The notes under the pieces are model-generated. The model made no database searches, was not told the origin of the DNA, and saw only the letters and a program-made list of their open reading frames with translations. DNA of 64,000 bases from Hyphomicrobium sp. CS1BSMeth3 (GTDB taxonomy: Bacteria; Pseudomonadota; Alphaproteobacteria; Rhizobiales; Hyphomicrobiaceae). The position numbers were made by a program, and so were the translations under genes. This document shows positions 1 to 64,000 of the stretch, piece by piece (the stretch's first letter is position 1; each line of letters begins with the position of its first letter). The stretch spans positions 186,001-250,000 of the forward strand of contig NZ_FPEI01000006.1 in the NCBI RefSeq assembly GCF_900117415.1, in the 5' to 3' direction.

Positions 1-262
1 CCCGCTGCTCTCGCCAACGACGTTCTTCCTGCTCGTCGTCAACATCGTCTATGCCTTCTTCGATACGTTCGGCATCGTCCACGCCACCACCAGCGGCGGG
101 CCCGCCAAGGCGACCGAGATCCTCGTCTACAAGGTCTTCAACGACGGCTTCATCGGCCTCGACCTCGGCAGCTCGGCGGCGCAGTCGGTGATCCTGATGA
201 TCATCGTGATCGCGCTCACGGTCGTCCAGTTCCGCTACATCGAGCGCAGGGTGGCCTACTGA
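1..262 (+). CDS. ugpA: Glycerol-3-phosphate ABC transporter permease UgpA, C-terminal part
   Basis: The reading frame is open from base 2 to the TGA at 260-262, and the start lies outside the window. The visible 86 residues hold the last two membrane segments of a binding-protein-dependent permease and end in the sequence RYIERRVAY, as UgpA proteins do. UgpA pairs with UgpE in the inner membrane to import sn-glycerol 3-phosphate or its diesters. The stop overlaps the ATG of the next gene by one base, so the two are translationally coupled. The name rests mainly on the matching ugpE and ugpC that follow. Confidence 0.85.
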
Positions 263-1116
263 TGGTCGAACGCCGCTCTCTCGCAACCCTTCTCGCGCAC
301 GTGGTGCTGATCCTCGGCATCGTCGTCGTCGCCTTTCCCATCTGGGTCACGTTCGTGGCGTCGACGCACCACGCCAAGGACATCATGACCGCGCCGATCC
401 CGCTCTGGCCCGGCACGCAGTTCTTCGAGAATTACCGCAGGCTCCTCTTCGAAGGCCTGATCAACCCCACGGCGGGCGGCGTGCCCATGTGGCGCATGAT
501 GACGAACAGCTTCATCATGGCCATGATCATCGCGCTCGGAAAAATCTTCGTCTCCTTCATCGCCGCGTTCGCGATCGTCTACTTCCGCTTTCCCTTCCGC
601 ATGGTTGTCTTCTGGATCATCTTCATGACCCTGATGCTGCCGGTGGAAGTGCGCATCGTGCCGACCTTCAAGGTCGTCGCCGATCTCGGCATGCTGAACT
701 CCTATGCCGGCCTCACCATCCCGCTCATCGCCTCCGCGACCGCGACCTTCCTCTTCCGCCAGTTCTTCCTCACCGTGCCGGACGAGCTTGCCGAAGCCGC
801 GCGCATCGACGGCGCCGGGCCCGTCAAATTCATGAAGGACATCCTCCTTCCGCTCTCGCGCACGAATCTCGCTGCGCTCTTCGTGATCATGTTCACGTTC
901 GGCTGGAACCAGTACCTCTGGCCGCTGCTCATGACGACGGACCGCCAGTACCTGACGGTCGTCATGGGCATCCAGCGCATGATCAACGTCGCCGACACCG
1001 ATCCGCAATGGCCGATGGTCATGGCGGCTGTCATCCTCGCAATGCTGCCGCCCGTGGCGGTTGTCCTCCTCATGCAGCGCTGGTTCATCAAGGGACTGGT
1101 GGAGACGGAGAAGTAG
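262..1116 (+). CDS. ugpE: Glycerol-3-phosphate ABC transporter permease UgpE
   Basis: A 284-residue inner-membrane permease, the usual UgpE length, with about six hydrophobic segments. The EAA loop that contacts the ATPase is clear ([13 protein letters not shown] followed by ILLPL, near residues 178-197). It starts at the ATG overlapping the ugpA stop and is followed four bases later by ugpC, which completes the importer. The binding protein UgpB would lie upstream of the window. Close relatives import other sugars or polyols, but the overall sequence and the UgpC-type ATPase favour glycerol 3-phosphate. Confidence 0.88.
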
Positions 1117-1120
1117 CCGC

Positions 1121-2203
1121 ATGGCTTCGGTCATTCTCGAAAACGTCAGGAAGGTCTACGCCGGCGGCGTGGAGGCCGTGAAAGGCATCTCGCTCGACGT
1201 GCCGAACGGCTCCTTCACCGTCCTCCTCGGGCCCTCGGGCTGCGGCAAGTCCACGCTGCTGCGCATGATCGCCGGCCTCGAGACCATCACCGGCGGCACC
1301 TGCAAGATCGGCGATCGCGTCGTGAACGAGGTCGAGCCGGCCGAGCGCGACATCGCCATGGTCTTCCAGAATTACGCGCTCTATCCGCACATGAGCGTGT
1401 ACGACAACATGGCCTATGGCCTGCGCAACCGCCGCACGCCCAAGCCCGAGATCGAGCGCCGCGTGCGCGAGGCCGCCAGGATGCTCGCCATCGAGGACTT
1501 CCTCGACCGCCGTCCGCGTGCGCTCTCCGGCGGCCAGCGCCAGCGCGTCGCCATGGGCCGCGCCATCGTGCGCGAGCCGCAGGCCTTCCTCTTCGACGAG
1601 CCGCTCTCGAACCTCGACGCCAAGCTGCGCGTCCAGATGCGCATCGAGATCCGCCGCCTGCACAATCGCCTCAAGGCCACCTCGATCTTCGTCACGCACG
1701 ATCAGGTCGAGGCCATGACGCTCGCCGACGTCGTCGTCGTCATGAACCACGGCCGCATCGAGCAGGTCGGCAAGCCGACCGACGTCTACAACAGGCCGGC
1801 AACGCGCTTCGTCGCGACCTTCATCGGCTCGCCGGCCATGAACCTTGTGCCTGGCCGTGTCATCGGTCGCGGCAAGGTCGAGATCCCGGGCTCGGGCACG
1901 CTCGACTTCGATCCCGACCAGTTCGAGGTGGCGGATGGCACGTCCGTCGAGGTCGGCATCCGCCCCGAGGACATGACTGTCGCCGCGTCGGGCGAGAGCA
2001 ACGGCTTTGCCATGAAGCCCGAGTTCGTCGAGGAGCTGGGCCCCAATCGTCTGGTGCACGGTCTTGCCGGCAGTGCGCCGCTCGTTCTGTCGGTGCCGTC
2101 CTCGATGCACGATCTCGGCAATGGCACGATCGCTCTGCATGTGCCCGAGCACCGCGTGCACGTCTTCGACACCACCACCGGCCGCACGCTGCGCCGCGGC
2201 TAG
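1121..2203 (+). CDS. ugpC: Glycerol-3-phosphate ABC transporter ATPase UgpC
   Basis: A 360-residue ATPase of the MalK/UgpC type. Walker A is GPSGCGKST (residues 37-45), the signature LSGGQRQR lies near residue 137, Walker B reads FLFDEP, and the H-loop follows in FVTHDQ. The last 120 residues form the TOBE-like regulatory domain usual in this class. The ATG at 1121 is chosen because it begins the conserved [13 protein letters not shown] start and lies four bases after the ugpE stop; an earlier in-frame start would lie inside ugpE. It energises import by the UgpA-UgpE channel. Confidence 0.9.
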
Positions 2204-2233
2204 TTCGCGCCTCGGTTAGGTCCGCTGTGTTGT

Positions 2234-2473
2234 CGCGTCTTCGACGCGACGGGGCTTTCGCCCCTGGCCCCAATCGGGGAGACCCCGAACCCCCTTCTTT
2301 TTATGGACTGGAGCGAGCCGCGAACGCACCAGCATCCCCTCTCCCCGTTCTTACGGGGAGAGGGTTAGGGTGAGGGGCAGCGGCAAACGCCGACGTCGCA
2401 AATGTTGTCGCCCCTCACCCCGGCCCTCTCCCCATTGAAGACAATGGGGAGAGGGGGAAGTGGGGCGCGTCAT
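2234..2473. repeat. Composite hairpin repeat, copy 1, modules A and B
   Basis: Module A begins with a small inverted repeat (CGCGTC-TTC-GACGCG) followed by GGGGAGACCCC and a C-run, T-run and ATGGA tract. Module B consists of two strong hairpins: CCCTCTCCCCG...CGGGGAGAGGG near 2337-2364, and CCCTCTCCCCATTG...CAATGGGGAGAGGG near 2424-2455. The same modules recur at 5.8, 14.6 and 55.8 kb. The element lies just behind ugpC and may also end its transcript. Confidence 0.85.
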
Positions 2474-2524
2474 ACACTGCGCTGTCGCCCTGACCGCCGC
2501 GGGCATAGCATCACGGCTGGAGGC

Positions 2525-2640
2525 GATAGCACCTCTTCCCGGCAGCCCGCGGTACAAAAATAAAAAGGCGGGGGTTCCGGGGGTGTCCCCCGGTCGGGGT
2601 GCGGGGCCGAGGCCCCGCTCGCGCTGAAAGCGCGATCGAA
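2525..2640. repeat. Composite hairpin repeat, copy 1, fragment of module C and inverted module A
   Basis: A short piece of module C (CACCTCTTCCCGGCAGCCCG) is followed by an A-rich tract and an inverted, diverged module A with GGGGTGTCCCCCGG. The same C-to-inverted-A order is seen at 14.9 kb and 56.15-56.26 kb. From 2641 to 2963 I see no gene and no further repeat module; the frames open there lack coding character. Confidence 0.7.
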
Positions 2641-2963
2641 CACCCTATAACCCGGCCGCGCTTCCGCGCCGGGCGTAAAATCACCGAGGGGACGGGGCGG
2701 CGACGCCAGTCCGATGGAAAGAGGAAGCGGCGCCTGCCGCCCCGTTCTGCCGCTCGCTTTCTCCACCTGCCATGGCCGGTCGGGTCCAGCTCGCGCACGA
2801 GCGTTACGTGCGGAGGCAGCAGGCCGGAGGCGATGCTCCGGGAGCGGCGCGCGCGGCGCGACTTCGGACGCCTCCGGAGGGCCCCCTTGGTGCCGCGCGC
2901 GACCTAGAAGATACGGCTGCCTACAAGTGCGGGGACAAATGCCGAGTTCGCAGCGCCACTTCT

Positions 2964-3135
2964 TGAGCGCGCGACTGCGCGCCGGCCGTTAGGCCGTCCC
3001 AAGGAATAGCAGCCCGCGGCCACAATCTATGCCCTCTCGCTCTGGCCGCCGCGGAGCACTTTCTTGGCGCGCCTCTGGCGCGACGCACCACGGTACGGTT
3101 GCGGAGCACCTCTTCCCGGCAGCCCGCGGCACTCG
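2964..3135. repeat. Composite hairpin repeat, copy 1, modules D and C
   Basis: Module D (GCGCGCGACTGCGCGCCGGCC, then a TAGGCCGT tract) recurs almost unchanged at 56101-56133. Module C runs from 3052 to 3135 (GGAGCACTTTCTTGGCGCGC ... CTTCCCGGCAGCCCGCGG) and recurs twice at 14.86-15.15 kb. Frames crossing these modules look like proteins only because the repeat is GC-rich. Confidence 0.8.
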
Positions 3136-3202
3136 AAATTGCATCTCATCGCGGGAAGTGGTGAATTGGCCGCGAACCATCAGGGACACCCCCGGAGATT
3201 GC

Positions 3203-3973
3203 ATGTCATCGAACCTCCTCTCGCTCGCCGGCCGCACGGCGCTCGTCACGGGCGCTTCCTCGGGCCTCGGCGAGCACTTCGCGACCGTGCTGGCCGCAGC
3301 CGGCGCCAAGGTCGTCGTCGCGGCACGGCGCACGGACCGCCTCGAAGCGCTCAAGGCACGGATCGAAGCGGCCGGCGGCACGGCGCACGCTGTCGCGATG
3401 GATGTCACCGACCGCAATGATGTCGAACGCGCCTTCGCGGAAGGCGAGGCCGCGCTCGGGCCTCTCTCGATCTGCGTCAACAACGCGGGCATCACCGATC
3501 CGGCGTGGTTCACGCGCATGCGCGAAGAGCAGTGGCGCAAGATCATGGACGTGAACCTCGACGGCGTATTCCACGTCGGGCAGGAGGCCGCGCGCCGCAT
3601 GGTCGCCGCCGGGAAGGGCGGTTCGATCATCAACATTTCTTCGATCGTCGGTCTCGGCGCCATCAAGACGCTCTCGGCCTACTCCGCGTCGAAGGCCGCC
3701 GTCATCGCGCTCACGCGCAACATGGCGCTGGAGCTGGCGCGCGACCGCATTCGCGTCAACGCCATCGCGCCGGGCTACATCGCGACCGAGCTCAATGACG
3801 AGTTCTGGGAGACCGAGCCAGGGAAGCGCATGATCGCGCACGTGCCCATGCGCCGCCTCGGCAATCTCGGCGAGCTCGATGGCCCACTGCTGCTGCTCGC
3901 GTCGGAGGCGGGTTCCTTCATGACGGGGAGCGTGCTGACCGTTGACGGCGGCCACCTCCTGCCGACCGAATGA
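3203..3973 (+). CDS. SDR family NAD(P)-dependent oxidoreductase
   Basis: A 256-residue classical short-chain dehydrogenase. The cofactor motif TGASSGLG lies at about residues 16-23, NNAG near 93, and the catalytic Tyr160 and Lys164 in YSASK. The C-terminal part has the usual GYIATEL and GSVLTVDGG segments. The ATG at 3203 is preferred because it sits just before the conserved LAGRTALVTG. Its stop overlaps the ATG of the kinase gene (ATGA), so the two are coupled. Together with the following kinase and DUF6285 genes it resembles the reductase of 4-hydroxyacyl-CoA pathways, but the substrate cannot be read from the sequence. Confidence 0.9.
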   Translation: MSSNLLSLAGRTALVTGASSGLGEHFATVLAAAGAKVVVAARRTDRLEALKARIEAAGGTAHAVAMDVTDRNDVERAFAEGEAALGPLSICVNNAGITDPAWFTRMREEQWRKIMDVNLDGVFHVGQEAARRMVAAGKGGSIINISSIVGLGAIKTLSAYSASKAAVIALTRNMALELARDRIRVNAIAPGYIATELNDEFWETEPGKRMIAHVPMRRLGNLGELDGPLLLLASEAGSFMTGSVLTVDGGHLLPTE

Positions 3974-5037
3974 CCATGGCCGCGAGCTCCCGCCCACGCA
4001 CACTCGATCCGGCCAACCTCGATCCGCTGCAGCGTTGGCTTGCGAGCGCGGTCGAGGCTTCACGCGTCGAGATCACGCGCGCCGATCTCCTCTCCGGCGG
4101 TGCCGTGCAGGAAAACTGGCGCATTCATGCGGCGATCGACGGCGGCCCGCGCGCCGGCACGCATGCCCTTGTGCTCAGGACGGATGCGGTCGCGCGCCTT
4201 CCCATGAGCCTCGATCGTCCGCGCGAATTCGCCTGCATCAAGGCCGCGCACGCAGCCAGCGTGCTCGTCGCCGAGCCGATCGCCGAATGCGCCGACAAGA
4301 GCGTGATCGGCGCGCCATTCACGGTGCAGCGTCTGCTCTCGGGCACCGCACAGGCGCGTCGCATCATCCGCGATCCGGATCTCGCCGGGTTCGGCCCCGC
4401 GCTCGCACGCGAGATCGGCAATCAGCTCGCGCGCATTCACGCGATCCGTCCGCCGAACGATGCGCTCGCCTTCCTGCCGCTCCCCGAGCCCGACGCTGTC
4501 GGCGCCGCCGTCGCCGAGATGCGCCGCGCCCTCGACAAGGCGAGCGAGCCGCGCCCCGCGCTCGAATACGTGCTGGCCTGGCTGCTCTCGCATAAGCCCG
4601 CGCCGCGTCCGACCTCGCTCGTGCACGGCGATTTCCGCACCGGCAACTATCTCATCGAGAACGGCCAGCTCACGGGCATCCTCGATTGGGAATTCTGCCA
4701 CTGGGGTGATCCGCGCGAGGACCTCGGCTGGTTCTGCGCGCGCTGCTGGCGCTTCGGCAATGACGCGCTCGCGGCCGGCGGCATCGCGACGCGCGCCGAT
4801 CTGCTCGAAGGCTACAACGCCGCGTCCGATGCGCCGATTACCGAAAGCGAGCTCGCCTTCTGGGAGATCCTCGGCGCCGCGCGCTGGGCCGTGATCGCGC
4901 TGCTCCAAGGCCAGCGCTTTCTCACTGGCGGCGAGCGCTCGCTCGAACTCGCCCTCACCGGTCTCATGCCCGCCGAGATGGAGTTCGACGCGCTCGAAGC
5001 CATTGCCGCTCTCGAAGCCGGGAGGCCGATCCCATGA
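3970..5037 (+). CDS. APH-type phosphotransferase, possibly a 4-hydroxyacyl-CoA kinase (LvaA-like)
   Basis: A 355-residue kinase of the aminoglycoside phosphotransferase / ACAD10-11 fold. The catalytic loop is HGDFRTGN (His219, Asp221, Asn226) and the metal-binding Asp is in DWE (Asp239). Family members beside acyl-CoA dehydrogenases and SDRs act in fatty-acid catabolism rather than drug resistance; LvaA of levulinate-degrading Pseudomonas phosphorylates 4-hydroxyacyl-CoA. It overlaps the SDR stop by four bases, and the next gene overlaps its own stop, so SDR, kinase and DUF6285 form one unit. The kinase fold is sure; the substrate is inferred from context. Confidence 0.82.
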   Translation: MTMAASSRPRTLDPANLDPLQRWLASAVEASRVEITRADLLSGGAVQENWRIHAAIDGGPRAGTHALVLRTDAVARLPMSLDRPREFACIKAAHAASVLVAEPIAECADKSVIGAPFTVQRLLSGTAQARRIIRDPDLAGFGPALAREIGNQLARIHAIRPPNDALAFLPLPEPDAVGAAVAEMRRALDKASEPRPALEYVLAWLLSHKPAPRPTSLVHGDFRTGNYLIENGQLTGILDWEFCHWGDPREDLGWFCARCWRFGNDALAAGGIATRADLLEGYNAASDAPITESELAFWEILGAARWAVIALLQGQRFLTGGERSLELALTGLMPAEMEFDALEAIAALEAGRPIP

Positions 5038-5393
5038 CCGCACGCCGCATTGATGCCGATGCCCTCCTCGATCTCGCGACCGAGATGCTCCGTGCCGAAG
5101 TGCTGCCCGCGCTCGCCCCCGAGCAGCGCTATGCCGGCGCCATGATCGCCAATGCGCTGGAGATCGCGCGTCGCGCACTCGCCGAGGAAGTCGAAGCCGC
5201 CGAGTGGTCGCTGCTCGACAGCCTCTACGAGGAAGGCGAAGGTTCGACCGCACAGCTCGCGCGCGACATCCGCGCCGACACGCTGCCAAAAGGCAAAGCG
5301 GCGGACATCGCAGAGGCCCTGCGCACGCTCCTCATTGCCGAGCTGCGCGTCAGGAACCCGCGCTTTCTCGCATCGCGCGGCATCGGCGGTTGA
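5034..5393 (+). CDS. DUF6285-like small protein, putative kinase partner (LvaB-like)
   Basis: A 119-residue, mostly helical, soluble protein without signal or membrane segment. It starts at an ATG overlapping the kinase stop (ATGA). Small proteins of this kind are regularly encoded next to APH-type kinases of acyl-CoA pathways; in the levulinate operon the corresponding small protein LvaB is needed for full kinase activity. I assign DUF6285 from its overall sequence and context, without a database check. No catalytic residues are evident. Confidence 0.65.
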   Translation: MTARRIDADALLDLATEMLRAEVLPALAPEQRYAGAMIANALEIARRALAEEVEAAEWSLLDSLYEEGEGSTAQLARDIRADTLPKGKAADIAEALRTLLIAELRVRNPRFLASRGIGG

Positions 5394-5407
5394 AACGGGA
5401 GGCAGTC

Positions 5408-5821
5408 ATGACGGACGCAGAGTTGAAGTCAGCCTTCGCGGCCTTCCGCGTAGAATTTGAAAAGGCTCTTATTGCTCAGGGAGCAGGCAATGCCGAGCCG
5501 TTCATTTCGCTCTGGTCGCCGAAGCCGGATGTGATGATCTTCGGCGCGCTCGGCGGCATGGAGCGCGGGTGGGAAGAGATCGGCTCGCGCCTTCGGTGGG
5601 TCACGGGTCAGGTGAGCGCGCGCATCACGCGTCTCGAAAATCTTGTGACTTCCATCAGCGGCACCATGGCGCTGACCGCCGATCTCGAGCACACCATCCG
5701 CACGCTCGATGGCCGATCCTTCGAGCGCTCGCTCCGCGTGACGCAGGGGTATCGCTTCGAAGATGGTGCGTGGAAGATCTTCTACCGCCACGGCGACGTC
5801 TTCCAGCCGTCAGGGCGCTAG
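5408..5821 (+). CDS. NTF2/SnoaL-like protein (YybH family)
   Basis: A 137-residue single-domain protein with the cone-shaped NTF2-like pattern: an N-terminal helix, FISLWSPKPDVMIFG, a loop with GWEEI, and C-terminal strands ending in WKIFYRHGD. Such domains act as small enzymes or binding modules; the function here is unknown. The ATG at 5408 has GGGAGG a short way upstream. It follows the DUF6285 gene by 14 bases and is probably the last gene of that operon, since a repeat block starts directly behind it. Confidence 0.75.
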   Translation: MTDAELKSAFAAFRVEFEKALIAQGAGNAEPFISLWSPKPDVMIFGALGGMERGWEEIGSRLRWVTGQVSARITRLENLVTSISGTMALTADLEHTIRTLDGRSFERSLRVTQGYRFEDGAWKIFYRHGDVFQPSGR

Positions 5822-5833
5822 TGCGGCATTGTT

Positions 5834-6157
5834 CGCGCTTTCAGCGCGAGAGGGGCTGCCGCCCCTTCAACCCCGCCCGGGGAGACCCCGGACCCCCTCC
5901 TTTTTTTGACTTGGCGCCAGCAGCTGTCGCGACAGGTCCCTTCTCCCCGTCCTTTACGGGGAGAAGGATAGGATGAGGGGCGGGAGCTTGCGCGACGTCG
6001 GCATAAGCCGCTGCCCCTCACCCTAACCCTCTCCCCGCAAACGCGGGGAGAGGGGACATGTGGAGCGTGCCGCAAATGCCAAGTCATAAAAAGGAGGGGG
6101 TCCGGGGTCTCCCCGGTGGAGCGCGAGGTGAGCCTCGCTCGCGTCGAAGACGCGACG
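5834..6157. repeat. Composite hairpin repeat, copy 2 (A-B-B-inverted A)
   Basis: The cleanest copy. Module A (from CGCGCTTTCAGCGCG) is followed by hairpins CTTCTCCCCG...CGGGGAGAAGG and CCCTCTCCCCGC...GCGGGGAGAGGG, and then an inverted module A (AAAAAGGAGGGGGTCC ... GCGTCGAAGACGCGAC). The whole is a large imperfect palindrome filling the gap between two convergent genes. Nothing else is visible in this gap. Confidence 0.85.
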
Positions 6158-6158
6158 G

Positions 6159-7137
6159 CTATCCCCACAACGCGGCTGTCGGCGGCGAGACGCATCCATC
6201 GACATACTTGAGCCCGTGCGGCCGATCACGTGCGAGCAGCAGCGGGCCATCGAGATCCACCCAGTCGGCGGACTGCGCGACGAGCGTCGCCGGCGCCATC
6301 GCGAGCGATGTAGCGAGCATGCATCCGACCATGGTCTTGAAGCCGAGGCGTTGGGCTTCGGCCGCCATGGCGAGCGCGCCGGTGAGGCCGCCGGTCTTGT
6401 CGAGCTTGATGTTGACGGCATCGTAGCGGTCGCGGAGTGCGGCGAGGCCATCGGCCGTGTGCGCGGACTCATCGGCGCAGATCGGCACTTCGCGTTTCAG
6501 GCCAGCGAGTGCGCTGGCCATCGCCGGCCGGTAGCGGCTGCTCGATCAGCTCGAACTGCGCTTCTGCCGCTACGGCGAGCAGGTGCTGCAACTCGTCGGG
6601 ATGCCAGGCTTCATTCGCATCGGCGACGAGCCGTGCCTCGGGACGCGCAGCACGGATGGCGCGCATGCGCTCTGCGTCGGCTGTGCCTCCACCGAGCTTG
6701 ATCTTGAGCAGGGGATGCGCGTGTGCCTCTCTCGCGTGCGCCGCCATGGCGTCGGGCGCATCGAGGCTCAGCGTGTAGCAGGTGGGCACTGGCTTCAGCG
6801 GCGCGAGGCCTGCGAGTTCCCAGGCGGGGCGCCCCGCGCGCTTGGCTTCGAGATCCCAGAGGGCGCAGTCGATGGCATTGCGCGCAGCACCGGGAGCCGG
6901 CACACGCGCGAGGTCCTCGCGCGATGCGATCGCGCGGACACCTTCGATTGCCGCGACGACGCCCTCAACGGTCTCGCCATAGCGCGCATAGGGCACGCAC
7001 TCGCCGCGCCCGATGATGCCATCTGCCGCCGCCTCGACAACGACGACGACCGCTTCCGTGCGCGCGCCGCGCGAGATGGTGAAAGCACCGGCGACGGGCC
7101 AGCGCTCGACCTTTGCTGTGAGCGCGGCACCAGCCAT
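6159..7137 (-). pseudogene. Dipeptide (L-Ala-D/L-Glu) epimerase, interrupted by one frameshift
   Basis: An enolase-superfamily epimerase whose two halves lie in different frames. The N-terminal part (from the ATG at 7135-7137) has the KIKLG lysine motif, DANEAW and IEQPLP; the C-terminal part (6159 to about 6520) has CADES, the second catalytic lysine in NIKLDKTGG and a normal end. The frames switch at about 6520: removing one G in GATGGCC would restore a continuous protein of about 325 residues. The L-Ala-D/L-Glu epimerases act in murein peptide recycling or dipeptide use. Either the gene is recently broken or there is a one-base sequence error. It lies one base behind the CoA lyase gene in the same operon. 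Confidence 0.82.
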
Positions 7138-7138
7138 T

Positions 7139-8017
7139 TCAGCTCCGCGCTGCTATCGCGTCGGCGATCGCGACCGTCTTCCGCGCGATCTCGGCGTGCA
7201 GCAGCTCGACCATGCGGCCCTCGAGATTGATCACGCCCTTGCCCTTGTTCTCCGGCTGATCGAAAGCCGCGATGATCTTGCGCGCGAACTCGACCTCGGC
7301 AGCGGGTGGCGAGAACACCTCGTTGGCGAGCGCGATCTGGTCGGGATGGATGAGCGTCTTGCCGTCGAAGCCGAGCATCCGCCCCTGCCGGCACTCCTTG
7401 TCGTAGCCATCCATGTCGCGGAAGTTGTTGTAGACCCCGTCGAGGATGGTCAGGCCGTACGCGCGCGCCGCCGTGAGCGCGGCCGAGAGCCAGTAGAGCG
7501 CGGCTGTGCGCTCGCCATCGAGCACCGCGCCCGTCTCCTTGACGAGATCGTTGAGCCCGAGCACCAGCACGGCGAGACGCGAGCCTGCGTGGCGCGCGGC
7601 CGCCGCGATCTCGCCCGCTTTGAGAATGGCGATCGGCGTCTCGATCATGGCCCAGAGCTGCATTTGCTCGCCCGCGCCGGCCTGGCGCATGGCCGCCGAG
7701 GCGCGCGCGATGTCGTCGCCGCTCGCCGCCTTCGGAATGAGGATCGCATCCGGCCCCGCCGCGACCGCCGCCTTGAGATCGTCGCCGCCCCACGGCGTAT
7801 CGAGGCCGTTGACGCGGATCACGAGCTCGCGCGGGCCATAGCCGCCGGCCTTCACCGCGTCCGTGACCTGCGCGCGTGCCTGCGCCTTGGCATCCGGCGC
7901 CACGGCATCCTCGAGGTCGAGGATGAGCGCATCGGCCGGCAAGGTCTTGGCCTTTTCCAGGGCGCGGGCGTTGGCCCCCGGCATATAGAGGACGCTGCGT
8001 CGCGGACGCACGGTCAT
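7139..8017 (-). CDS. HpcH/HpaI aldolase / citrate lyase family CoA ester lyase
   Basis: A 292-residue CitE-like lyase. The family signatures are present in order: RSVLYMPG at the start, LILDLEDAV with the metal-binding acid, IETP, and LIHPDQI near the C-terminus. Relatives split or form malyl-CoA, beta-methylmalyl-CoA or citramalyl-CoA. The ATG at 8015-8017 is chosen because GGAGA lies eight bases upstream and the RPRRSVLY motif begins right after it; a start 20 codons earlier lacks such support. It leads a two-gene operon with the epimerase. Confidence 0.87.
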   Translation of the reverse strand: MTVRPRRSVLYMPGANARALEKAKTLPADALILDLEDAVAPDAKAQARAQVTDAVKAGGYGPRELVIRVNGLDTPWGGDDLKAAVAAGPDAILIPKAASGDDIARASAAMRQAGAGEQMQLWAMIETPIAILKAGEIAAAARHAGSRLAVLVLGLNDLVKETGAVLDGERTAALYWLSAALTAARAYGLTILDGVYNNFRDMDGYDKECRQGRMLGFDGKTLIHPDQIALANEVFSPPAAEVEFARKIIAAFDQPENKGKGVINLEGRMVELLHAEIARKTVAIADAIAARS

Positions 8018-8256
8018 GATGGTCTCCACTACGTCACGATGGCATGGATCTTCTGTCTTATCGCCCGCGTTATCCATGCGCGCAACGGTCGTTGGTGGCG
8101 CAACATCGAGCGCGCTGGTATTGGTTGACTGGATTTCGAGCGCACTGCGATTCCATCTGCCGCAGGGCGCGACGCTGCACCACAGTGAGGGCGCGCTGGG
8201 CTAGGCGTATGCAGCAGCCTTCCTCGGCAGAGCTCCCATTCGAAGGTCCTGCGCGA

Positions 8257-9174
8257 ATGAGCGTCTATCTCCCCATCGCGGAGCTTGCCATCGATCTGCG
8301 CGTCCTCATCGCGCTGGGGCTCGTGGTCGGCTTCCTGTCGGGCATGTTCGGCATCGGTGGCGGCTTCATCACGACGCCGATCCTGATCTTTCTCGGCGTG
8401 CCGCCGGCGATCGCGGTCGGCACGGGCGCGAGTCAGGTTGTCGCCTCGTCGGTCTCGGGCGCGATCGCGAACTGGCAGCGCGGCAATGTCGATCTCAGGA
8501 TGGGCCTGCTGCTCATTGCCGGCGGCGTCATAGGCGCGACGACCGGTGTTGCCATCCAGCGTCTGCTGAAGGCTGCCGGACAGCTCGATTTCTTCATTGC
8601 CATGTCCTACGTCATCCTGCTCGGAACCGTGGGCGGGCTGATGCTGGTCGAGAGCGTGCGCGCCTTGCGCCGGGCTCCAGGTCCGATGAAGACGACGAGC
8701 CGCCGCGGCGGCCAGCACATCTGGGTGCAGCGCCTGCCGCTCAAGATGCGCTTTCAGACGGCCAAGCTCTACATGAGCGCGATCCCGCCCGTGATCATCG
8801 GTGCGATGGTCGGCTGGCTGACCGCCATCATGGGCGTCGGCGGCGGCTTCATGCTCGTGCCGGCGCTGATCTATCTTCTGCGCGTGCCGACGCGCGTGGT
8901 GATCGGCACATCGCAGTTCCAGGTCGTCTTCGTCACGGCTTTCGCGACGCTGCTGCAGGCGACGACGAACTTCTCGGTCGACCTCCTGCTTGCAGCGCCT
9001 TTGATGATTGCGGGCGTGTTCGGTGCGCAATACGGCGTGCGCGCTGCCCAGCGGCTCAAGGCCGAACAGCTCAGGGCGCTGCTCGCTCTTCTCGTGCTGC
9101 TCGTGGCCATCCGGTTGGCCTTCAGTCTCGTCATCGTGCCCGACGAGCTCTACGAGCTCGACGATCGTCCGTAA
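8257..9174 (+). CDS. Sulfite exporter TauE/SafE family membrane protein
   Basis: A 305-residue inner-membrane protein with about eight hydrophobic segments and the two glycine-rich repeats of this family, GMFGIGGGF near residue 30 and MGVGGGFM in the second half. TauE/SafE proteins export sulfite, sulfoacetate or other organic anions. The ATG at 8257 (MSVYLPIAEL) is chosen because relatives begin with this sequence; an ATG at 8209 is possible. It is transcribed away from the CoA lyase. The substrate is unknown. Confidence 0.87.
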   Translation: MSVYLPIAELAIDLRVLIALGLVVGFLSGMFGIGGGFITTPILIFLGVPPAIAVGTGASQVVASSVSGAIANWQRGNVDLRMGLLLIAGGVIGATTGVAIQRLLKAAGQLDFFIAMSYVILLGTVGGLMLVESVRALRRAPGPMKTTSRRGGQHIWVQRLPLKMRFQTAKLYMSAIPPVIIGAMVGWLTAIMGVGGGFMLVPALIYLLRVPTRVVIGTSQFQVVFVTAFATLLQATTNFSVDLLLAAPLMIAGVFGAQYGVRAAQRLKAEQLRALLALLVLLVAIRLAFSLVIVPDELYELDDRP

Positions 9175-9307
9175 TGGGCCGATCCGTGCAGGCTGCTCAA
9201 GGCTGATCTGTGCTCCCCGCGGTGCCGGAGCCCGAAATCCCTTGCGCAGGACGCCCACGGCCCGATATGTCAGGCCGTACATTTCGCGTTGCCCTGAAGG
9301 AGCCGCT

Positions 9308-10744
9308 ATGACCGCTTACGAGACCCTCAATCACTACATCGACGGACAGTGGGTGCAGCCGACCTCGGGCAAGTCGCAAGAGGTTATGAATCCGGCCAAG
9401 AACACAGCCCTCGCGACGCTCGGCTATGCTGGGCGCGCCGATCTCGACAAGGCGATCAAGGCCGCCGAGAAGGGTTTCGCGACGTGGCGCAAGGTCTCGG
9501 CCTTCGAGCGCTCGGGCATCATGCGCAAGGCGGCGAACCTCGTGCGCGAGCGCGCCGACGACATCGCCCGCGTCCTCACCATGGAGCAGGGCAAGGTTCT
9601 CGCCGAGGCCAAGATGGAGGTGCTCTCGGGCGCCGACGTCATCGACTGGTTCGCTGAGGAAGGCCGCCGCGCCTATGGCCGCATCATCCCCGCCCGCGCC
9701 GACGGCGTGCGCAATCTGATCATCCAGGAGCCGATCGGTGTCACCGCCGGTTTCGCCCCGTGGAACTTCCCGGTCACGCAGGCCGTGCGCAAGATCGCGG
9801 CGGCGCTTGCGGCCGGCTGCTCGATCATCCTGAAGTGCCCCGAGGAGACGCCCGGCTCGCCGATCGGTCTCGTGCGCGCTTTCCATGATGCCGGCGTTCC
9901 GGCGGGCGTGATCAACCTCGTGTACGGCGTGCCGGCGGAGATCTCCGAATACCTCATCCCGCATCCGAGCGTGCGCAAGATCTCGTTCACCGGCTCGGTG
10001 CCGGTCGGCAAGCAGCTCGCCTCGATGGCCGGTCTGCACATGAAGCGCGCGACCATGGAGCTCGGCGGTCATGCGCCGGTGATGATCTTCGACGATGTCG
10101 ACACCGATGCCGTCGCCTCGCTGACCTCGGGCCTCAAGTACCGCAATGCCGGTCAGGTCTGCATCTCGCCCACGCGCTTCTTCGTGCACGAGAAGGCCTA
10201 CGACAAGTTCGTCGGCAAGTTCATCGATCTCGCCAAGGGCATCAAGGTCGGTGACGGCCTCGAGCCCGACAGCAAGATGGGCGCGCTCGCCAATCCGCGC
10301 CGTGTCAACGCGATGGAGTCCATCATCGCCGACGTGCGCGAGAAGGGCGGCAAGGTACAGGCCGGCGGTAACCGCATCGGCAATCAGGGCAACTTCTTCG
10401 AGCCGACGGTCGTGACCGACGTGCCGAAGAACGCGCGCATTCTCTCCGAGGAGCCGTTCGGTCCGGTCGCGGTCATGATCCGCTTCAAGGACACGGACGA
10501 GATGCTCAAGGAGGCGAACAGCCTGCCCTTCGGCCTCGCGAGCTATGCCTTCACGCACAATGCCAAGACCGCGACCAAGCTCGCCGACAACATCGACGCG
10601 GGCATGATCACGATCAACCACCAGGGTCTCGCGCTGCCCGAGATGCCATTCGGCGGCGTCAAGGACTCAGGGTATGGCCACGAGGGCGGCGCCGAGGGCC
10701 TGCAGGTTTATATGGTGCAGAAGATCGTCAGCCAGCTCGGCTGA
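9308..10744 (+). CDS. NAD(P)-dependent aldehyde dehydrogenase, succinate-semialdehyde dehydrogenase-like
   Basis: A 478-residue aldehyde dehydrogenase of full length. The catalytic Cys285 is in GQVCISPTRF, the general base Glu251 in MELGGHAP, the cofactor segment is PWNFPV, and the C-terminal EMPFGGVKDSG is intact. The sequence is closest to succinate-semialdehyde or 2-oxoglutarate-semialdehyde dehydrogenases. The ATG at 9308 has AAGGAG a few bases upstream. It appears to be a single-gene unit closed by the hairpin at 10769-10797. The exact aldehyde is inferred from family resemblance only. Confidence 0.88.
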   Translation: MTAYETLNHYIDGQWVQPTSGKSQEVMNPAKNTALATLGYAGRADLDKAIKAAEKGFATWRKVSAFERSGIMRKAANLVRERADDIARVLTMEQGKVLAEAKMEVLSGADVIDWFAEEGRRAYGRIIPARADGVRNLIIQEPIGVTAGFAPWNFPVTQAVRKIAAALAAGCSIILKCPEETPGSPIGLVRAFHDAGVPAGVINLVYGVPAEISEYLIPHPSVRKISFTGSVPVGKQLASMAGLHMKRATMELGGHAPVMIFDDVDTDAVASLTSGLKYRNAGQVCISPTRFFVHEKAYDKFVGKFIDLAKGIKVGDGLEPDSKMGALANPRRVNAMESIIADVREKGGKVQAGGNRIGNQGNFFEPTVVTDVPKNARILSEEPFGPVAVMIRFKDTDEMLKEANSLPFGLASYAFTHNAKTATKLADNIDAGMITINHQGLALPEMPFGGVKDSGYGHEGGAEGLQVYMVQKIVSQLG

Positions 10745-10768
10745 TCGCCTTCTCTCATCGCGATGATC

Positions 10769-10797
10769 GACGGGGTCGGGCTCAGCCCGGCCCCGTC
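10769..10797. terminator. Bidirectional intrinsic terminator
   Basis: The stem GACGGGG pairs with CCCCGTC and continues inward as CGGGC-TCA-GCCCG, followed by TTTT at 10801. It sits between the aldehyde dehydrogenase gene and the convergent DUF599 gene, whose stop codon overlaps its right arm. Confidence 0.75.
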
Positions 10798-11476
10798 ATG
10801 TTTTCTGGCCGAACAACAGGCGCCGCGAGCGCGAGAAAAAATCCCGCCGGACGAGGATCGAGAGCACCCACGCGGTCGCGATCATGAAGGCAATGGGGTG
10901 GTAGAACCACGCGAGCGCGGCGATCGCGCAGTAGAAGGCGCGAAGCCCGCTGTTGGAATGCTCGCCCGCAATGCCGATCAGGCGCGCGGTCCGGAGCGCG
11001 TGCTCCTCGCAGTCCGCGTGGTTGGACCCGTTGGCGATCGGCGTCGCACCGATCATGATCGCGGTGTAATGCGCCAGCCGGAAGGCCCAGGCGAACTTGA
11101 AAAACGCATAGATGAAGATCGAGATCAGCAGGATCAGCTTGAGCTCCCACACGACCGGCGAGGACTGCGCGGCATAGGGCAAGCGCTCGAACAGCTTCTG
11201 CACCTGATCGCCCGATCCGATCATCGCCGCCAGACCACCGATGCCGATGGCGGACGTCGAGGCAAAAAATGCATTGCCCTGCGAGAGCGACGCCAGAAGC
11301 TGCGCATCGACGATCCTGACGTCGCGCGCAGCCATGTTGCGCATCCAGACCACGCGCTGGGCCTGCACGGCGCCGACAATGCTGCGGTCCACGAGCGGAC
11401 GGTAGCCTGTGATGACGTGATAGCCGCCGATGAGCACGACGAAGACGGCAAAGGCAATGAGGTCGAGTGGCGGCAT
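10796..11476 (-). CDS. DUF599 family membrane protein
   Basis: A 226-residue integral membrane protein with hydrophobic segments at about residues 5-22, 70-85, 108-128, 134-150 and 185-205. It has the DUF599 hallmarks: YHVITGYRPL near the start, RNMAARDVRIVDAQLL, and a conserved GLRAFYCAIAALAWFYHP. Function unknown. It starts six bases behind the nnrU stop, so trmD, nnrU and this gene are probably co-transcribed. Confidence 0.82.
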   Translation of the reverse strand: MPPLDLIAFAVFVVLIGGYHVITGYRPLVDRSIVGAVQAQRVVWMRNMAARDVRIVDAQLLASLSQGNAFFASTSAIGIGGLAAMIGSGDQVQKLFERLPYAAQSSPVVWELKLILLISIFIYAFFKFAWAFRLAHYTAIMIGATPIANGSNHADCEEHALRTARLIGIAGEHSNSGLRAFYCAIAALAWFYHPIAFMIATAWVLSILVRRDFFSRSRRLLFGQKT

Positions 11477-11482
11477 GAAACC

Positions 11483-12052
11483 TCAACCGATCAGCGGGAC
11501 GCCGATGAGCAGCGTATGCCCCTGTAGCAGCATGAAGGCATAGGCGAGGAGGCCGATGACGAGCGCGATGATGTCATTGCGCACGGGGCCGCTCTTGATC
11601 GGGAGCGCACGCTGCTTGACGGAAATGCGGTCGAACACGGCCCAGGCCAGCAGCGCGCCGAACAGGACGAAGTTCGCGAGTCGTGCCGAGACGAGCAGGT
11701 GCGCGAAGGCCCAGAGCTTCACCGACAGCAGCATGGGATGTTTCACCGCTGCACTGATGCGCCCCGGCAGATACGCAGCGGCGAGCAGCACGAACACCGG
11801 CAGCATGAGCGTCATGGTCACGTGCCGCATCCAGCGCGGTGGATCCCAGAGCATGGGATTGCCGCTCGCTGCATAGCGCGCCTCGCCGAAGCCGTAGATG
11901 ATCAGGACGAAACCGAGGAGCGAGACCAGGGAGAACAGGCCCTTGTAGGCATTCTCGCCCAGGCTGGCGACGGCGCCGGCGCGCGTTGCAACCTGCGTCG
12001 GCACGAGATGGATGCCGATGAAGATGATGAGGCCGAGGATGAGCAGGATCAT
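11483..12052 (-). CDS. NnrU family membrane protein
   Basis: A 189-residue protein with five to six hydrophobic segments and the family features IFIGIHLVP at the N-terminus, PRWMRHVTMTLMLPVFVL, and HPMLLSVKLWAFAHLL in the middle. NnrU was named from denitrification clusters, where it is needed for nitrite and NO reductase activity in some species. No denitrification gene is nearby, so a general membrane role (the NnrU/isoprenylcysteine methyltransferase-like fold) is as likely. It begins 11 bases behind trmD. Confidence 0.82.
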   Translation of the reverse strand: MILLILGLIIFIGIHLVPTQVATRAGAVASLGENAYKGLFSLVSLLGFVLIIYGFGEARYAASGNPMLWDPPRWMRHVTMTLMLPVFVLLAAAYLPGRISAAVKHPMLLSVKLWAFAHLLVSARLANFVLFGALLAWAVFDRISVKQRALPIKSGPVRNDIIALVIGLLAYAFMLLQGHTLLIGVPLIG

Positions 12053-12063
12053 GTGCGTATCTC

Positions 12064-12813
12064 CTACGTCTTACCCTTCGTATCCTTCGGATGTGACGCG
12101 ATCAGATCAGGCCGGCGCTCGCGCGTAAGGCGTTCGGCCTCGGCGCGCCGCCACGCCGCAATCCGCTTGTGATCGCCGGAAAGCAGGATGTCGGGAATCG
12201 CTCGCCCTTCCCAGTCGCGCGGGCGCGTGTACTGGGGATATTCGAGCAGACCGCTCTCGAAACTCTCCTCGCTGAGCGAGGCTTCGGCCCCGAGCACGCC
12301 CGGCAGCAGGCGCACGCAGGCATCGATCAGCACCATGGCGGCAAGCTCGCCGCCCGAGAGCACATAGTCGCCGATCGAGATTTCCTCGAGCCCGCGCGCC
12401 TCGATCACGCGCTGATCGACGCCCTCGAATCGCCCCGCGAGCAGGATCGCGCCCGGGCCTGCGCTCAGCTCGCGCACGCGCGCCTGGGTCAGTGGCTGCC
12501 CGCGCGGGCTCAGATAGATGAGCGGTACATCCGGCATATCCTCGCGGGCATGGTCGATCGCCGCGGCGAGCACGTCGGCGCGCATGACCATGCCGGCACC
12601 GCCACCGGCCGGCGTGTCGTCCACCGTGCGGTGCTTCGTCAGCCCGAAGTCGCGAATATCGACACAGTCGAGCTCCCAGAGGCCATTCTCGAGCGCCGTC
12701 CCGACCAGCGACACCCCGAGCGATCCTGGAAACATGTCCGGGAAGATCGTGAGCACGCGCGCGTGCCAGGGCGGGCGCGTCTCTTCCGGCTCGGGCGTTG
12801 TTTCAGCGCTCAT
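12064..12813 (-). CDS. trmD: tRNA (guanine37-N1)-methyltransferase TrmD
   Basis: A 249-residue SPOUT methyltransferase that methylates G37 next to the anticodon to prevent frameshifting. The trefoil-knot motifs are present: [10 protein letters not shown] at the start, [36 protein letters not shown] and [14 protein letters not shown]. The ATG at 12811-12813 is preferred; an upstream in-frame ATG would add 19 unlike residues. In most bacteria trmD is followed by rplS; here rplS lies 5 kb away and upstream in the direction of transcription. Confidence 0.95.
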
Positions 12814-12905
12814 GTCTCGATCCCGAGGTTCGGCCCGGACCTCGCCACCTGTCCGTGCGTCCGGTAGCATTGGCGCCAGCCTGCGTCCATGACCGGAATC
12901 TGCCC

Positions 12906-14492
12906 ATGCGCGCCCAACCCAATATCCTCTTCATCATGGCCGACCAACTGCGCTGGGATTATCTCGGCTGCACGGGCCATCCGCACATCAAGACGCCCAA
13001 CATCGATGCCCTCGCGCGCCGCGGCGTGAATTTCATGCGCACGTTCGTTCAGTCGCCCGTCTGCGGCGGCTCGCGCATGAGCTTCTACACCGGGCGCTAC
13101 AACTTCAGCCATGGCGCCAGCTATAACAACTTTCCCCTGCGGATCGACGAAAAGACCATCGGCGACTACTTGCGCCCGCTCGGCTATCGCACCGTGCTCG
13201 TCGGCAAGACGCACTTCAAGCCGGATCTCGAGGCCCTCGCGCGCCTCGGTATCAGCCCGGGATCGAGCCCCGGCATTCCCTACTGGCAGTGCGGCTTCGA
13301 GGCCTTCGAGCGCGACGACGGCCTCCATCCCGAGGTGGACGGCCGCCTGACCGGCCCTGATCCAGCCTACAACACGTGGCTGCGCCAGCTCGGCTATGCG
13401 GGCGAGAACCCCTGGCACGCCTGGGCCAACTCCGTCGTCGACGAGAACGGTGTCGTGCAGTCCGGCTGGTCCATGCGCAATGCGCGCCGGCCCGCTCGCG
13501 TGAAGGAGGAGCACTCCGAGACCGCCTACATGACCGAGCGCGGGCTCGAGTTCATGCGCCAGGCCCGTGATGGCGCGCCCTGGTGCCTGCATCTTTCCTA
13601 CATCAAGCCGCACTGGCCCTACATCGCGCCCGCGCCCTATCACGACATGTACGGGCCCGAGCATATGCTCCCGGCCAACCGCTCCGCGCACGAGCGCTCC
13701 GCCCCGCATCCGGTCGTTGCCGCCTTCATGGATCATGAGGAGAGCCTGAACTTCGCGCGCGACGAGGTCCGCGAGACTGTGATCCCGACGTACATGGGCC
13801 TCATCAGCCAGTTCGATCATCATGTCGGCCGCATCGTCGCGCATCTCGAAGCCACCGGCGAGATCGACAACACCATCATCATCGTCACCAGCGACCACGG
13901 CGACTATCTCGGCGACCACTGGCTCGGCGAGAAGGATCTCTTCCACGAGGAGGTCGTGCGCATTCCGCTGATCGTCTTCGATCCGCGATCGAGCGCCGAC
14001 GCCACGCGCGGTCGCGCCAGCTCCGATCTCGTCGAGGCCATCGACCTCGCGCCGACATTTCTGGAATGGGCCGGCGGCGTACCCGAGCCGCATCGCCTCG
14101 AAGGACGCTCGCTCGTGCCGCTGCTGGAGACGACATCCGTCGAGAGCTGGCGCGAGGCCGCATTCTGCGACAGTGATTTCTCGCTGCGTCACGCGCGCCG
14201 CACACTCGGCCTCACCGTCAACGAGGCGCGTGGTTTCATGGTGCGCGGGGCGGGCTGGAAGTACATCCACTTCGAGCGCTTCCCGCCCCAGCTCTTCGAT
14301 CTCGAGAATGATCCGGCGGAGCAGAACGATCTCGGCCTTTCAGCAGAGCACGAGGCCGTGCGCGAGCGAATGCGCTCGCGTCTCTTGAGCTGGCTCATTG
14401 CTCGGCGCACGCGCGTCACCATGAGCGACAGCCTCATCGAGCAGCTCACGGGTGGCGCCAAGAAGCGTGGCTATCGCTTCGGCGAGTGGTGA
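12906..14492 (+). CDS. Sulfatase / phosphonate monoester hydrolase family protein
   Basis: A 528-residue alkaline-phosphatase-superfamily hydrolase. Metal-binding segments are IMADQLRWD at the N-terminus, and [11 protein letters not shown] and GEKDLFHEE in the middle. The formylglycine site reads [13 protein letters not shown] with Cys53, so the proline of the usual CxPxR signature is a glycine. Relatives cleave sulfate or phosphonate/phosphodiester esters; the substrate here is unknown. It has no signal peptide and is probably cytoplasmic. It is divergent from trmD, with 92 bases between the starts, and is followed by a long repeat block. Confidence 0.85.
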
Positions 14493-14556
14493 GACGCGGC
14501 CGTCGCGCTTTCAGTGTGGCTGACTTCTTGGCTTTGGAGGCAAGCGACATCGCATT

Positions 14557-15148
14557 CGCGCTTTCAGCGCGAGAGGGGCTGCCGCCCCTTCAACCCCGCA
14601 TCGCGCCGGCGGCGCGTGTCTTCAACACGACCGACACCCCCGCACCCCCGTTTTTTTATGGACTTGGAGCAAGCCGCGGACGCACCAGCATCCCCTCTCC
14701 CCGCTCTTGCGGGGAGAGGGTTAGGGTGAGGGGCGGCGGCATACGCTGACGTCGGCAAGTGTCGCCGCCCCTCACCCCGACCCTCTCCCCATTGAAGACA
14801 ATGGGGAGAGGGGGAAGTGGGGGGCGCCTCGTACGATCGCCGTCGCTCTTGCCGCTGCGGAGCACTTTCTTGGCGCGCCTTTGGCGCGACGCACCACGGC
14901 GAGATTGCGAAGCACCTCTTCCCAGCAGCTCGCGGCACTCAAACAAAGGCGGGTGGGTCCGGGAGGGTGGCCCTCCCGGCAGGGGTTCGGGGACTGGTCC
15001 CCGTCGCGCCGTAGGCGCGAGCCCCCCCGCGGCGTCATGCGCTGCGCTGTCGCTCCTGCCGCCGCGGAGCACTTTCTTGGCGCGCCTTTGGCGCGACGCA
15101 CCACGGCGAGGTTGCGAAGTACCTCTTCCCAGCAGCCCGCGGCAAAAA
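14557..15148. repeat. Composite hairpin repeat, copy 3 (A-B-B-C-inverted A-C)
   Basis: The longest copy. Module A (CGCGCTTTCAGCGCG onward) with two B hairpins (CCCTCTCCCCGC... near 14694 and CCCTCTCCCCATTG... near 14779) is followed by module C at about 14858-14940, an inverted A at about 14945-15025, and a second module C at about 15063-15148. It fills the gap between the convergent sulfatase and rplQ genes. I see no gene in 14493-15206. Confidence 0.85.
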
Positions 15149-15182
15149 ACAAAAGGCGCGGAGCCGAAGCTGCCGCGCCTTT
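15144..15182 (-). terminator. Intrinsic terminator of the rpsM-rpsK-rpoA-rplQ operon
   Basis: Read on the minus strand, AAAGGCGCGG pairs with CCGCGCCTTT around an 11-base loop and is followed by TGTTTTTTG. It lies 24 bases behind the rplQ stop. Confidence 0.85.
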
Positions 15183-15206
15183 CGAAATCCGGTTTGCGCC
15201 GAAGCC

Positions 15207-15638
15207 TCAGCCCGGCGTGCTCTCCTGCGCGGCCAGCTCGGCGGCGTGGCGCTCACGGTCCTCGCGACCCTTCACGCTCTCGTCGCGATCGACGAGCTCG
15301 ATGACGGCGCGCGGCGCGCTGTCGCCATAGCGGAAGCCGGCCTTGAGCACGCGCGTGTAGCCGCCATGGCGGTCCTTGTAGCGCGGGGCCAGGACGTCGA
15401 AGAGCTTCTTGACCATGTCGTCGTCGCGGAGCCGGGCAGCGGCGAGGCGGCGCGAGTTGAGGTCACCCTTCTTGGCGAGGGTGATGTACTTGTCGACGAC
15501 GCGCTTCAGGTCCTTGGCCTTGGGCAGCGTGGTGACGATCTGCTCGTGCTTGATGAGGGCGGCGGCCATGTTCGAGAACATCGCCTGGCGGTGGCCGCTG
15601 TCGCGGCTGAAGCGGCGCCCTGACTTTCCGTGTCGCAT
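15207..15638 (-). CDS. rplQ: 50S ribosomal protein L17
   Basis: A 143-residue L17 with the invariant start [20 protein letters not shown], the conserved [12 protein letters not shown] and GGYTRVLK segments, and a short variable C-terminal tail typical of alphaproteobacteria. It is the last gene of the alpha operon and is followed by a strong intrinsic terminator. Confidence 0.97.
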
Positions 15639-15739
15639 GTGGACTTCTCCTTACAGTTGTTGACGGGGAGGTTCTTTGGCCTCTCCCTTGGTCTTGCCGA
15701 GCGACGCAGCGAACGGCTGTCCGCTGCGTCTCGGAATTC

Positions 15740-16765
15740 TCAGTACTGGTCCTCGAAACGCTTGGCGAGGTCTTCGATGTTGTCCGGCGGCCAGTTCGGC
15801 ACTTCCATGCCGAGGTGGAGGCCCATCGCGGCCAGCACTTCCTTGATCTCGTTGAGCGACTTCCTGCCGAAGTTCGGCGTGCGCAGCATCTCGGCTTCCG
15901 TCTTCTGGATGAGGTCGCCGATGTAGACGATGTTGTCGTTCTTCAGGCAGTTTGCCGAGCGGACCGACAGCTCGAGCTCGTCGACCTTCTTGAGCAGCGC
16001 CGCATTGAACGACAGCTCGGGGTGCGCGCGCTCTTCGACGGCCTTGCGCGGCTCCTCGAAGTTGATGAAGACCGTGAGCTGGTCCTGCAGGATGCGGGCG
16101 GCGAGCGCCACGGCGTCCTCGGCCTTCACCGAGCCGTCCGTCTCGACGGCCATGGTGAGCTTGTCATAGTCGAGGATCTGGCCTTCGCGCGTGTTCTCGA
16201 CGCGGTAGGAGACCTTCTTGACCGGCGAGTAGAGGCTGTCGACCGGGATGAGGCCGATCGGCGCGTCCTCGGGGCGATTGCGCTCGGCGGGGACATAGCC
16301 CTTGCCCGTCGAGGCGGTGAATTCCATGCGGATCGACGCGCCCTGGTCGAGCGTGCAGATCACATGATCCGGGTTGAGGATCTCGACGTCCGAGGAGGCC
16401 TCGATATCGCCGGCGGTGGCGGGGCCCGGGCCTTCCTTCTTGAGGACCATGCGCTTCACGCCCTCGGAATGGACGCGCAGCGCGATCTCCTTGATGTTCA
16501 TGACGATGTCCGTCACGTCCTCGCGGACGCCCGGGATCGACGAGAACTCGTGGAGCACGCCGTCGATGTGCACGGTCGTGATTGCGGCGCCCTGGAGCGA
16601 CGAGAGCAGCACGCGGCGCAGCGAATTGCCGAGCGTCATGCCGAAGCCGCGCTCGAGCGGCTCGGCGACGATGGTCGCCATGCGGGAGCTGTCGCGGCCA
16701 GTCTCGATGCCGAGCTTGCCGGGCTTGATGAGATCCTGCCAGTTCTTCTGCAACACGTTGGTCAC
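15740..16765 (-). CDS. rpoA: DNA-directed RNA polymerase subunit alpha
   Basis: A 341-residue alpha subunit. The N-terminal dimerisation domain shows [20 protein letters not shown], and the C-terminal DNA-binding domain shows [11 protein letters not shown] and [14 protein letters not shown]. The start is a GTG at 16763-16765 with GAGG eight bases upstream. It lies 131 bases behind rpsK and 101 bases before rplQ in the usual alpha-operon order. Confidence 0.97.
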
Positions 16766-16896
16766 GGGACGATCCTCGTGTCTGGCCGCGCCTCGTGCGC
16801 GGTGCGGTGAATGTCTTCAGAGCTCCTCACGCCAACGTCCGGCCTGCGTTTTGAACGCGCCGGACGCCGCGGAGAGCCTCGTTTAATCGCGTCTTC

Positions 16897-17292
16897 TTAG
16901 ACGCGGCGGCGCTTGCGGGGCCGGCAGCCGTTGTGCGGGATCGGCGTCACATCGCGGATCGACGTGATCTGGAAGCCCACCGCCTGCAGCGCGCGGAGCG
17001 CCGATTCACGGCCGGAGCCCGGACCCGAAACCTCGACGTCGAGGTGCTTCATGCCGTGCTCGACGGCCTTCTTGCCGGCGTCCTCGGCGGCCATCTGCGC
17101 CGCGTAGGGCGTCGACTTGCGCGAGCCCTTGAAGCCCATCATGCCCGACGAGGACCAGGCAATGGTGTTGCCCTGCGCGTCGGTGATGGTGATCATGGTG
17201 TTGTTGAAGCTCGCGTTCACGTGCGCGACGCCGGACGCGATGTTCTTCTTTTCGCGGCGCCGGACCTTACCCCGCTGCTGCTCTTTGGCCAT
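16897..17292 (-). CDS. rpsK: 30S ribosomal protein S11
   Basis: A 131-residue S11 with the conserved [27 protein letters not shown] and the C-terminal [13 protein letters not shown]. It starts at an ATG at 17290-17292 and stands between rpsM and rpoA in normal order. Confidence 0.97.
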
Positions 17293-17382
17293 GTAGCTCT
17301 GCTCTCCGATGCCCCGCCGCGTGGCGCGGGCGTGTGTGGTGGTGCTCGGGCCGCAGCGCGCGGCCCCGTATCGTGCCGCTGA

Positions 17383-17763
17383 TTACTTCTTGGTCGCCTG
17401 CTTCTTGCCGGCGATCGCCTTCGCCGGGCCCTTGCGGGTGCGGGCGTTGGTATGCGTGCGCTGGCCATGGACCGGCAGGCCACGACGGTGGCGCAGGCCG
17501 CGGTAGCAGCCGAGGTCCATCAGGCGCTTGATGTTCATTGCGACTTCGCGGCGCAGGTCACCCTCGACCATGTAGTCGCGGTCGATGGCTTCACGGATCT
17601 GGAGCACCTCGGCGTCCGTCAGTTCGCTGACGCGGCGCTCCGCCGGAAGGCCGACCCGCTCGCAGATGTCATGGGCGAACTTCGGACCGATGCCATGGAT
17701 GTACTGGAGCGCGATCACGACGCGCTTCTGGGTCGGAATGTTGACGCCTGCGATACGGGCCAC
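17383..17763 (-). CDS. rpsM: 30S ribosomal protein S13
   Basis: A 126-residue S13 starting [14 protein letters not shown], with the helix-two-turn-helix region and the basic tail [19 protein letters not shown]. The start is a GTG at 17761-17763 with AGGAG seven bases upstream. Normally adk and secY precede this gene; here the neighbour on that side is rplS, 228 bases away. Confidence 0.97.
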
Positions 17764-17991
17764 GTGCTTCTCCTAGACTTCTCGAATTTCGTGTTCGGTC
17801 AAGCTCTTAGCCTGCCGAGTGGATGCTTTGGCCGGATGTGTGCCGAAACCGCGAAATGCCGACGCGGCCCGCCAAAAGGCAGGGGCCGAACCGGCTTCAG
17901 CGTCGCGAAAGTGGGCTATTCTAGCCCAACCCCCGCAAAGCGTCAATCGCGACATCGTAACCATGACCATAGGGGCGACCGGGAACCGGGT

Positions 17992-18651
17992 TCAGGACTT
18001 GGCTTCGCCTTCACCCTCGGCGGCGACCTCGTCGGCGGTCGCCTCGGTGATCAGCGCCCGGGCCTGGCCGACCCAGTCCTGCTTCTCGATCACGCCGTCG
18101 AGCTTCAGCGCCTCGTCGATGTTGGCGCTGTCCTCGTCGGAGAGATTGGCGAGCTGGTCGTACTTGATCAGATTGAGCTGGGCGAGGCGGGCGGCGAGCT
18201 CGGCCGTGATGCCGTTGATCTTCGTGAGATCGTCGGCGGCGCCCTTCTGCTTCTTGAAGCCCTTCCAGGCCGCGTTCAGCTTCCTGGCGCGGGCATCGGT
18301 GCGCTCGATGATGCGGGCCGCACGGCCGCGCAGGCCACGCAGGTAATAGAGCTTGGCGCGCCGCACGCGGCCACGGCGCAGGACCGTGATCTCGGCAATG
18401 AACGGCGAATAGATCGGGAAGACGCGCTCGACGCCCTCACCGTAGGAAATCTTGCGAACCGTGAAGTTCTCGTTCAGGCCCTGGCCCGAGCGGGCGATGA
18501 CCACGCCCTCGTAGGCCTGGAGGCGCTGGGTCGTGCCCTCGATGACCTTCACCATGATCTTGACGGTGTCGCCGGCCTGGAAGTCCGGCACCGCGCGCTG
18601 GGCGGAAATGGCGCGAATCTGCTCTTTCTCGAGCTCTGCGATGATGTTCAT
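17992..18651 (-). CDS. rplS: 50S ribosomal protein L19 with a C-terminal extension
   Basis: A 219-residue protein. The first 120 residues are a complete L19 ([51 protein letters not shown]). The remaining roughly 90 residues contain a helix-hairpin-helix-like stretch ([18 protein letters not shown]) and an acidic tail; such tails also occur on some alphaproteobacterial L21 proteins. Typical L19 is 115-150 residues. The ATG at 18649-18651 fits the family start. It is transcribed toward rpsM and divergent from der. Confidence 0.95.
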
Positions 18652-18899
18652 TGTTGTTTTCCGTTCTGGCAGCCACAGCAGAGGAGCAGCTAGAAGCCAT
18701 CCGATCGCCGGATGCTCACGGCTCATGCAACCCACTTTGTGGGGAAAGATTGGTGCGCGTCATACAGCAAACATTTGACGTTGTCGATGCCCCGATTGAA
18801 CTGAAAATCGGGGTTCGCCTTGCGCTCGGGCCCGCGAGGCCCTAACTCGGGCCGCTAACGCCCTCCCGGCAAGGCCGGGATCGCCTGAGGATCAGTAAA

Positions 18900-20300
18900 A
18901 TGCCCACCATCGCCATCGTCGGCCGGCCGAACGTCGGCAAGTCGACGCTGTTCAACCGCCTCACCGGGCGGCGGACGGCGCTGGTTTCGGACATGCCGGG
19001 CCTCACGCGCGACCGGCGCGAGGGCGAGGCGGACATCGGCGGCCACATACTCGAGGTCGTGGACACGGCCGGTCTCGAGGAGGCCGACAAGGGCTCCATC
19101 GCCGACCGGATGCGCTCTCAATCCGAGCTGGCCATCCGCGACGCGGATGCCGTCGCCTTCGTGTTCGATGCCCGCGCGGGGGTGACGCCGACCGACAAGG
19201 CTTTCGCGCGGATCGTGCGCGCTTCAGGCCGTCCGGTCGTGCTGGTTGCGAACAAGTGCGAGGGCAAGGCCGGCACGGAAGGTTTTTACGAGGCCTACGC
19301 GCTTGGCCTCGGTGAGCCGGTCGCCATTTCCGCCGAACACGGCGAGGGCCTCGCGGAGCTGGAGAGCGAACTGCTCGCCGCGCTCGGCCTCAAGCCGATC
19401 GTCAAGGCGCGCCGTCGCCGCCGCAGTGAGGAGCCGGAGCCCGAAGCTGAGATACCCGAGGAAGCCGAGACCGAGGCGGAGGATCCCGGCAAGCCTGTCC
19501 GCGTTGCCATTGTCGGGCGGCCCAATGCCGGCAAGTCGACGCTCGTGAACGCGATCCTCGGTGAGGAGCGCATGATTACCGGCCCCGAGCCGGGTCTCAC
19601 GCGCGATTCCATTTCGAGCGACCTCTCGTGGCAGGGGCGCGCGATCAAACTCTTCGACACCGCCGGCCTGCGCCGCAAGGCCCGCATCGACGAGCTTGCC
19701 GAGAAGCTCGCCGCCAGCGATGCCGTGCGCGCCATCCGCTTTGCCGAGGTCGTGGTGCTGCTCATCGATGCCGAGCGTCCCTTCGAGCAACAGGATCTCA
19801 CCATCGGCAACATGATCATCGAGGAGGGGCGTGCGCTCGTCATCGCGGTCAACAAGTGGGATCTCGTCGAGGACAAGCAGGCGACGCTCAAGGATCTCAA
19901 GGAAACCGTCGCCGAAAAATTCGCGGAAGCCGCAGGCGTATCCGTCGTCACGATCTCCGCTGCCTCGGGCCGCAACATCGACAAGCTCATGAAGGCCATT
20001 CTCGATGCGCACGCCGTATGGTCGCGCCGCATCTCGACGGCCGAGATCAACCGCTGGCTTCAGGTCGCCCTCGCGCGGCACGCGCCGCCGCAGTCCAAGG
20101 GCCGGCGCATCCGCATTCGCTACATGACGCAGCCCTCGGCCCGCCCGCCGACCTTCATTGCCTTCTGCTCGCAGCCGGGGGGCATCCCGGAATCCTACAT
20201 GCGCTATCTGACGAACAGCCTGCGCGAGGCGTTCGGCATGCCGGGCACACCCATCCGCATCAATCTGCGCAAGGGCGCGAACCCCTACGCCGACAAGTAG
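18900..20300 (+). CDS. der: Ribosome biogenesis GTPase Der (EngA)
   Basis: A 466-residue protein with two GTPase domains: GRPNVGKST near residue 8 and GRPNAGKST near residue 205, each with its DTAGL switch and NKWD or NKCE base-recognition motif. A C-terminal KH-like domain follows (RIRIRYMTQ, and NPYADK at the end). Der assists assembly of the 50S subunit. An acidic, low-complexity linker ([18 protein letters not shown]) separates the GTPase domains and is longer than usual. Confidence 0.96.
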
Positions 20301-20497
20301 GCCCGCCCAAGTAGGCCCGCGTAGAGAGCCCACCCCCCTATTTATTCTGTTTTGGAGGGACAATTTCGCGCCAAAACCAATGCTTCCGACCACAGACGGC
20401 CCCAGTTCGGGGGACTAGACTGCGGCTGGCCCCGGATCTCGGGGGCAGACTTCGGCACGGGCGGGCCGACCGCCTGATCCAGTGGCAGGAGGCCACC

Positions 20498-20863
20498 ATG
20501 AGCATTTTCGATACAATCAAGTCGGCGATTTTCGGCTCGCCGGCAAACGCATCGCCGGCGCCGTCCGCCGCCGGCAGCCCGGCCGCTCCTGCAGGTTCGC
20601 CGGCAGCCGCAGTCGATGTCGCCGCCAATCTCGATGCGCTCGCCAAGGCATCCAAGGAAAAGTTCGACTGGCGCAAGTCCATCGTCGATCTGATGAAGCT
20701 CCTGAAGCTCGACAGCAGCCTTGCCGCGCGCAAGGAGCTGGCCAAGGAGCTCGGCTACACCGGCAACACGAACGACAGTGCGACCATGAACATGTGGCTG
20801 CACAAGCAGGTCATGGCCAAGCTCGCCGCCAACGGCGGCAAAGTGCCGGACGAGCTCAAGTAA
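20498..20863 (+). CDS. DUF3597 domain-containing protein
   Basis: A 121-residue soluble protein: a start MSIFDTIKSAIFG, an alanine/proline/serine-rich linker (residues 16-45), and a compact helical domain with DWRKSIVDLMKLL and ELGYTGNTNDSATMNMWLH typical of DUF3597. Function unknown; members may bind peptidoglycan. A GGAGG site lies just upstream (20488-20492). It stands alone and is closed by the hairpin at 20899-20926. Confidence 0.85.
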   Translation: MSIFDTIKSAIFGSPANASPAPSAAGSPAAPAGSPAAAVDVAANLDALAKASKEKFDWRKSIVDLMKLLKLDSSLAARKELAKELGYTGNTNDSATMNMWLHKQVMAKLAANGGKVPDELK

Positions 20864-20898
20864 CGCGCTGAACTTTCGTTCGCGCAGGCACATCGGAT

Positions 20899-20926
20899 CC
20901 GCCCCATGGCATCTGCCGTGGGGCGG
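20899..20926. terminator. Bidirectional hairpin between convergent genes
   Basis: CCGCCCCA pairs with TGGGGCGG, and the stem continues inward through TGGCA/TGCCG. It stands between the DUF3597 gene and the convergent dehydrogenase gene. A clear T-run is lacking on either side. Confidence 0.6.
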
Positions 20927-20941
20927 TCCTTATCGATCCGC

Positions 20942-22045
20942 TCAGCGCCAGGGCTCGATGATCACCTTGATCTGCGACTGCGGCTTGGCCAGCTCGTCGA
21001 AGGCGCCTGCCACACCATCGAGCCCGACTTTCGCCGTCACCAGCGCGCTGCCATCGACGTCGCCATCGCCGAGCAGCTTCAGCGCCACCGCGAACTCGTC
21101 GACCGTGTAGCCGAACACGTACTGCAGGTTCAGCTCCTTGAAGATCGCGATGAGCGGTTCCTGGTGATCCGTTTCCATGGAAACGCCGACGACGATGACG
21201 CGCGCATCCTGCGCGGCGCCCTGGAACACATTCTGGATCATGCCGGGCACGCCCACGCACTCGAAGATCACCTGCGGCCGCACGGTCGCGGGACCGGTGA
21301 CCGGTGAAGGCGGCAGCGCTGCGGCCTCTTCCGGCGAGAGCTTGGCGTAGGATTCCCACGTCGCGTAGGGCGACTCCTTCCCCGGATCGACGACCACGTC
21401 CGCGCCCATGATCTGCGCGATCTCGCGGCGCTTCGGCGAGAAATCCGAGGCGATGATCGGCCCGAGTTTCACCGTCTTCCGTTTCAAGCGCAGCGCGGCG
21501 ATCACGGCAAGCCCCACAGGCCCGCAACCGATCACGAGCGGCACTTCACCATCCTGCAGGCGCGCTTTCGCGACGGCATGAACGCCCACGGCGAGCGGCT
21601 CGCTCAGCGCGGCGTGCTCGCTCGCAAGGCCGTTCGGAACCTCGAGCAGAAAACGCTCGCCGAGCAGCATGCGCTCGGCATAGCCGCCGACATTGCGGTC
21701 GGAGTAGCCGACACCCTCGATGCGCCCGTCCACCATCGTGCGCGGCACCGACGTCACGCGCGCGCCCGGCTTGAAGCGCCCCTCGGTGCCGGGGCCGTTC
21801 TCGATGATCTCCCCGCAGAACTCGTGGCCGAAGACGATGTCCTTCGAAAGGTCCATGCTCTTGCGCCAGGGCACATGCGCCAGCGACTTGTTCATGAGGT
21901 CGGCATAGAGGCGCGCGTGCAGATCCGTGCCGCAGATGCCGCACGCCAGGGTCTTCACGAGCACCTGGCCGCTACCGGGCTTCGGGTCCGGCAGTTGATC
22001 GACGACGATATTGCCTTTTCGCAGGATGGCGGCGCGCATGGGCAT
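20942..22045 (-). CDS. Zinc-binding alcohol dehydrogenase (MDR family)
   Basis: A 367-residue medium-chain dehydrogenase. The catalytic zinc site is marked by CGICGTDLH and GHEFCGE, and the Rossmann motif by GCGPVGLAVIAAL. The four-cysteine loop for the structural zinc is absent; in its place is a polar segment (TSVPRTMVDGRIEG), as in one subgroup of this family. The start MPMRAAILRK could also be the second ATG two codons on. It may be co-transcribed with leuC, whose stop is 126 bases upstream. The substrate is unknown. Confidence 0.85.
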   Translation of the reverse strand: MPMRAAILRKGNIVVDQLPDPKPGSGQVLVKTLACGICGTDLHARLYADLMNKSLAHVPWRKSMDLSKDIVFGHEFCGEIIENGPGTEGRFKPGARVTSVPRTMVDGRIEGVGYSDRNVGGYAERMLLGERFLLEVPNGLASEHAALSEPLAVGVHAVAKARLQDGEVPLVIGCGPVGLAVIAALRLKRKTVKLGPIIASDFSPKRREIAQIMGADVVVDPGKESPYATWESYAKLSPEEAAALPPSPVTGPATVRPQVIFECVGVPGMIQNVFQGAAQDARVIVVGVSMETDHQEPLIAIFKELNLQYVFGYTVDEFAVALKLLGDGDVDGSALVTAKVGLDGVAGAFDELAKPQSQIKVIIEPWR

Positions 22046-22170
22046 TCTCCCTCGAGTTCACGGCTGTTGAGGGCAGTCTAGTTGCGCTGATGCCATCCAG
22101 GAATCACAAACGGCGGACCGCGCTATGCACGATCTGCCGTTCGAAAATCTTGAGCGCAGTTCAGGCGCGC

Positions 22171-23586
22171 CTACTTCCACTCGCGGATGTCGACGAAGCG
22201 ACCCGCGATCGCCGCCGCCGCCGCCATGGCCGGCGAGACGAGGTGCGTGCGCCCGAGGCGGCCCTGGCGGCCCTCGAAATTGCGGTTCGAGGTCGAGGCG
22301 CAGCGCTCGCGCGGGCGGAGCTGGTCCGGGTTCATGCCGAGGCACATGGAGCAGCCGGCTTCGCGCCAGTCGAAGCCCGCATCCATGAAGATCTTGGCGA
22401 GCCCCTCGGCCTCGGCCTGCTCCTTCACCAGGCCCGAGCCCGGCACGATCATCCCGCTCACGTTCGGGCTGATCTTGCGGCCCTGGATGACGGCTGCCGC
22501 CGCGCGCAGGTCCTCGATGCGCCCGTTCGTGCACGAGCCGATGAACACGCGGTCGATGGTGATGTCGGTGATCTTCTCGCCGCCCTTGAGGCCCATGTAC
22601 TCGAGCGCACGCTGAATGGAGGCGCGCTTCTGCTCGTTGTGCGCCTCCTCGGGCGTCGGCACGCGGCCGCTGACCGAGATCACGTCCTCGGGGCTCGTGC
22701 CCCAGGTCACGACCGGCGGCAGGTTGGCCGCATCGAGCGTCAGCACCTTGTCGAAGTGCGCGCCCTCATCGCTCCGGAGCGTTTCCCAGTAGCGCACGGC
22801 CATATCCCAGGCCTTGCCCTGGGGCGACTTCGGCCGGCCCTTGAGATATTCGAAGGTGATCTCGTCGGGCGCCACCATGCCGGCGCGCGCACCACCCTCG
22901 ATGCACATGTTGCAGACCGTCATGCGGCCTTCCATCGAGAGCGCGCGAATGGCATCGCCGGTGTATTCGATGACGTGGCCGGTGCCGCCCGCTGTTCCCG
23001 TCTCGCCGATGATCGAGAGGGTGATGTCCTTCGCGGTCACGCCCTCGGGCAGCTTGCCCTTGACCTCGACCTTCATGTTCTTCATGCGCCGCTGCAGCAG
23101 CGTCTGCGTCGCGAGCACGTGCTCGACCTCGCTCGTGCCGATGCCGTGCGCGAGCGCGCCGAAGGCGCCGTGCGTGGACGTATGGCTGTCACCGCACACG
23201 ATGGTCGTGCCCGGCAGCGTGAATCCCTGCTCCGGTCCGATGACGTGGACGATGCCCTGGCGCACATCGAGCTCATTGAAGTACTCGATGCCGAAGTCCT
23301 TGGCGTTCTTTGCGAGCGCCTCGACCTGGATGCGCGATTCCTCCTCCTTGATGCCGGCGCGGCGATCGGAGGTCGGCACGTTGTGGTCGACGACGGCGAG
23401 CGTCTTGTCGGGCGCGCGCACCTTGCGGCCGGCCAGCGCCAGCCCTTCGAAGGCCTGCGGCGACGTCACCTCGTGCACGAGATGGCGGTCGATATAAAGC
23501 ACGCACGTCCCGTCCGGCTGCTGGTCGACGATGTGATCGTCGAAGATCTTGTCATAGAGCGTCTTTGGAGCGGACGGGCTGGCCAT
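22171..23586 (-). CDS. leuC: 3-isopropylmalate dehydratase large subunit
   Basis: A 471-residue aconitase-family protein that isomerises isopropylmalate in leucine synthesis. The [4Fe-4S] ligands are in FIGSCTNGR and in GCSMCLGMN, and the substrate-site segments [15 protein letters not shown] and RNFEGRQG are intact. The ATG at 23584-23586 is chosen because [12 protein letters not shown], the usual LeuC start, begins eight residues later. LeuD, the small subunit, is not adjacent. In many Hyphomicrobiales leuC follows rplS, and the two are also close here, though other genes lie between. Confidence 0.95.
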
Positions 23587-23831
23587 GGTGTCGGTTTCTC
23601 TCTCCAGGCGGATGCGATCCTGCCGGAGGCCGGCAGGCCGCTTTGAATGCTTCTCATATGCCCGAACTGTCCAGGACTTCAAGTCTGCGGCGCCAGCGCT
23701 GCCGGATGGCTGCTTTGCGCATCTCCGCGATCCCGCAGCGCACCATTTGAACGCCGCTCCCGAGCCCGTTGCCAACCTCGGTGCGGGCGCCTAGGTTGAT
23801 GCTTCATTGCACGGAGCACCTGCGGCCTCTC

Positions 23832-25517
23832 ATGCCGATCGAGCGCCCCCTCCCCTGGGAAAAGAGCTATCCGCCCGGCGTCGTCTGGGACGCACCGATC
23901 GTGGTCGGCACGCTGCCCGCCCTGCTCGCCCGCGCCGTCGCGACCTATGGCGGTAAGCCGGCCTTCGAGTATCGCGAGCGCAAGATCAGCTTTATCGAGT
24001 ACGGCCAGCGGGTGAAGGCCTTTGCCGCCGGGCTCCTGAAGCTCGGCATTGCCAAGGGCGAGCGCGTGGCGCTCTACCTGCCGAACTGCCCCGCGCAGCC
24101 GGTCTCGCTGTTTGGCGTGGCTCAGATCGGCGGCATTGTCGTGAACCTCTCGCCGCTCGACGCCGAGCGCGAGCTCGCCCACAAGCTCAAGGATTCCGGC
24201 GCCCGGACGCTCATCGCGACCAACATCGGCCCCATGGCCGGCGTGGCGCTCAAGATCAAGGCGGCCGGCCTCGTCGACCGCCTCATCATCGCCGATGATG
24301 CGGTGTGGGGGCCGTCCCCTGCGACCGCGCCGATGCCGGCTCTCGGTAATGGCGTCCTGTCGTTCGACGAGGTGGCCTCCGCCGCCCCGCCCGCCACATG
24401 GCCCGAGGTCGTGCCGGACGACATCGTGCTCCTCCAGTACACGGGCGGCACCACGGGCCTGCCCAAGGGCGCCATCCTGAGCCACGCGAACCTCACGGCC
24501 GCCGTCGAAATCGGCAAGGCGTGGTCCGCACCGCAGACCACGATGAAGCCGGGCGAGGGGCGCGTCATCTGCGTGCTCCCGCTCTTTCATATGTACGCCA
24601 TCACGGCCTGCCTCACGCGCGGCCTCGACCAGGGCAGCGAGATCCTGCTCCGCCTGCGCTTCGACGTCGAGCAGACGCTCCGCGACATCACCGAGAAGCG
24701 CGCCACGACCTTCTCCGGCGTGCCAACTATGTGGATTGCCATCGCCAACACCCCCGGCGTCGAGAAGCTGGATTTTTCCTCGCTCAAGGGCATCCACTCC
24801 GGCGGCGCTGCCGTCCCCATCGAGATCGAGAACCGGATCAAGTCGATCACCGGCCTCCAACTCGGCGGCGGCTGGGGCATGACCGAGACCGCGCCGGCCG
24901 GCGCCAATATCCCCTCGAATCGCCCCGACCTGCGCGGCAGCATCGGGCTCCCGCTCCCCGGCATCCTCATGGATGTGGTCGCGCTCGACAATCCGCGCCG
25001 CGTGCTGCCGCCCGGCGAGATCGGCGAGATCCGCATCAAGGGACCGAACGTTACGCGCGGCTACTGGAACCGCCCTGAGGAATCGGCTGCCGCCTTCGTC
25101 GATGGCTATCTGCTCACCGGCGACATCGGCTACATGGACGCGGAAGGCTTCTTCTTCCTGACCGACCGCAAGAAGGACATGATCATCTCGGGCGGCTTCA
25201 ACGTCTATCCGCGCATGATCGAGGAAGCCATCTACGAGCACCCGTTCGTCGAGGAGGTGATCGTCATCGGCATTCCCGATGCCTATCGCGGCCAGGCCGC
25301 CAAGGCCTTCATCAAGCTCAAGGCCGGTGCCGCGCCCTTCACGCTCGATGAGCTCCGCGACTTCCTCGTCGACAAGATCGGCCGTCACGAGCTGCCGGCG
25401 GCCATCGAGTTCCGCGAGAGCCTGCCCAAGACCGCCGTGGGCAAGCTCTCCAAGAAAGAATTGGTCGCGGAGGAGGCGGCGCGCCGCGCGGTCGCAGTCG
25501 AACCCGCCTCGACCTGA
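23832..25517 (+). CDS. Acyl-CoA ligase (AMP-forming), PimA/FadD-like
   Basis: A 561-residue adenylate-forming ligase. The ATP-binding P-loop reads YTGGTTGLPKG near residue 203, the acyl-site motif GWGMTETAP follows, then TGDIGYMD and the C-terminal hinge DRKKDMIISGGFNVYPR and catalytic lysine PKTAVGKLSKKEL. It activates a fatty or dicarboxylic acid to its CoA ester. The ATG at 23832 (MPIERPLPW) is preferred; other in-frame starts lie 33 and 63 bases upstream. It begins a set with two acyl-CoA dehydrogenase genes in the order of the pimelate-degradation operon. Confidence 0.88.
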   Translation: MPIERPLPWEKSYPPGVVWDAPIVVGTLPALLARAVATYGGKPAFEYRERKISFIEYGQRVKAFAAGLLKLGIAKGERVALYLPNCPAQPVSLFGVAQIGGIVVNLSPLDAERELAHKLKDSGARTLIATNIGPMAGVALKIKAAGLVDRLIIADDAVWGPSPATAPMPALGNGVLSFDEVASAAPPATWPEVVPDDIVLLQYTGGTTGLPKGAILSHANLTAAVEIGKAWSAPQTTMKPGEGRVICVLPLFHMYAITACLTRGLDQGSEILLRLRFDVEQTLRDITEKRATTFSGVPTMWIAIANTPGVEKLDFSSLKGIHSGGAAVPIEIENRIKSITGLQLGGGWGMTETAPAGANIPSNRPDLRGSIGLPLPGILMDVVALDNPRRVLPPGEIGEIRIKGPNVTRGYWNRPEESAAAFVDGYLLTGDIGYMDAEGFFFLTDRKKDMIISGGFNVYPRMIEEAIYEHPFVEEVIVIGIPDAYRGQAAKAFIKLKAGAAPFTLDELRDFLVDKIGRHELPAAIEFRESLPKTAVGKLSKKELVAEEAARRAVAVEPAST

Positions 25518-25583
25518 GCCGTCGGCCAGCCTAATGTGCCGCCAAATTCGAAGCATCAGGAAGTTCTAAGCGAGGAGCCGTCC

Positions 25584-26789
25584 ATGGACCTGCGTTTCAG
25601 CCCCGAGGAGAACGCCTTCCGGCAGGAAGTGCGGAGCTTCTTCCAGACCGAGATTCCGCTTTCGATCCGCTCGAAGTCGATCGAGGGCCGCCGCCTGACC
25701 AAGGAGGACATGGTCACGGCCCACAAGACGCTCCATAAAAAGGGCTGGGCCGTCTACAACTGGCCGAAGGACTGGGGCGGCTGCGAGTGGACGCCCGTCC
25801 AGCAGTACATCTTCCTCGAGGAAATGCAGTCCAACGGCGTGCCGCCGCCGCTCGCCTTCAATACTTCCATGAATGGCCCGGTGATCATCCAGTTCGGCAC
25901 TGACGCGCAGAAGAAGAAGTTCCTCCCCCGCATTGCCGCGCTCGACGACTGGTGGTGCCAGGGCTTCTCCGAGCCCGGCTCCGGCTCCGACCTCGCCTCA
26001 CTCAAGACCACCGCCGTCCGTCAGGGCGACCACTACATCGTCAACGGCCAGAAGACCTGGACGACGCTTGCCCAGTACGCCGACTGGATCTTCTGCCTCG
26101 TGCGCACGGATCCGAGCGCGAAAAAGCAGCTCGGCATTTCCTACATCGTCTTCCCGATGACGACGCCCGGCGTCACGCGCCGACCCATCCAGCTCATCGA
26201 CGGCGGCTCGGAGGTCAACGAGGTCTTCTTCGATGACGTGAAGGTGCCCGTCGAGAACCTGATCGGCGAGGAGAATCGCGGCTGGGACTGCGCGAAGTTC
26301 CTGCTCGGCAACGAGCGCTTCGGCATTGCCCGCGTCGGCATCTCCAAGATGCGCGTCGCGCGCATCAAGGAGCTCGCGAGGCGCGTCCCCTCGGGCAGCG
26401 GCGGCGTGCTCATGGAGGATCCGCAGTTCGCCGAGAAGGTCGCGGCAGCCGAGGTCGAGCTCAAGGCCCTCGAGATGACGCAGATGCGCTTCCTCGCGGC
26501 CGAGCGCGGCAACAAGAGCGGCAAGCCCAACCCCGCAACCTCCATGCTCAAGCTCAAGGGCTCCGAGATCCAGCAGACGGTCACCGAGCTGCTCATGGAG
26601 CTCGCCGGCCCGCTCGCGATCCCCTACGCGAACGACGAGGACGACATGATCGGCCACAACGAGCCGATCGGCGCCGAGTGGGCAGCACCCGCCGCGCCCA
26701 CGTACTTCAACTATCGCAAGGTTTCGATCTACGGCGGCTCCAACGAGATCCAGCGCAACATCCTCGCGAAGGCCGTGCTCGGGTTCTGA
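25584..26789 (+). CDS. Acyl-CoA dehydrogenase, PimC-like large subunit
   Basis: A 401-residue flavin-dependent dehydrogenase with the FAD and substrate motifs GFSEPGSGSDLASL and NGQKTWTTLAQYAD, and a C-terminal YGGSNEIQRNILAKAVLG holding the probable catalytic Glu. GAGGAG lies upstream of the ATG at 25584. It is most like the large subunit of pimeloyl-CoA-type dehydrogenases, which work as heteromers with a shorter partner; that partner is encoded 131 bases downstream. Confidence 0.9.
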   Translation: MDLRFSPEENAFRQEVRSFFQTEIPLSIRSKSIEGRRLTKEDMVTAHKTLHKKGWAVYNWPKDWGGCEWTPVQQYIFLEEMQSNGVPPPLAFNTSMNGPVIIQFGTDAQKKKFLPRIAALDDWWCQGFSEPGSGSDLASLKTTAVRQGDHYIVNGQKTWTTLAQYADWIFCLVRTDPSAKKQLGISYIVFPMTTPGVTRRPIQLIDGGSEVNEVFFDDVKVPVENLIGEENRGWDCAKFLLGNERFGIARVGISKMRVARIKELARRVPSGSGGVLMEDPQFAEKVAAAEVELKALEMTQMRFLAAERGNKSGKPNPATSMLKLKGSEIQQTVTELLMELAGPLAIPYANDEDDMIGHNEPIGAEWAAPAAPTYFNYRKVSIYGGSNEIQRNILAKAVLGF

Positions 26790-26920
26790 GCCGGTCGCGT
26801 ATTGGCCGACCCGGCTGCGAGGTGAAAGCTCGCTCTGCGTTGGCGTTTTGGAGCGGGCCACTTAGCCCGCACAGACGAACAACCGCGGGCACTTGCCCGC
26901 AAACTAAAGAAGAGACCAAT

Positions 26921-28075
26921 ATGGATTTCGATCTCAGCGAGGAGCAGCAGCTTCTCAAGGACAACGTCGATCGGCTCACGGCCAACCGCTATGCCGAGAT
27001 CAAGACGCGCACCGAGCTCATGAAGTCCGCGAAGGGCTACAGCGAGGCGTTCTGGAAGGAGTTCGCCGAGATGGGCCTCCTCGCCATTCCCTTTGCCGAG
27101 GAGCACGGCGGCATGGGCCAGGGCGCCATCGAGACCATGCTGGTCGGCGAGGCCTTCGGGCGCGCGCAGGTTCTCGAGCCCTACTTCCCGACCGTGATCC
27201 TCGCCGGCTCGGCACTTCGTCTCGGCGCCGGTGAGGCCATGAAGGCCGCCGTGATCCCCGAGGTTGCGGCCGGCACGCTCACGCTCGCCTTCGCGCACCA
27301 GGAGCCGGAAGCGCGCTTCGATCTCGCCAACGTCACGACAAGTGCGAAGGCCGATGGCAAGGGCGGCTATGTGCTCGAAGGCGCGAAGTGCGTCGTGCTC
27401 GGCGGCGACAGCGCCGACAAGCTCGTCGTCTCCGCGCGCGTCTCGGGCGATCGCGCGAGCAAGGACGGCCTCGCGCTCTTCCTCGTCGATGCGAACGCGC
27501 CGGGCGTGACGCGCAAGGGCTATCCCACGCAGGACGGTACGCGCGCCGCCGACGTCACGCTCTCTGGCGTCAAGGTCGGCGCCGACGGCGTGATCGGCGA
27601 AGCCGGCAAGGCTTATCCCGTCATCGAGCGCACCGTGCAGAACGGTATTGCCTATCTCGCCGCCGAGGCCGTCGGCGGCATGAACGCGCTGCACGAGCTG
27701 ACCGTCGAGTACCTCAAGACGCGCAAGCAGTTCGGCGTGCCGATCGGCTCCTTCCAGGTGCTGCAGCACCGCTCCGTCGACATGTTCGTCTCCGTCGAGC
27801 AGGCGAAGAGCATGGCCCTCTATGCCTGCGTCATGGTCGACGAGCCGGACGAGAGCGAGCGCCGCCGCGCCATGCACGCCGTGAAAGTCCAGATCGGCAA
27901 GTCGGCGCGGCACGTCGGGCAGGAAGCCATCCAGCTCCACGGCGGCATCGGCATGACCATGGAGTACAAGGGCGGCCACTACTTCAAGCGGCTGACCATG
28001 ATCGATCTCATGTTCGGCAATGCCGATCACCATCTGCGCGAGCTCACCAAGGCCGGCGGCCTGCTGGCGGCATAA
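26921..28075 (+). CDS. Acyl-CoA dehydrogenase, PimD-like small subunit
   Basis: A 384-residue acyl-CoA dehydrogenase family protein starting MDFDLSEEQQLLKD. It has the N-terminal helical domain, the middle beta domain, and a helical C-terminal domain with QLHGGIGMTMEYKGGHY. The GSxEI-type Glu motif present in the preceding gene is missing, as in the non-catalytic partner of heteromeric acyl-CoA dehydrogenases. Together the two genes probably form one oxidation step for the CoA ester made by the upstream ligase. A hairpin terminator follows. Confidence 0.88.
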   Translation: MDFDLSEEQQLLKDNVDRLTANRYAEIKTRTELMKSAKGYSEAFWKEFAEMGLLAIPFAEEHGGMGQGAIETMLVGEAFGRAQVLEPYFPTVILAGSALRLGAGEAMKAAVIPEVAAGTLTLAFAHQEPEARFDLANVTTSAKADGKGGYVLEGAKCVVLGGDSADKLVVSARVSGDRASKDGLALFLVDANAPGVTRKGYPTQDGTRAADVTLSGVKVGADGVIGEAGKAYPVIERTVQNGIAYLAAEAVGGMNALHELTVEYLKTRKQFGVPIGSFQVLQHRSVDMFVSVEQAKSMALYACVMVDEPDESERRRAMHAVKVQIGKSARHVGQEAIQLHGGIGMTMEYKGGHYFKRLTMIDLMFGNADHHLRELTKAGGLLAA

Positions 28076-28101
28076 AAGCGCCCACAGTTTCGACGTGACT
28101 G

Positions 28102-28123
28102 ACGGGAGCCGTGCGGCTCCCGT
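28102..28123 (+). terminator. Hairpin behind the acyl-CoA dehydrogenase operon
   Basis: A perfect nine-base stem, ACGGGAGCC and GGCTCCCGT with loop GTGC, is followed by TCTGCT. It lies 26 bases behind the PimD-like gene. Confidence 0.65.
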
Positions 28124-28166
28124 TCTGCTATGGACGCGAGTTCCTCAGGCGGGGGAGGGGGATGCC

Positions 28167-28862
28167 ATGACGATTGTCCGAAAGACCATGACGGGCGCAG
28201 CGCTGGGGATGTCGCTGTCGCTCGCGGGCTGCCTCGAGCTGACCAAGGAGGCCACGTTCCGCGAGAACGGCGAGGCGCGTGTCGAAATAGAGATGGCGCT
28301 TTCCGCCGAGCTTGTCGCGCTCGCGACCAACCCCGCGATTGCCAAGCAGGCAGGCGCGGAAGGCCTCAACTTATTCGGCGACTGCGGCAAGCCCTGGCCC
28401 GCGAACGAGCCGTTGCCCGCTGGTGTGCGCTCGGTCGAGAGCAAGCGTGGCAAGCGCGGCGACATGGAAACCTGCACGATCGTCTTCGATGTCTCGGATC
28501 CCATTGCGGCCGTCGAGAGCGCGAAGAAAGTCGAAGTGCCGCACGCGGATGCCGTACCGAAGCAGGATGTATCGCTTACGCGCCTCACGGGCGCGCCCGG
28601 CTATCGCCTCAAGATGGCGATGGTCCCGGCCAAGCAGCCGGAGATCTCGGCCGAGGCCGCGCAGATGGCCGCCTCGCTCATGAAGGCGATGTTCGCCAAC
28701 CGCTATCTCACGCTCAGTCTTTCGGGGCAGCGTATCGAGAACACGAATGGCGAGCTTTCCGCGGACAAGCGCAAGGTGACGTGGAAGCTGCCGCTCGCAT
28801 CGCTCGTCGCGCCGAGCCCGGATAGCCCGACGACCATCGAGGCGGATGTGATCTATCGCTGA
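28167..28862 (+). CDS. Predicted lipoprotein of unknown function
   Basis: A 231-residue protein with a lipoprotein signal: MTIVRK, a hydrophobic stretch, and the lipobox LAGC with Cys22. The mature part starts LELTKEATFRENGEARVEIEM, a pattern of beta strands seen in DUF-type lipoproteins whose N-terminal domain resembles LppM-like folds; I cannot name a family with certainty. Two cysteines (FGDCGKPW and METCTIVF) could form a disulfide. GGGGGAGGGG lies upstream of the ATG. It precedes kptA by 14 bases; a functional link is not evident. Confidence 0.75.
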   Translation: MTIVRKTMTGAALGMSLSLAGCLELTKEATFRENGEARVEIEMALSAELVALATNPAIAKQAGAEGLNLFGDCGKPWPANEPLPAGVRSVESKRGKRGDMETCTIVFDVSDPIAAVESAKKVEVPHADAVPKQDVSLTRLTGAPGYRLKMAMVPAKQPEISAEAAQMAASLMKAMFANRYLTLSLSGQRIENTNGELSADKRKVTWKLPLASLVAPSPDSPTTIEADVIYR

Positions 28863-28876
28863 AACGTGGATCTCGC

Positions 28877-29413
28877 GTGTCGAAACAAACGAGCAAGTTC
28901 CTGAGCCTCGTCCTGCGGCACGCGCCGGAGCGGATCGGCCTTGAGCTCGATGCTCACGGCTGGACGGACATCGACGCGCTGATCGCCAAGGCTAACGCCG
29001 CAGGCGTCCTGCTCGATCGCGCAATGCTCCTGGAGATCGTCGCGACGAGCGACAAGCAGCGCTTCACGCTCTCGGCTGACGGCGCGCGCATTCGCGCGGC
29101 GCAGGGCCATTCGGTCGAGATCGATCTGGATTTGCCGACTGCCGTTCCGCCCGCCGTGCTTTTCCACGGCACGGCGCGCACCAACGTCGATGCCATCCTC
29201 GCCGAGGGCCTGAAGCCTGGACGGCGGCGCCACGTGCATCTCTCACCTGATGTGGAGACGGCGCGCCGCGTCGGGATGCGTCATGGCGCGCCGGTCATCT
29301 TCGAGGTTGCCACGGCGCGCATGCACGCCGATGGCCTTGTCTTCTGGCAGGCCGAGAACGGCGTCTGGCTCACGGAGCGCGTCGCGCCCGCCTATCTCAC
29401 GCTCCTCGGCTAG
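28877..29413 (+). CDS. kptA: RNA 2'-phosphotransferase KptA/Tpt1
   Basis: A 178-residue NAD+-dependent RNA 2'-phosphotransferase. The catalytic quartet regions are visible: SKFLSLVLRHAPE at the N-terminus, LFHGTA in the centre, HVHLSPD and the GAPVIFEV strand. In eukaryotes Tpt1 removes the 2'-phosphate left by tRNA splicing; bacterial members are active in vitro, but their cellular substrate is unsettled. The start is a GTG at 28877; no ATG fits the conserved beginning. It ends at a repeat block. Confidence 0.93.
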   Translation: MSKQTSKFLSLVLRHAPERIGLELDAHGWTDIDALIAKANAAGVLLDRAMLLEIVATSDKQRFTLSADGARIRAAQGHSVEIDLDLPTAVPPAVLFHGTARTNVDAILAEGLKPGRRRHVHLSPDVETARRVGMRHGAPVIFEVATARMHADGLVFWQAENGVWLTERVAPAYLTLLG

Positions 29414-29424
29414 CCCGAAACTCC

Positions 29425-29594
29425 AAGTCAAAAAGACGGGCGGGTCCGGGAGGGTGTCCCTCCCGGCGGGAGCGCGAGGATCATGCCGGAGGCATGCCAG
29501 GGGCATGCGCCCTCGTCGCGCCGGAGGCGCGAGTGGGGCCGCAGCCCCACACCCCGCCCGGGGGACACCCCCGGAGCCCCCGTCTTTATGACTT
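29425..29594. repeat. Composite repeat, copy 4: paired inverted A modules forming one large palindrome
   Basis: The outer arms AAGTCAAAAAGACGGG and CCCGTCTTTATGACTT are near-perfect inverted copies, and the interior holds further inverted pieces (GGGTGTCCCTCCC against GGGGGACACCCCC). Module B is missing. It fills the gap between convergent kptA and bioY and reaches the bioY stop. Confidence 0.8.
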
Positions 29595-30172
29595 TAGGCT
29601 GCCCGCCGCACCGTTGCCTTGAGGATCGCTGCGCCGAGTGCCGACTTGACGATCGCGCCGAGCACGAAGGGCGCGACACCGGCCCAGAAGGCTTTCTCGA
29701 TGCCGATCATGCCCGCCAGCCACGCACCGCCGATCAGGAGGCAAAGCGCATTGCCCATGAGCATGGATGTGAACGCGCTGATGACGCGATCGCCCGTCCA
29801 GCCGCGCTCGGCGAGCCAGCCGGTGAGCATGGCAGCGACCGGGAAGGCGAAGAGGTAGCCCGCGGTCGGGCCCGCAAGGCGCGCGATGCCGCCCGTGCCA
29901 TTGGAGAAGACCGGGAGGCCGAGTGCGCCCTGCATGAGCCACACGGCAATGGTGATGGCGCCGAGCCGCCAGCCGTACAGCGCGCCGATCAGCGTCACTG
30001 CCAGCGTCTGCATGGTCATGGGCACGGGGAACATGGGCACGGAGACATACGAGGAGGCCGTCATGAGCGCCGTGCCGAAAAGCACCGCGCCCACTTGGAC
30101 GGCGAGCGATCGCTCGCTCAGGCGAAGAGGGCTGAATGGAGTTGAGAGAGTGCCGGCAGCAGAGCGGCTCAT
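29594..30172 (-). CDS. bioY: Biotin transporter BioY
   Basis: A 192-residue substrate-binding membrane subunit of the biotin ECF transporter, with about six hydrophobic segments. The family signatures VPMTMQTLAV, GGIARLAGPTAGYLFAFP and GWTGDR near the fourth helix are present. The ATG at 30170-30172 has GGAGAT six bases upstream. bioM and bioN are not adjacent; solitary BioY proteins can share an energising module or transport biotin alone. Confidence 0.92.
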   Translation of the reverse strand: MSRSAAGTLSTPFSPLRLSERSLAVQVGAVLFGTALMTASSYVSVPMFPVPMTMQTLAVTLIGALYGWRLGAITIAVWLMQGALGLPVFSNGTGGIARLAGPTAGYLFAFPVAAMLTGWLAERGWTGDRVISAFTSMLMGNALCLLIGGAWLAGMIGIEKAFWAGVAPFVLGAIVKSALGAAILKATVRRAA

Positions 30173-30432
30173 GTCGATCTCCTCTTTGTTTTTCAGACAG
30201 GATTTCTTAGCGCACTTCGCCGCGCATGGAAGGCCCAAATCCGCGGCCGTCTGACATGCAGATCACGGTGCACTCTCGCTGCCGGAAAAAGTTCCACAAG
30301 CGCGACGATCCGCCTCAACTCTGGACTTGGCTCGCGCCACAAAATCCCTACTGTGCGATGCGCAACTCTAGCGTGCCTGTAGGCTCCCGAGGTGGGTGGG
30401 AGCGAGCAAAAAGGGATCGGGGGGCTGACAAG

Positions 30433-31128
30433 GTGAGAAGATGGTTTGTTGGCCTGGCGCTGGCCGGGCTGGTGGGGGTTGGCAGTGCGCAAGCGGCAGG
30501 ACTTCTGGGTTTCAGACTGCTGGACTTCAACGGTGTCCTCGTGCGCTGGGGCGTTACCGACGCGCAGCCGGTGACGGTCACGTACGGCTTCGTCGAGGCG
30601 CCGGTCACGTTCAGCGACGCGCGCAACTGCCGGGCCATGGTGCCCATGGACGATCTCCTGAAGAGCTCGGGCCTCGATCGCGCGACATTGGAGCGCGAAG
30701 CGGCTGCTGCCTTCGAGATGTGGGAGCAGGTGGCGAACATTCGCTTCGCGCCCGCACGTCCCGGCACGCGGCCGGACATCCAGATCGGCGCGCAGCGTGA
30801 TCCGATCGCTTTCGCCTTCGCCGACGTGGCGTACGTCAAGGGCGACGGTGCCGTCCGCCCGATCGAGCGCTCGCTCATCTGCTTCAATCCCAAGAAGCGC
30901 TGGAAGGTCGGCTTCGACGGCAATCTCGGCGTCTACGATCTGCGCTACACGTTCGCGCACGAGATCGGCCACGCGATCGGCCTCGATCATCCGGGCGGCC
31001 ATGGGCAGCTCATGTCCATGCACTATCAGGAGACATTCCGCGCGCTCCAGACCGGTGACGTGGACGGCGCCGTGCGCATTTACGGCCGCAGCCCTTCCAG
31101 CCAGCAGGCGGCCAGCTTCGCGAAGTGA
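30433..31128 (+). CDS. Secreted matrixin-type zinc metalloprotease
   Basis: A 231-residue protein. A signal peptide (VRRWFVGLALAGLVG...AQA, residues 1-23) is followed by a metzincin domain whose zinc motif HEIGHAIGLDH lies at residues 176-186 and whose Met-turn reads LMSMHY. The conserved EAAAAFEMWEQVANIRF of matrixins is present upstream. The GTG at 30433 is chosen because it starts the signal peptide; an ATG far upstream would put 69 unlikely residues before it. It is probably exported to the periplasm or medium. The target is unknown, and no inhibitor or secretion genes are nearby. Confidence 0.82.
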   Translation: MRRWFVGLALAGLVGVGSAQAAGLLGFRLLDFNGVLVRWGVTDAQPVTVTYGFVEAPVTFSDARNCRAMVPMDDLLKSSGLDRATLEREAAAAFEMWEQVANIRFAPARPGTRPDIQIGAQRDPIAFAFADVAYVKGDGAVRPIERSLICFNPKKRWKVGFDGNLGVYDLRYTFAHEIGHAIGLDHPGGHGQLMSMHYQETFRALQTGDVDGAVRIYGRSPSSQQAASFAK

Positions 31129-31210
31129 GGCAGGCAGACGTGCCGGACACCTCCGGATCGTGTAGAGCTGGGAGCACACACGCTCTCAGTCTCGACGAAC
31201 CGGAGGTCCC

Positions 31211-32359
31211 ATGCTCGCCTCGCAGCGCCAGCACTTCGACATTCCCCGCGAGGTTGCCTATCTGAACGCGGCCTCGTGGAGTCCGCTGCCGCTCGCGACG
31301 CAGGAGGCGGCGCGCCAGGCCGTCGGCCGCAAGGGCCAGCCCTGGAAGCTGGACGCCTCATTCGCCAACAGGCAGCACGAGCGCGCCCGCGCCGCTGCCG
31401 CGCGCCTCATTGGCGCTGACGCTGGCGATATCGCGCTCGTCTCGTCCGTTGGATATGGCGTCGCGATCGCCGGCAAGGTTCTCGCACCGGCCAAGGGCTC
31501 TCGCGTCCTCGTACTGGAAAACGACCACACCTCGCCCGTGCTCGAATGGCAGTCGCGGGCCGAAGCCCAGGGCTTCACCGTCGAGACGGTCCCGCAGCCC
31601 GCCGATGCCGATTGGACGAGTGCCGTCCTTGCGGCCATCGAGCGGCCGGGCGCGCGCCCGCTTTCACTCTGCTCGATCTCCTCGGTGCACTGGTCGGATG
31701 GCGGCCTCGTCGACATCGCGCGCGTGCAGGCCGCACTGCGGCGTCAGGGTGCGGCCTTCCTCGTGGACGCGACGCACGGTGTCGGCGTCGTCGCGACCGA
31801 TGTGAAAGAGCTAGATCCCGATTTCCTGATCTTCCCCACGTACAAGTGGGTGCTCGGGCCTTACGGCCGCGGGTTCGTGTATGTGGCCAAGCGCCATCAG
31901 GGCGGTGTGCCGCTCGAGCAGACGGCCTTCGGGCGTCGCGATGTCAAGGCGGAGAACCCGGTCTATTTCGCCGACACGCGCTATGTGCCCGATGCTCGCC
32001 GTTACGACATGGGCGAGCGCGATCATTTCATCTCCATGGAGATGGCCTCGATCGGCATGGAGATGATGGCGGCATGGGGCCAGGGCGCGGTCGTCGCGCG
32101 GCTTGCTTCCCTCACGCATCGCATTGGCGAGGGCCTTGCCGGACTGCCGATCTCGATACCGGCCGAAAGCGTGCGCGCCCCGCACATTCTGAGCCTCGGC
32201 TTTCCCGAAGGTATGCCCGAGGGGCTCGTCGAGCGTCTGGCCGCTGAGCAGATCTATGCCGCCCCGCGCCTCGGCCGCTTGCGCATCTCGCCTCACGTCT
32301 ACAACGACGAAGCCGACTGCGACCGCCTCGTCGCGGCACTGCGGCGGGAGCTCCGGTGA
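31211..32359 (+). CDS. Aminotransferase class V-fold PLP-dependent enzyme
   Basis: A 382-residue fold-type I enzyme. The PLP lysine is Lys212 in FPTYKWVLGP, the cofactor Asp is in LVDATHGVG, and the phosphate-binding SVGYGVAIAGK segment is present. The protein resembles cysteine desulfurase and kynureninase-like class V enzymes, but the mobile active-site Cys of desulfurases is not evident. Substrate unknown. GGAGG lies upstream of the ATG. It appears to be a single-gene unit. Confidence 0.85.
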   Translation: MLASQRQHFDIPREVAYLNAASWSPLPLATQEAARQAVGRKGQPWKLDASFANRQHERARAAAARLIGADAGDIALVSSVGYGVAIAGKVLAPAKGSRVLVLENDHTSPVLEWQSRAEAQGFTVETVPQPADADWTSAVLAAIERPGARPLSLCSISSVHWSDGGLVDIARVQAALRRQGAAFLVDATHGVGVVATDVKELDPDFLIFPTYKWVLGPYGRGFVYVAKRHQGGVPLEQTAFGRRDVKAENPVYFADTRYVPDARRYDMGERDHFISMEMASIGMEMMAAWGQGAVVARLASLTHRIGEGLAGLPISIPAESVRAPHILSLGFPEGMPEGLVERLAAEQIYAAPRLGRLRISPHVYNDEADCDRLVAALRRELR

Positions 32360-32384
32360 GGCAGCGCTGCTGAGCGGCGGCCCT

Positions 32385-32765
32385 TCAGTGCAGGCCGACG
32401 TGCGTCCTGTGGATCAGGCGGTCGTTGCGGAATGCGAGGATGACGCGCGAGCCGTCCGGGTTCGGCCAGGCGTAGACCGACACGCGAGGATCGTTCTCGA
32501 TCCCGGGCATGCCGGCGACGTTGCGCGTCTGCAAGTGACCCGGTACGCCGAGGGAGCGCGCGGCGTCGTCATAGGTGATGCCGTCGCTCAGCTCGATCAT
32601 GTCTGCGATCGTGTGGCGCTGGCGTATGGACATCGTGACGACGTCGGCAGTCGCTGCCGTCGCCGTGGCGGTCGTGCCCGACGTGCTGCCGGCCGCGATG
32701 AACACAGCCGCGCCCAGCGATATTCCTACTGCGCCCACCAGCGCTGCGATGTACGGAAGCTTCAT
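32385..32765 (-). CDS. Small membrane-anchored protein with an SmpA/OmlA-like tail
   Basis: A 126-residue protein. Residues 1-26 form a signal anchor or signal peptide (MKLPYIAALVGAVGISLGAA), followed by a Thr/Ala-rich linker and a domain with DGITYDDAARSLGVPG and WPNPDGSRVILAFRNDRL. That pattern fits the small SmpA/OmlA or BLIP-like fold found in envelope lipoproteins. The ATG at 32763-32765 is chosen because AGGGGA lies nine bases upstream; a GTG ten codons earlier is possible. Function unknown. Confidence 0.65.
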   Translation of the reverse strand: MKLPYIAALVGAVGISLGAAVFIAAGSTSGTTATATAATADVVTMSIRQRHTIADMIELSDGITYDDAARSLGVPGHLQTRNVAGMPGIENDPRVSVYAWPNPDGSRVILAFRNDRLIHRTHVGLH

Positions 32766-33166
32766 TTTCTTGGCCGTCCCCTGCTTGGTGCCCACGACTT
32801 CTAGCGGGCGGGCGGCAAGGATTTGCTAAGGGGGATAGTAAGAATTGATTAGAATTGCCGGGCAGAGCTGTTTCACCGGAAATTGGTGCGAGTACTGTCC
32901 TGCTTGGTGAATGGCCGCTTAAGATCGTGCGGAAGTTTGGCACGACCACTGCGCGCTCCAAGATGGGCGCGAGGTCAGCCCGCAGCACCGGATATTCCGG
33001 TCATTGAAATTGGCGGCTGATTCGCGCTGCGCGGCGGCGCATCCGTGCTCCGCTATGACGATGGTGTTCATGCGAGCAAACGCACGTTAATGTACGTCCC
33101 TATCCGGGACAGACGTTTGCATTTCTGCAAGCATTCCAAACAAGCATCCCTGGGAGGAATCATCCA
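32766..33166. other. 401-base intergenic stretch, probable promoter region of the ABC operon
   Basis: No gene is visible. The left part is relatively AT-rich (ATAGTAAGAATTGATTAG). The last 100 bases hold several short inverted repeats (ACGT-TAATGT-ACGT, TCCC-TATCC-GGGA, TGCA-TTTC-TGCA) and end in GGGAGGAATCATCC before the binding-protein gene. The operon promoter and any operator should lie here; I cannot assign a regulator. Confidence 0.4.
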
Positions 33167-34162
33167 ATGGCCGACAAGCCACGCATTACGACTGCCAAGT
33201 TGAAGCGCCGCACGGTTCTTGCCGGCATCGGTGCGACGGTTGCCATGCCCTGGGTCGCGCGCGCCCAGGCCTCGAACCTCATTCGTATCGGCGTCCCGAC
33301 GAAGACCTACTACCCGACCATCATCGCCGAGACGGCGATCCGCCAGAAGCTCTTCGAGAAGGAAGGTCTGAAGCCGGAGCTGACGATCTACCGCAGCGGT
33401 GCTGAAGGCTTCGAGGCGCTTGCCGCCGGCGCTGCGGATATCGTGATGAACTCCACCATGAGCGTGGCGGGCGGCCTCAAGCGCGGTGTCAACGCCCGCT
33501 GCGTCGCCAATGCCGCCAACGGCTACTATGGCTGGCAGCTCGTCGTGAAGACGGATTCGCCGATCACCAAGGTCTCCGAGATCGCGGGCAAGAAGGTCGG
33601 CATCACATCGGCCGGATCGGGCACCGACATCCTCGCGCTGTGGACGGTCGCCGAGCACAAGATCCAGTTCACGCGCGTGCCGCTCGGTGGTGGTGGCCTC
33701 GTCCCGAACCTGCTGACCGGCAATATCGACGCGACGGTTCTCTACTCGCCGCTCACCTACAAGGTCGTCGACGAGAAGGTGGCGCGCGTCCTGATCGACT
33801 ACGGCACGGCTGTGCCTGCACACTCGACCGGAAGCTGGATCGCCACCGACAAGGTCATCAAGGATCGTCCCGAGGTCGTACAGAAGGCCGTGAACGCGCT
33901 CTATGGCGGCGTCGGCTTCCTCGTCGACGACAAGAACCGCGACGCGGCCGTGAAGCTCGTTGCCGAGATCGATGAGATCCCCGAGAAGATCGCGGCCTTC
34001 GAGCTCGACCGCAACCTCAAGCTCATCTCGCGGACCGGCGAGTTCAAGCTCGAGTGGGTCGAGCGTGCGCTCGAGAACGCCCGCCTCATCGGCATGAAGG
34101 AATTGGCCGATCCGAAAGAGGTGTTCATCGACAAGTTCAAACCGGTCCCGACGAAGGCCTGA
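33167..34162 (+). CDS. ABC transporter substrate-binding protein (NMT1/SsuA/TauA type)
   Basis: A 331-residue periplasmic binding protein. The N-terminus carries a Tat-like signal (KRRTVLAGIGATVAMPW, cleavage likely after ARAQA). The mature part has the NMT1/SsuA two-lobed pattern (YYPTIIAETAIRQKLFEKEGL, EALAAGAADIVM, GKKVGITSAGSGTDI). Relatives bind taurine, alkanesulfonates, nitrate, thiamine precursors or aromatic acids. It begins an operon with two permeases, an ATPase and a MetE-like enzyme; the ligand is not known. A strong hairpin separates it from the next gene. Confidence 0.85.
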   Translation: MADKPRITTAKLKRRTVLAGIGATVAMPWVARAQASNLIRIGVPTKTYYPTIIAETAIRQKLFEKEGLKPELTIYRSGAEGFEALAAGAADIVMNSTMSVAGGLKRGVNARCVANAANGYYGWQLVVKTDSPITKVSEIAGKKVGITSAGSGTDILALWTVAEHKIQFTRVPLGGGGLVPNLLTGNIDATVLYSPLTYKVVDEKVARVLIDYGTAVPAHSTGSWIATDKVIKDRPEVVQKAVNALYGGVGFLVDDKNRDAAVKLVAEIDEIPEKIAAFELDRNLKLISRTGEFKLEWVERALENARLIGMKELADPKEVFIDKFKPVPTKA

Positions 34163-34187
34163 GACGCGCTGGCCTACGGGCCGCAAG

Positions 34188-34217
34188 GCGGCTGTGCGAG
34201 GAGCTTCGCACAGCCGC
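34188..34217 (+). promoter_or_regulatory. Intercistronic hairpin behind the binding-protein gene
   Basis: A perfect 12-base stem, GCGGCTGTGCGA and TCGCACAGCCGC, with a six-base loop and no T-run. Such hairpins behind the first gene of importer operons commonly protect the binding-protein mRNA or attenuate read-through, so that this subunit is made in excess. That role is inferred. Confidence 0.7.
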
Positions 34218-34254
34218 TATCGTTCATCGACCTTCACGTGGATCAGGGCGTGTC

Positions 34255-35007
34255 GTGAAACGCTGGCAAATCATTCTCGTGCGGATGGCCATCCTGGCCC
34301 TTGTTCTCGGGGCATGGGAGCTCGCGCCGCGCATGGGCTTCGTCAATCCCATGCTTCTGCCGCCGCTCAGCGAAGTGCTGGCGATGCTGAAGACGCAGAT
34401 CGCGCGGCCGGTCGTGCAGGAAGCCATCATGATCACCGCACTCGAGGTGATCGTGGCCTTCATCATTGCGGTGCCGATCGGTGCGGCCGCGGGCGTCGCG
34501 ATCGCGGAGTTCCCGTACGCGGGCGCCATCTTCAAGCCGATGCTGTTCTACGTCTTCAGCATCCCCAAATCGATTTTCCTGCCGATGTTCATTCTGATCT
34601 TCGGCATCGGCTTTCAGCAGAAGGTCGCCTACGCCGCCTTCACCACCGCGTTCGTAGTGCTCATGAGCGCGACGGCAGCCGTCGAGTCCGTCAAGTCCGA
34701 CTACATTCTCGTCGCCCGCTCGTTCGGCGCGACGCCCCTGCAGATCCTGCGGCGCGTCTACGTGCCGAGCATGATGCCCGTCCTGCTCGAGACGCTGCGC
34801 ATCTCCATGATCTTCAACTTCACGGGCGTGATGATCGCGGAGATGTACGCCTCGCGCACCGGCATCGGTCACCTGATCTCCAACTGGGGCGAGAACTTCC
34901 AGATGCCGCAGCTCTTTGCCGGCGTCATCATGCTCGCGGTGGTGGCCATCGCATTCAACGAAACCGTACGCTTCCTGGAGGCTCGATGCAGTACGTGGCG
35001 GACATGA
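34255..35007 (+). CDS. ABC transporter permease (SsuC/TauC type), first
   Basis: A 250-residue inner-membrane permease with about six hydrophobic segments and the EAA loop region around VARSFGATPLQILRRVYVPSMMP (residues 158-180). The start is a GTG at 34255 with AGGG upstream; it gives the usual ...LVLGAWELAPRMG opening seen also in the second permease of the operon. It probably forms a heterodimer with that permease. Its end overlaps the ATPase start by 22 bases. Confidence 0.85.
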   Translation: MKRWQIILVRMAILALVLGAWELAPRMGFVNPMLLPPLSEVLAMLKTQIARPVVQEAIMITALEVIVAFIIAVPIGAAAGVAIAEFPYAGAIFKPMLFYVFSIPKSIFLPMFILIFGIGFQQKVAYAAFTTAFVVLMSATAAVESVKSDYILVARSFGATPLQILRRVYVPSMMPVLLETLRISMIFNFTGVMIAEMYASRTGIGHLISNWGENFQMPQLFAGVIMLAVVAIAFNETVRFLEARCSTWRT

Positions 35008-35786
35008 AGGGAGCCCAGACAGCGGGCGCCGCGATCGATATCGATCGCGTGAGCCACGTGTATGCGGGGCCGGAGGGCGGCGTTCAGGCACTCAGCGACG
35101 TGTCGATGAAGGTCGGCGCCGGACGCTTCATCGTCATCGTCGGCCCGAGCGGTTGCGGCAAGACCTCGCTGCTCATGATGATGGCAGGTCTGCGCGATCA
35201 TACCGAAGGCCGCATCCACGTTCACGGCGCGCCGATCCCGAAGCCGGATCCCGAGCGCGTCGGCGTCATCTTCCAGGAGGCGAGCCTCTTTCCCTGGCTC
35301 ACGACCTTCGACAACATCGAGTTCCCCCTGAGCCTGCGCGGCATGTCGCGCGAGGAGCGCCGCCGCAGGTCCGAGCCCATGCTCTCGCTGGTCGGCCTCA
35401 GTGGTTTCGGTGAACGCTACCCGCATGAGCTTTCGGGCGGCATGAAGCAGCGCGTGTCGATCGCCCGCGGTCTCGTGCAGGATCCGCCCGTGCTGCTCAT
35501 GGACGAACCATTCGCGGCGCTCGACGAGCAGACGCGCATGACCATGGGCCACGAGCTGCTGCGCATCTGGTCGACGACGAACAAGACCGTCGTCTTCATC
35601 ACGCACAGCCTGACCGAGGCCGTCTATCTCGCCGACGAGGTCTACGTGATGTCGCCGCGTCCCGGCCGCATGATCGATCACATCATGGTCGACCTGCCGC
35701 GCCCGCGTACCTACGAGATGATGGCGACCGACACGTTCGGCCGTCTGCGCGACCGCATCTGGCAGCAGATCCGCAAGTCCCACTGA
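34986..35786 (+). CDS. ABC transporter ATP-binding protein (SsuB/TauB type)
   Basis: A 266-residue ATPase. Walker A is GPSGCGKTS, the Q-loop FQEASLFPW, the signature [14 protein letters not shown], Walker [12 protein letters not shown] and the H-loop ITHSLTEAV. These are the features of the nitrate/sulfonate/taurine group. The ATG at 34986 is the first in frame; a second at 35004 is possible. It stands between the two permease genes and serves both. Confidence 0.9.
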
Positions 35787-35791
35787 GGTCG

Positions 35792-36610
35792 ATGATGCGA
35801 CGTCCCGATCCCAAGATCGTCCGCTGGGGCATCCTGATCGCACTGCTCGTCGCGTGGGAGCTCGTGCCCCGGATGGGCCTTTTGCCCGAGCTGTTCCTGC
35901 CGCGCCTTTCGAAGACGCTCACCGTGCTCTGGATCGATCTCGACAAATACTGGGCGGCTCTGCTCGTCACGCTCTACGAGGTCGTCCTTGCGATGGTGAT
36001 CGCCTGCGGCCTCGGCATTGTCGCCGGCGCCACGATCGGCGGCATCGCCGTGCTGCGCGATCTGCTGCTGCCGGTCTTCTCGAGCCTCTACGCCGTGCCG
36101 ATCGTCATTCTCTATCCGATCTTCACGGCCTGGTTCGGCATCGGCTCGCAATCCAAGGTCATGTTCGCCGGCATCTATGGCTTCTTCCCCGTCATGCTCT
36201 CGACGGCGGCCGGCATCCGCACGATCGATCCCCAGTTCCTTCTCGCTGCGCGCAGCATGGGAGCGACCGTCACTCAGCAGATCACCAAGGTCATCATCCC
36301 GGCATCGCTGCCGACGGTCTTCGGCGGCTTGCGCCTCGGCGGCGCGCTCGCGATCATCGGCGTCATCGTCGCGGAGATGCTGACGGCTTCCGCCGGCATC
36401 GGATATCTCGTCACGCTGAACCGCACGATCCTCGACAGCCCGCGCGTCTTTGCCGGCATTCTTTGCATTCTCGTCCTCTCCGTCGCCTACGACATCATCG
36501 CGCGGCGGCTGGAGCGGCGTATGGTAGTTTGGCAGTCGGCCGGACGGCGGCAGCAGCAGGCCTCGCCGCGCCCGATCGCCCAGGGCGCGCCGGCGCCGGC
36601 AGCAGCATGA
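35792..36610 (+). CDS. ABC transporter permease (SsuC/TauC type), second
   Basis: A 272-residue permease with the same opening (LLVAWELVPRMG) and layout as the first permease, and an EAA loop around AARSMGATVTQQITKVIIPASLP. It has a charged, glutamine-rich C-terminal tail (RRQQQASPRP). Two different permeases in one operon are less usual for this class, which often uses a homodimer. It begins six bases behind the ATPase stop. Confidence 0.85.
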   Translation: MMRRPDPKIVRWGILIALLVAWELVPRMGLLPELFLPRLSKTLTVLWIDLDKYWAALLVTLYEVVLAMVIACGLGIVAGATIGGIAVLRDLLLPVFSSLYAVPIVILYPIFTAWFGIGSQSKVMFAGIYGFFPVMLSTAAGIRTIDPQFLLAARSMGATVTQQITKVIIPASLPTVFGGLRLGGALAIIGVIVAEMLTASAGIGYLVTLNRTILDSPRVFAGILCILVLSVAYDIIARRLERRMVVWQSAGRRQQQASPRPIAQGAPAPAAA

Positions 36611-36642
36611 GCATTCACACGAGCCCGCAGGGAGAACAACAC

Positions 36643-37677
36643 ATGGCCAACAAGATCCTGCCCACCACCGTGGTCGGCAGCTACCCGCAGCCCGACTGGC
36701 TCGTGAACCGCGAGATGCTCTCGAAGCAGGTGCCGCGCGTGCGCCTGAACATCTGGCGCATTCCCGAGGCGCAGCTCGAGCAGGCACAGGACGACGCGAC
36801 GATCCTCGCCATCCGCGACATGGAGCGGGCCGGCATCGACATCATCACCGACGGCGAGGCGCGCCGCGAGAGCTACTCGAACCGCTTTGCCACCGCACTC
36901 GAAGGCATCGACGCCAATGATGCAGGCGAGGTCATCGCCCGCACGGGCAATGCGCGCACGCCCGTGCCGCGCGTCGTCGCCAAGATCCGCCGCAAGGGGC
37001 CGGTCGAAGTGCGCGACATGGAGTTCCTGCGCCGCAATACGGACCGTCTGGCCAAGATCACGCTTCCCGGCCCGTTCACCATGAGCCAGCAGGCCAAGAA
37101 CGAGTTCTACAAGGACGCCGACGAGATGGTCATGGACTACGCCGCCGCCGTGAACGCGGAGGCGCACGATCTCGTCAAGGCCGGCGCCGATGTCATCCAG
37201 CTCGACGAGCCCTGGCTGCGTAATGATCCCGACGCGGCCAAGCGCATCGCCATCAAGGCCATCAATCGCGCGCTCGAAGGCATCAAGGTGCCGACGGTCG
37301 TCCATCTCTGCTTCGGTTATGCCGCGGTGGTGCCCGGCTCGACCAAGCCGGTTGGGTATTCTTTCCTGCCGGAGCTTGCCGATACGGTTGCCGAAACGAT
37401 CTCCATCGAGGCGGCCCAGCCGAAGCTCGATCTCGGCATTCTGAAGGAGCTGACGCCGAAGAAGGTCATGCTCGGCGTGCTGGACCTCGGCGACAAGACG
37501 GCCGAGACGCCCGAGATGGTCGCCGAGCGCATTCGGGCGGGCCTGAAATTCCTGCCCGCCGACAAGCTCGTGCCGGCGCCCGACTGCGGCATGAAATACA
37601 TGTCGCGCGAGCTCGCCTTCGCGAAGCTGAAGGCGCTCGCCGACGGCGCCGCTATCGTGCGGGCCGAGCTGTCATAA
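36643..37677 (+). CDS. MetE-like cobalamin-independent methyltransferase, single catalytic domain
   Basis: A 344-residue protein corresponding to the C-terminal catalytic half of MetE; the N-terminal half is absent. It starts TTVVGSYPQP and has the zinc-site pattern His221-x-Cys223 (HLCFG) and Cys315 (PDCGMK), with LDEPWL before it. Full MetE uses methyl-folate to make methionine; short MetE-like proteins use other methyl donors or other thiols. The ATG at 36643 has GGGAG upstream; an in-frame ATG at 36607 is possible. It closes the ABC operon, suggesting that the imported compound supplies a methyl or sulfur group. That is inference. Confidence 0.82.
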   Translation: MANKILPTTVVGSYPQPDWLVNREMLSKQVPRVRLNIWRIPEAQLEQAQDDATILAIRDMERAGIDIITDGEARRESYSNRFATALEGIDANDAGEVIARTGNARTPVPRVVAKIRRKGPVEVRDMEFLRRNTDRLAKITLPGPFTMSQQAKNEFYKDADEMVMDYAAAVNAEAHDLVKAGADVIQLDEPWLRNDPDAAKRIAIKAINRALEGIKVPTVVHLCFGYAAVVPGSTKPVGYSFLPELADTVAETISIEAAQPKLDLGILKELTPKKVMLGVLDLGDKTAETPEMVAERIRAGLKFLPADKLVPAPDCGMKYMSRELAFAKLKALADGAAIVRAELS

Positions 37678-37766
37678 CTCGCGAAGCTCCGTCCCGCCGC
37701 GCGGGGCAGAGCTCGGATGCATTGGATTCGGCGATCTTCGATTGGCTTTTGCTATCGCAACATTGG

Positions 37767-37794
37767 GTGCGCCACCTTGATGGGGGTGGCGCAC
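37767..37794. promoter_or_regulatory. Perfect inverted repeat upstream of fdnG
   Basis: GTGCGCCACC and GGTGGCGCAC form a ten-base perfect inverted repeat around TTGATGGG, ending 55 bases before the fdnG ATG. No T-run follows. It could be an operator or a leader hairpin controlling the formate dehydrogenase operon; the binding factor is unknown. Confidence 0.6.
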
Positions 37795-37849
37795 TGCAGT
37801 CTTCTCCTTGGAAGAACAATAAGTATTTTTCAAAGGAGGTGGCTGAACC

Positions 37850-40800
37850 ATGAACATTGAAGTATCACGCCGAAGGTTCATGCAGCTGGCCGGTGCCGGC
37901 GCCGCAGGAACCGCGATCGGCGCGCTTGGCTTCGCAGAGGCGGAGGCGCAAGTCTCGGCCCACGTGAAGCCCTTCCGGCTCGTCCAGACCAAGGAAGCGC
38001 GCACGACCTGCCCGTATTGCGCAGTGAGCTGCGGAATGCTCGTCTATGCGGCCCCGAGCAAGGCCAGCAGCGGCAAGCTGGAAGTCGTTCACATCGAGGG
38101 CGATGCCGACCATCCGGTCAATCGTGGAACGCTGTGCCCGAAGGGTGCCGCCGCGATCGACTACATTCATTCCGCAACGCGCGTGAAGACGCCCATGTAC
38201 CGCAAGCCCGGTACGGCCAAGTTCGAGCCGTGTACCTGGGACTTCGCCATGGAGCGGATCGCGAAGCTGATGAAGGAGGACCGCGACGCGAACTTCGTCG
38301 AGAAGAACGCGGCCGGCACCACCGTCAACCGCTGGACGACCACGGCATTCCTCTCCGGCAGCTCGGTCACGAATGAGACCGGCTGGGTTACCTACAAGGT
38401 CGCGCGTGGCCTCGGTCTCCTGCAGATCGAAAACCAGGCGAGGATCTGACACGGACCGACGGTGTCCAGTCTGGGCCCGACATTCGGTCGCGGTGCGATG
38501 ACCAACAGTTGGACGGATATCCGTAACACGGATCTCGTCCTCGTCATGGGCGGCAATGCCGCCGAAGCTCACCCCTGCGGATTCAAGTGGGTCACCGAGG
38601 CGAAAGCCGAGCGTGGCGCCAAGCTCATGGTGGTCGATCCGCGCTTCACGCGCTCGGCGGCCGTGGCTGACCACTATGCGCCGATCCGGCCGGGGACCGA
38701 CGTCGCCTTCCTTTCCGGCGTCGTGAACTACCTGCTTAGCAACGACAAGATCCACAAGGAGTACGTCCGCCACTACACGAACGCGGCCTATCTGGTGAAG
38801 GAAGGCTATGCCTTCAACGAAGGCTTCTTCTCCGGGTACGACGAATCGAAGGCGACGTACGACCGCAGCTCCTGGGAGTACGAGATCGGTGCGGACGGCT
38901 ATGCCGTGCGCGACATGACGCTCGAGCACCCACGCTCGGTCTTCCAGCTCATGAAGAAGCATTTCGCGGTCTACACACCCGAGATGGTTTCACGCGTGAG
39001 CGGCACACCGCAGGACAGGTTCCTGAAGGTCTGCGACTGGATCGCCTCGACCGCCAATGGCGAGCGGGCGATGACGATCATGTACGCGCTCGGCTGGACA
39101 CAGCATTCGCACGGTGCCCAGAACATCCGCTCCGCGGCGATGATCCAGCTCCTGTGCGGCAACATCGGCGTTCCCGGTGGTGGCGTGAACGCACTGCGCG
39201 GTCACTCCAACGTCCAGGGCATCACCGATGTCGGCACGCTCACAGCAGCCATTCCCGGCTACCTGAACCTGCCGGCGGAGAACGAGCCGACCCTCGAATC
39301 GCACTTGGGCAAGCGCACGTTCAAGCCGCTCCAGGCCAACCAGACGAGCTACTGGCAGAACTACCGGAAGTTCTATGTGAGCTTCCTGAAGTCGTTCTAC
39401 GGCACCAAGGCGACGCCGGAGAACAACTTCGGCTACGACTGGCTGCCGAAGCTGGACGTCGCCTACGACTGCCTCAGAATGTTCGACCTGATCAATCAGG
39501 GCAAAACGAACGTCCTGATCTGTCAGGGCTTCAACCCGCTCATGGCCATCGCGGACTCGAACAAGAGTGCCGCCGGCCTCGCGAAGCTGAAGCTGCTCGT
39601 CAGCATCGATCCGATCGAGACCGACACGGCGCGCTTCTGGGAGAATCACGGCGAGTTCAACAACGTCGATCCCGCCAAGATTCAAACCGAAGTGTTCATG
39701 CTGCCCGTCACCTCGTTCGCCGAGGAGTCGGGAAGCCTGACCAACTCGAGCCGCTGCATCTCGTGGAAATGGCAGGCGGCGGATCCCTATCATGACTCAC
39801 GCACCGACGTGGTCATCCTGGCGGATCTGTTCAACCGCATCCGCAAGGCCTACGAGACCCAAGGCGGCAAGGGTGCCGAGCCGCTTCTCGCGGTCGACTG
39901 GTCGTACAAGAATCCGGCGGAGCCGAGCGCTGACGAGCTCTTGAAGGAGCTCAACGGCAAGGCGCTGGTGGATCTCAAGGACGCCGGCGGCAAGGTCACG
40001 CGTCAGGCCGGCTCGCAGCTCGCGAGCTTCGGCGAGATGCGCGACGACGGCTCGACCGATGGTGCCATGTGGATCTACACGGGCGTCTACGGCCCTGCGG
40101 GCAATCTCTCGCAGCGTCGCGACAACGCTGATCCATCGGGCCTCGGCGTCTACGGCAACTGGGGCTTCTCGTGGCCCGCCAATCGCCGCATCCAGTACAA
40201 TCGCGCCTCGGCCGATCCGGAAGGCAAGCCGTGGAGCGAGCGCAAGAAGTACATGTTCTGGAACGGCGAGCGCTGGACCGGACCGGATGTGCCGGACTAT
40301 GTGCCGACCATCCCGCCATCCCAGGCAACCGGCCCCTTCATCATGAACCCCGAAGGCGTCTCCCGCCTCTGGGTGCGTGGATTGATGGCGGACGGGCCGT
40401 TCCCCGTGCACTACGAGCCGTTCGAGTCGCCGGTGACGAACCCGGTCTTCCCGAAGCTGAAGGGCAATCCGGCGGCACGCATCTTCCAGCGTGACCGGCC
40501 GTCCTTCGGCGACGCGAAGGAGTTCCCGATCGTCGCCACGACCTACCGCCTCGTCGAGCATTTCCACTACTGGACGAAGGGCGTGCACATGAATGCGGTC
40601 GTGCAGCCCGAGTTCTTCGTGGAGATGTCCGAGCAGCTCGCCGCTGAGAAAGGCATCAAGCATGGCGGCTGGGTGCGCGTGTGGTCCAAGCGCGGATCGG
40701 TCAAGGGCAAGGCCGTGGTGACCAAGCGGCTGAAGCCACTGACGATCGATGGCAGGACGGTTCACACCGTCGGCCTGCCGCTCAACTTCGGCTTCATCGG

Positions 40801-40924
40801 CGTGGCCCGCAAGGCCAATCCGATCAACGGGCTGACGCCACCGGTCGGTGACGCCAACTCGCAGACGCCGGAGTACAAGGCGTTTCTCGTCAACGTCGAG
40901 CCCATCGTCGGGCCGGTGGCATAG
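37850..40924 (+). CDS. fdnG: Formate dehydrogenase-N alpha subunit, selenocysteine-containing
   Basis: A 1024-residue molybdenum enzyme subunit read through an in-frame TGA at 38447-38449 as Sec200. A Tat signal ([10 protein letters not shown]) leads to the periplasm. The first [4Fe-4S] cluster has Cys54, Cys57, Cys61 and Cys96. The UGA sits in the sequence NQARI-Sec-HGPTV, where E. coli FdnG and FdoG have Sec196, and both flanks align without a gap, so this is not a frameshift. The subunit oxidises formate to CO2 and passes electrons to FdnH. AAAGGAGG lies upstream of the ATG. Reading the UGA needs selA, selB, selC and selD, none of which lies in this window. Confidence 0.96.
38447..38480 (+). 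promoter_or_regulatory. UGA selenocysteine codon with SECIS-like hairpin
   Basis: Fourteen bases behind the UGA, GUCC (38464-38467) pairs with GGGC (38473-38476) around the loop AGUCU. The same loop sequence crowns the SECIS hairpin in E. coli fdnG. It is the expected binding site for SelB. Confidence 0.85.
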
Positions 40925-40938
40925 GGGAGAGCACAGAC

Positions 40939-41877
40939 ATGTTTCCAGCAATCCCCAATCCCACCACGGACAAGTCCAACGCCCGGTTCGGCGAGAAGGA
41001 CATGATCCGCCGCTCGGCCTCCACGATCACGCCGCCCGCCAAGCGGCAGACCGAGGTCGCCAAGCTGATCGACGTGTCGAAGTGCATCGGCTGCAAGGCG
41101 TGCCAGACGGCGTGCCTCGAGTGGAACCAGCTCACGGAGGAAGTCGGCGTCAATGTGGGTGTCTACGACAACCCGCATGACCTGACGGCCAATAGCTGGA
41201 CGCTGATGCGCTACACCGAGTACGAGAACCCGGAGAGCGGCAATCTCGAGTGGCTGATCCGCAAGGACGGCTGCATGCACTGCGAGGATCCGGGCTGCCT
41301 CAAGGCGTGTCCCTCACCGGGCGCGATCGTGCAGTACTCCAACGGCATCGTCGATTTCGTGAAGGAGAACTGCATCGGCTGCGGGTACTGTATCAAGGGC
41401 TGTCCCTTCAACATTCCCCGCATCTCGCGCGCCGACCACAAGGCCTACAAGTGCACGCTCTGCTCGGATCGTGTGGCTGTCGGCCAGGGCCCGGCGTGCC
41501 AGAAAGCCTGCCCGACTCAGGCCATCGTCTTCGGCACCAAGGATGAGATGAAGGCCTGGGCAGCAAAGCGCATCGCCGACCTGAAGTCGCGCGGCTTTGC
41601 CAAAGCGGGACTTTACGACCCGCCGGGCGTGCAGGGCACGCACGTCATGTACGTGCTCCATCATGCCGACAAGCCGCAGCTCTATGCCGGTCTCGCCGAG
41701 AACCCGAGGATCAGTCCGATCGTCGAGGCCTGGAAGGGTGTCGGCAAATACGCAGGACTGGCGCTGATCGGCCTCACGGCGGCGGCCGGCGTCATCCATC
41801 ACTTGCTGCAGGGCCCCAACCGCGTGACGTCCGAAGACGAGGAGAACGCGGAGAAGCTGGCAGGAGGCAAGTCGTGA
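40939..41877 (+). CDS. fdnH: Formate dehydrogenase-N beta subunit (iron-sulfur)
   Basis: A 312-residue ferredoxin-like subunit with four cysteine clusters: [35 protein letters not shown] and CTLCSDR...CQKAC, enough for four [4Fe-4S] centres. A C-terminal membrane helix ([20 protein letters not shown]) anchors it to the inner membrane, as in E. coli FdnH. It relays electrons from FdnG to the cytochrome subunit. Its stop overlaps the GTG of fdnI. Confidence 0.95.
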
Positions 41878-42569
41878 GCACACATGACGATGGCAGCGGC
41901 GCACACATGCGGGTGCGCCGCTATTCGGGAAGCGCCCGCATCAATCACTGGATCGTGGCGATCAGCTTCGTTCTGCTCTTGCTGAGCGGGCTGTCGCTCT
42001 TCCATCCAAGCCTCTTCTGGTTGGCCGGTCTCTTCGGCGGAGGTACGACCGTCCGCTGGCTCCACCCCTGGATCGGGGTGGTGCTGGTGGTCGGGTTCAT
42101 CGGCCTGTTCCTGCGCTTTTTCGCGCAGAACCTGCCCGAGCGCACGGACTGGGTCTGGCTCGCACGCATCCGCCATGTCCTCAAGGGCGATGACGAATAT
42201 CTGCCGGAAGTCGGCAAGTACAATGCCGGGCAGAAGTTCGTCTTCTGGTCGCAGTCCATCCTGGTGATCGTACTTTTCGTCACCGGTCTCGGGCTGTGGG
42301 CGCCTGGGCTCGCCTATGTCGAGGGGCTCTTCGGCTTCAAGGCAACCATCGATCAGCTCCGCATGGCGGCATTGATCCATGCCGGCGCCGCGGTGCTCGC
42401 GATCACGATCTGGATCGTTCACGTTTACGCAGCGATCTGGGTCCGCGGTACGATCAGTGCCATGACGCGCGGCTTCGTCACCGGCGGCTGGGGCTGGCGT
42501 CATCACCGCAAGTGGTTGCGCAAGGAAGTCGGCCACGACGAACGCTCACGCGTCACGCCGGCCGAGTAG
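41874..42569 (+). CDS. fdnI: Formate dehydrogenase-N gamma subunit (cytochrome b)
   Basis: A 231-residue membrane protein with four hydrophobic segments. Haem-ligand histidines are likely in [23 protein letters not shown] and the last helix (IVHVYAAIW). It passes electrons to the quinone pool, and with a periplasmic FdnG this generates proton-motive force. The start is a GTG that overlaps the fdnH stop by four bases. Confidence 0.93.
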
Positions 42570-42602
42570 TTCGGCGCACGCTGCGGCAGGAGGTGCCTAT
42601 TC

Positions 42603-43520
42603 ATGCCGAGCGGGCGTCGCATCGTCGGCGACATGACCAACATCGGGGAGCAGGCGAAGCCACCGTTCGCCGTGCTCCCCGATCCATCGTCGCTCTTTCT
42701 CGCACGCGCCGAGCGTTTGAGCGCGCTGGCGCCTGACCACGAGCTCGGCCCTTACCTCAGCTTTCTCGCGAAGCTGGCGACGGCGCAGCACGAGGTCGCG
42801 TCCGATCTGCCGCCGGCCTTGCTGCCGCCGGACGATCGCATGGCCCGGTCGCTCGCGCATGGCGTGCCGCCGCTGTCACGCGCGACGATCGAACCCGATG
42901 ACATCATGCTGGCCGCCGTCGAGCGCCTGGTCGCGCGGTTCGGCGCGGTCACGCTTCCTTCTGAAACGGCAACGGCCATCGCGGCTTTGCGCACGGGATT
43001 GCGCTCCGACGGCCATCGCATCGTCGGGGCGGCCCTCAAGGAGGCGTCGCCCGCTCAGGATCTGGCCCAACGCGTCCTGATCCTTGCGGGTCTGCAGGTG
43101 CACTTCTCGCGCCTTGCCGCCATGCTGGATGCAAACGCGCTGAAGCCTGTCGCCAATGCGGCCTGTCCAACGTGCGGCAGTCCGCCGATGGCGAGCACGG
43201 TCGTCGGCTGGCCGCGCGCCTACAACACGCGCTACTGCACCTGCGGCCTCTGCGGGACCATGTGGAACGTGATCCGCGTCACGTGCGTGCTCTGCGGGGC
43301 GACGGACGGCGTGAGCTTCCGCGGCTTCGAGGGCCAGCCGGACACCGTCAAGGCCGAGACCTGCGACACCTGCCGCGGCTACGTGAAGATCGTCTACCAG
43401 GTGAGCAACACCGCTCTCGAGCCGCTCTGCGACGACGTCGCGAGCCTCGGCCTGGACATGATGCTGGCCGAGGAAGGCTGGAAGCGCGGCGGCGAGAACC
43501 CGTTCCTGCTCGGCTACTGA
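42603..43520 (+). CDS. fdhE: Formate dehydrogenase accessory protein FdhE
   Basis: A 305-residue protein needed for assembly of respiratory formate dehydrogenase. The C-terminal half has the rubredoxin-like cysteine pairs CPTCG, CTCGLC, CVLCG and CDTC. The N-terminal half is helical. AGGAGG lies ahead of the ATG at 42603. It is the last intact gene of the fdn operon; foreign-looking sequence starts at the base after its stop. fdhD is not seen in the window. Confidence 0.93.
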   Translation: MPSGRRIVGDMTNIGEQAKPPFAVLPDPSSLFLARAERLSALAPDHELGPYLSFLAKLATAQHEVASDLPPALLPPDDRMARSLAHGVPPLSRATIEPDDIMLAAVERLVARFGAVTLPSETATAIAALRTGLRSDGHRIVGAALKEASPAQDLAQRVLILAGLQVHFSRLAAMLDANALKPVANAACPTCGSPPMASTVVGWPRAYNTRYCTCGLCGTMWNVIRVTCVLCGATDGVSFRGFEGQPDTVKAETCDTCRGYVKIVYQVSNTALEPLCDDVASLGLDMMLAEEGWKRGGENPFLLGY

Positions 43521-43910
43521 CCGGCAGCCGGTAGTGGTAAAACCACCATCTTCAATTTGGTGCAGCGCTTCTGGCAATTATCAAGTGGCGAGATCTCGAT
43601 TGATGGCCAGCGTATCGCCGACGTTCCGCTCGCCTCACTTCGCAGACAGGTGGCCCTGGCGAGTCAGGACGTCTTTCTCTTCGAGGGGACCGTCAGAGAG
43701 AACCTCGTAGGTGCTCTGAAGGATCGGTCGGAGAACGACATTCTGGCCGCTGCGCGGCTGCGCGCGCCGACGTATTCATCAGGAGGCTGCCGCGGGGGGC
43801 TACAATACACAGGTCGGCGACTCGGGGGACGACCGTCGGGTGGCCAGCGACAGAGCTTGTCGATCGCTCGGGTATGCCTGAACATGGTTGGCAACATGAC
43901 ATCTCGGTAG
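43521..43910 (+). pseudogene. Decayed fragment of an exporter-type ABC ATPase
   Basis: Directly behind the fdhE stop, and in its frame, the sequence reads PAAGSGKTTIFNLVQRFW, the inside of a Walker A motif, followed by a normal Q-loop region (VALASQDVFLFEGTVREN). After ARL the frame shifts at least twice: RRLPRG, then GYNTQVGDSGDD, then SGGQRQSLSIARV are each found in different frames, and Walker B is missing. It is the remnant of an MsbA-like export ATPase cut at its 5' end. Confidence 0.85.
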
Positions 43911-43929
43911 CCCCAGAGAGCAGGCTCTA

Positions 43930-45168
43930 ATGTCGAAGCGCCCCGCAGTGATAATCACCGGCCTGCCGTGGATACGCAGCGGCACCGGAAAAGTAATGCA
44001 GGCTCAGGTCGAGTATTTCAAATCGTTGGGGTGGGTCACGATATTCGTGGCCTGCCCGTTTAAGCGGACTGATGCCTATTCGAGGAAGATCTGGAAGAGG
44101 TTCGAGGAAGAGAAGGTGGATCTCGATGCGGACTTCACCGCAATCGCCTCGTTTTGGTGGCGCGTCTCGAAGCCCAGCATCACGCGTAGGCTTTGGGGCC
44201 GCTGGCATGGACAGAATGCCATGCACTGGGCTCTCGAACCCGGCAGAGCCGCTAGCATTCCACACACTCTTATGAGTGTCGCCAAAGAGTTTGATATCAG
44301 GTTGGTTCTAGCCAACCATGTCTACACATTTCCGGTGGCGCAAAAGTTGCGTACGCGATGGTCGTCCAAAGCGCCTATTGCACTCGTGACGCACGATATC
44401 CAGAGCCACGTGCTGCTCGACAACGTGGAGATCAATCCCTTCACCGGACAATTGGACGGGAGTGACGTATTGCTTGATACCGAGTTGCGAACACTCGCTG
44501 GTGCGGACTATCTTATTCATGTATCGAGCGACGATGAGGAGTTTTTTCGCTCCTGTTTGCCAAGCATACCCCATAAGCTTGTTCTGCCCACGATTGATAG
44601 CAGCTTTAAAGGGAGCGATCATGGCGAGGAGGCTCCCTTCTCCGATTTTATTTTCGTCGGTGCCGGGCACATTGCAAATTATCACGCTCTGCAGTGGCTT
44701 CTCAATGATGTCTGGCCGTTAATCGATCCCGACCTGAGAATAAAGATTGTGGGACCGGTGAAGGACCTCATGAGTAAACGGAACCCAACGCTCTACGCTA
44801 CTTTCCAAGAGTTCTTCACTGGCAGCGTTCCCGATGTTTCGCAATGCTATCGTGGATCGCGCTGTGTACTGGCCCCAATGGTCACCGGGCGGGGTGTCTC
44901 GATCAAGACGATAGAGGCGTGTGCATTTGGACTACCTCTTGTAGGAACCTCTTTCGCATACAGAGGTCTGCCTAAGTTGGAGGTCGAGGCGGCAGGTCTA
45001 CGCATGTACGACGAGCCAGAGGCGTTTGCCGAGGCCGCTCGACGGGCGGTTGACACGCCGGCGCCGTTCCAAGAGGCGAGTAAGCGACTATACCGTCGGC
45101 TTTTCAGCGGAGAAGCATACGCAAGCTCCATGAGCCAAGTGCTTGAGCATCTCGGCCTCTCAGACTAA
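43930..45168 (+). CDS. Glycosyltransferase, GT4-like
   Basis: A 412-residue GT-B glycosyltransferase. The C-terminal donor-binding half is recognisable by FIFVGAGHIANYHALQWLL, by VLAPMVTGRGVSIKTIEACAFG and by the switch to PLVGTSFAYRG. The N-terminal half begins VIITGLPWIRSGTGKV. No signal or membrane segment is present, so it is probably cytoplasmic and acts on a lipid-linked glycan. Base composition is visibly poorer in GC than in the flanking genes. It is the first intact gene of the glycan island. Confidence 0.83.
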   Translation: MSKRPAVIITGLPWIRSGTGKVMQAQVEYFKSLGWVTIFVACPFKRTDAYSRKIWKRFEEEKVDLDADFTAIASFWWRVSKPSITRRLWGRWHGQNAMHWALEPGRAASIPHTLMSVAKEFDIRLVLANHVYTFPVAQKLRTRWSSKAPIALVTHDIQSHVLLDNVEINPFTGQLDGSDVLLDTELRTLAGADYLIHVSSDDEEFFRSCLPSIPHKLVLPTIDSSFKGSDHGEEAPFSDFIFVGAGHIANYHALQWLLNDVWPLIDPDLRIKIVGPVKDLMSKRNPTLYATFQEFFTGSVPDVSQCYRGSRCVLAPMVTGRGVSIKTIEACAFGLPLVGTSFAYRGLPKLEVEAAGLRMYDEPEAFAEAARRAVDTPAPFQEASKRLYRRLFSGEAYASSMSQVLEHLGLSD

Positions 45169-45549
45169 GTGGAACGATGAAAAACCTGGCCCTCGCAATG
45201 TCCAATTGGAGGTCCGTACTTCGTGGATGACGAAATAGCAACATATGCGGAACTGCTTCTTCAGCAGTCTCGCGACGCGCTCTCTGCGCGGTACGTTAAT
45301 GCGGGTAGCCGGACATGGCTTGAAGCAGCAGACGTTCGCTCCCTCACGGTGCAGCCTCTGATCCAAGTTCATCCAAGATTGCGAGCCCTGAAGGATCATG
45401 CGGCGGTCAAAGGGCACAGGACTTTTCCATATGTGTGATGGCGGCGCCATCGACCTTTCCCATGCAAGCGGCTATATGGGTTGCTTGTGCTCGATGCACG
45501 CGGAACTCCATCGAATGCAGGGTTGAGCATACCGGGAGATTGGATAGCC
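45169..45549 (+). other. Orphan stretch inside the island, possible gene remnant
   Basis: A short frame from the GTG at 45223 to 45438 encodes 71 residues (DDEIATYAELLLQQSRDAL ... KGHRTFPYV) that I cannot place in a family. Open stretches continue in other frames to about 45530. The lack of a good start and the frame breaks suggest a remnant rather than a gene. The last bases (GGGAG at about 45534) serve as ribosome-binding site for gmhA. Confidence 0.35.
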
Positions 45550-46146
45550 GTGCTGGCAGAATCTACAACCAGGGCAGGGCTCATCTCGGCGTACTTCGCC
45601 GAAACAGAAACCCTTATAAAGCAGCTCACAACACTGAGTGCGCAAATTGAGCGTGCGGCCGATGCTTGGATCAACGCACTTCGGAATGGCAGGAAGATTA
45701 TTTTCTGTGGAAACGGCGGATCTGCAGCGGACGCACAGCATCTGGCGGCCGAGCTGATGGGGCGCTTTCTCTTGGACCGCGAGCCGATGCCCGCACTCTC
45801 GCTCACGGTGGACACGTCGGCTTTAACCGCAATCGGCAACGACTACGGCTATGAGAACGTGTTTTCGCGCCAGCTACGCGGCATCGGTAAAAAGGGCGAC
45901 GTGTTGGTAGGTCTGTCGACGAGCGGCAATAGCCCGAACGTCTTGCGCGCTTTCGAGACAGCACGAGCGATGGGCATCCTAACAATCGGCTTCACCGGTG
46001 AGCGTGGCGGCAAAATGGAGAAGCTGTCGGATATTCTCCTCGCCGTGCCTCACAAGCAGACGAATCACATACAGGAAGCGCACATCGTTCTTGGACACCT
46101 CGTTTGCGGATTGGTTGAGGCCACTCTTTGCTCTCCCAAGCTCTAG
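45550..46146 (+). CDS. gmhA: D-sedoheptulose 7-phosphate isomerase
   Basis: A 198-residue SIS-domain isomerase making D-glycero-D-manno-heptose 7-phosphate from sedoheptulose 7-phosphate. GmhA signatures are FCGNGGSAADAQHLAAEL, TALGND-like TAIGNDYGYENVF, GLSTSGNSPNVL and the C-terminal IQEAHIVLGHLVC with catalytic His. The GTG at 45550 is preferred: GGGAG lies about 12 bases upstream and the length then matches the family; earlier TTG or GTG starts would add 21-23 residues. It overlaps the next gene by 19 bases. Confidence 0.9.
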   Translation: MLAESTTRAGLISAYFAETETLIKQLTTLSAQIERAADAWINALRNGRKIIFCGNGGSAADAQHLAAELMGRFLLDREPMPALSLTVDTSALTAIGNDYGYENVFSRQLRGIGKKGDVLVGLSTSGNSPNVLRAFETARAMGILTIGFTGERGGKMEKLSDILLAVPHKQTNHIQEAHIVLGHLVCGLVEATLCSPKL

Positions 46147-47375
46147 TCCTCTGTGGCGGTCTAGGAACCCGGTTGGGAGAACTCACCGCGTCGACGCCTA
46201 AGCCGATGCTGCCCGTAGCCGGCCGCCCTTTTCTGGAACACTTGCTTCAAGAAATTGCCCGCTACGGCGTGACGCATATCGTGCTGCTTGCCGGCCGTTT
46301 TGGTGAGCAGATTGCGGACTTATACGACGGTCGTCGCCTGTTTGGCGCTCACATCGAGGTTTTGGTGGAGCGGGAGCCGTTGGGGACAGCTGGAGCTCTG
46401 CGTTTTGCAGAGGAGAGGCTGGCGTCTGAATTCCTGCTGCTCAACGGCGACTCCTGGATCGACGCCGATCTCGTTCACTTTGCCCTTCAATGGCGCACGG
46501 CAAAGGCGGTTCAGCCAACGCTTGCAGCTCAGATGTTGCTGCAGTCAGTTCCGGACGTCGGACGGTATGGCAGCGTGATGGTTGACAACGGTCGTGTCAC
46601 GGCCTTTCGAGAGAAGGCTCGCGACTTGGCCGGCTGTTCCGGCCATATCAATGCCGGCGTCTATCTCCTGTCGAAGGAAGTCATCGGCTTAATTCCCGGA
46701 GGCGTCGCAAGCTCGCTGGAAGCCGATATCTTGCCGCTCCTGATCTCGAGCAGGCAGGTCGTTGCCGTCGCCGCGCCGGAGAACACCTATTTCATTGACA
46801 TAGGCGTGCCAGAATCTCTTGCCCGAGCGCAAGAAGCATTGCAGCGAGCGCGCACGCGGGCGGCAGTATTTTTCGATAGGGACGGGACGCTCAATCGTGA
46901 CTTTGGCTACACCCATCGGGTTGAAGACCTAGCGTGGATGCAGGACGCCCGCGAAGCGATAGCTTTTGCCAATGCGGCGGGCTTTTTGGTCTTCGTCGTC
47001 ACCAACCAGGCAGGCGTAGCACGCGGACTCTATGACGAAAGGGCGATTGCGGCTTTCCACGGAGCTATGCAGGAGCAGCTGTTCGATTTTGGCGCCCATA
47101 TTGATGCCATCGAATGGTGTCCCCATCACATTGACGGCCTCGTTGAGGCGTATCGCAAGCAGTGCGGATGTCGCAAACCTCTTCCCGGCATGCTCAACAA
47201 TCTGCTTGGCGCTTGGCCGGCTGATCGAACTCGCAGCCTCCTTATCGGCGACGCCGAGACGGACATGCAGGCGGCCGGCGCGGCCGGTATCCGGGCCTTT
47301 CGATATGAAGGTGGTTCGTTACTGAAACTATTGCAGAAGGCGATTTCAACATTCGAGGAAGGACATGTGGATTAG
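46128..47375 (+). CDS. Bifunctional HddC-GmhB: heptose-1-phosphate guanylyltransferase fused to heptose bisphosphate phosphatase
   Basis: A 415-residue fusion. Residues 1-240 are a sugar nucleotidyltransferase (LCGGLGTRLGELTASTPKPM, GDSWIDADL) of the HddC type. Residues 243-405 are a HAD phosphatase of the GmhB type with Asp250 and Asp252 in FDRDGTLNRD, VTNQAGVARG, and zinc-binding Cys/His in CPHH and CGCRKP. The two activities flank each other in the pathway: the phosphatase makes heptose 1-phosphate, which the other domain joins to GMP. The start is a TTG with GAGG upstream, inside the gmhA end. GMP rather than AMP is inferred from the HddA neighbour. Confidence 0.85.
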   Translation: MLSQALVLCGGLGTRLGELTASTPKPMLPVAGRPFLEHLLQEIARYGVTHIVLLAGRFGEQIADLYDGRRLFGAHIEVLVEREPLGTAGALRFAEERLASEFLLLNGDSWIDADLVHFALQWRTAKAVQPTLAAQMLLQSVPDVGRYGSVMVDNGRVTAFREKARDLAGCSGHINAGVYLLSKEVIGLIPGGVASSLEADILPLLISSRQVVAVAAPENTYFIDIGVPESLARAQEALQRARTRAAVFFDRDGTLNRDFGYTHRVEDLAWMQDAREAIAFANAAGFLVFVVTNQAGVARGLYDERAIAAFHGAMQEQLFDFGAHIDAIEWCPHHIDGLVEAYRKQCGCRKPLPGMLNNLLGAWPADRTRSLLIGDAETDMQAAGAAGIRAFRYEGGSLLKLLQKAISTFEEGHVD

Positions 47376-48354
47376 CAGAACGCCGTTGAGGGCCAGCTTT
47401 CTTGGAGGCGGCACGGACTATCCTTCTTATTTTCACTCGAATCCCGGAGCTGTGCTCGGTGGGACGATCGACAAGTATGTCTATATTCAGGCCCTGCCGA
47501 TGTCGCCCATCGCGGAACAGAAATTCCGTGTCACCTATCGTACGACTGAAAGCGTCGATCGGATTGAGGACATCCGGCATCCGGTCATTCGCGAATCCCT
47601 GAGGTCCTATGATTGGACCTCGCCGCTCAACATCGCCACCATGTCGGATCTCCCCGGTAGTACGGGACTCGGGAGTTCTTCCGCCTTCACTGTGGGCTTC
47701 ATCAACCTGCTTCACCGTATGCGCGGGATCGAGCTCACGCGCTACGAGCTCGCGCGTCAGGCTATCCATATGGAGCAGGACATCCTCAAGGAGAATGGCG
47801 GCGCCCAAGATCAGATCCATGCCGCCTTCGGCGGCCTGGCACGTTACGAGTTCGCCGGTGATACTTTCACTATCGAACCGCTGAGGTTGGCCACGAATCG
47901 TCTTAGTTTCCTGAACGCATCGCTGCTGCTCGTCTACACGGGCGAGCAGCGCAGCGCCTCGGTGGTTCTGGAAAACCAGGAAAAACGCAACAAATCCGGC
48001 GCCAACGAGAGCTATCTGCGCGAAATGTATGAGATGACGCGTGTTGGCGCCTCCATTCTGGAGGCTGATGGTGATGATCGTGCCGCGATCGTGCGCTTTG
48101 CCGAGCTGCTCGATCATGGATGGAAATTGAAGCGGAAGCTTGGAACGGCAGTGTCAAATACGACGATCGATAATCTCCACGGCAAAGAGTTGGGGGCATG
48201 GGGGGGAAAATTGCTGGGCGCTGGAGGTGGTGGGTTTGTTCTGTTCCTTGCCGATCCGGAGGTGCACGGGGTCTTCATCGAGCGCTTTGGGGCTGAGAGG
48301 GTTATTCCGGTTTCGCTGACCAACGGTGGGTCTACGGTGTCGAACATTCTGTAG
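47365..48354 (+). CDS. hddA: D-glycero-alpha-D-manno-heptose 7-phosphate kinase
   Basis: A 329-residue GHMP kinase. It opens with ISRTPLRASFLGGGTDYP, has the ATP motif LPGSTGLGSSSAF (near residues 98-110) and the C-terminal GGKLLGAGGGGFVLF. It phosphorylates heptose 7-phosphate at C1 with alpha configuration, the branch leading to GDP-heptose rather than the ADP-heptose of core LPS. GAGGAAGG lies before the ATG, which overlaps the fusion gene by 11 bases. With gmhA and the fusion it makes a complete pathway. Confidence 0.9.
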   Translation: MWISRTPLRASFLGGGTDYPSYFHSNPGAVLGGTIDKYVYIQALPMSPIAEQKFRVTYRTTESVDRIEDIRHPVIRESLRSYDWTSPLNIATMSDLPGSTGLGSSSAFTVGFINLLHRMRGIELTRYELARQAIHMEQDILKENGGAQDQIHAAFGGLARYEFAGDTFTIEPLRLATNRLSFLNASLLLVYTGEQRSASVVLENQEKRNKSGANESYLREMYEMTRVGASILEADGDDRAAIVRFAELLDHGWKLKRKLGTAVSNTTIDNLHGKELGAWGGKLLGAGGGGFVLFLADPEVHGVFIERFGAERVIPVSLTNGGSTVSNIL

Positions 48355-48471
48355 ACAGCAATTGAAGTCGCCGCCCGGGTATTGCGAGTGCGCCGCGAAT
48401 ACGGAACGACGCCTTCGTGTGGGAGGTCTGAAGGTGATCGCCGTCGATCCGGCCAGTGATGGAGACAGCGC

Positions 48472-50154
48472 ATGACGGCACGTGAACGGCGCATTATCTT
48501 GGTTCCCCCCGCGACACCCGGCAGTAAGGGGGACGAGGGGATGGTCCGCGGCGCTCTAGAACTCTTCCGGTCGAGCGTTGTGGTTATCCTCAATGCCTCT
48601 CCGGAATGCCTCTGGATTGAAAAGCTGGGGCTCGCATCCGACGAGCGTCAACGCGTTTCCGATGCGGCAGGGCCGATTCGCGACTTCGCACAATACTTGG
48701 AGGCGAATGATCTTGTATTTTTCTTGGGTGCCGATGTCATCGACGGCACATGCGGTCTCGAACCTAGCTTGGAGCGGATTGAATTGATGGCCAGCGCGCT
48801 GGCACGCGGGGCGCCGGTGTATGTCTCTTGTTCGTTCCGGTCGGTTGTCGCATCGGAAATTTTGGAGCCGCTGCGTCTTATGTCCGATGCAATTTTCCTG
48901 CTGCGTGACAATCACTCATTGGGCAATTTCGAAAGACAGACCGGGCTCGCTGGCCGCTATTTGCCCGACATTTCGTTCTTTTGTCCCAGCAGCAGCGGGG
49001 CGCCGATTGAAACCATCATCGCCGATATCGCTAAGGCGCGGAAAAGCTACGAGCCTGTCATCGGTGTGAACTTCGCCGAGCATTCCTTTCGCTCGTTCTT
49101 TGAGGTGCATTCTGACTTGAATCGAAAGGTATTCGTCGGCTCCATCCTAAGAGAATTGTCTGCATCACATCCAAATGCTTTCTACGTGCTTCTATCTAAC
49201 GACGAGCGGCGTTGGCACAATCATCCATCCGATGATGATTATCAGCAGATCGCGCAGGAATGGCTTATCGAGAACATCGGAGAAGACCGGGCACTCACAG
49301 TCTGCCCCTCCATCGCGTACGGTGGAAACATCACGGTGCTGAGTGCCGTCGATTTCTTGATTACGGGACGAATGCACCTATCGTTAGCGGCATTTCGTGC
49401 TGGCACCCTGCCGCTGGTTATGATGGCGCAGGGTAAGGGCTATAGTTCTGTGGATAAGATGCGCGGGGCCTTCGAGAAGCATGCCGGTTCAGCTGCCGGG
49501 GTAATTTCGAAGGTCGGACAACTTGGTGCTGCCAGCGCCCAGTTTTTTGCCAACCGGCAAGCGCTCAAGGATCGGGTATTGGTTATCGACGCGGAATTGC
49601 GAACGGCACGTGCGCAGGACGCCAAAGCGCTTCTGGAGGAAATGCACGGTCGGGCGCTTCCCGGCTTTGGACAGGGTGGCCAATTGGGTACGGCGCCGAT
49701 GTCTGCATTGGCCGGGCTGATCCGACGTTCCGACCAACTCGTCAAAGAGCAAGCGGTCATCCAGACACTTCGCCACCAGTTTGCTGGAGTGCAAAGTCGT
49801 GAACTGAACGCCGCAAGGCTTGGCGATGAGAGCAAACATTTTTTGGCGAATAACGACGCTACGGTCACTCCTGCGCAGCAGCGCATCGCCAACATGGCTG
49901 TCCGAGGGGATCGATTGGCCGAGGAATTGCGTCGAGCCTACGCCAATCCTTGGCGTCCTCTCAGATTCGCCCTCCGACGCTTTGTCCTACGCAGTTTGCT
50001 CCTCCTCGAGGGTGTCATCCTCTCGAAACGGAGATCGGAAATGCTTCGCCGCTCGATAGCCAGGTACAAGCTCGAGCACGTTCGGCATGACTGGCTCGTG
50101 GCTCGCGGGTTTGATGCGGGCAACGGGGATAAACACGAGGTTTTGCCAAAGTGA
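48472..50154 (+). CDS. Polysaccharide pyruvyl transferase family protein
   Basis: A 560-residue protein. The first 350 residues fit the pyruvyltransferase fold: VPPATPGSKGDEGMVRGA, NDLVFFLGADVIDG, RDNHS, and the hallmark GRMHLSLAAFRAGTLPLVM. Such enzymes add ketal pyruvate from PEP to sugars of exopolysaccharide or S-layer glycan. The last 200 residues are a helical extension ending in a basic stretch (RRFVLRSLLLLEGVILSKRR), possibly for membrane contact. The following gene starts within its stop (GTGA). Confidence 0.8.
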   Translation: MTARERRIILVPPATPGSKGDEGMVRGALELFRSSVVVILNASPECLWIEKLGLASDERQRVSDAAGPIRDFAQYLEANDLVFFLGADVIDGTCGLEPSLERIELMASALARGAPVYVSCSFRSVVASEILEPLRLMSDAIFLLRDNHSLGNFERQTGLAGRYLPDISFFCPSSSGAPIETIIADIAKARKSYEPVIGVNFAEHSFRSFFEVHSDLNRKVFVGSILRELSASHPNAFYVLLSNDERRWHNHPSDDDYQQIAQEWLIENIGEDRALTVCPSIAYGGNITVLSAVDFLITGRMHLSLAAFRAGTLPLVMMAQGKGYSSVDKMRGAFEKHAGSAAGVISKVGQLGAASAQFFANRQALKDRVLVIDAELRTARAQDAKALLEEMHGRALPGFGQGGQLGTAPMSALAGLIRRSDQLVKEQAVIQTLRHQFAGVQSRELNAARLGDESKHFLANNDATVTPAQQRIANMAVRGDRLAEELRRAYANPWRPLRFALRRFVLRSLLLLEGVILSKRRSEMLRRSIARYKLEHVRHDWLVARGFDAGNGDKHEVLPK

Positions 50155-53066
50155 AGATTACTCTGGGACAACGTTTACACGTCTTCTTGCTGCGATTGCT
50201 TGTGAAGTTGGTTAGGCCATTTTCGAAACGGACTGCCGCACGTTTTACGCGCTCCGCTGACAAGCGCGATCCGAAGCAACTGGCACTGAGGCTGAAAGAA
50301 AAGCAAGAGCTGGAAAGGGCCCTTGCACTGGGCCTTCCGGGCGGTGCAGAGCCTCTTGTTGATCCAGCTCGGGTGCGGCGAATCCTTGTTGTGGACGATC
50401 GAATGCCGCAGCAGGACGCTTCCGCGCGCGAGCGGGCGACGTTGGGGATCATTACGGATCTGTGTGCAATTGGCTTCGACGTTGTTTTCTGCCCAACCAA
50501 TCTGAGCGATGCAGAGCCCGTTCGCCGCGATATTGAGGCGTTCGGCGCGACGGTGATTGGCGCCACGAGCGGTCATGTGGACGCCGGCGCCTATCTACGC
50601 GCCGAGGGGGCGAAATTCGGCGCATTCTACCTGGTCGGTCTCGAAGTCGCGGAAGCGTTGATGCCTGAAGCGCGAACAGCGGCTCCGGATGCTCCCATCG
50701 TCTTTCACAACCCCGATCTGGTGGCGTCGTGCGAGGGGCGCGGGACGAGCAAGGCAGGAGCACCTGCTGCTGCCGAAAATCGCCGCGCAAGAGAGAGTGC
50801 GCTTATGAATGCCGCCGATCATGTGGTTCTGGTGAACCCGGCGGAGTATCCTTTCCCGGAAAAAAGCGTCGATGGTCTCAAGATATCGCATTTGCGATCT
50901 CTCAGTGGTTCAGGCAGTGCGAACGTATCTGAGACGGTGCGTCGGTCCGAATTGCTGAGAGCCCTCGATCGGGCAAAAATACTGCCGCTTGATCTCTATA
51001 TTGAAAGTTGCCGCACAACCGATCCTGTCGTCTTTCCTACATACGAGAGAGATCGCACGATCGATGTCTCCATCATTATGCAGGTCGGCAATGATCAGGC
51101 CCTTGCCGACAGTTGCTTGCGCTCCGTGCGAGTGGCCGCTTGCGGTACAGGTATTTGCTACGAGGTCCTGCTGGTAGACGAGAGCACTGGCACCGAAGAA
51201 TCTACGGAGGCCCTGGGCTTTCCGAGATCCGAGACGGCAGCAGCCGATGATAGCCCCGATGAACTGAGGCATTGGAACGCAGCAGTTGCTCGGGCGCGGG
51301 GGCGGTACCTGCTCTTCCTCAGGAGCGATACGATCGTCTTGCCGAACTGGCTGCGTCCTCTGGTTCAAGTCATGGACGACGACCGGCGCGTCGCAATCGT
51401 TGGATCGAAAAGTCTCGATCAAAACGGCGCGATCGAGGAAGCTGGCGGCGTGCTGTATTCAGACGGTTCTGCCGTGAAAATTGGGCAGGGTCGTAGGCGG
51501 CGCTCGACATTCTATTCGCTCGTTCGGGAGGTCGACTACACATCTGGTTCGTCGATGCTAGTGCGCCGTGACTTCTGGCGGGAGGCCGAAGGGTTCGACA
51601 ATCGTTTCGGTCGGTCAGATTATAGGGATGCGGATCTAGCAATGACCGCGCGGGCGCGGGGGTATCACGTTGTTTGCCAACCGATGTCCGAAGTTGTGCT
51701 GGCGAAGGCTGACCAACGCGCGAAGAAGGAAGGGGATCAGTCGGCGCCCCTTGCTGGGCAAGCCCGCGATGAGTTCTTTCAAAAGTGGCAAGGCTCTCTG
51801 GCCAAGGGTTATATGGAGAGCGGGACTGTGCCGGAGATCGCAATCGCGCGTGCCGAGCGGAAAGTCCCTGTCGGCGCAGCGGCCCGTCGGGCGTCGGGTA
51901 AGCTGAATGTACTTTACTTCAGCCCATTTCCCTCGCATCCCGACAACCACGGCAATCAAGCTACAATTCAAGCGTTTGGCCGGCGCTTCCGCGAAATGGG
52001 GCACCAAGTTCATTTCGCCTTGCTTCAAAGCCGGCTTTATGACGAGAACGCCGTCGCTTTGATGCAAAATGCCTGGGACAGCCTGACCATTATTCCGAAC
52101 GATCTTCGGCTTTGGTCCAATGGTACGGATATTCCCTTTGACGCCTGGTATGAGGAGGGAATTGGTGAGCGTATTCGCTTGCTCTGCGCCAAGTACGACA
52201 TTGATCTCGTTTTCTGCTCGTACGTCTTTCAATCGAAGCTTTTGGACTATGTCCCGGAACACGTGCTTAAGGTCATAGATACGCACGACAAGATGGGGGG
52301 GCGATATGAGATGCTTCGCAAAAACGGGCAGCCCACTGAATTCTTTTCGTGCACTCCTGATGAGGAAGGTGCATATCTGCGCCGCGCCGATATCGTAGTG
52401 GCCCGACGCGCCGAAGAAGCTGAATACTTCGACGCCGTGACCGGTCGTGCATCCGCGATCGTTATTCCGCATGTCGAGGAGCCTAGGCCTCTCGATCGGG
52501 AATTTACTGATCTAGCGAATATCGGACTAGTGGCGAGTGCCAATCAAATCAATCTGGCCATTGTGCTGCAATTTCTGCAAGCGGTCGAAAGACGCACCGA
52601 AGCCGGCCATCCGCCGTTTTATGTACATATTGCGGGACAGGTGCGTGACATGATCCGGGCACTGCCCTCGGCCAAGGCGGAGATGTTCATGAAGCCCTGG
52701 GTGAAACTACTGGGTTTCGTTCCAGACATAGGCGAATTTTATAGTAGCGTCGACCTTGTAGTTTCTCCAGTTACAATGGGAACGGGCATTAATGTGAAAA
52801 CTGTTCAGGCCATGGCCTACGGTATGCCGCTTCTGGCTACGGCCTGGGGTAGCAAGGGCATCGAGACAGAAGAGCCGATGCATAACCATCAGGATCTCGA
52901 CACATTGGTCGATGGCCTTTTCTGTTTGGCTAAGGATCCAAATCGGCTTTCCGCACTCGCTGAGGTCAGTCGTCAGCGCTACCGGGCCTTCTACGAGGAC
53001 AGCAATCGCGCGATGGAGGGGATGTTTTCAGCAGCAAGAGGGCGTGAGGAAACGTCACTTGCGTAG
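50151..53066 (+). CDS. Three-domain glycosyltransferase (GT4-like half, GT2, GT4)
   Basis: A 971-residue protein. Residues 80-270 resemble a GT-B N-terminal half-domain (RILVVDDRMPQQDASARER). Residues 300-555 are a GT2 domain: DVSIIMQVGND, ARGRYLLFLRSDTIVLPNWL as the DxD-like site, and FGRSDYRDADLAMTARARGY. Residues 582-965 are a GT4 domain starting LNVLYFSPFPSHPDNHGN, with VVSPVTMGTGINVKTVQAMA and a switch to PLLATAWGSKG. It may add two different sugars in sequence. The start is a GTG overlapping the previous stop. Confidence 0.82.
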   Translation: MKITLGQRLHVFLLRLLVKLVRPFSKRTAARFTRSADKRDPKQLALRLKEKQELERALALGLPGGAEPLVDPARVRRILVVDDRMPQQDASARERATLGIITDLCAIGFDVVFCPTNLSDAEPVRRDIEAFGATVIGATSGHVDAGAYLRAEGAKFGAFYLVGLEVAEALMPEARTAAPDAPIVFHNPDLVASCEGRGTSKAGAPAAAENRRARESALMNAADHVVLVNPAEYPFPEKSVDGLKISHLRSLSGSGSANVSETVRRSELLRALDRAKILPLDLYIESCRTTDPVVFPTYERDRTIDVSIIMQVGNDQALADSCLRSVRVAACGTGICYEVLLVDESTGTEESTEALGFPRSETAAADDSPDELRHWNAAVARARGRYLLFLRSDTIVLPNWLRPLVQVMDDDRRVAIVGSKSLDQNGAIEEAGGVLYSDGSAVKIGQGRRRRSTFYSLVREVDYTSGSSMLVRRDFWREAEGFDNRFGRSDYRDADLAMTARARGYHVVCQPMSEVVLAKADQRAKKEGDQSAPLAGQARDEFFQKWQGSLAKGYMESGTVPEIAIARAERKVPVGAAARRASGKLNVLYFSPFPSHPDNHGNQATIQAFGRRFREMGHQVHFALLQSRLYDENAVALMQNAWDSLTIIPNDLRLWSNGTDIPFDAWYEEGIGERIRLLCAKYDIDLVFCSYVFQSKLLDYVPEHVLKVIDTHDKMGGRYEMLRKNGQPTEFFSCTPDEEGAYLRRADIVVARRAEEAEYFDAVTGRASAIVIPHVEEPRPLDREFTDLANIGLVASANQINLAIVLQFLQAVERRTEAGHPPFYVHIAGQVRDMIRALPSAKAEMFMKPWVKLLGFVPDIGEFYSSVDLVVSPVTMGTGINVKTVQAMAYGMPLLATAWGSKGIETEEPMHNHQDLDTLVDGLFCLAKDPNRLSALAEVSRQRYRAFYEDSNRAMEGMFSAARGREETSLA

Positions 53067-53139
53067 GTTGCGCTCTCGCCCGCCTGGGTAAATATGAGTA
53101 ACCAATGCGCGGTGAACAAAAGCAAGGGGGATCAAAACA

Positions 53140-54003
53140 ATGGCTAACTTGCTCCGATGGATGCGCCGGACTTCTGGAAGCCCCGGCACTACGGCGCCGA
53201 TTTCCGAGGATGTGCAGCCCCCTGCTGAGTATCCCGATGTCTCTGCGGCAATCAGCGCAATTACTACCAAAGAGTATCTTGAAATGTCTGCACGCTTCTT
53301 CGGCGCAGGGACGCATCGAGACCTAAGAAATGTTAAGCTCGCTTCGATCTATTTGCGCGACGATGAATTTTTCTCCCGCTGCCTCGAGGTGTTGCAGCAA
53401 GTAGAATCTGAAAAGATACAGAAATTGATCAATGATCAGGCGGCAAAGAGAGTCGGGGGCTCTTTTGCCGAGTTTGGCATCTTTCAGGGGGCTTGGATTG
53501 AACGCCTCTTTCACATGACGGAGAGTGCGGGCCTAAGCGACCGGCATATCTATGGATTTGATAGCTTTAAAGGACTGTCCAAGCCGCACGAAACTTTTGA
53601 TGTGGCATTCTGGAAGGAGGGGATGTATGCGGCGTCGCGTGCCGACGTGGAAAAAAATCTGAAAGTCGCCGAACGGCCGAGGATCAAGCTGATTGAAGGT
53701 TTCTTTGACGAGTCGCTGGAGCGCGACGATGCCAAAACCGTTGGCAAGATCGCCTTTGCTCGTATCGACTGCGATATCTATGAACCGGCCAAGCGATGCC
53801 TTGAGTTTCTGTCATCGCGTCTGGAACATGGCGCCATTCTCGTGTTCGATGATTGGACGCATGACTACTCGGTTGGCGAGGGACGAGCATTTGCTGAGTG
53901 GGTCGTCACAGTTCCGCACTTGAGGTTTAAGTTTATTTTTCTCGGACCGTGGGATCATTTGCACTTGCGAGTACTGCATCGGGATCAGGACGACATTTTC
54001 TAG
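53140..54003 (+). CDS. TylF/MycF-family O-methyltransferase
   Basis: A 287-residue SAM-dependent methyltransferase with the TylF pattern: AEFGIFQGAWIERLF as SAM loop, IYGFDSFKGL, FARIDCDIYEP with metal-binding Asp, and ILVFDDWTHD. TylF and MycF methylate sugar hydroxyls of macrolides; relatives in glycan clusters cap or decorate surface sugars. AAGGGGG lies ahead of the ATG. It is the last intact gene of the island. Confidence 0.85.
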   Translation: MANLLRWMRRTSGSPGTTAPISEDVQPPAEYPDVSAAISAITTKEYLEMSARFFGAGTHRDLRNVKLASIYLRDDEFFSRCLEVLQQVESEKIQKLINDQAAKRVGGSFAEFGIFQGAWIERLFHMTESAGLSDRHIYGFDSFKGLSKPHETFDVAFWKEGMYAASRADVEKNLKVAERPRIKLIEGFFDESLERDDAKTVGKIAFARIDCDIYEPAKRCLEFLSSRLEHGAILVFDDWTHDYSVGEGRAFAEWVVTVPHLRFKFIFLGPWDHLHLRVLHRDQDDIF

Positions 54004-54420
54004 AGCGGCCTCCGCTGAATGATTGCTGCGATCGCGATCCTGCTCCTCAGCCCGCATCTGTTCGAACACCTAAGCGCGCTTTGCAAAGTCTTGATCGATG
54101 ATTTCCCGATAGTGTTGGTCATAGATGCGCCGCAACGCACTTGGCATCGAGCGCTGATCGCACAGCGGTCTCCTTGGAAGCCGATACATCGCGACCGAGG
54201 CGATGCGCCTCGAATTGTTCGGCTTTTCCTTCGCCTTGTGGCGGATGAGACGATCGGCTTACCTGCGATCGCTGGTCCGCAGCGAAAAGGTGACCTCAGG
54301 TCTTGCGGAAGATATCGCGGATGTCTTTAGGGACCGGTGCGCGCAGGCAGTAGACGCTGCCGCGCCCGGTGAGCCAGCGATGTTTTGCCCACCGTCGCCA
54401 TGCCCCCAAGTGCAACAGTA
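54004..54420 (-). pseudogene. Decayed tyrosine recombinase (phage/island integrase), N-terminal part
   Basis: Read on the minus strand from about 54420, successive frames give HRWLTGRGSVYCLRAPVPKD then IRDIFRKT, after one extra base EVTFSLRTSDRR, a stop codon, ADRLIRHKAKEK, after a lost base AEQFEAHRLG, and further on ALRRIYDQHYREIIDQDF and VFEQMRAEEQDRDR. Together these follow the N-terminal part of integrases that begin with a VPKDLR...SLRT module. At least three frameshifts and two stops make it dead; the catalytic domain is absent. It lies 60 bases from the 3' end of tRNA-Asn, where such an integrase would act. Confidence 0.75.
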
Positions 54421-54480
54421 GGGTTAGCGAAGGCCCTGGTTTGCGTATTATTTATAGATTTCAGGGGCTTGGGCTGGTTC

Positions 54481-54555
54481 TGGCTCCGCGGGTAGGATTC
54501 GAACCTACAACCAACCGGTTAACAGCCGGTTGCTCTACCGTTGAGCTACCGCGGA
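54481..54555 (-). tRNA. tRNA-Asn (anticodon GUU)
   Basis: Read on the minus strand: acceptor TCCGCGG pairs with CCGCGGA, the D-arm has AGCTCAACGGTAGAGC, the anticodon stem ACCGG/CCGGT encloses CTGTTAA with GTT, and the T-arm has GGTTCGAATCC. The CCA end is encoded (54481-54483). Its 3' end faces the glycan island. Confidence 0.95.
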
Positions 54556-54661
54556 TCAGGGGTGTCGCCCGAAGGCTGGTGGCTTCTAGCAAACACTCGC
54601 GCGTCGCGCCACCCCTTTTGGGTGCGACTTGCGAGACTGGGAATATCCCGTGTGTCGCCGA

Positions 54662-55642
54662 TTATTCCGTCGGCGTCATGTACTTCAGGGCCACGTTCGA
54701 GAGCGCCCCGCCGATCACGCACGGAATGCCGACCTGCGCCTGCCCGAGCGCGCTCGCCACTACGCAGCCGAAAGCCAGCGCCGTCTGGCCCGCCTGGCCC
54801 CACCACGAGGCATTCCGGACGTTTTCCGGCCCCTTGCGGCGCAGCTCCTCGACAGCAGCGACCGCCTGCTTGCGAATGGCCGCCGTCTCGTACGTCTCGG
54901 CCGCCGTGATGACCTCGCGCAGCTCCTTCGCCGTCTCCTTGGGGACGCTGTCGAGCTGACGCTTCACGTAGGCGAGGAGCCGCGGATCGGTCTGCAGGTT
55001 CTGGGCGAGCGTCCACTTCGCCATGCTGCCGAGCGTCAGCTTTTCGACATCATTGCGGTCCTTGGACCAGGGCAGAACAGTGATGATGCGGTCGATGCCC
55101 TTGAAGCTGCCCGAGCCGAAATAATGGCCCCACATGATATCGATGTTGGCCGGCGAGGCCTTGAGGTCCAGCGTCTCGAAGGTCGGGCCCTTGCCGTAGA
55201 GATGATGCTCGATGAGCACCTTGCGCGTCGGCATGCGCTCGACGAATTTCTGGAGCAGCTCCTTCCAGCCGCGGAGGCCCGAATACGCGATCGCGCGTAT
55301 GATCACCACCTGATCCTCGGGCGGCAGCGGGTACATCTCCGAGATAAGCTTCTCCGCGATCTCGGGATTGGCCGCGATGACGCCGGCGATGAAGCCCTGG
55401 TAGACGCCAGCCTGCTCGAGCTCCTTGAACACGCCGATCCCGCTCATGGCCTTGACGGCCTCGGGCAGCTTGTTGGGCTCGGGCTTCTCCCGATAGCTGT
55501 TGATCCATTTGAGGATGGTCTGCGCCGTGAGCTGCTGCGGAGGCGGCTGCGGCTGCTGCAGCGTGGCCTTGCGCTGGGCACCAGCCGTGCCTGCGCTCAA
55601 TGCGAGCACGAGCACCACGAGAAAGGACAACACCGCACGCAT
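54662..55642 (-). CDS. Exported protein of unknown function
   Basis: A 326-residue protein with a clear signal peptide (MRAVLSFLVVLVLALSAGTAGA) and a glutamine/proline-rich stretch after it (LQQPQPPPQQL). The rest is mainly helical, with TILKWINSYREKPEPNKLPEAV, EMYPLPPEDQVVIIRAIAYSG and a hydrophobic C-terminal region (ALAFGCVVASALGQAQVGIPC) that may insert in a membrane. I do not recognise a family. It starts at the ATG at 55640-55642. The neighbours give no hint of function. Confidence 0.75.
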   Translation of the reverse strand: MRAVLSFLVVLVLALSAGTAGAQRKATLQQPQPPPQQLTAQTILKWINSYREKPEPNKLPEAVKAMSGIGVFKELEQAGVYQGFIAGVIAANPEIAEKLISEMYPLPPEDQVVIIRAIAYSGLRGWKELLQKFVERMPTRKVLIEHHLYGKGPTFETLDLKASPANIDIMWGHYFGSGSFKGIDRIITVLPWSKDRNDVEKLTLGSMAKWTLAQNLQTDPRLLAYVKRQLDSVPKETAKELREVITAAETYETAAIRKQAVAAVEELRRKGPENVRNASWWGQAGQTALAFGCVVASALGQAQVGIPCVIGGALSNVALKYMTPTE

Positions 55643-55798
55643 AGCTACTCCCAGTCTCTTCGGCGCGCGTGGCGGTGCGCGCGGCGCCTGCAGCTACAAT
55701 GCGAGAGGGCGTGGCCAATTTGCGGCTGGCTTATGGCCGTTTTGCGGTTGTACCGTGGACGCGGGATGGTCGCGCGCGCGTCGAGTGGTGTAGGGCTT

Positions 55799-56257
55799 CG
55801 CGCTTTCAGCGCGACGGGGCTTTCGCCCCTGGCCCCAACCGGGGAGACCCCGGACCCCCTCCTTTTTATGACTTGGAGCGAGCCGCGAGCGCCGCCATGT
55901 CCCTTCTCCCCGTCCTTTACGGGGAGAAGGTTAGGATGAGGGGCGGCGCCAATTGCCGACGTTTGCGTATGCCGCCGCCCCTCACCCCGGCCCTCTCCCC
56001 ATTGAAGACAATGAGGAGAGGGGGAATGGGGCGGCCTCTCGCGAGCGCTGTCCGCTCGCGGCCAAGAGGAAGCAATTGGCACCCGAGCGCGACAGTCATG
56101 AGCGCGCGACTGCGCGCCGGCCGGTAGGCCGTACCAGGAAAACGACAGCACCTCTTCCCAGCAGCCCGCGGCACTCAATAAAGGCGGGTGGGTCCGGGAG
56201 GGTGTCCCTCCCGGCTGGGGCTCGGGGACTGGTCCCCGTCGCGCCGAAGGCGCGAGC
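55799..56257. repeat. Composite hairpin repeat, copy 5 (A-B-B-D-C fragment-inverted A)
   Basis: Module A from CGCGCTTTCAGCGCG, hairpins CTTCTCCCCG...CGGGGAGAAGG near 55900 and CCCTCTCCCC...GGGGAGAGGG near 55994, module D at 56101-56133, a piece of C (CACCTCTTCCCAGCAGCCCG) and an inverted A ending GCGCCGAAGGCGCGAGC. It fills the gap between two minus-strand genes. Nothing else is visible in 55643-56261. Confidence 0.85.
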
Positions 56258-56261
56258 TTTG

Positions 56262-58355
56262 TCAGCGTTCCTCCCGCACGACCACCGCATCGACGATGGC
56301 ATAGCCTTCGGCGCCGACGATGAGCGGGTTGATGTCGAGGCTCACAATGCGCGGGCTCGACTTCACGACGAGATCGCCGACGGCGACGGCAGCCTTCGCG
56401 ATGGCCGCCACATCCGCCGCCGCTTCCCCGCGCGTTCCCGCGAGCACGGGCCAGCAGCGCAGCGAACGCAGCGCCGCGAGCGCATCGTCGATCGTGAAGG
56501 GCGGCAGCAGCAGACGCACATCCGGCATGGCCTCGACGTACTTGCCGCCATCGCCGAGCACCACCACGGGACCGAAGACGGCATCGCGATGCGCGCCGAT
56601 CATCAGCTCGCGCAAGCCCCGCACCATGCGCGCAACGATCACGCCGTCGAACGTCGCGCCGGCTTTCGCAATAGCCTGCTCCATGTCGCGGAAGGCCGCG
56701 CGCACGGCATCCTCGTTGTCGAGGCCGAGACGCACGAGGCCGTGCTCGCTCTTGTGCGGGAGATCCGCCGAGCAGCCCTTGACGGCGACCGGGCCGCCGA
56801 GATTGCGCCACGCGGTCGCGGCTTGTGCCGCCGTGCGGCAGAGGTGATGCGGCACGACATCGAGACCCGCACGCGCGAGCACGTCGAGGCTCTCGGCTTC
56901 ATTGAGCACGCGGCCTTCGAGAGTACCGCCATCCTTCGGGCGCGCCCATTCCGGCGCCGGACGCGCCTTCGCCCGCGCGATGAGCGCGTCATGATCAATG
57001 AGGCGCGTCATGGCGGCAATGGCGTCCGCTTCGAGCGGAAATGTCGGCACGCCCGCGCCCTTGAACACGTCCGCAACCGACTTCTGCCAGGCCGAGACGA
57101 CGACCGGCGTTCCCGTCGCATCGGCAAAGGCGGCCGTATCGCGCGCGAAGGTCGGAACGTCATAGCCCTGGCCCGCAATGGGGAAGCCGATCATGAAATT
57201 GTCGGCCGCGTTCTCGTTCGCGAGCACCGGCAGGATGTCCGAGAGCAGGCGATTGTTCTGCAGGAGCGCGGCCGTGAGGTCGATCGGGTTGGCCGCCGAA
57301 GCAAAGACGGGGAGGATCGCGTCGAGCTTCTGGCGCACAGGCCCTTCGAGGCGCACCATTTCGAGCCCGGCGAAGGTCGCTTCGTCCGCGCTCATGACGC
57401 CGGTCGCGCCCGAGCCGGAGATGGTGACGAGGCGCCGCCCCTTGGGCGTCCAGCCCTTGAGATAGATCTGCGCCGCTGCCACCAGCTCGCCGATATTGCG
57501 CGCGCGCCAGATGCCGACGCGCTCCAGCGCCGCATCGACGACGCGATCCTCATTGGCGAGCGCGCCCGTGTGCGAGAGCGCCGCGCGCTGCCCGGCCTCG
57601 GTGCGCCCCGCCTTCAGCGCCACGACATAAACGCCACGCGCGTGCGCGATTCTTCCGAGCGCTTCGAGCTGATCGGGGCGTGGGATGCTTTCGATATAGA
57701 GGAGCAGCAGCTTGATGGCCGGATCGCTCGCTGCGGCGGCAGCCATCTCGAGCACGGAAACATCCGCGTCATTGCCCGTTGCGAGCGAGTAGCGCACGCC
57801 GAGACCCTGCTCGAAGAGCAAGCCGACCGGCACCGCACTCATGGCGCCGCTCTGGCTGACGACCGCGATCGGGCCGTCAACCGGCTCGGACTCCGACCAC
57901 ATGGTCGAGAAGCTCGTCACCGCGCCATTGCCGAAGTTCGCGAGGCCCTGCGTGTTCGGCCCGACCATGCGCATGCCCGCGGCGCGCGCGGCGGCGACCA
58001 TGCGCGCTTCCTTGGCTTTGCCCTCGGGATCGGACGTCTCGCCGAAGCCCGAGGTCATGCACACGAGGCCCTTCACGCCCTTTTTCGCGCAAGCCTCGAC
58101 CGCCGCGACGGCGTTGTCACCGGGCACCGCGACGACGACCGTATCCGGCACCTCGGGAAGATCATCGAGGCTCGGAATGCTTTTGAAGCCCTGCACCTCG
58201 GGTCGCGTCGGATTGATCGCCCACACCGGCCCCTTGAATCCGAAGCGCTTGAGGTACGCCAGCGGCCGCCCGCCGATCTTGTTCGGGTTCTCCGACGCGC
58301 CGAGCACGGCGATGGAGCGCGGGGCGAGCAGCGGCTTCAGGCTTTCGATCGACAT
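56262..58355 (-). CDS. ADP-forming acyl-CoA synthetase (acetate--CoA ligase family)
   Basis: A 697-residue fusion of the alpha and beta parts of NDP-forming acyl-CoA synthetases. The CoA-binding domain opens with PRSIAVLGASENPNKIGGRP; the phosphohistidine is probably His262 in AALSHTGALANED; the ATP-grasp half follows from about residue 470 with PVAVKGCSADLPHKSE and SLDINPLIVG. It makes or uses an acyl-CoA at the cost or gain of ATP. It is the last gene of a four-gene operon with DUF35, thiolase-like and cyclase genes. Confidence 0.88.
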   Translation of the reverse strand: MSIESLKPLLAPRSIAVLGASENPNKIGGRPLAYLKRFGFKGPVWAINPTRPEVQGFKSIPSLDDLPEVPDTVVVAVPGDNAVAAVEACAKKGVKGLVCMTSGFGETSDPEGKAKEARMVAAARAAGMRMVGPNTQGLANFGNGAVTSFSTMWSESEPVDGPIAVVSQSGAMSAVPVGLLFEQGLGVRYSLATGNDADVSVLEMAAAAASDPAIKLLLLYIESIPRPDQLEALGRIAHARGVYVVALKAGRTEAGQRAALSHTGALANEDRVVDAALERVGIWRARNIGELVAAAQIYLKGWTPKGRRLVTISGSGATGVMSADEATFAGLEMVRLEGPVRQKLDAILPVFASAANPIDLTAALLQNNRLLSDILPVLANENAADNFMIGFPIAGQGYDVPTFARDTAAFADATGTPVVVSAWQKSVADVFKGAGVPTFPLEADAIAAMTRLIDHDALIARAKARPAPEWARPKDGGTLEGRVLNEAESLDVLARAGLDVVPHHLCRTAAQAATAWRNLGGPVAVKGCSADLPHKSEHGLVRLGLDNEDAVRAAFRDMEQAIAKAGATFDGVIVARMVRGLRELMIGAHRDAVFGPVVVLGDGGKYVEAMPDVRLLLPPFTIDDALAALRSLRCWPVLAGTRGEAAADVAAIAKAAVAVGDLVVKSSPRIVSLDINPLIVGAEGYAIVDAVVVREER

Positions 58356-58364
58356 GAGAGGACC

Positions 58365-58691
58365 TCAGGCGCGCTTGAAGAAGGGAATGGGACGACCGGC
58401 GAGTTCGACGATACTCCCGGCAACGCGATCGCCGATGGCGAGGCCGGGTTCGCCGTGCGCCATGAGGCGGAAGCCTTCCTCGGCATCGACCATCACGAGC
58501 GTGTAGGGCGCGAGTGCTTTCATGTCGGGCGTCGGCGCGCGATCGACGATCGTCACGGCGTGCACGACACCCGCACCGGACGCACGCGACGTCACAGGCT
58601 CGCGTGCGCCGCACTTCGGGCAGAAGCTGCGCACGAAGTACCAGACATGTCCGCAGGGGGCGCAACGCTGATAGCTGATCGCCTCGCTCAT
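58365..58691 (-). CDS. Zn-ribbon / OB-fold protein (DUF35 type)
   Basis: A 108-residue protein with a rubredoxin-like zinc ribbon (CAPCGHVWYFVRSFCPKCG) and an OB-fold behind it (VVHAVTIVDRAP, YTLVMVDAEEG). DUF35 proteins bind CoA esters and form complexes with thiolase-fold partners. The start ATG overlaps the stop of the thiolase-like gene (ATGA on the minus strand), so the partners are coupled. Confidence 0.88.
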   Translation of the reverse strand: MSEAISYQRCAPCGHVWYFVRSFCPKCGAREPVTSRASGAGVVHAVTIVDRAPTPDMKALAPYTLVMVDAEEGFRLMAHGEPGLAIGDRVAGSIVELAGRPIPFFKRA

Positions 58692-59833
58692 CCTTGACGC
58701 TCCATGATCAGGCTGACGTGCGAGGACATCACACCGCCATCGCCGTGCAGGAAGGCGAGGCCCGCATCTGCAACCTGACGGCTCTCCGCGCGTCCCGTCA
58801 TCTGGAGCTGTGTCTCGACGAGATGAGCGAGCGCACCGGCAACGCCGCAATGGCCGTAGCTCATGAGACCGCCGTGCGTGTTCAGCGGTTTTGCACCCGT
58901 GCGCGAGAAGTAGCCATCGCGTGCCAGCTTGCACGCCTCACCGCGCCGCGCGAGGCCCAATTCCTCGAGCAGGATCGCGAGCGTGATCGTGAAGCTGTCG
59001 TAGATGGCGAGATAGTCGGCATCTGTCGTCGTGAGCTTGCGCCCCGTCGCGGCAATGGCGCGATCCATGGAGAGCCGTGCGCCGAATTCCGTCAGGCTCG
59101 GTGCCTCGCTGATGTGCTGGTGCGTGTGCGCCTGTCCGGCGCCGATGATGCGGACAGCGGCAGTGCCCGTCCGCTCGCGGCTGACGACGAACGCAACGGC
59201 ACCATCCGCCGTCGCGCAGCAGTCGAGCAGCTTCAGCGGCCGTGCGATCGGCTTCGAGGCGAGCACATCGCCAACCGTGATCGGCTCCCTGAACTGCGCC
59301 CCCGGATGCGTCGCAGCGTTCGTGCGCATGAGCACGGCAAACTCGGCGAGATCGGCCTCGCTCACATCATGCTCGTGCATGTAGCGGTTGGCGACGAGAC
59401 CGTAATAGGCCGGAATGGTCGGCCCGAGCGGCACCTCGTGCACCGGATGGCCGACCTGCGCCAAGGTCTCGACGACCTTGTCGCGGCCGCCCGGCGCCGA
59501 GAGGCGGTTCTCGCCCGCGACGACGAGCACATGCCTGAGGCGCCCGGCCGCGACCAGCTCGTGCGCGAGCATGGCCATGGCAAATCCTGTCGCACCGCCG
59601 ACCTGCAACCCATGCGCATAAGCCGGGCTCAGGCCGAAGTGCTCGCAGAACACTGTCGCCAGCATGATGTGCGGCATGGTCGTGGCGTAGCCCGTGAGCA
59701 CGCCGTCGATGTCGCCGCGCTTCAGGCCGGCATCGTCGAGCGCCAGCGCCGCCGCCTCGCTCATGAGGTCGAGCGTGTTCTTGCCCTCATGTCGCCCGAA
59801 CGGCAGCAGGCCGACGCCAGTTATCCAACTCAT
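58688..59833 (-). CDS. Thiolase-fold protein, probably without the nucleophilic cysteine
   Basis: A 381-residue protein of the SCP2-thiolase group. The segment that carries the nucleophilic Cys in true thiolases reads LQVGGATGFAMAMLAHE, with glycine in its place, while the C-terminal NTHGGLMSYGHCGVAG is kept. Such proteins with a DUF35 partner include the Ltp2 aldolase of steroid side-chain degradation and the thiolase/HMG-CoA synthase complex of archaea. Here the partner is encoded with overlap. A carbon-carbon lyase role is possible but not proven. Confidence 0.85.
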   Translation of the reverse strand: MSWITGVGLLPFGRHEGKNTLDLMSEAAALALDDAGLKRGDIDGVLTGYATTMPHIMLATVFCEHFGLSPAYAHGLQVGGATGFAMAMLAHELVAAGRLRHVLVVAGENRLSAPGGRDKVVETLAQVGHPVHEVPLGPTIPAYYGLVANRYMHEHDVSEADLAEFAVLMRTNAATHPGAQFREPITVGDVLASKPIARPLKLLDCCATADGAVAFVVSRERTGTAAVRIIGAGQAHTHQHISEAPSLTEFGARLSMDRAIAATGRKLTTTDADYLAIYDSFTITLAILLEELGLARRGEACKLARDGYFSRTGAKPLNTHGGLMSYGHCGVAGALAHLVETQLQMTGRAESRQVADAGLAFLHGDGGVMSSHVSLIMERQG

Positions 59834-59857
59834 GGGACCCAGCTCATGTGAGCCGGC

Positions 59858-60919
59858 TCAGACCGTAGCGATCGCGTTCGCGGGCGAGCCGACCGCACCC
59901 GGCAGATTGAGCGGCGGCGCCGTCATCAGGAAGCGGCTGCGGTTGTTCGCGCGCAGCCAGTCGGCAAGCTCGGAAAGCCGCCAGATCTCGCCGAGATTGA
60001 CGCCGGTCTTGAAGAGGCAGTGCTGGTGCAGCGGGAGCGCCGCGCACTGGCCGGGCTTCAGCGGCGCATTGTGTACCTCGACGGCGTAGTTGTCCGAGAT
60101 GAGCGCGACGAGCTTCGACTCCGTGATCCACTGATGGAGCTTCGTATCGCTGCCATCGAGGCCCGTGCAGGTGTTGTGCATGGCCTCATGCGTGGGCTTG
60201 CCCTTCTGCTCGAAGATGACCTCGTCGAAGCCTGTTCTGAGGCACACGAAGTCACCCGGCTCGACCTTGATGCCGTCGGCGGCCATCACGCGCATGAGAT
60301 CGTCGTACGTCACTGCGTGCTTGCGCCGGCCGAAGTGGGCTTGCAGGTCGATCATCACGCCGCGGCCCTGCAGGCATTTCTCGGCGAGGTTCTCGACGCC
60401 GAGCTTTTTCGCTGCGGACGTGGCCTTGGCCTCGACGAACGTGCCCGGAATGCTGCCCGCTTCCTTCGGGTCGGTCGGCCCGAACATGTCGGTGTCGCCG
60501 CGAAAGCCGTTGTAGAACACGGGCTCGGCAACGCCGTCACCGTCGGCGTCGAACAGCGAGCCGACATGCGCGAGCGTATCCCACTGGCTCGAGTACTGCA
60601 GGTGCAGCAGGACCATGTCGTCGTTGATGACGTCCGTGAGGCCCGCCTGGTCGTACTCCGTGCGATAGAGCCAGTTCGGCCGATCGCTGCGCACGGTCGG
60701 CCTCAGCAGCGGCGGGTGACGGCGCGGGTTCAGCACATTGCCGCCCGGCAGATCCAGTGGCATGGAGAGACAGAACGAGCGCCCCGCCTTGACCTCGGCA
60801 ACGGCCTGCTTCGTGCGCTCGGCATTGAGCTCGTTCATGCGCCCGAGCTGGTCATCGGGGCCATAATCCCCCCAGGTCGAGTTCTCGGGCCGCTGCTTCC
60901 AGCGCTCGCTTTTGGCCAT
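59858..60919 (-). CDS. Cyclase family protein (putative metal-dependent hydrolase)
   Basis: A 353-residue protein of the cyclase / kynurenine formamidase-like superfamily. The metal motif, usually HGTHxDxPxH, appears in the QWDTLAH variant found in the larger fungal- and proteobacterial-type members (LQYSSQWDTLAHVGSLFD). GDFVCLRTGF and DGSDTKLHQW are further matches. It probably opens an amide, lactone or cyclic compound. It is the first gene of the four-gene operon. Confidence 0.85.
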   Translation of the reverse strand: MAKSERWKQRPENSTWGDYGPDDQLGRMNELNAERTKQAVAEVKAGRSFCLSMPLDLPGGNVLNPRRHPPLLRPTVRSDRPNWLYRTEYDQAGLTDVINDDMVLLHLQYSSQWDTLAHVGSLFDADGDGVAEPVFYNGFRGDTDMFGPTDPKEAGSIPGTFVEAKATSAAKKLGVENLAEKCLQGRGVMIDLQAHFGRRKHAVTYDDLMRVMAADGIKVEPGDFVCLRTGFDEVIFEQKGKPTHEAMHNTCTGLDGSDTKLHQWITESKLVALISDNYAVEVHNAPLKPGQCAALPLHQHCLFKTGVNLGEIWRLSELADWLRANNRSRFLMTAPPLNLPGAVGSPANAIATV

Positions 60920-61043
60920 GGGCTTCCTCCGGTGCGGCGCTCTGCTGCAGGCGGCGCGTTATCTCCGCCGGCGGTCGTCCGCCGGTCGCGCCATCAGGAT
61001 ACGTGCGCCGCGCACGCTGGCAAGCCGCGATTGAGCGCCCCAG

Positions 61044-61487
61044 CTATACGCCGCGCCAGACCAGCACCGGCGTGGTCGTGTGGGTGAGCACCTTTTTGGT
61101 CTCGCTGCCGAGCAGGATGCCGGCAATGCCCCGCCGGCCGTGCGAGGACATGAGAATGAGGTCGGCCTTCTGCTCCTTGGCCGTCTCGATGATCGCCTGC
61201 CAGGGATGGGCGTGCTCCACCTGGAAGGTGCTCACAAGCACATTCGCGTCCTGCGCCACGCGCTTCACGCGGTCGAGCACCACGGTGGCGTTGATGGACG
61301 CGCGCTTGGTGTACTCGTCACCGACCAGGAAGGAGGCCAGCCCGCCGAGCGCGACCGTCTCGTAGGGGGCGGTGACGTGGAGCGCCGTGATGCGTGCGCC
61401 GATGGCCTTGGCGAGCCTCACGGTATAGGGCACCGAGCCCATCCCGAACTCGGAGCCGTCGACCGCCAGGAGAATGTTCTTGTACAT
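61044..61487 (-). CDS. Universal stress protein UspA family
   Basis: A 147-residue single-domain Usp. It starts MYKNILLAVDGSEFG and has the ATP-binding pattern DLILMSSHGRRGIAGILLGS near the C-terminus (G-2x-G-9x-G type) followed by SETKKVLTHTTTPVLV. ATP-binding Usps act in stress survival. GGGAGG lies directly ahead of the ATG. It stands alone. Confidence 0.92.
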   Translation of the reverse strand: MYKNILLAVDGSEFGMGSVPYTVRLAKAIGARITALHVTAPYETVALGGLASFLVGDEYTKRASINATVVLDRVKRVAQDANVLVSTFQVEHAHPWQAIIETAKEQKADLILMSSHGRRGIAGILLGSETKKVLTHTTTPVLVWRGV

Positions 61488-61676
61488 GGGACCTCCCGAC
61501 ATCTTTTGCGGGGCCGCCCCGTCGGCGGCTTGGCCGCGCGCATGCCCCACGATGCTCTTTGCGCAGGGCACGGCGCTTTGCGGCGGATCAAGTCGGGTGC
61601 GGTCCGGGTGTAGGGGGCAGGCGATGTTTGGCGTCAGGGGCGGAAGCAGCTAGTGTGGCGCCGAATTTCGGACCGG

Positions 61677-62789
<1,113 letters not shown>

Positions 62790-62795
62790 CTGAGG

Positions 62796-62840
62796 CCGAA
62801 TACCTAGGCCCCGAATACCCAGGCCAGAATACCCAGGAAG
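62796..62840 (+). repeat. Three tandem 15-base units before the acyl-CoA dehydrogenase gene
   Basis: CCGAATACCTAGGCC, CCGAATACCCAGGCC and AGAATACCCAGGAAG follow one another without gap. The third unit runs into the ribosome-binding site (AGGAAGGAAG) of the next gene, so unit number could alter the spacing to the upstream stop but not to the start codon. Confidence 0.75.
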
Positions 62841-62847
62841 GAAGCCC

Positions 62848-64000
62848 ATGGATTTCACTATTCCGAAGCCGCTCGAGGAACTGCGCGACCGCGTGTCCGC
62901 CTTCGTGCGCGAGAAGATCATTCCCTTCGAGAAGGATCCGCGCTGGGGCCATCACGGCATCCCGGAGGATCTGCGCCGCGATCTCAACAATGCGGCCAAG
63001 GAGGCGGGCCTCCTCGGCGTCAACAGCCCCGAGGAGTTCGGCGGCAAGGGATTCTCGCACTTCGAGCAGGCCGTGGTCTTCGAGGCGGCCGGCTACTCCA
63101 TCCTCGGGCCGATCGCGCTGCACTTCCATGCCCCCGACGAGGGCAACATCCACATGCTCGACGTCATCGCGACGCCGGCACAGCGCAAGAAGTATCTCTC
63201 GCGCCTCGCGACGGGCGAAGTGCGGTCATGCTTCGCGATGACCGAGCCCGATGGCGGCGCTGGCGCCGATCCGCTGCTCCTCAAGACCCGCGCCGTACCG
63301 GACGGCAACGGCTACGTCATCAATGGCCGCAAGTGGCTCATCACGGGCGCCGAGGGTGCCGCTTTCGCCATCATCATGGCGCGCACCGGCGACGGGCCGG
63401 CCGACTGCACCATGTTCCTCACCGAGCTGCCGAACCCGGCCTTCAAGATCAGCCGCGTGCTCGGGACGATGGACACGAGCTTCATGGGCGGCCACGCCGT
63501 CATCGACATCGAGAACCTGCGCGTGACGGGCGAGGATATTCTCGGCGAGGTCGGGCAGGGCTTCAAATATGCGCAGGTGCGCCTGGCGCCCGCGCGTCTT
63601 ACGCACTGCATGCGCTGGCTTGGCTCGGCGATCCGGGCGCATGACATCGCGACAGCCTACGCGCGCGAGCGCACCTCCTTCGGCAAGCCGCTCGGCGATC
63701 ACCAGGGCGTGTCGTTCATGCTCGCCGACAACGCGCTCGACATCCACACGAGCCGCCTCGCCATCTGGCACACGGCATGGCTGCTCGATCAGGGCGACAA
63801 GGCATCGACCGCGAGCTCGATGGCCAAGGTGATCTGCTCGGAGGCAATTTTCCGCGTCGTCGACCGCTCGCTGCAGATCCTCGGCGGCATGGGCGTCACC
63901 TCGGACACCGTCGTCGAGCGCATCTTCCGCGACGTGCGCGCCTTCCGCATCTACGACGGTCCGTCGGAGGTGCACCGGCACTCGCTCGGCCGCCGCATCG
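62848..64000 (+). CDS. Acyl-CoA dehydrogenase, ACAD10/11-like, cut by the window end
   Basis: 384 codons are visible from the ATG at 62848 and the frame is open at the window edge; family members have about 400-410 residues, so little is missing. It has CFAMTEPDGGAGADP, NGRKWLITGA, and a C-terminal LQILGGMGVTSDTVVERIFRD and IYDGPSEVHRHSLGRR. AGGAAGG lies upstream. The pairing with the preceding kinase matches ACAD10/ACAD11 and the Lva-type route, in which a phosphorylated 4-hydroxyacyl-CoA is the dehydrogenase-family substrate. Confidence 0.88.
   Translation, partial: MDFTIPKPLEELRDRVSAFVREKIIPFEKDPRWGHHGIPEDLRRDLNNAAKEAGLLGVNSPEEFGGKGFSHFEQAVVFEAAGYSILGPIALHFHAPDEGNIHMLDVIATPAQRKKYLSRLATGEVRSCFAMTEPDGGAGADPLLLKTRAVPDGNGYVINGRKWLITGAEGAAFAIIMARTGDGPADCTMFLTELPNPAFKISRVLGTMDTSFMGGHAVIDIENLRVTGEDILGEVGQGFKYAQVRLAPARLTHCMRWLGSAIRAHDIATAYARERTSFGKPLGDHQGVSFMLADNALDIHTSRLAIWHTAWLLDQGDKASTASSMAKVICSEAIFRVVDRSLQILGGMGVTSDTVVERIFRDVRAFRIYDGPSEVHRHSLGRRI

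Follow-up and report, generated by a model that had tools for sequence, protein, structure and literature searches.

Our analysis of a 64-kb window of Hyphomicrobium sp. CS1BSMeth3 (the whole stretch of 64,000 nucleotides considered here) points to a block of foreign sugar genes that very probably settled at an integration hotspot, the 3′ end of a tRNA-Asn gene, and was later eroded and left immobile. The block and the neighboring features are listed in Table 1.

A low-G+C gene block beside tRNA-Asn

The block has a G+C content of 0.566. When the window was scanned in 1-kb pieces moved in steps of 250 bases, the 40 pieces inside 43521-54420 reached at most 0.593 and the 205 pieces outside never fell below 0.610, with zero overlap between the two sets. 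Codon usage follows the same line, with GC3 values of 0.583-0.673 in all seven block genes compared to 0.820-0.933 in all 15 flanking genes, which were chosen by hand because antisense shadow ORFs confounded automatic picking in this G+C-rich DNA. The lower G+C content and the weaker codon bias that an initial annotation had described from the sequence are thus both borne out, as is its statement that all intact genes point in one direction, since each of the seven lies on the plus strand. Its third sign of foreignness, a surplus of rare start codons, holds only as a count: TTG or GTG is the listed start in three of the seven ORFs, but the TTG of hddC was rejected as a foreign mark, because four of the six Ancylobacter loci shown have TTG in the same sequence (the fifth has GTG and the sixth a TTG in another sequence). 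With a composition unlike that of its host the block resembles a genomic island borne at a tRNA gene. The gap at 45168-45481 has the appearance of a decayed gene; its six frames had no match in the compared loci, and a frame read by hand had no Pfam match.

Table 1. Features of the variable stretch and the adjacent tRNA gene; positions are those of the window.
Feature	Position	Strand	Basis or remark
Stretch differing between sister genomes	37678..54480		metE-like gene stop (37677) to tRNA-Asn 3′ end
Selenoprotein formate dehydrogenase operon, promoter to fdhE stop	37738..43520	+	SECIS at 38444-38502
Low-G+C glycan block	43521..54420		G+C and GC3
ABC exporter remnant (MsbA-like, part of nucleotide-binding domain)	43527..43883	+	match to intact relative
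GT4-type glycosyltransferase	43930..45168	+	73% identical to gene beside intact exporter, G004:C8
gmhA, sedoheptulose-7-phosphate isomerase	45481..46146	+	true start may lie downstream of the listed one
hddC-gmhB fusion, sugar-1-phosphate nucleotidyltransferase (taken as HddC) and heptose bisphosphate phosphatase	46128..47375	+	
hddA, heptose-7-phosphate kinase (GHMP family)	47365..48354	+	
Polysaccharide pyruvyl transferase-like	48472..50154	+	corresponds to first third of giant Ancylobacter protein
971-aa glycosyltransferase: N-terminal half of first unit, GT2, GT4	50151..53066	+	
TylF-type O-methyltransferase	53140..54003	+	
N-terminal remnant of an integrase, interrupted by stops and by a change of frame near 54300	54019..54418	-	homologue and DUF6538 matches
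tRNA-Asn (GTT), integration site, intact	54481..54555	-	single tRNA-Asn there

The tRNA-Asn site in sister genomes

A comparison of the tRNA-Asn flanks in sister genomes, as proposed with the initial annotation, supported its reading. In all three sister loci compared, homology to the window ends at the 3′ end of tRNA-Asn and gives way to mostly unlike DNA, and the stretches beyond shared nothing of at least 100 bp with the window or with each other, save for a 3.1-kb piece common to genomes G002 and G004. On the other side, the metE flank matches G003 up to position 37671, only 0.5 kb from the tRNA-Asn of that genome, while the same distance amounts to about 68 kb in G002 and 36.6 kb in G004. 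A fourth sister, G001, carries a 50-bp exact repeat with 48 of the 75 tRNA-Asn bases, which adjoins a stretch of 53% G+C with a GT2 gene; an ORF matching PF00589 lies 7 kb from the repeat. Words of 13 bases from the tRNA were not found outside the tRNA itself in the stretches fetched from G002, G003 and G004, nor was a PF00589 match found in those of G003 and G004. As part of the explanation that we favor, tRNA-Asn would very likely be a recurrent integration site in the genus.

The same block at the same place throughout the genus had been named as the observation that would speak against acquisition. At the DNA level, the block was found in none of the four sister genomes (with 40 candidates scored in each genome and G001 at 87% completeness), and absence from close relatives is likewise what a tRNA-borne island would show. 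Relatives of single pieces do occur, namely of the exporter and a glycosyltransferase elsewhere in the genome of G004, and of the exporter in G003 and in the genome of the window itself. Among plasmid records, no DNA closely similar to the block was found.

The integrase remnant

The initial annotation had described fragments of a tyrosine recombinase near the 3′ end of tRNA-Asn, probably what is left of an integrase gene. The remnant lies about 65 bases from that end, similarity to its homologue starts near position 54415, and it is split over two minus-strand frames. Compared to the 60-position DUF6538 model, one frame matched positions 4-26 (E 6e-4, 19.8 bits) and the other positions 25-50 (E 1.3e-4, 22 bits), each singly below the Pfam cut-off of 27 bits; the assignment is backed by the succession of the two matches and by the homologue, which lies next to tRNA-Asn in a genome of another genus (G105), scores above the cut-off and is itself an N-terminus devoid of the catalytic domain. 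Matches to the remnant were found in two out of 103 genomes of the family, the window's own included, and the other one also adjoins tRNA-Asn. The term DUF6538 did not occur among the literature matches listed.

A copy of the tRNA 3′ end to the left of the island, which the initial annotation had suggested looking for, was not found, neither as an exact match of at least 11 bases in 37000-54470 (searched with words of 11-14 bases) nor in a pattern search of the window. The original element therefore cannot be delimited, and for lack of a direct repeat at the far end we class the block as an eroded rather than a complete island. Since the remnant is without the catalytic part, excision of the block by its own integrase appears unlikely. 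The description of the island as immobile agrees with this. Old can only be meant in relative terms: the arrival of the block probably postdates the separation of this species from the four sisters, but there has been time enough for pieces to be lost.

Gene content and relatives of the block

The exporter remnant starts at the Walker A motif, six bases after the fdhE stop, and its 119 residues align with positions 378-496 of an intact relative 586 residues long, so that the gene is cut at both ends. The truncation noted initially is thus real, but it does not mark the left end of the variable stretch, which extends to 37678 and includes the formate dehydrogenase operon; the exporter is a scar inside that stretch. 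On G004:C8 (locus L145) the exporter and the GT4 gene stand in the same order as in the block, there with the exporter intact. The 30 kb fetched around this pair held no further match to a block protein, save one weak glycosyltransferase cross-match.

The genes gmhA, hddA and the gmhB half of the fusion had their best NCBIfam matches to their own families, with scores that in every case stayed under the equivalog cut-offs. For the hddC half, NCBIfam gave a higher score to mannose-1-phosphate guanylyltransferase (163 bits) than to HddC (114 bits), and the best PDB match was a protein of the 6-deoxy-manno-heptose pathway. The predicted assignment to GDP-heptose synthesis, with steps as in the available text of PMC10680097, accordingly leans on gene order. 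The GmhA, HddA, GmhB and HddC activities described there are also predicted for the block; in contrast to the pathway as presented in that text, HddC and GmhB form one fused protein and GmhB is encoded within the cluster. The listed start of gmhA may be too early, given that most alignments with its homologues do not begin before residue 24 (one begins at residue 6).

The closest relatives of the heptose genes are found in Ancylobacter, with about 80% identity for hddA and 68-81% over the three proteins. HddC-GmhB falls in an 11-row clade (support 99/99) with eight Ancylobacter sequences, an Afipia MAG and a Rhodobacter MAG. The one-strand order gmhA-hddC/gmhB-hddA recurs in six of 15 related loci (L130-L134, L138), and in L132-L134 of Ancylobacter it is followed by a giant glycosyltransferase gene in an overall order that the block shares; gmhA lies on the other strand in three of eight Ancylobacter loci, and the Afipia locus shows none. 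Present-day Ancylobacter was rejected as immediate donor on account of its G+C content, with hddC GC3 values of 0.77-0.88 in three loci, too rich in comparison to 0.63 in the block; the Afipia MAG has 0.64 but is less similar. Among the literature matches listed, nothing on heptose glycans of Ancylobacter was to the point as judged by title and beginning of abstract.

A single 1745-aa ORF in A. defluvii corresponds to two block genes, with a stretch that is missing in the block. The 971-aa glycosyltransferase is without about 160-175 residues that are present in three Ancylobacter relatives and seems to have lost half a unit. Its 98 matching records all cover no more than 80% of its length, with identities of at most 34% among the 20 listed. 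The gene upstream is named pyruvyl transferase-like only, because its score to PF04230 (19.8 bits) is under the cut-off of 25.3. TylF had 27 matching records, with at most 43% identity over 57% of its length among the eight listed. Among 397 sampled genomes of the order, the 971-aa protein and TylF were each found in one, the window's own.

Origin of the block

In the explanation that we favor, a mobile element with a DUF6538-type tyrosine integrase would have inserted in this species at the 3′ end of tRNA-Asn, where the foreign sugar genes lie today. Later losses would have removed both exporter ends, half a glycosyltransferase unit, most of the integrase and whatever attachment copy existed on the left, so that the block would have ceased to be self-mobile. 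The formate dehydrogenase operon would have come to lie directly against the interior of the exporter gene. This reading is carried by the composition, the sister comparison, the remnants and the gene relationships; the element that delivered the genes, the succession of steps and the chemistry are what we infer. Judged from its relatives, the block is a mosaic of at least two sources: its exporter-GT4 pair resembles that of one sister, whereas its heptose operon is most similar to the one in Ancylobacter.

That the integrase of which the remnant is left brought this particular block is likewise our inference, and the remnant cannot be tied to the glycan genes. These genes might have entered by homologous or illegitimate recombination, and the remnant might stem from an earlier, unrelated event at the same tRNA. 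The mosaic sources, the missing paired attachment copy and the integrase N-terminus at tRNA-Asn in G105, which likewise has no catalytic domain, are in favor of this, yet the remnant adjoins the block and in G001 a tRNA repeat borders on low-G+C DNA that contains a glycosyltransferase gene, so that we regard this route as possible but rather doubtful. A native origin of the block with loss in the sister species would agree with its tidy run of same-strand genes; it is highly improbable in view of the foreign composition, the absence of block DNA from the four sisters (single-gene relatives aside), the restriction of the 971-aa and TylF proteins to one of the sampled genomes of the order, and the grouping of HddC-GmhB with Ancylobacter, Afipia and Rhodobacter.

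The formate dehydrogenase operon and the glycan block jointly fill a space that is only 0.5 kb in G003 and could have arrived together as a 16.8-kb island. This is improbable, however, since the operon has a G+C content near that of the core and a core-like GC3 (0.82-0.87), shares about 86-90% DNA identity with three sister copies (76-82% for fdhE), much like core genes, and has different neighbors in G002, G003 and G004. It furthermore runs directly into the interior of the exporter gene, an arrangement that points to a junction of later date. It is conceivable, though we consider it unlikely, that the operon is a promoter-to-stop cassette whose location differs from species to species in this genus, one landing of which cut the exporter of the new island at the tRNA-Asn hotspot; a clean empty site was not found, and its G002 flanks map to different G004 contigs.

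Returning to acquisition at tRNA-Asn followed by erosion, the block is an ordinary kind of tRNA island without a new mechanism. It shares with the Klebsiella pneumoniae islands at tRNA-Asn, e.g. GIE492, as described in the available text of PMC4891358, the use of this tRNA for integration by different islands with different cargo. It differs from them in holding a remnant instead of an integrase gene, in that no left copy was found and no excision is expected, and in its heptose-glycan cargo, carried by an alphaproteobacterium. The block exemplifies island erosion and records how tRNA-Asn serves for integration in four sister genomes, and it indicates that a set of GDP-heptose and glycosyltransferase genes has moved between lineages.

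Composition and probable insertion site of the glycan block

Our analysis indicates that the low-G+C block is an acquired glycan island, mosaic in origin and since eroded, that lies at a tRNA-Asn hotspot. An acquired glycan island at this tRNA gene had been proposed in the initial annotation, and the proposal is largely upheld by the foreign composition, a probable integrase remnant and a sister-genome homology that ends at the tRNA 3′ end. The G+C content of 43521-54420 was 0.566 and, in agreement with the low G+C noted earlier, 1-kb steps inside the block (maximum 0.593, n = 40) and outside (minimum 0.610, n = 205) did not overlap. GC3 was 0.583-0.673 in seven intact block genes compared with 0.820-0.933 in 15 flanking genes, which were picked by hand (automatic picking was unreliable). 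Of 397 genomes sampled from the order, only the window's own contained the 971-aa protein (E 1e-60), and the same was true of the TylF protein (E 1e-30); Ancylobacter may or may not fall in that order. The window spans bases 186001-250000 of contig C2 in a 6.0-Mb genome, and its RpoA (15740-16765) scored highest among solved structures against 7ye1 (575 bits, compared with 322 for the runner-up), a Caulobacter RNA polymerase, which makes an alphaproteobacterial host probable.

To the right of tRNA-Asn the sister genomes G002, G003 and G004 match the window at 78-87% identity, and in all three the match stops at the tRNA 3′ end. To the left, the nearest gene that the genomes have in common is metE-like and ends at 37677; its distance to tRNA-Asn is about 68 kb in G002, 0.5 kb in G003 and about 36.6 kb in G004. 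Apart from a 3.1-kb piece that G002 and G004 share (89-92% identity), the stretches left of the tRNA gave no match of at least 100 bp to the window or to one another. In the 18 kb next to the tRNA, G002 encoded a glycosyltransferase, a sulfatase, a sulfatase-modifying enzyme, a histidine kinase, a ParA-like protein and others (nine proteins scanned), and G004 encoded transport, dehydrogenase, peptidase and other genes (ten proteins scanned); the G+C content of both stretches was 0.62-0.63. PF00589 had one match in the G002 stretch, 39 kb from the tRNA, and none in those of G003 and G004. In the fragmented assembly of a fourth sister genome, G001, two contigs carry the tRNA-Asn 3′ end: C11 has it whole, and C12 has a 50-bp exact repeat that includes 48 tRNA bases. 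The C12 copy is followed on its right by a 53% G+C stretch containing a GT2 gene; an ORF matching PF00589 lies 7 kb further on. The repeat is probably an attachment-site pair divided between the two contigs. Since the sister matches end at the 3′ end and the tRNA repeat is present in G001, the sequences indicate that tRNA-Asn serves as an attachment site within this genus. The island belongs to an already known kind, because asparagine tRNA genes are reported as hotspots in Klebsiella (PMC4891358).

The tyrosine recombinase fragments described earlier near tRNA-Asn were recovered as a minus-strand remnant in two frames, starting about 65 bases from the tRNA 3′ end. The two frames, in order, matched DUF6538 at positions 4-26 and 25-50, which suggests one domain broken by a frame change near 54300. 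Taken singly, both matches are below Pfam's cut-off, and the assignment is based on their succession and on a homologue adjoining tRNA-Asn in G105, a family member of another genus. We call the remnant a tyrosine recombinase because DUF6538 is the N-terminal part of integrases of this type; the catalytic domain is gone. Among 103 family genomes (the window's own counted in), 83 contained the tRNA-Asn pattern and, the own genome apart, G105 alone matched the remnant, with 63% identity over 38 residues for one frame and 36% over about 100 columns for the other. When the flanks of 30 of these tRNA places, the G105 place not among them, were compared with the remnant, only the window's own genome gave a match.

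The G105 homologue starts 71 bases from tRNA-Asn and is likewise an N-terminal piece only. Its reading frame continues into an EAL-like domain end, and since this fusion contains unread bases, it may have arisen by decay or by an assembly join.

Coordinates of features in the window and in fetched loci
Feature	Locus	Position	Strand	Remark
tRNA-Asn	window	54481-54555	-	right of block
SECIS element	window	38444-38502		80.1 bits; junction of the large subunit's two reading frames
Formate dehydrogenase operon	window	37738-43520
Formate dehydrogenase operon	L066	7564-13449
Formate dehydrogenase operon	L067	5044-10888
Formate dehydrogenase operon	L068
Formate dehydrogenase operon	L069
50-bp tRNA repeat, G001	L153	7952-8001
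50-bp tRNA repeat, G001	L154	3743-3792
DUF6538-EAL fusion, G105	L076	934-1896		beside tRNA-Asn
Giant glycosyltransferase, Ancylobacter defluvii	L133	12355-17592
Gap between GT4 and gmhA	window	45168-45481		312 bases

Relatives of the heptose operon

The exporter piece and the GT4 gene have a counterpart on contig C8 of G004, where an intact 586-aa exporter is followed by a GT4 73% identical. In the block the GT4 is followed by gmhA, an hddC-gmhB fusion and hddA. The gap between GT4 and gmhA was without match among the loci compared and is possibly a decayed gene. All scores of the three heptose genes were below the NCBIfam equivalog cut-offs, and for the nucleotidyltransferase half of the fusion a mannose-1-phosphate guanylyltransferase model outscored HddC; the gene names therefore lean also on gene order and pathway completeness.

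A scan with the fusion protein across 84,980 species, each represented by a single genome, picks up close relatives only, as any single-protein scan does; it returned 15 loci. Eight were from Ancylobacter (identity 55-71%), one each came from an Afipia MAG (59%) and a Rhodobacter MAG (56%), and the remaining five were more distant. Seventeen of 385 class genomes, the own included, matched at E 1e-50 or better, the others being at most 51% identical. In a tree of 25 rows, in which the placement of long rows elsewhere is unsure, the window grouped with the Ancylobacter, Afipia and Rhodobacter rows (support 99/99), closest to five from Ancylobacter (L130-L134; 81/89). These five share the order and strand of gmhA, fusion and hddA with the window, and their hddA is 80-81% identical. 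Of the other loci, L138 has the same order, gmhA lies on the opposite strand in L135, L136 and L139, and gmhA was not found at L137. GC3 of hddC was 0.63 in the window, compared with 0.64 in the Afipia MAG and 0.77-0.88 for three of the Ancylobacter loci.

Downstream of hddA, L132-L134 carry one open frame that spans about 1790 codons between stops; in A. defluvii, counted from the first ATG, it encodes 1745 aa. According to alignment and Pfam, the latter on L133 only, this giant comprises a pyruvyl transferase-like part, a first glycosyltransferase unit with GT4, a GT2 and a second GT4. Whereas the Ancylobacter giant is a single frame, the window series consists of two genes (560 and 971 aa) with a four-base overlap. 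Compared with all three giants the 971-aa protein is missing about 160-175 residues, expected near its residues 246-258, that correspond to the first unit's GT4 domain. A loss in the window lineage would explain this better than a gain in Ancylobacter, because half a glycosyltransferase unit is unlikely to work. The family rearranges, as the frames of L130 and L131 are shorter and arranged differently.

A formate dehydrogenase operon at the left boundary

The variable stretch starts at 37678 and not at 43521; the space between is occupied by a formate dehydrogenase operon that includes a SECIS element. The UGA at the SECIS junction is probably read as selenocysteine. In G002, G003 and G004 the operon is matched between about 37738-37748 and 43520, where fdhE stops, with DNA identities of about 86-90% (fdhE 76-82%). 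Counting the window's own, four genomes of the genus keep it from the promoter to the end of fdhE; in G003 it is divided over two contigs. The genome contains two more distant copies. An IS-like transposase ORF, judged by sequence look only, lies about 3 kb left of the operon in G004.

Six bases past the fdhE stop the ABC exporter gene is entered at its Walker A motif. The first 377 residues of the exporter are missing, so it was probably already in place when the junction formed. Comparison of the operon flanks in the four genomes (0.8-7.6 kb left, 2-6.5 kb right) gave no match of at least 100 bp between genomes. The operon is a stray point that deserves pursuit, having different neighbours in each of the four genomes with flanks read.
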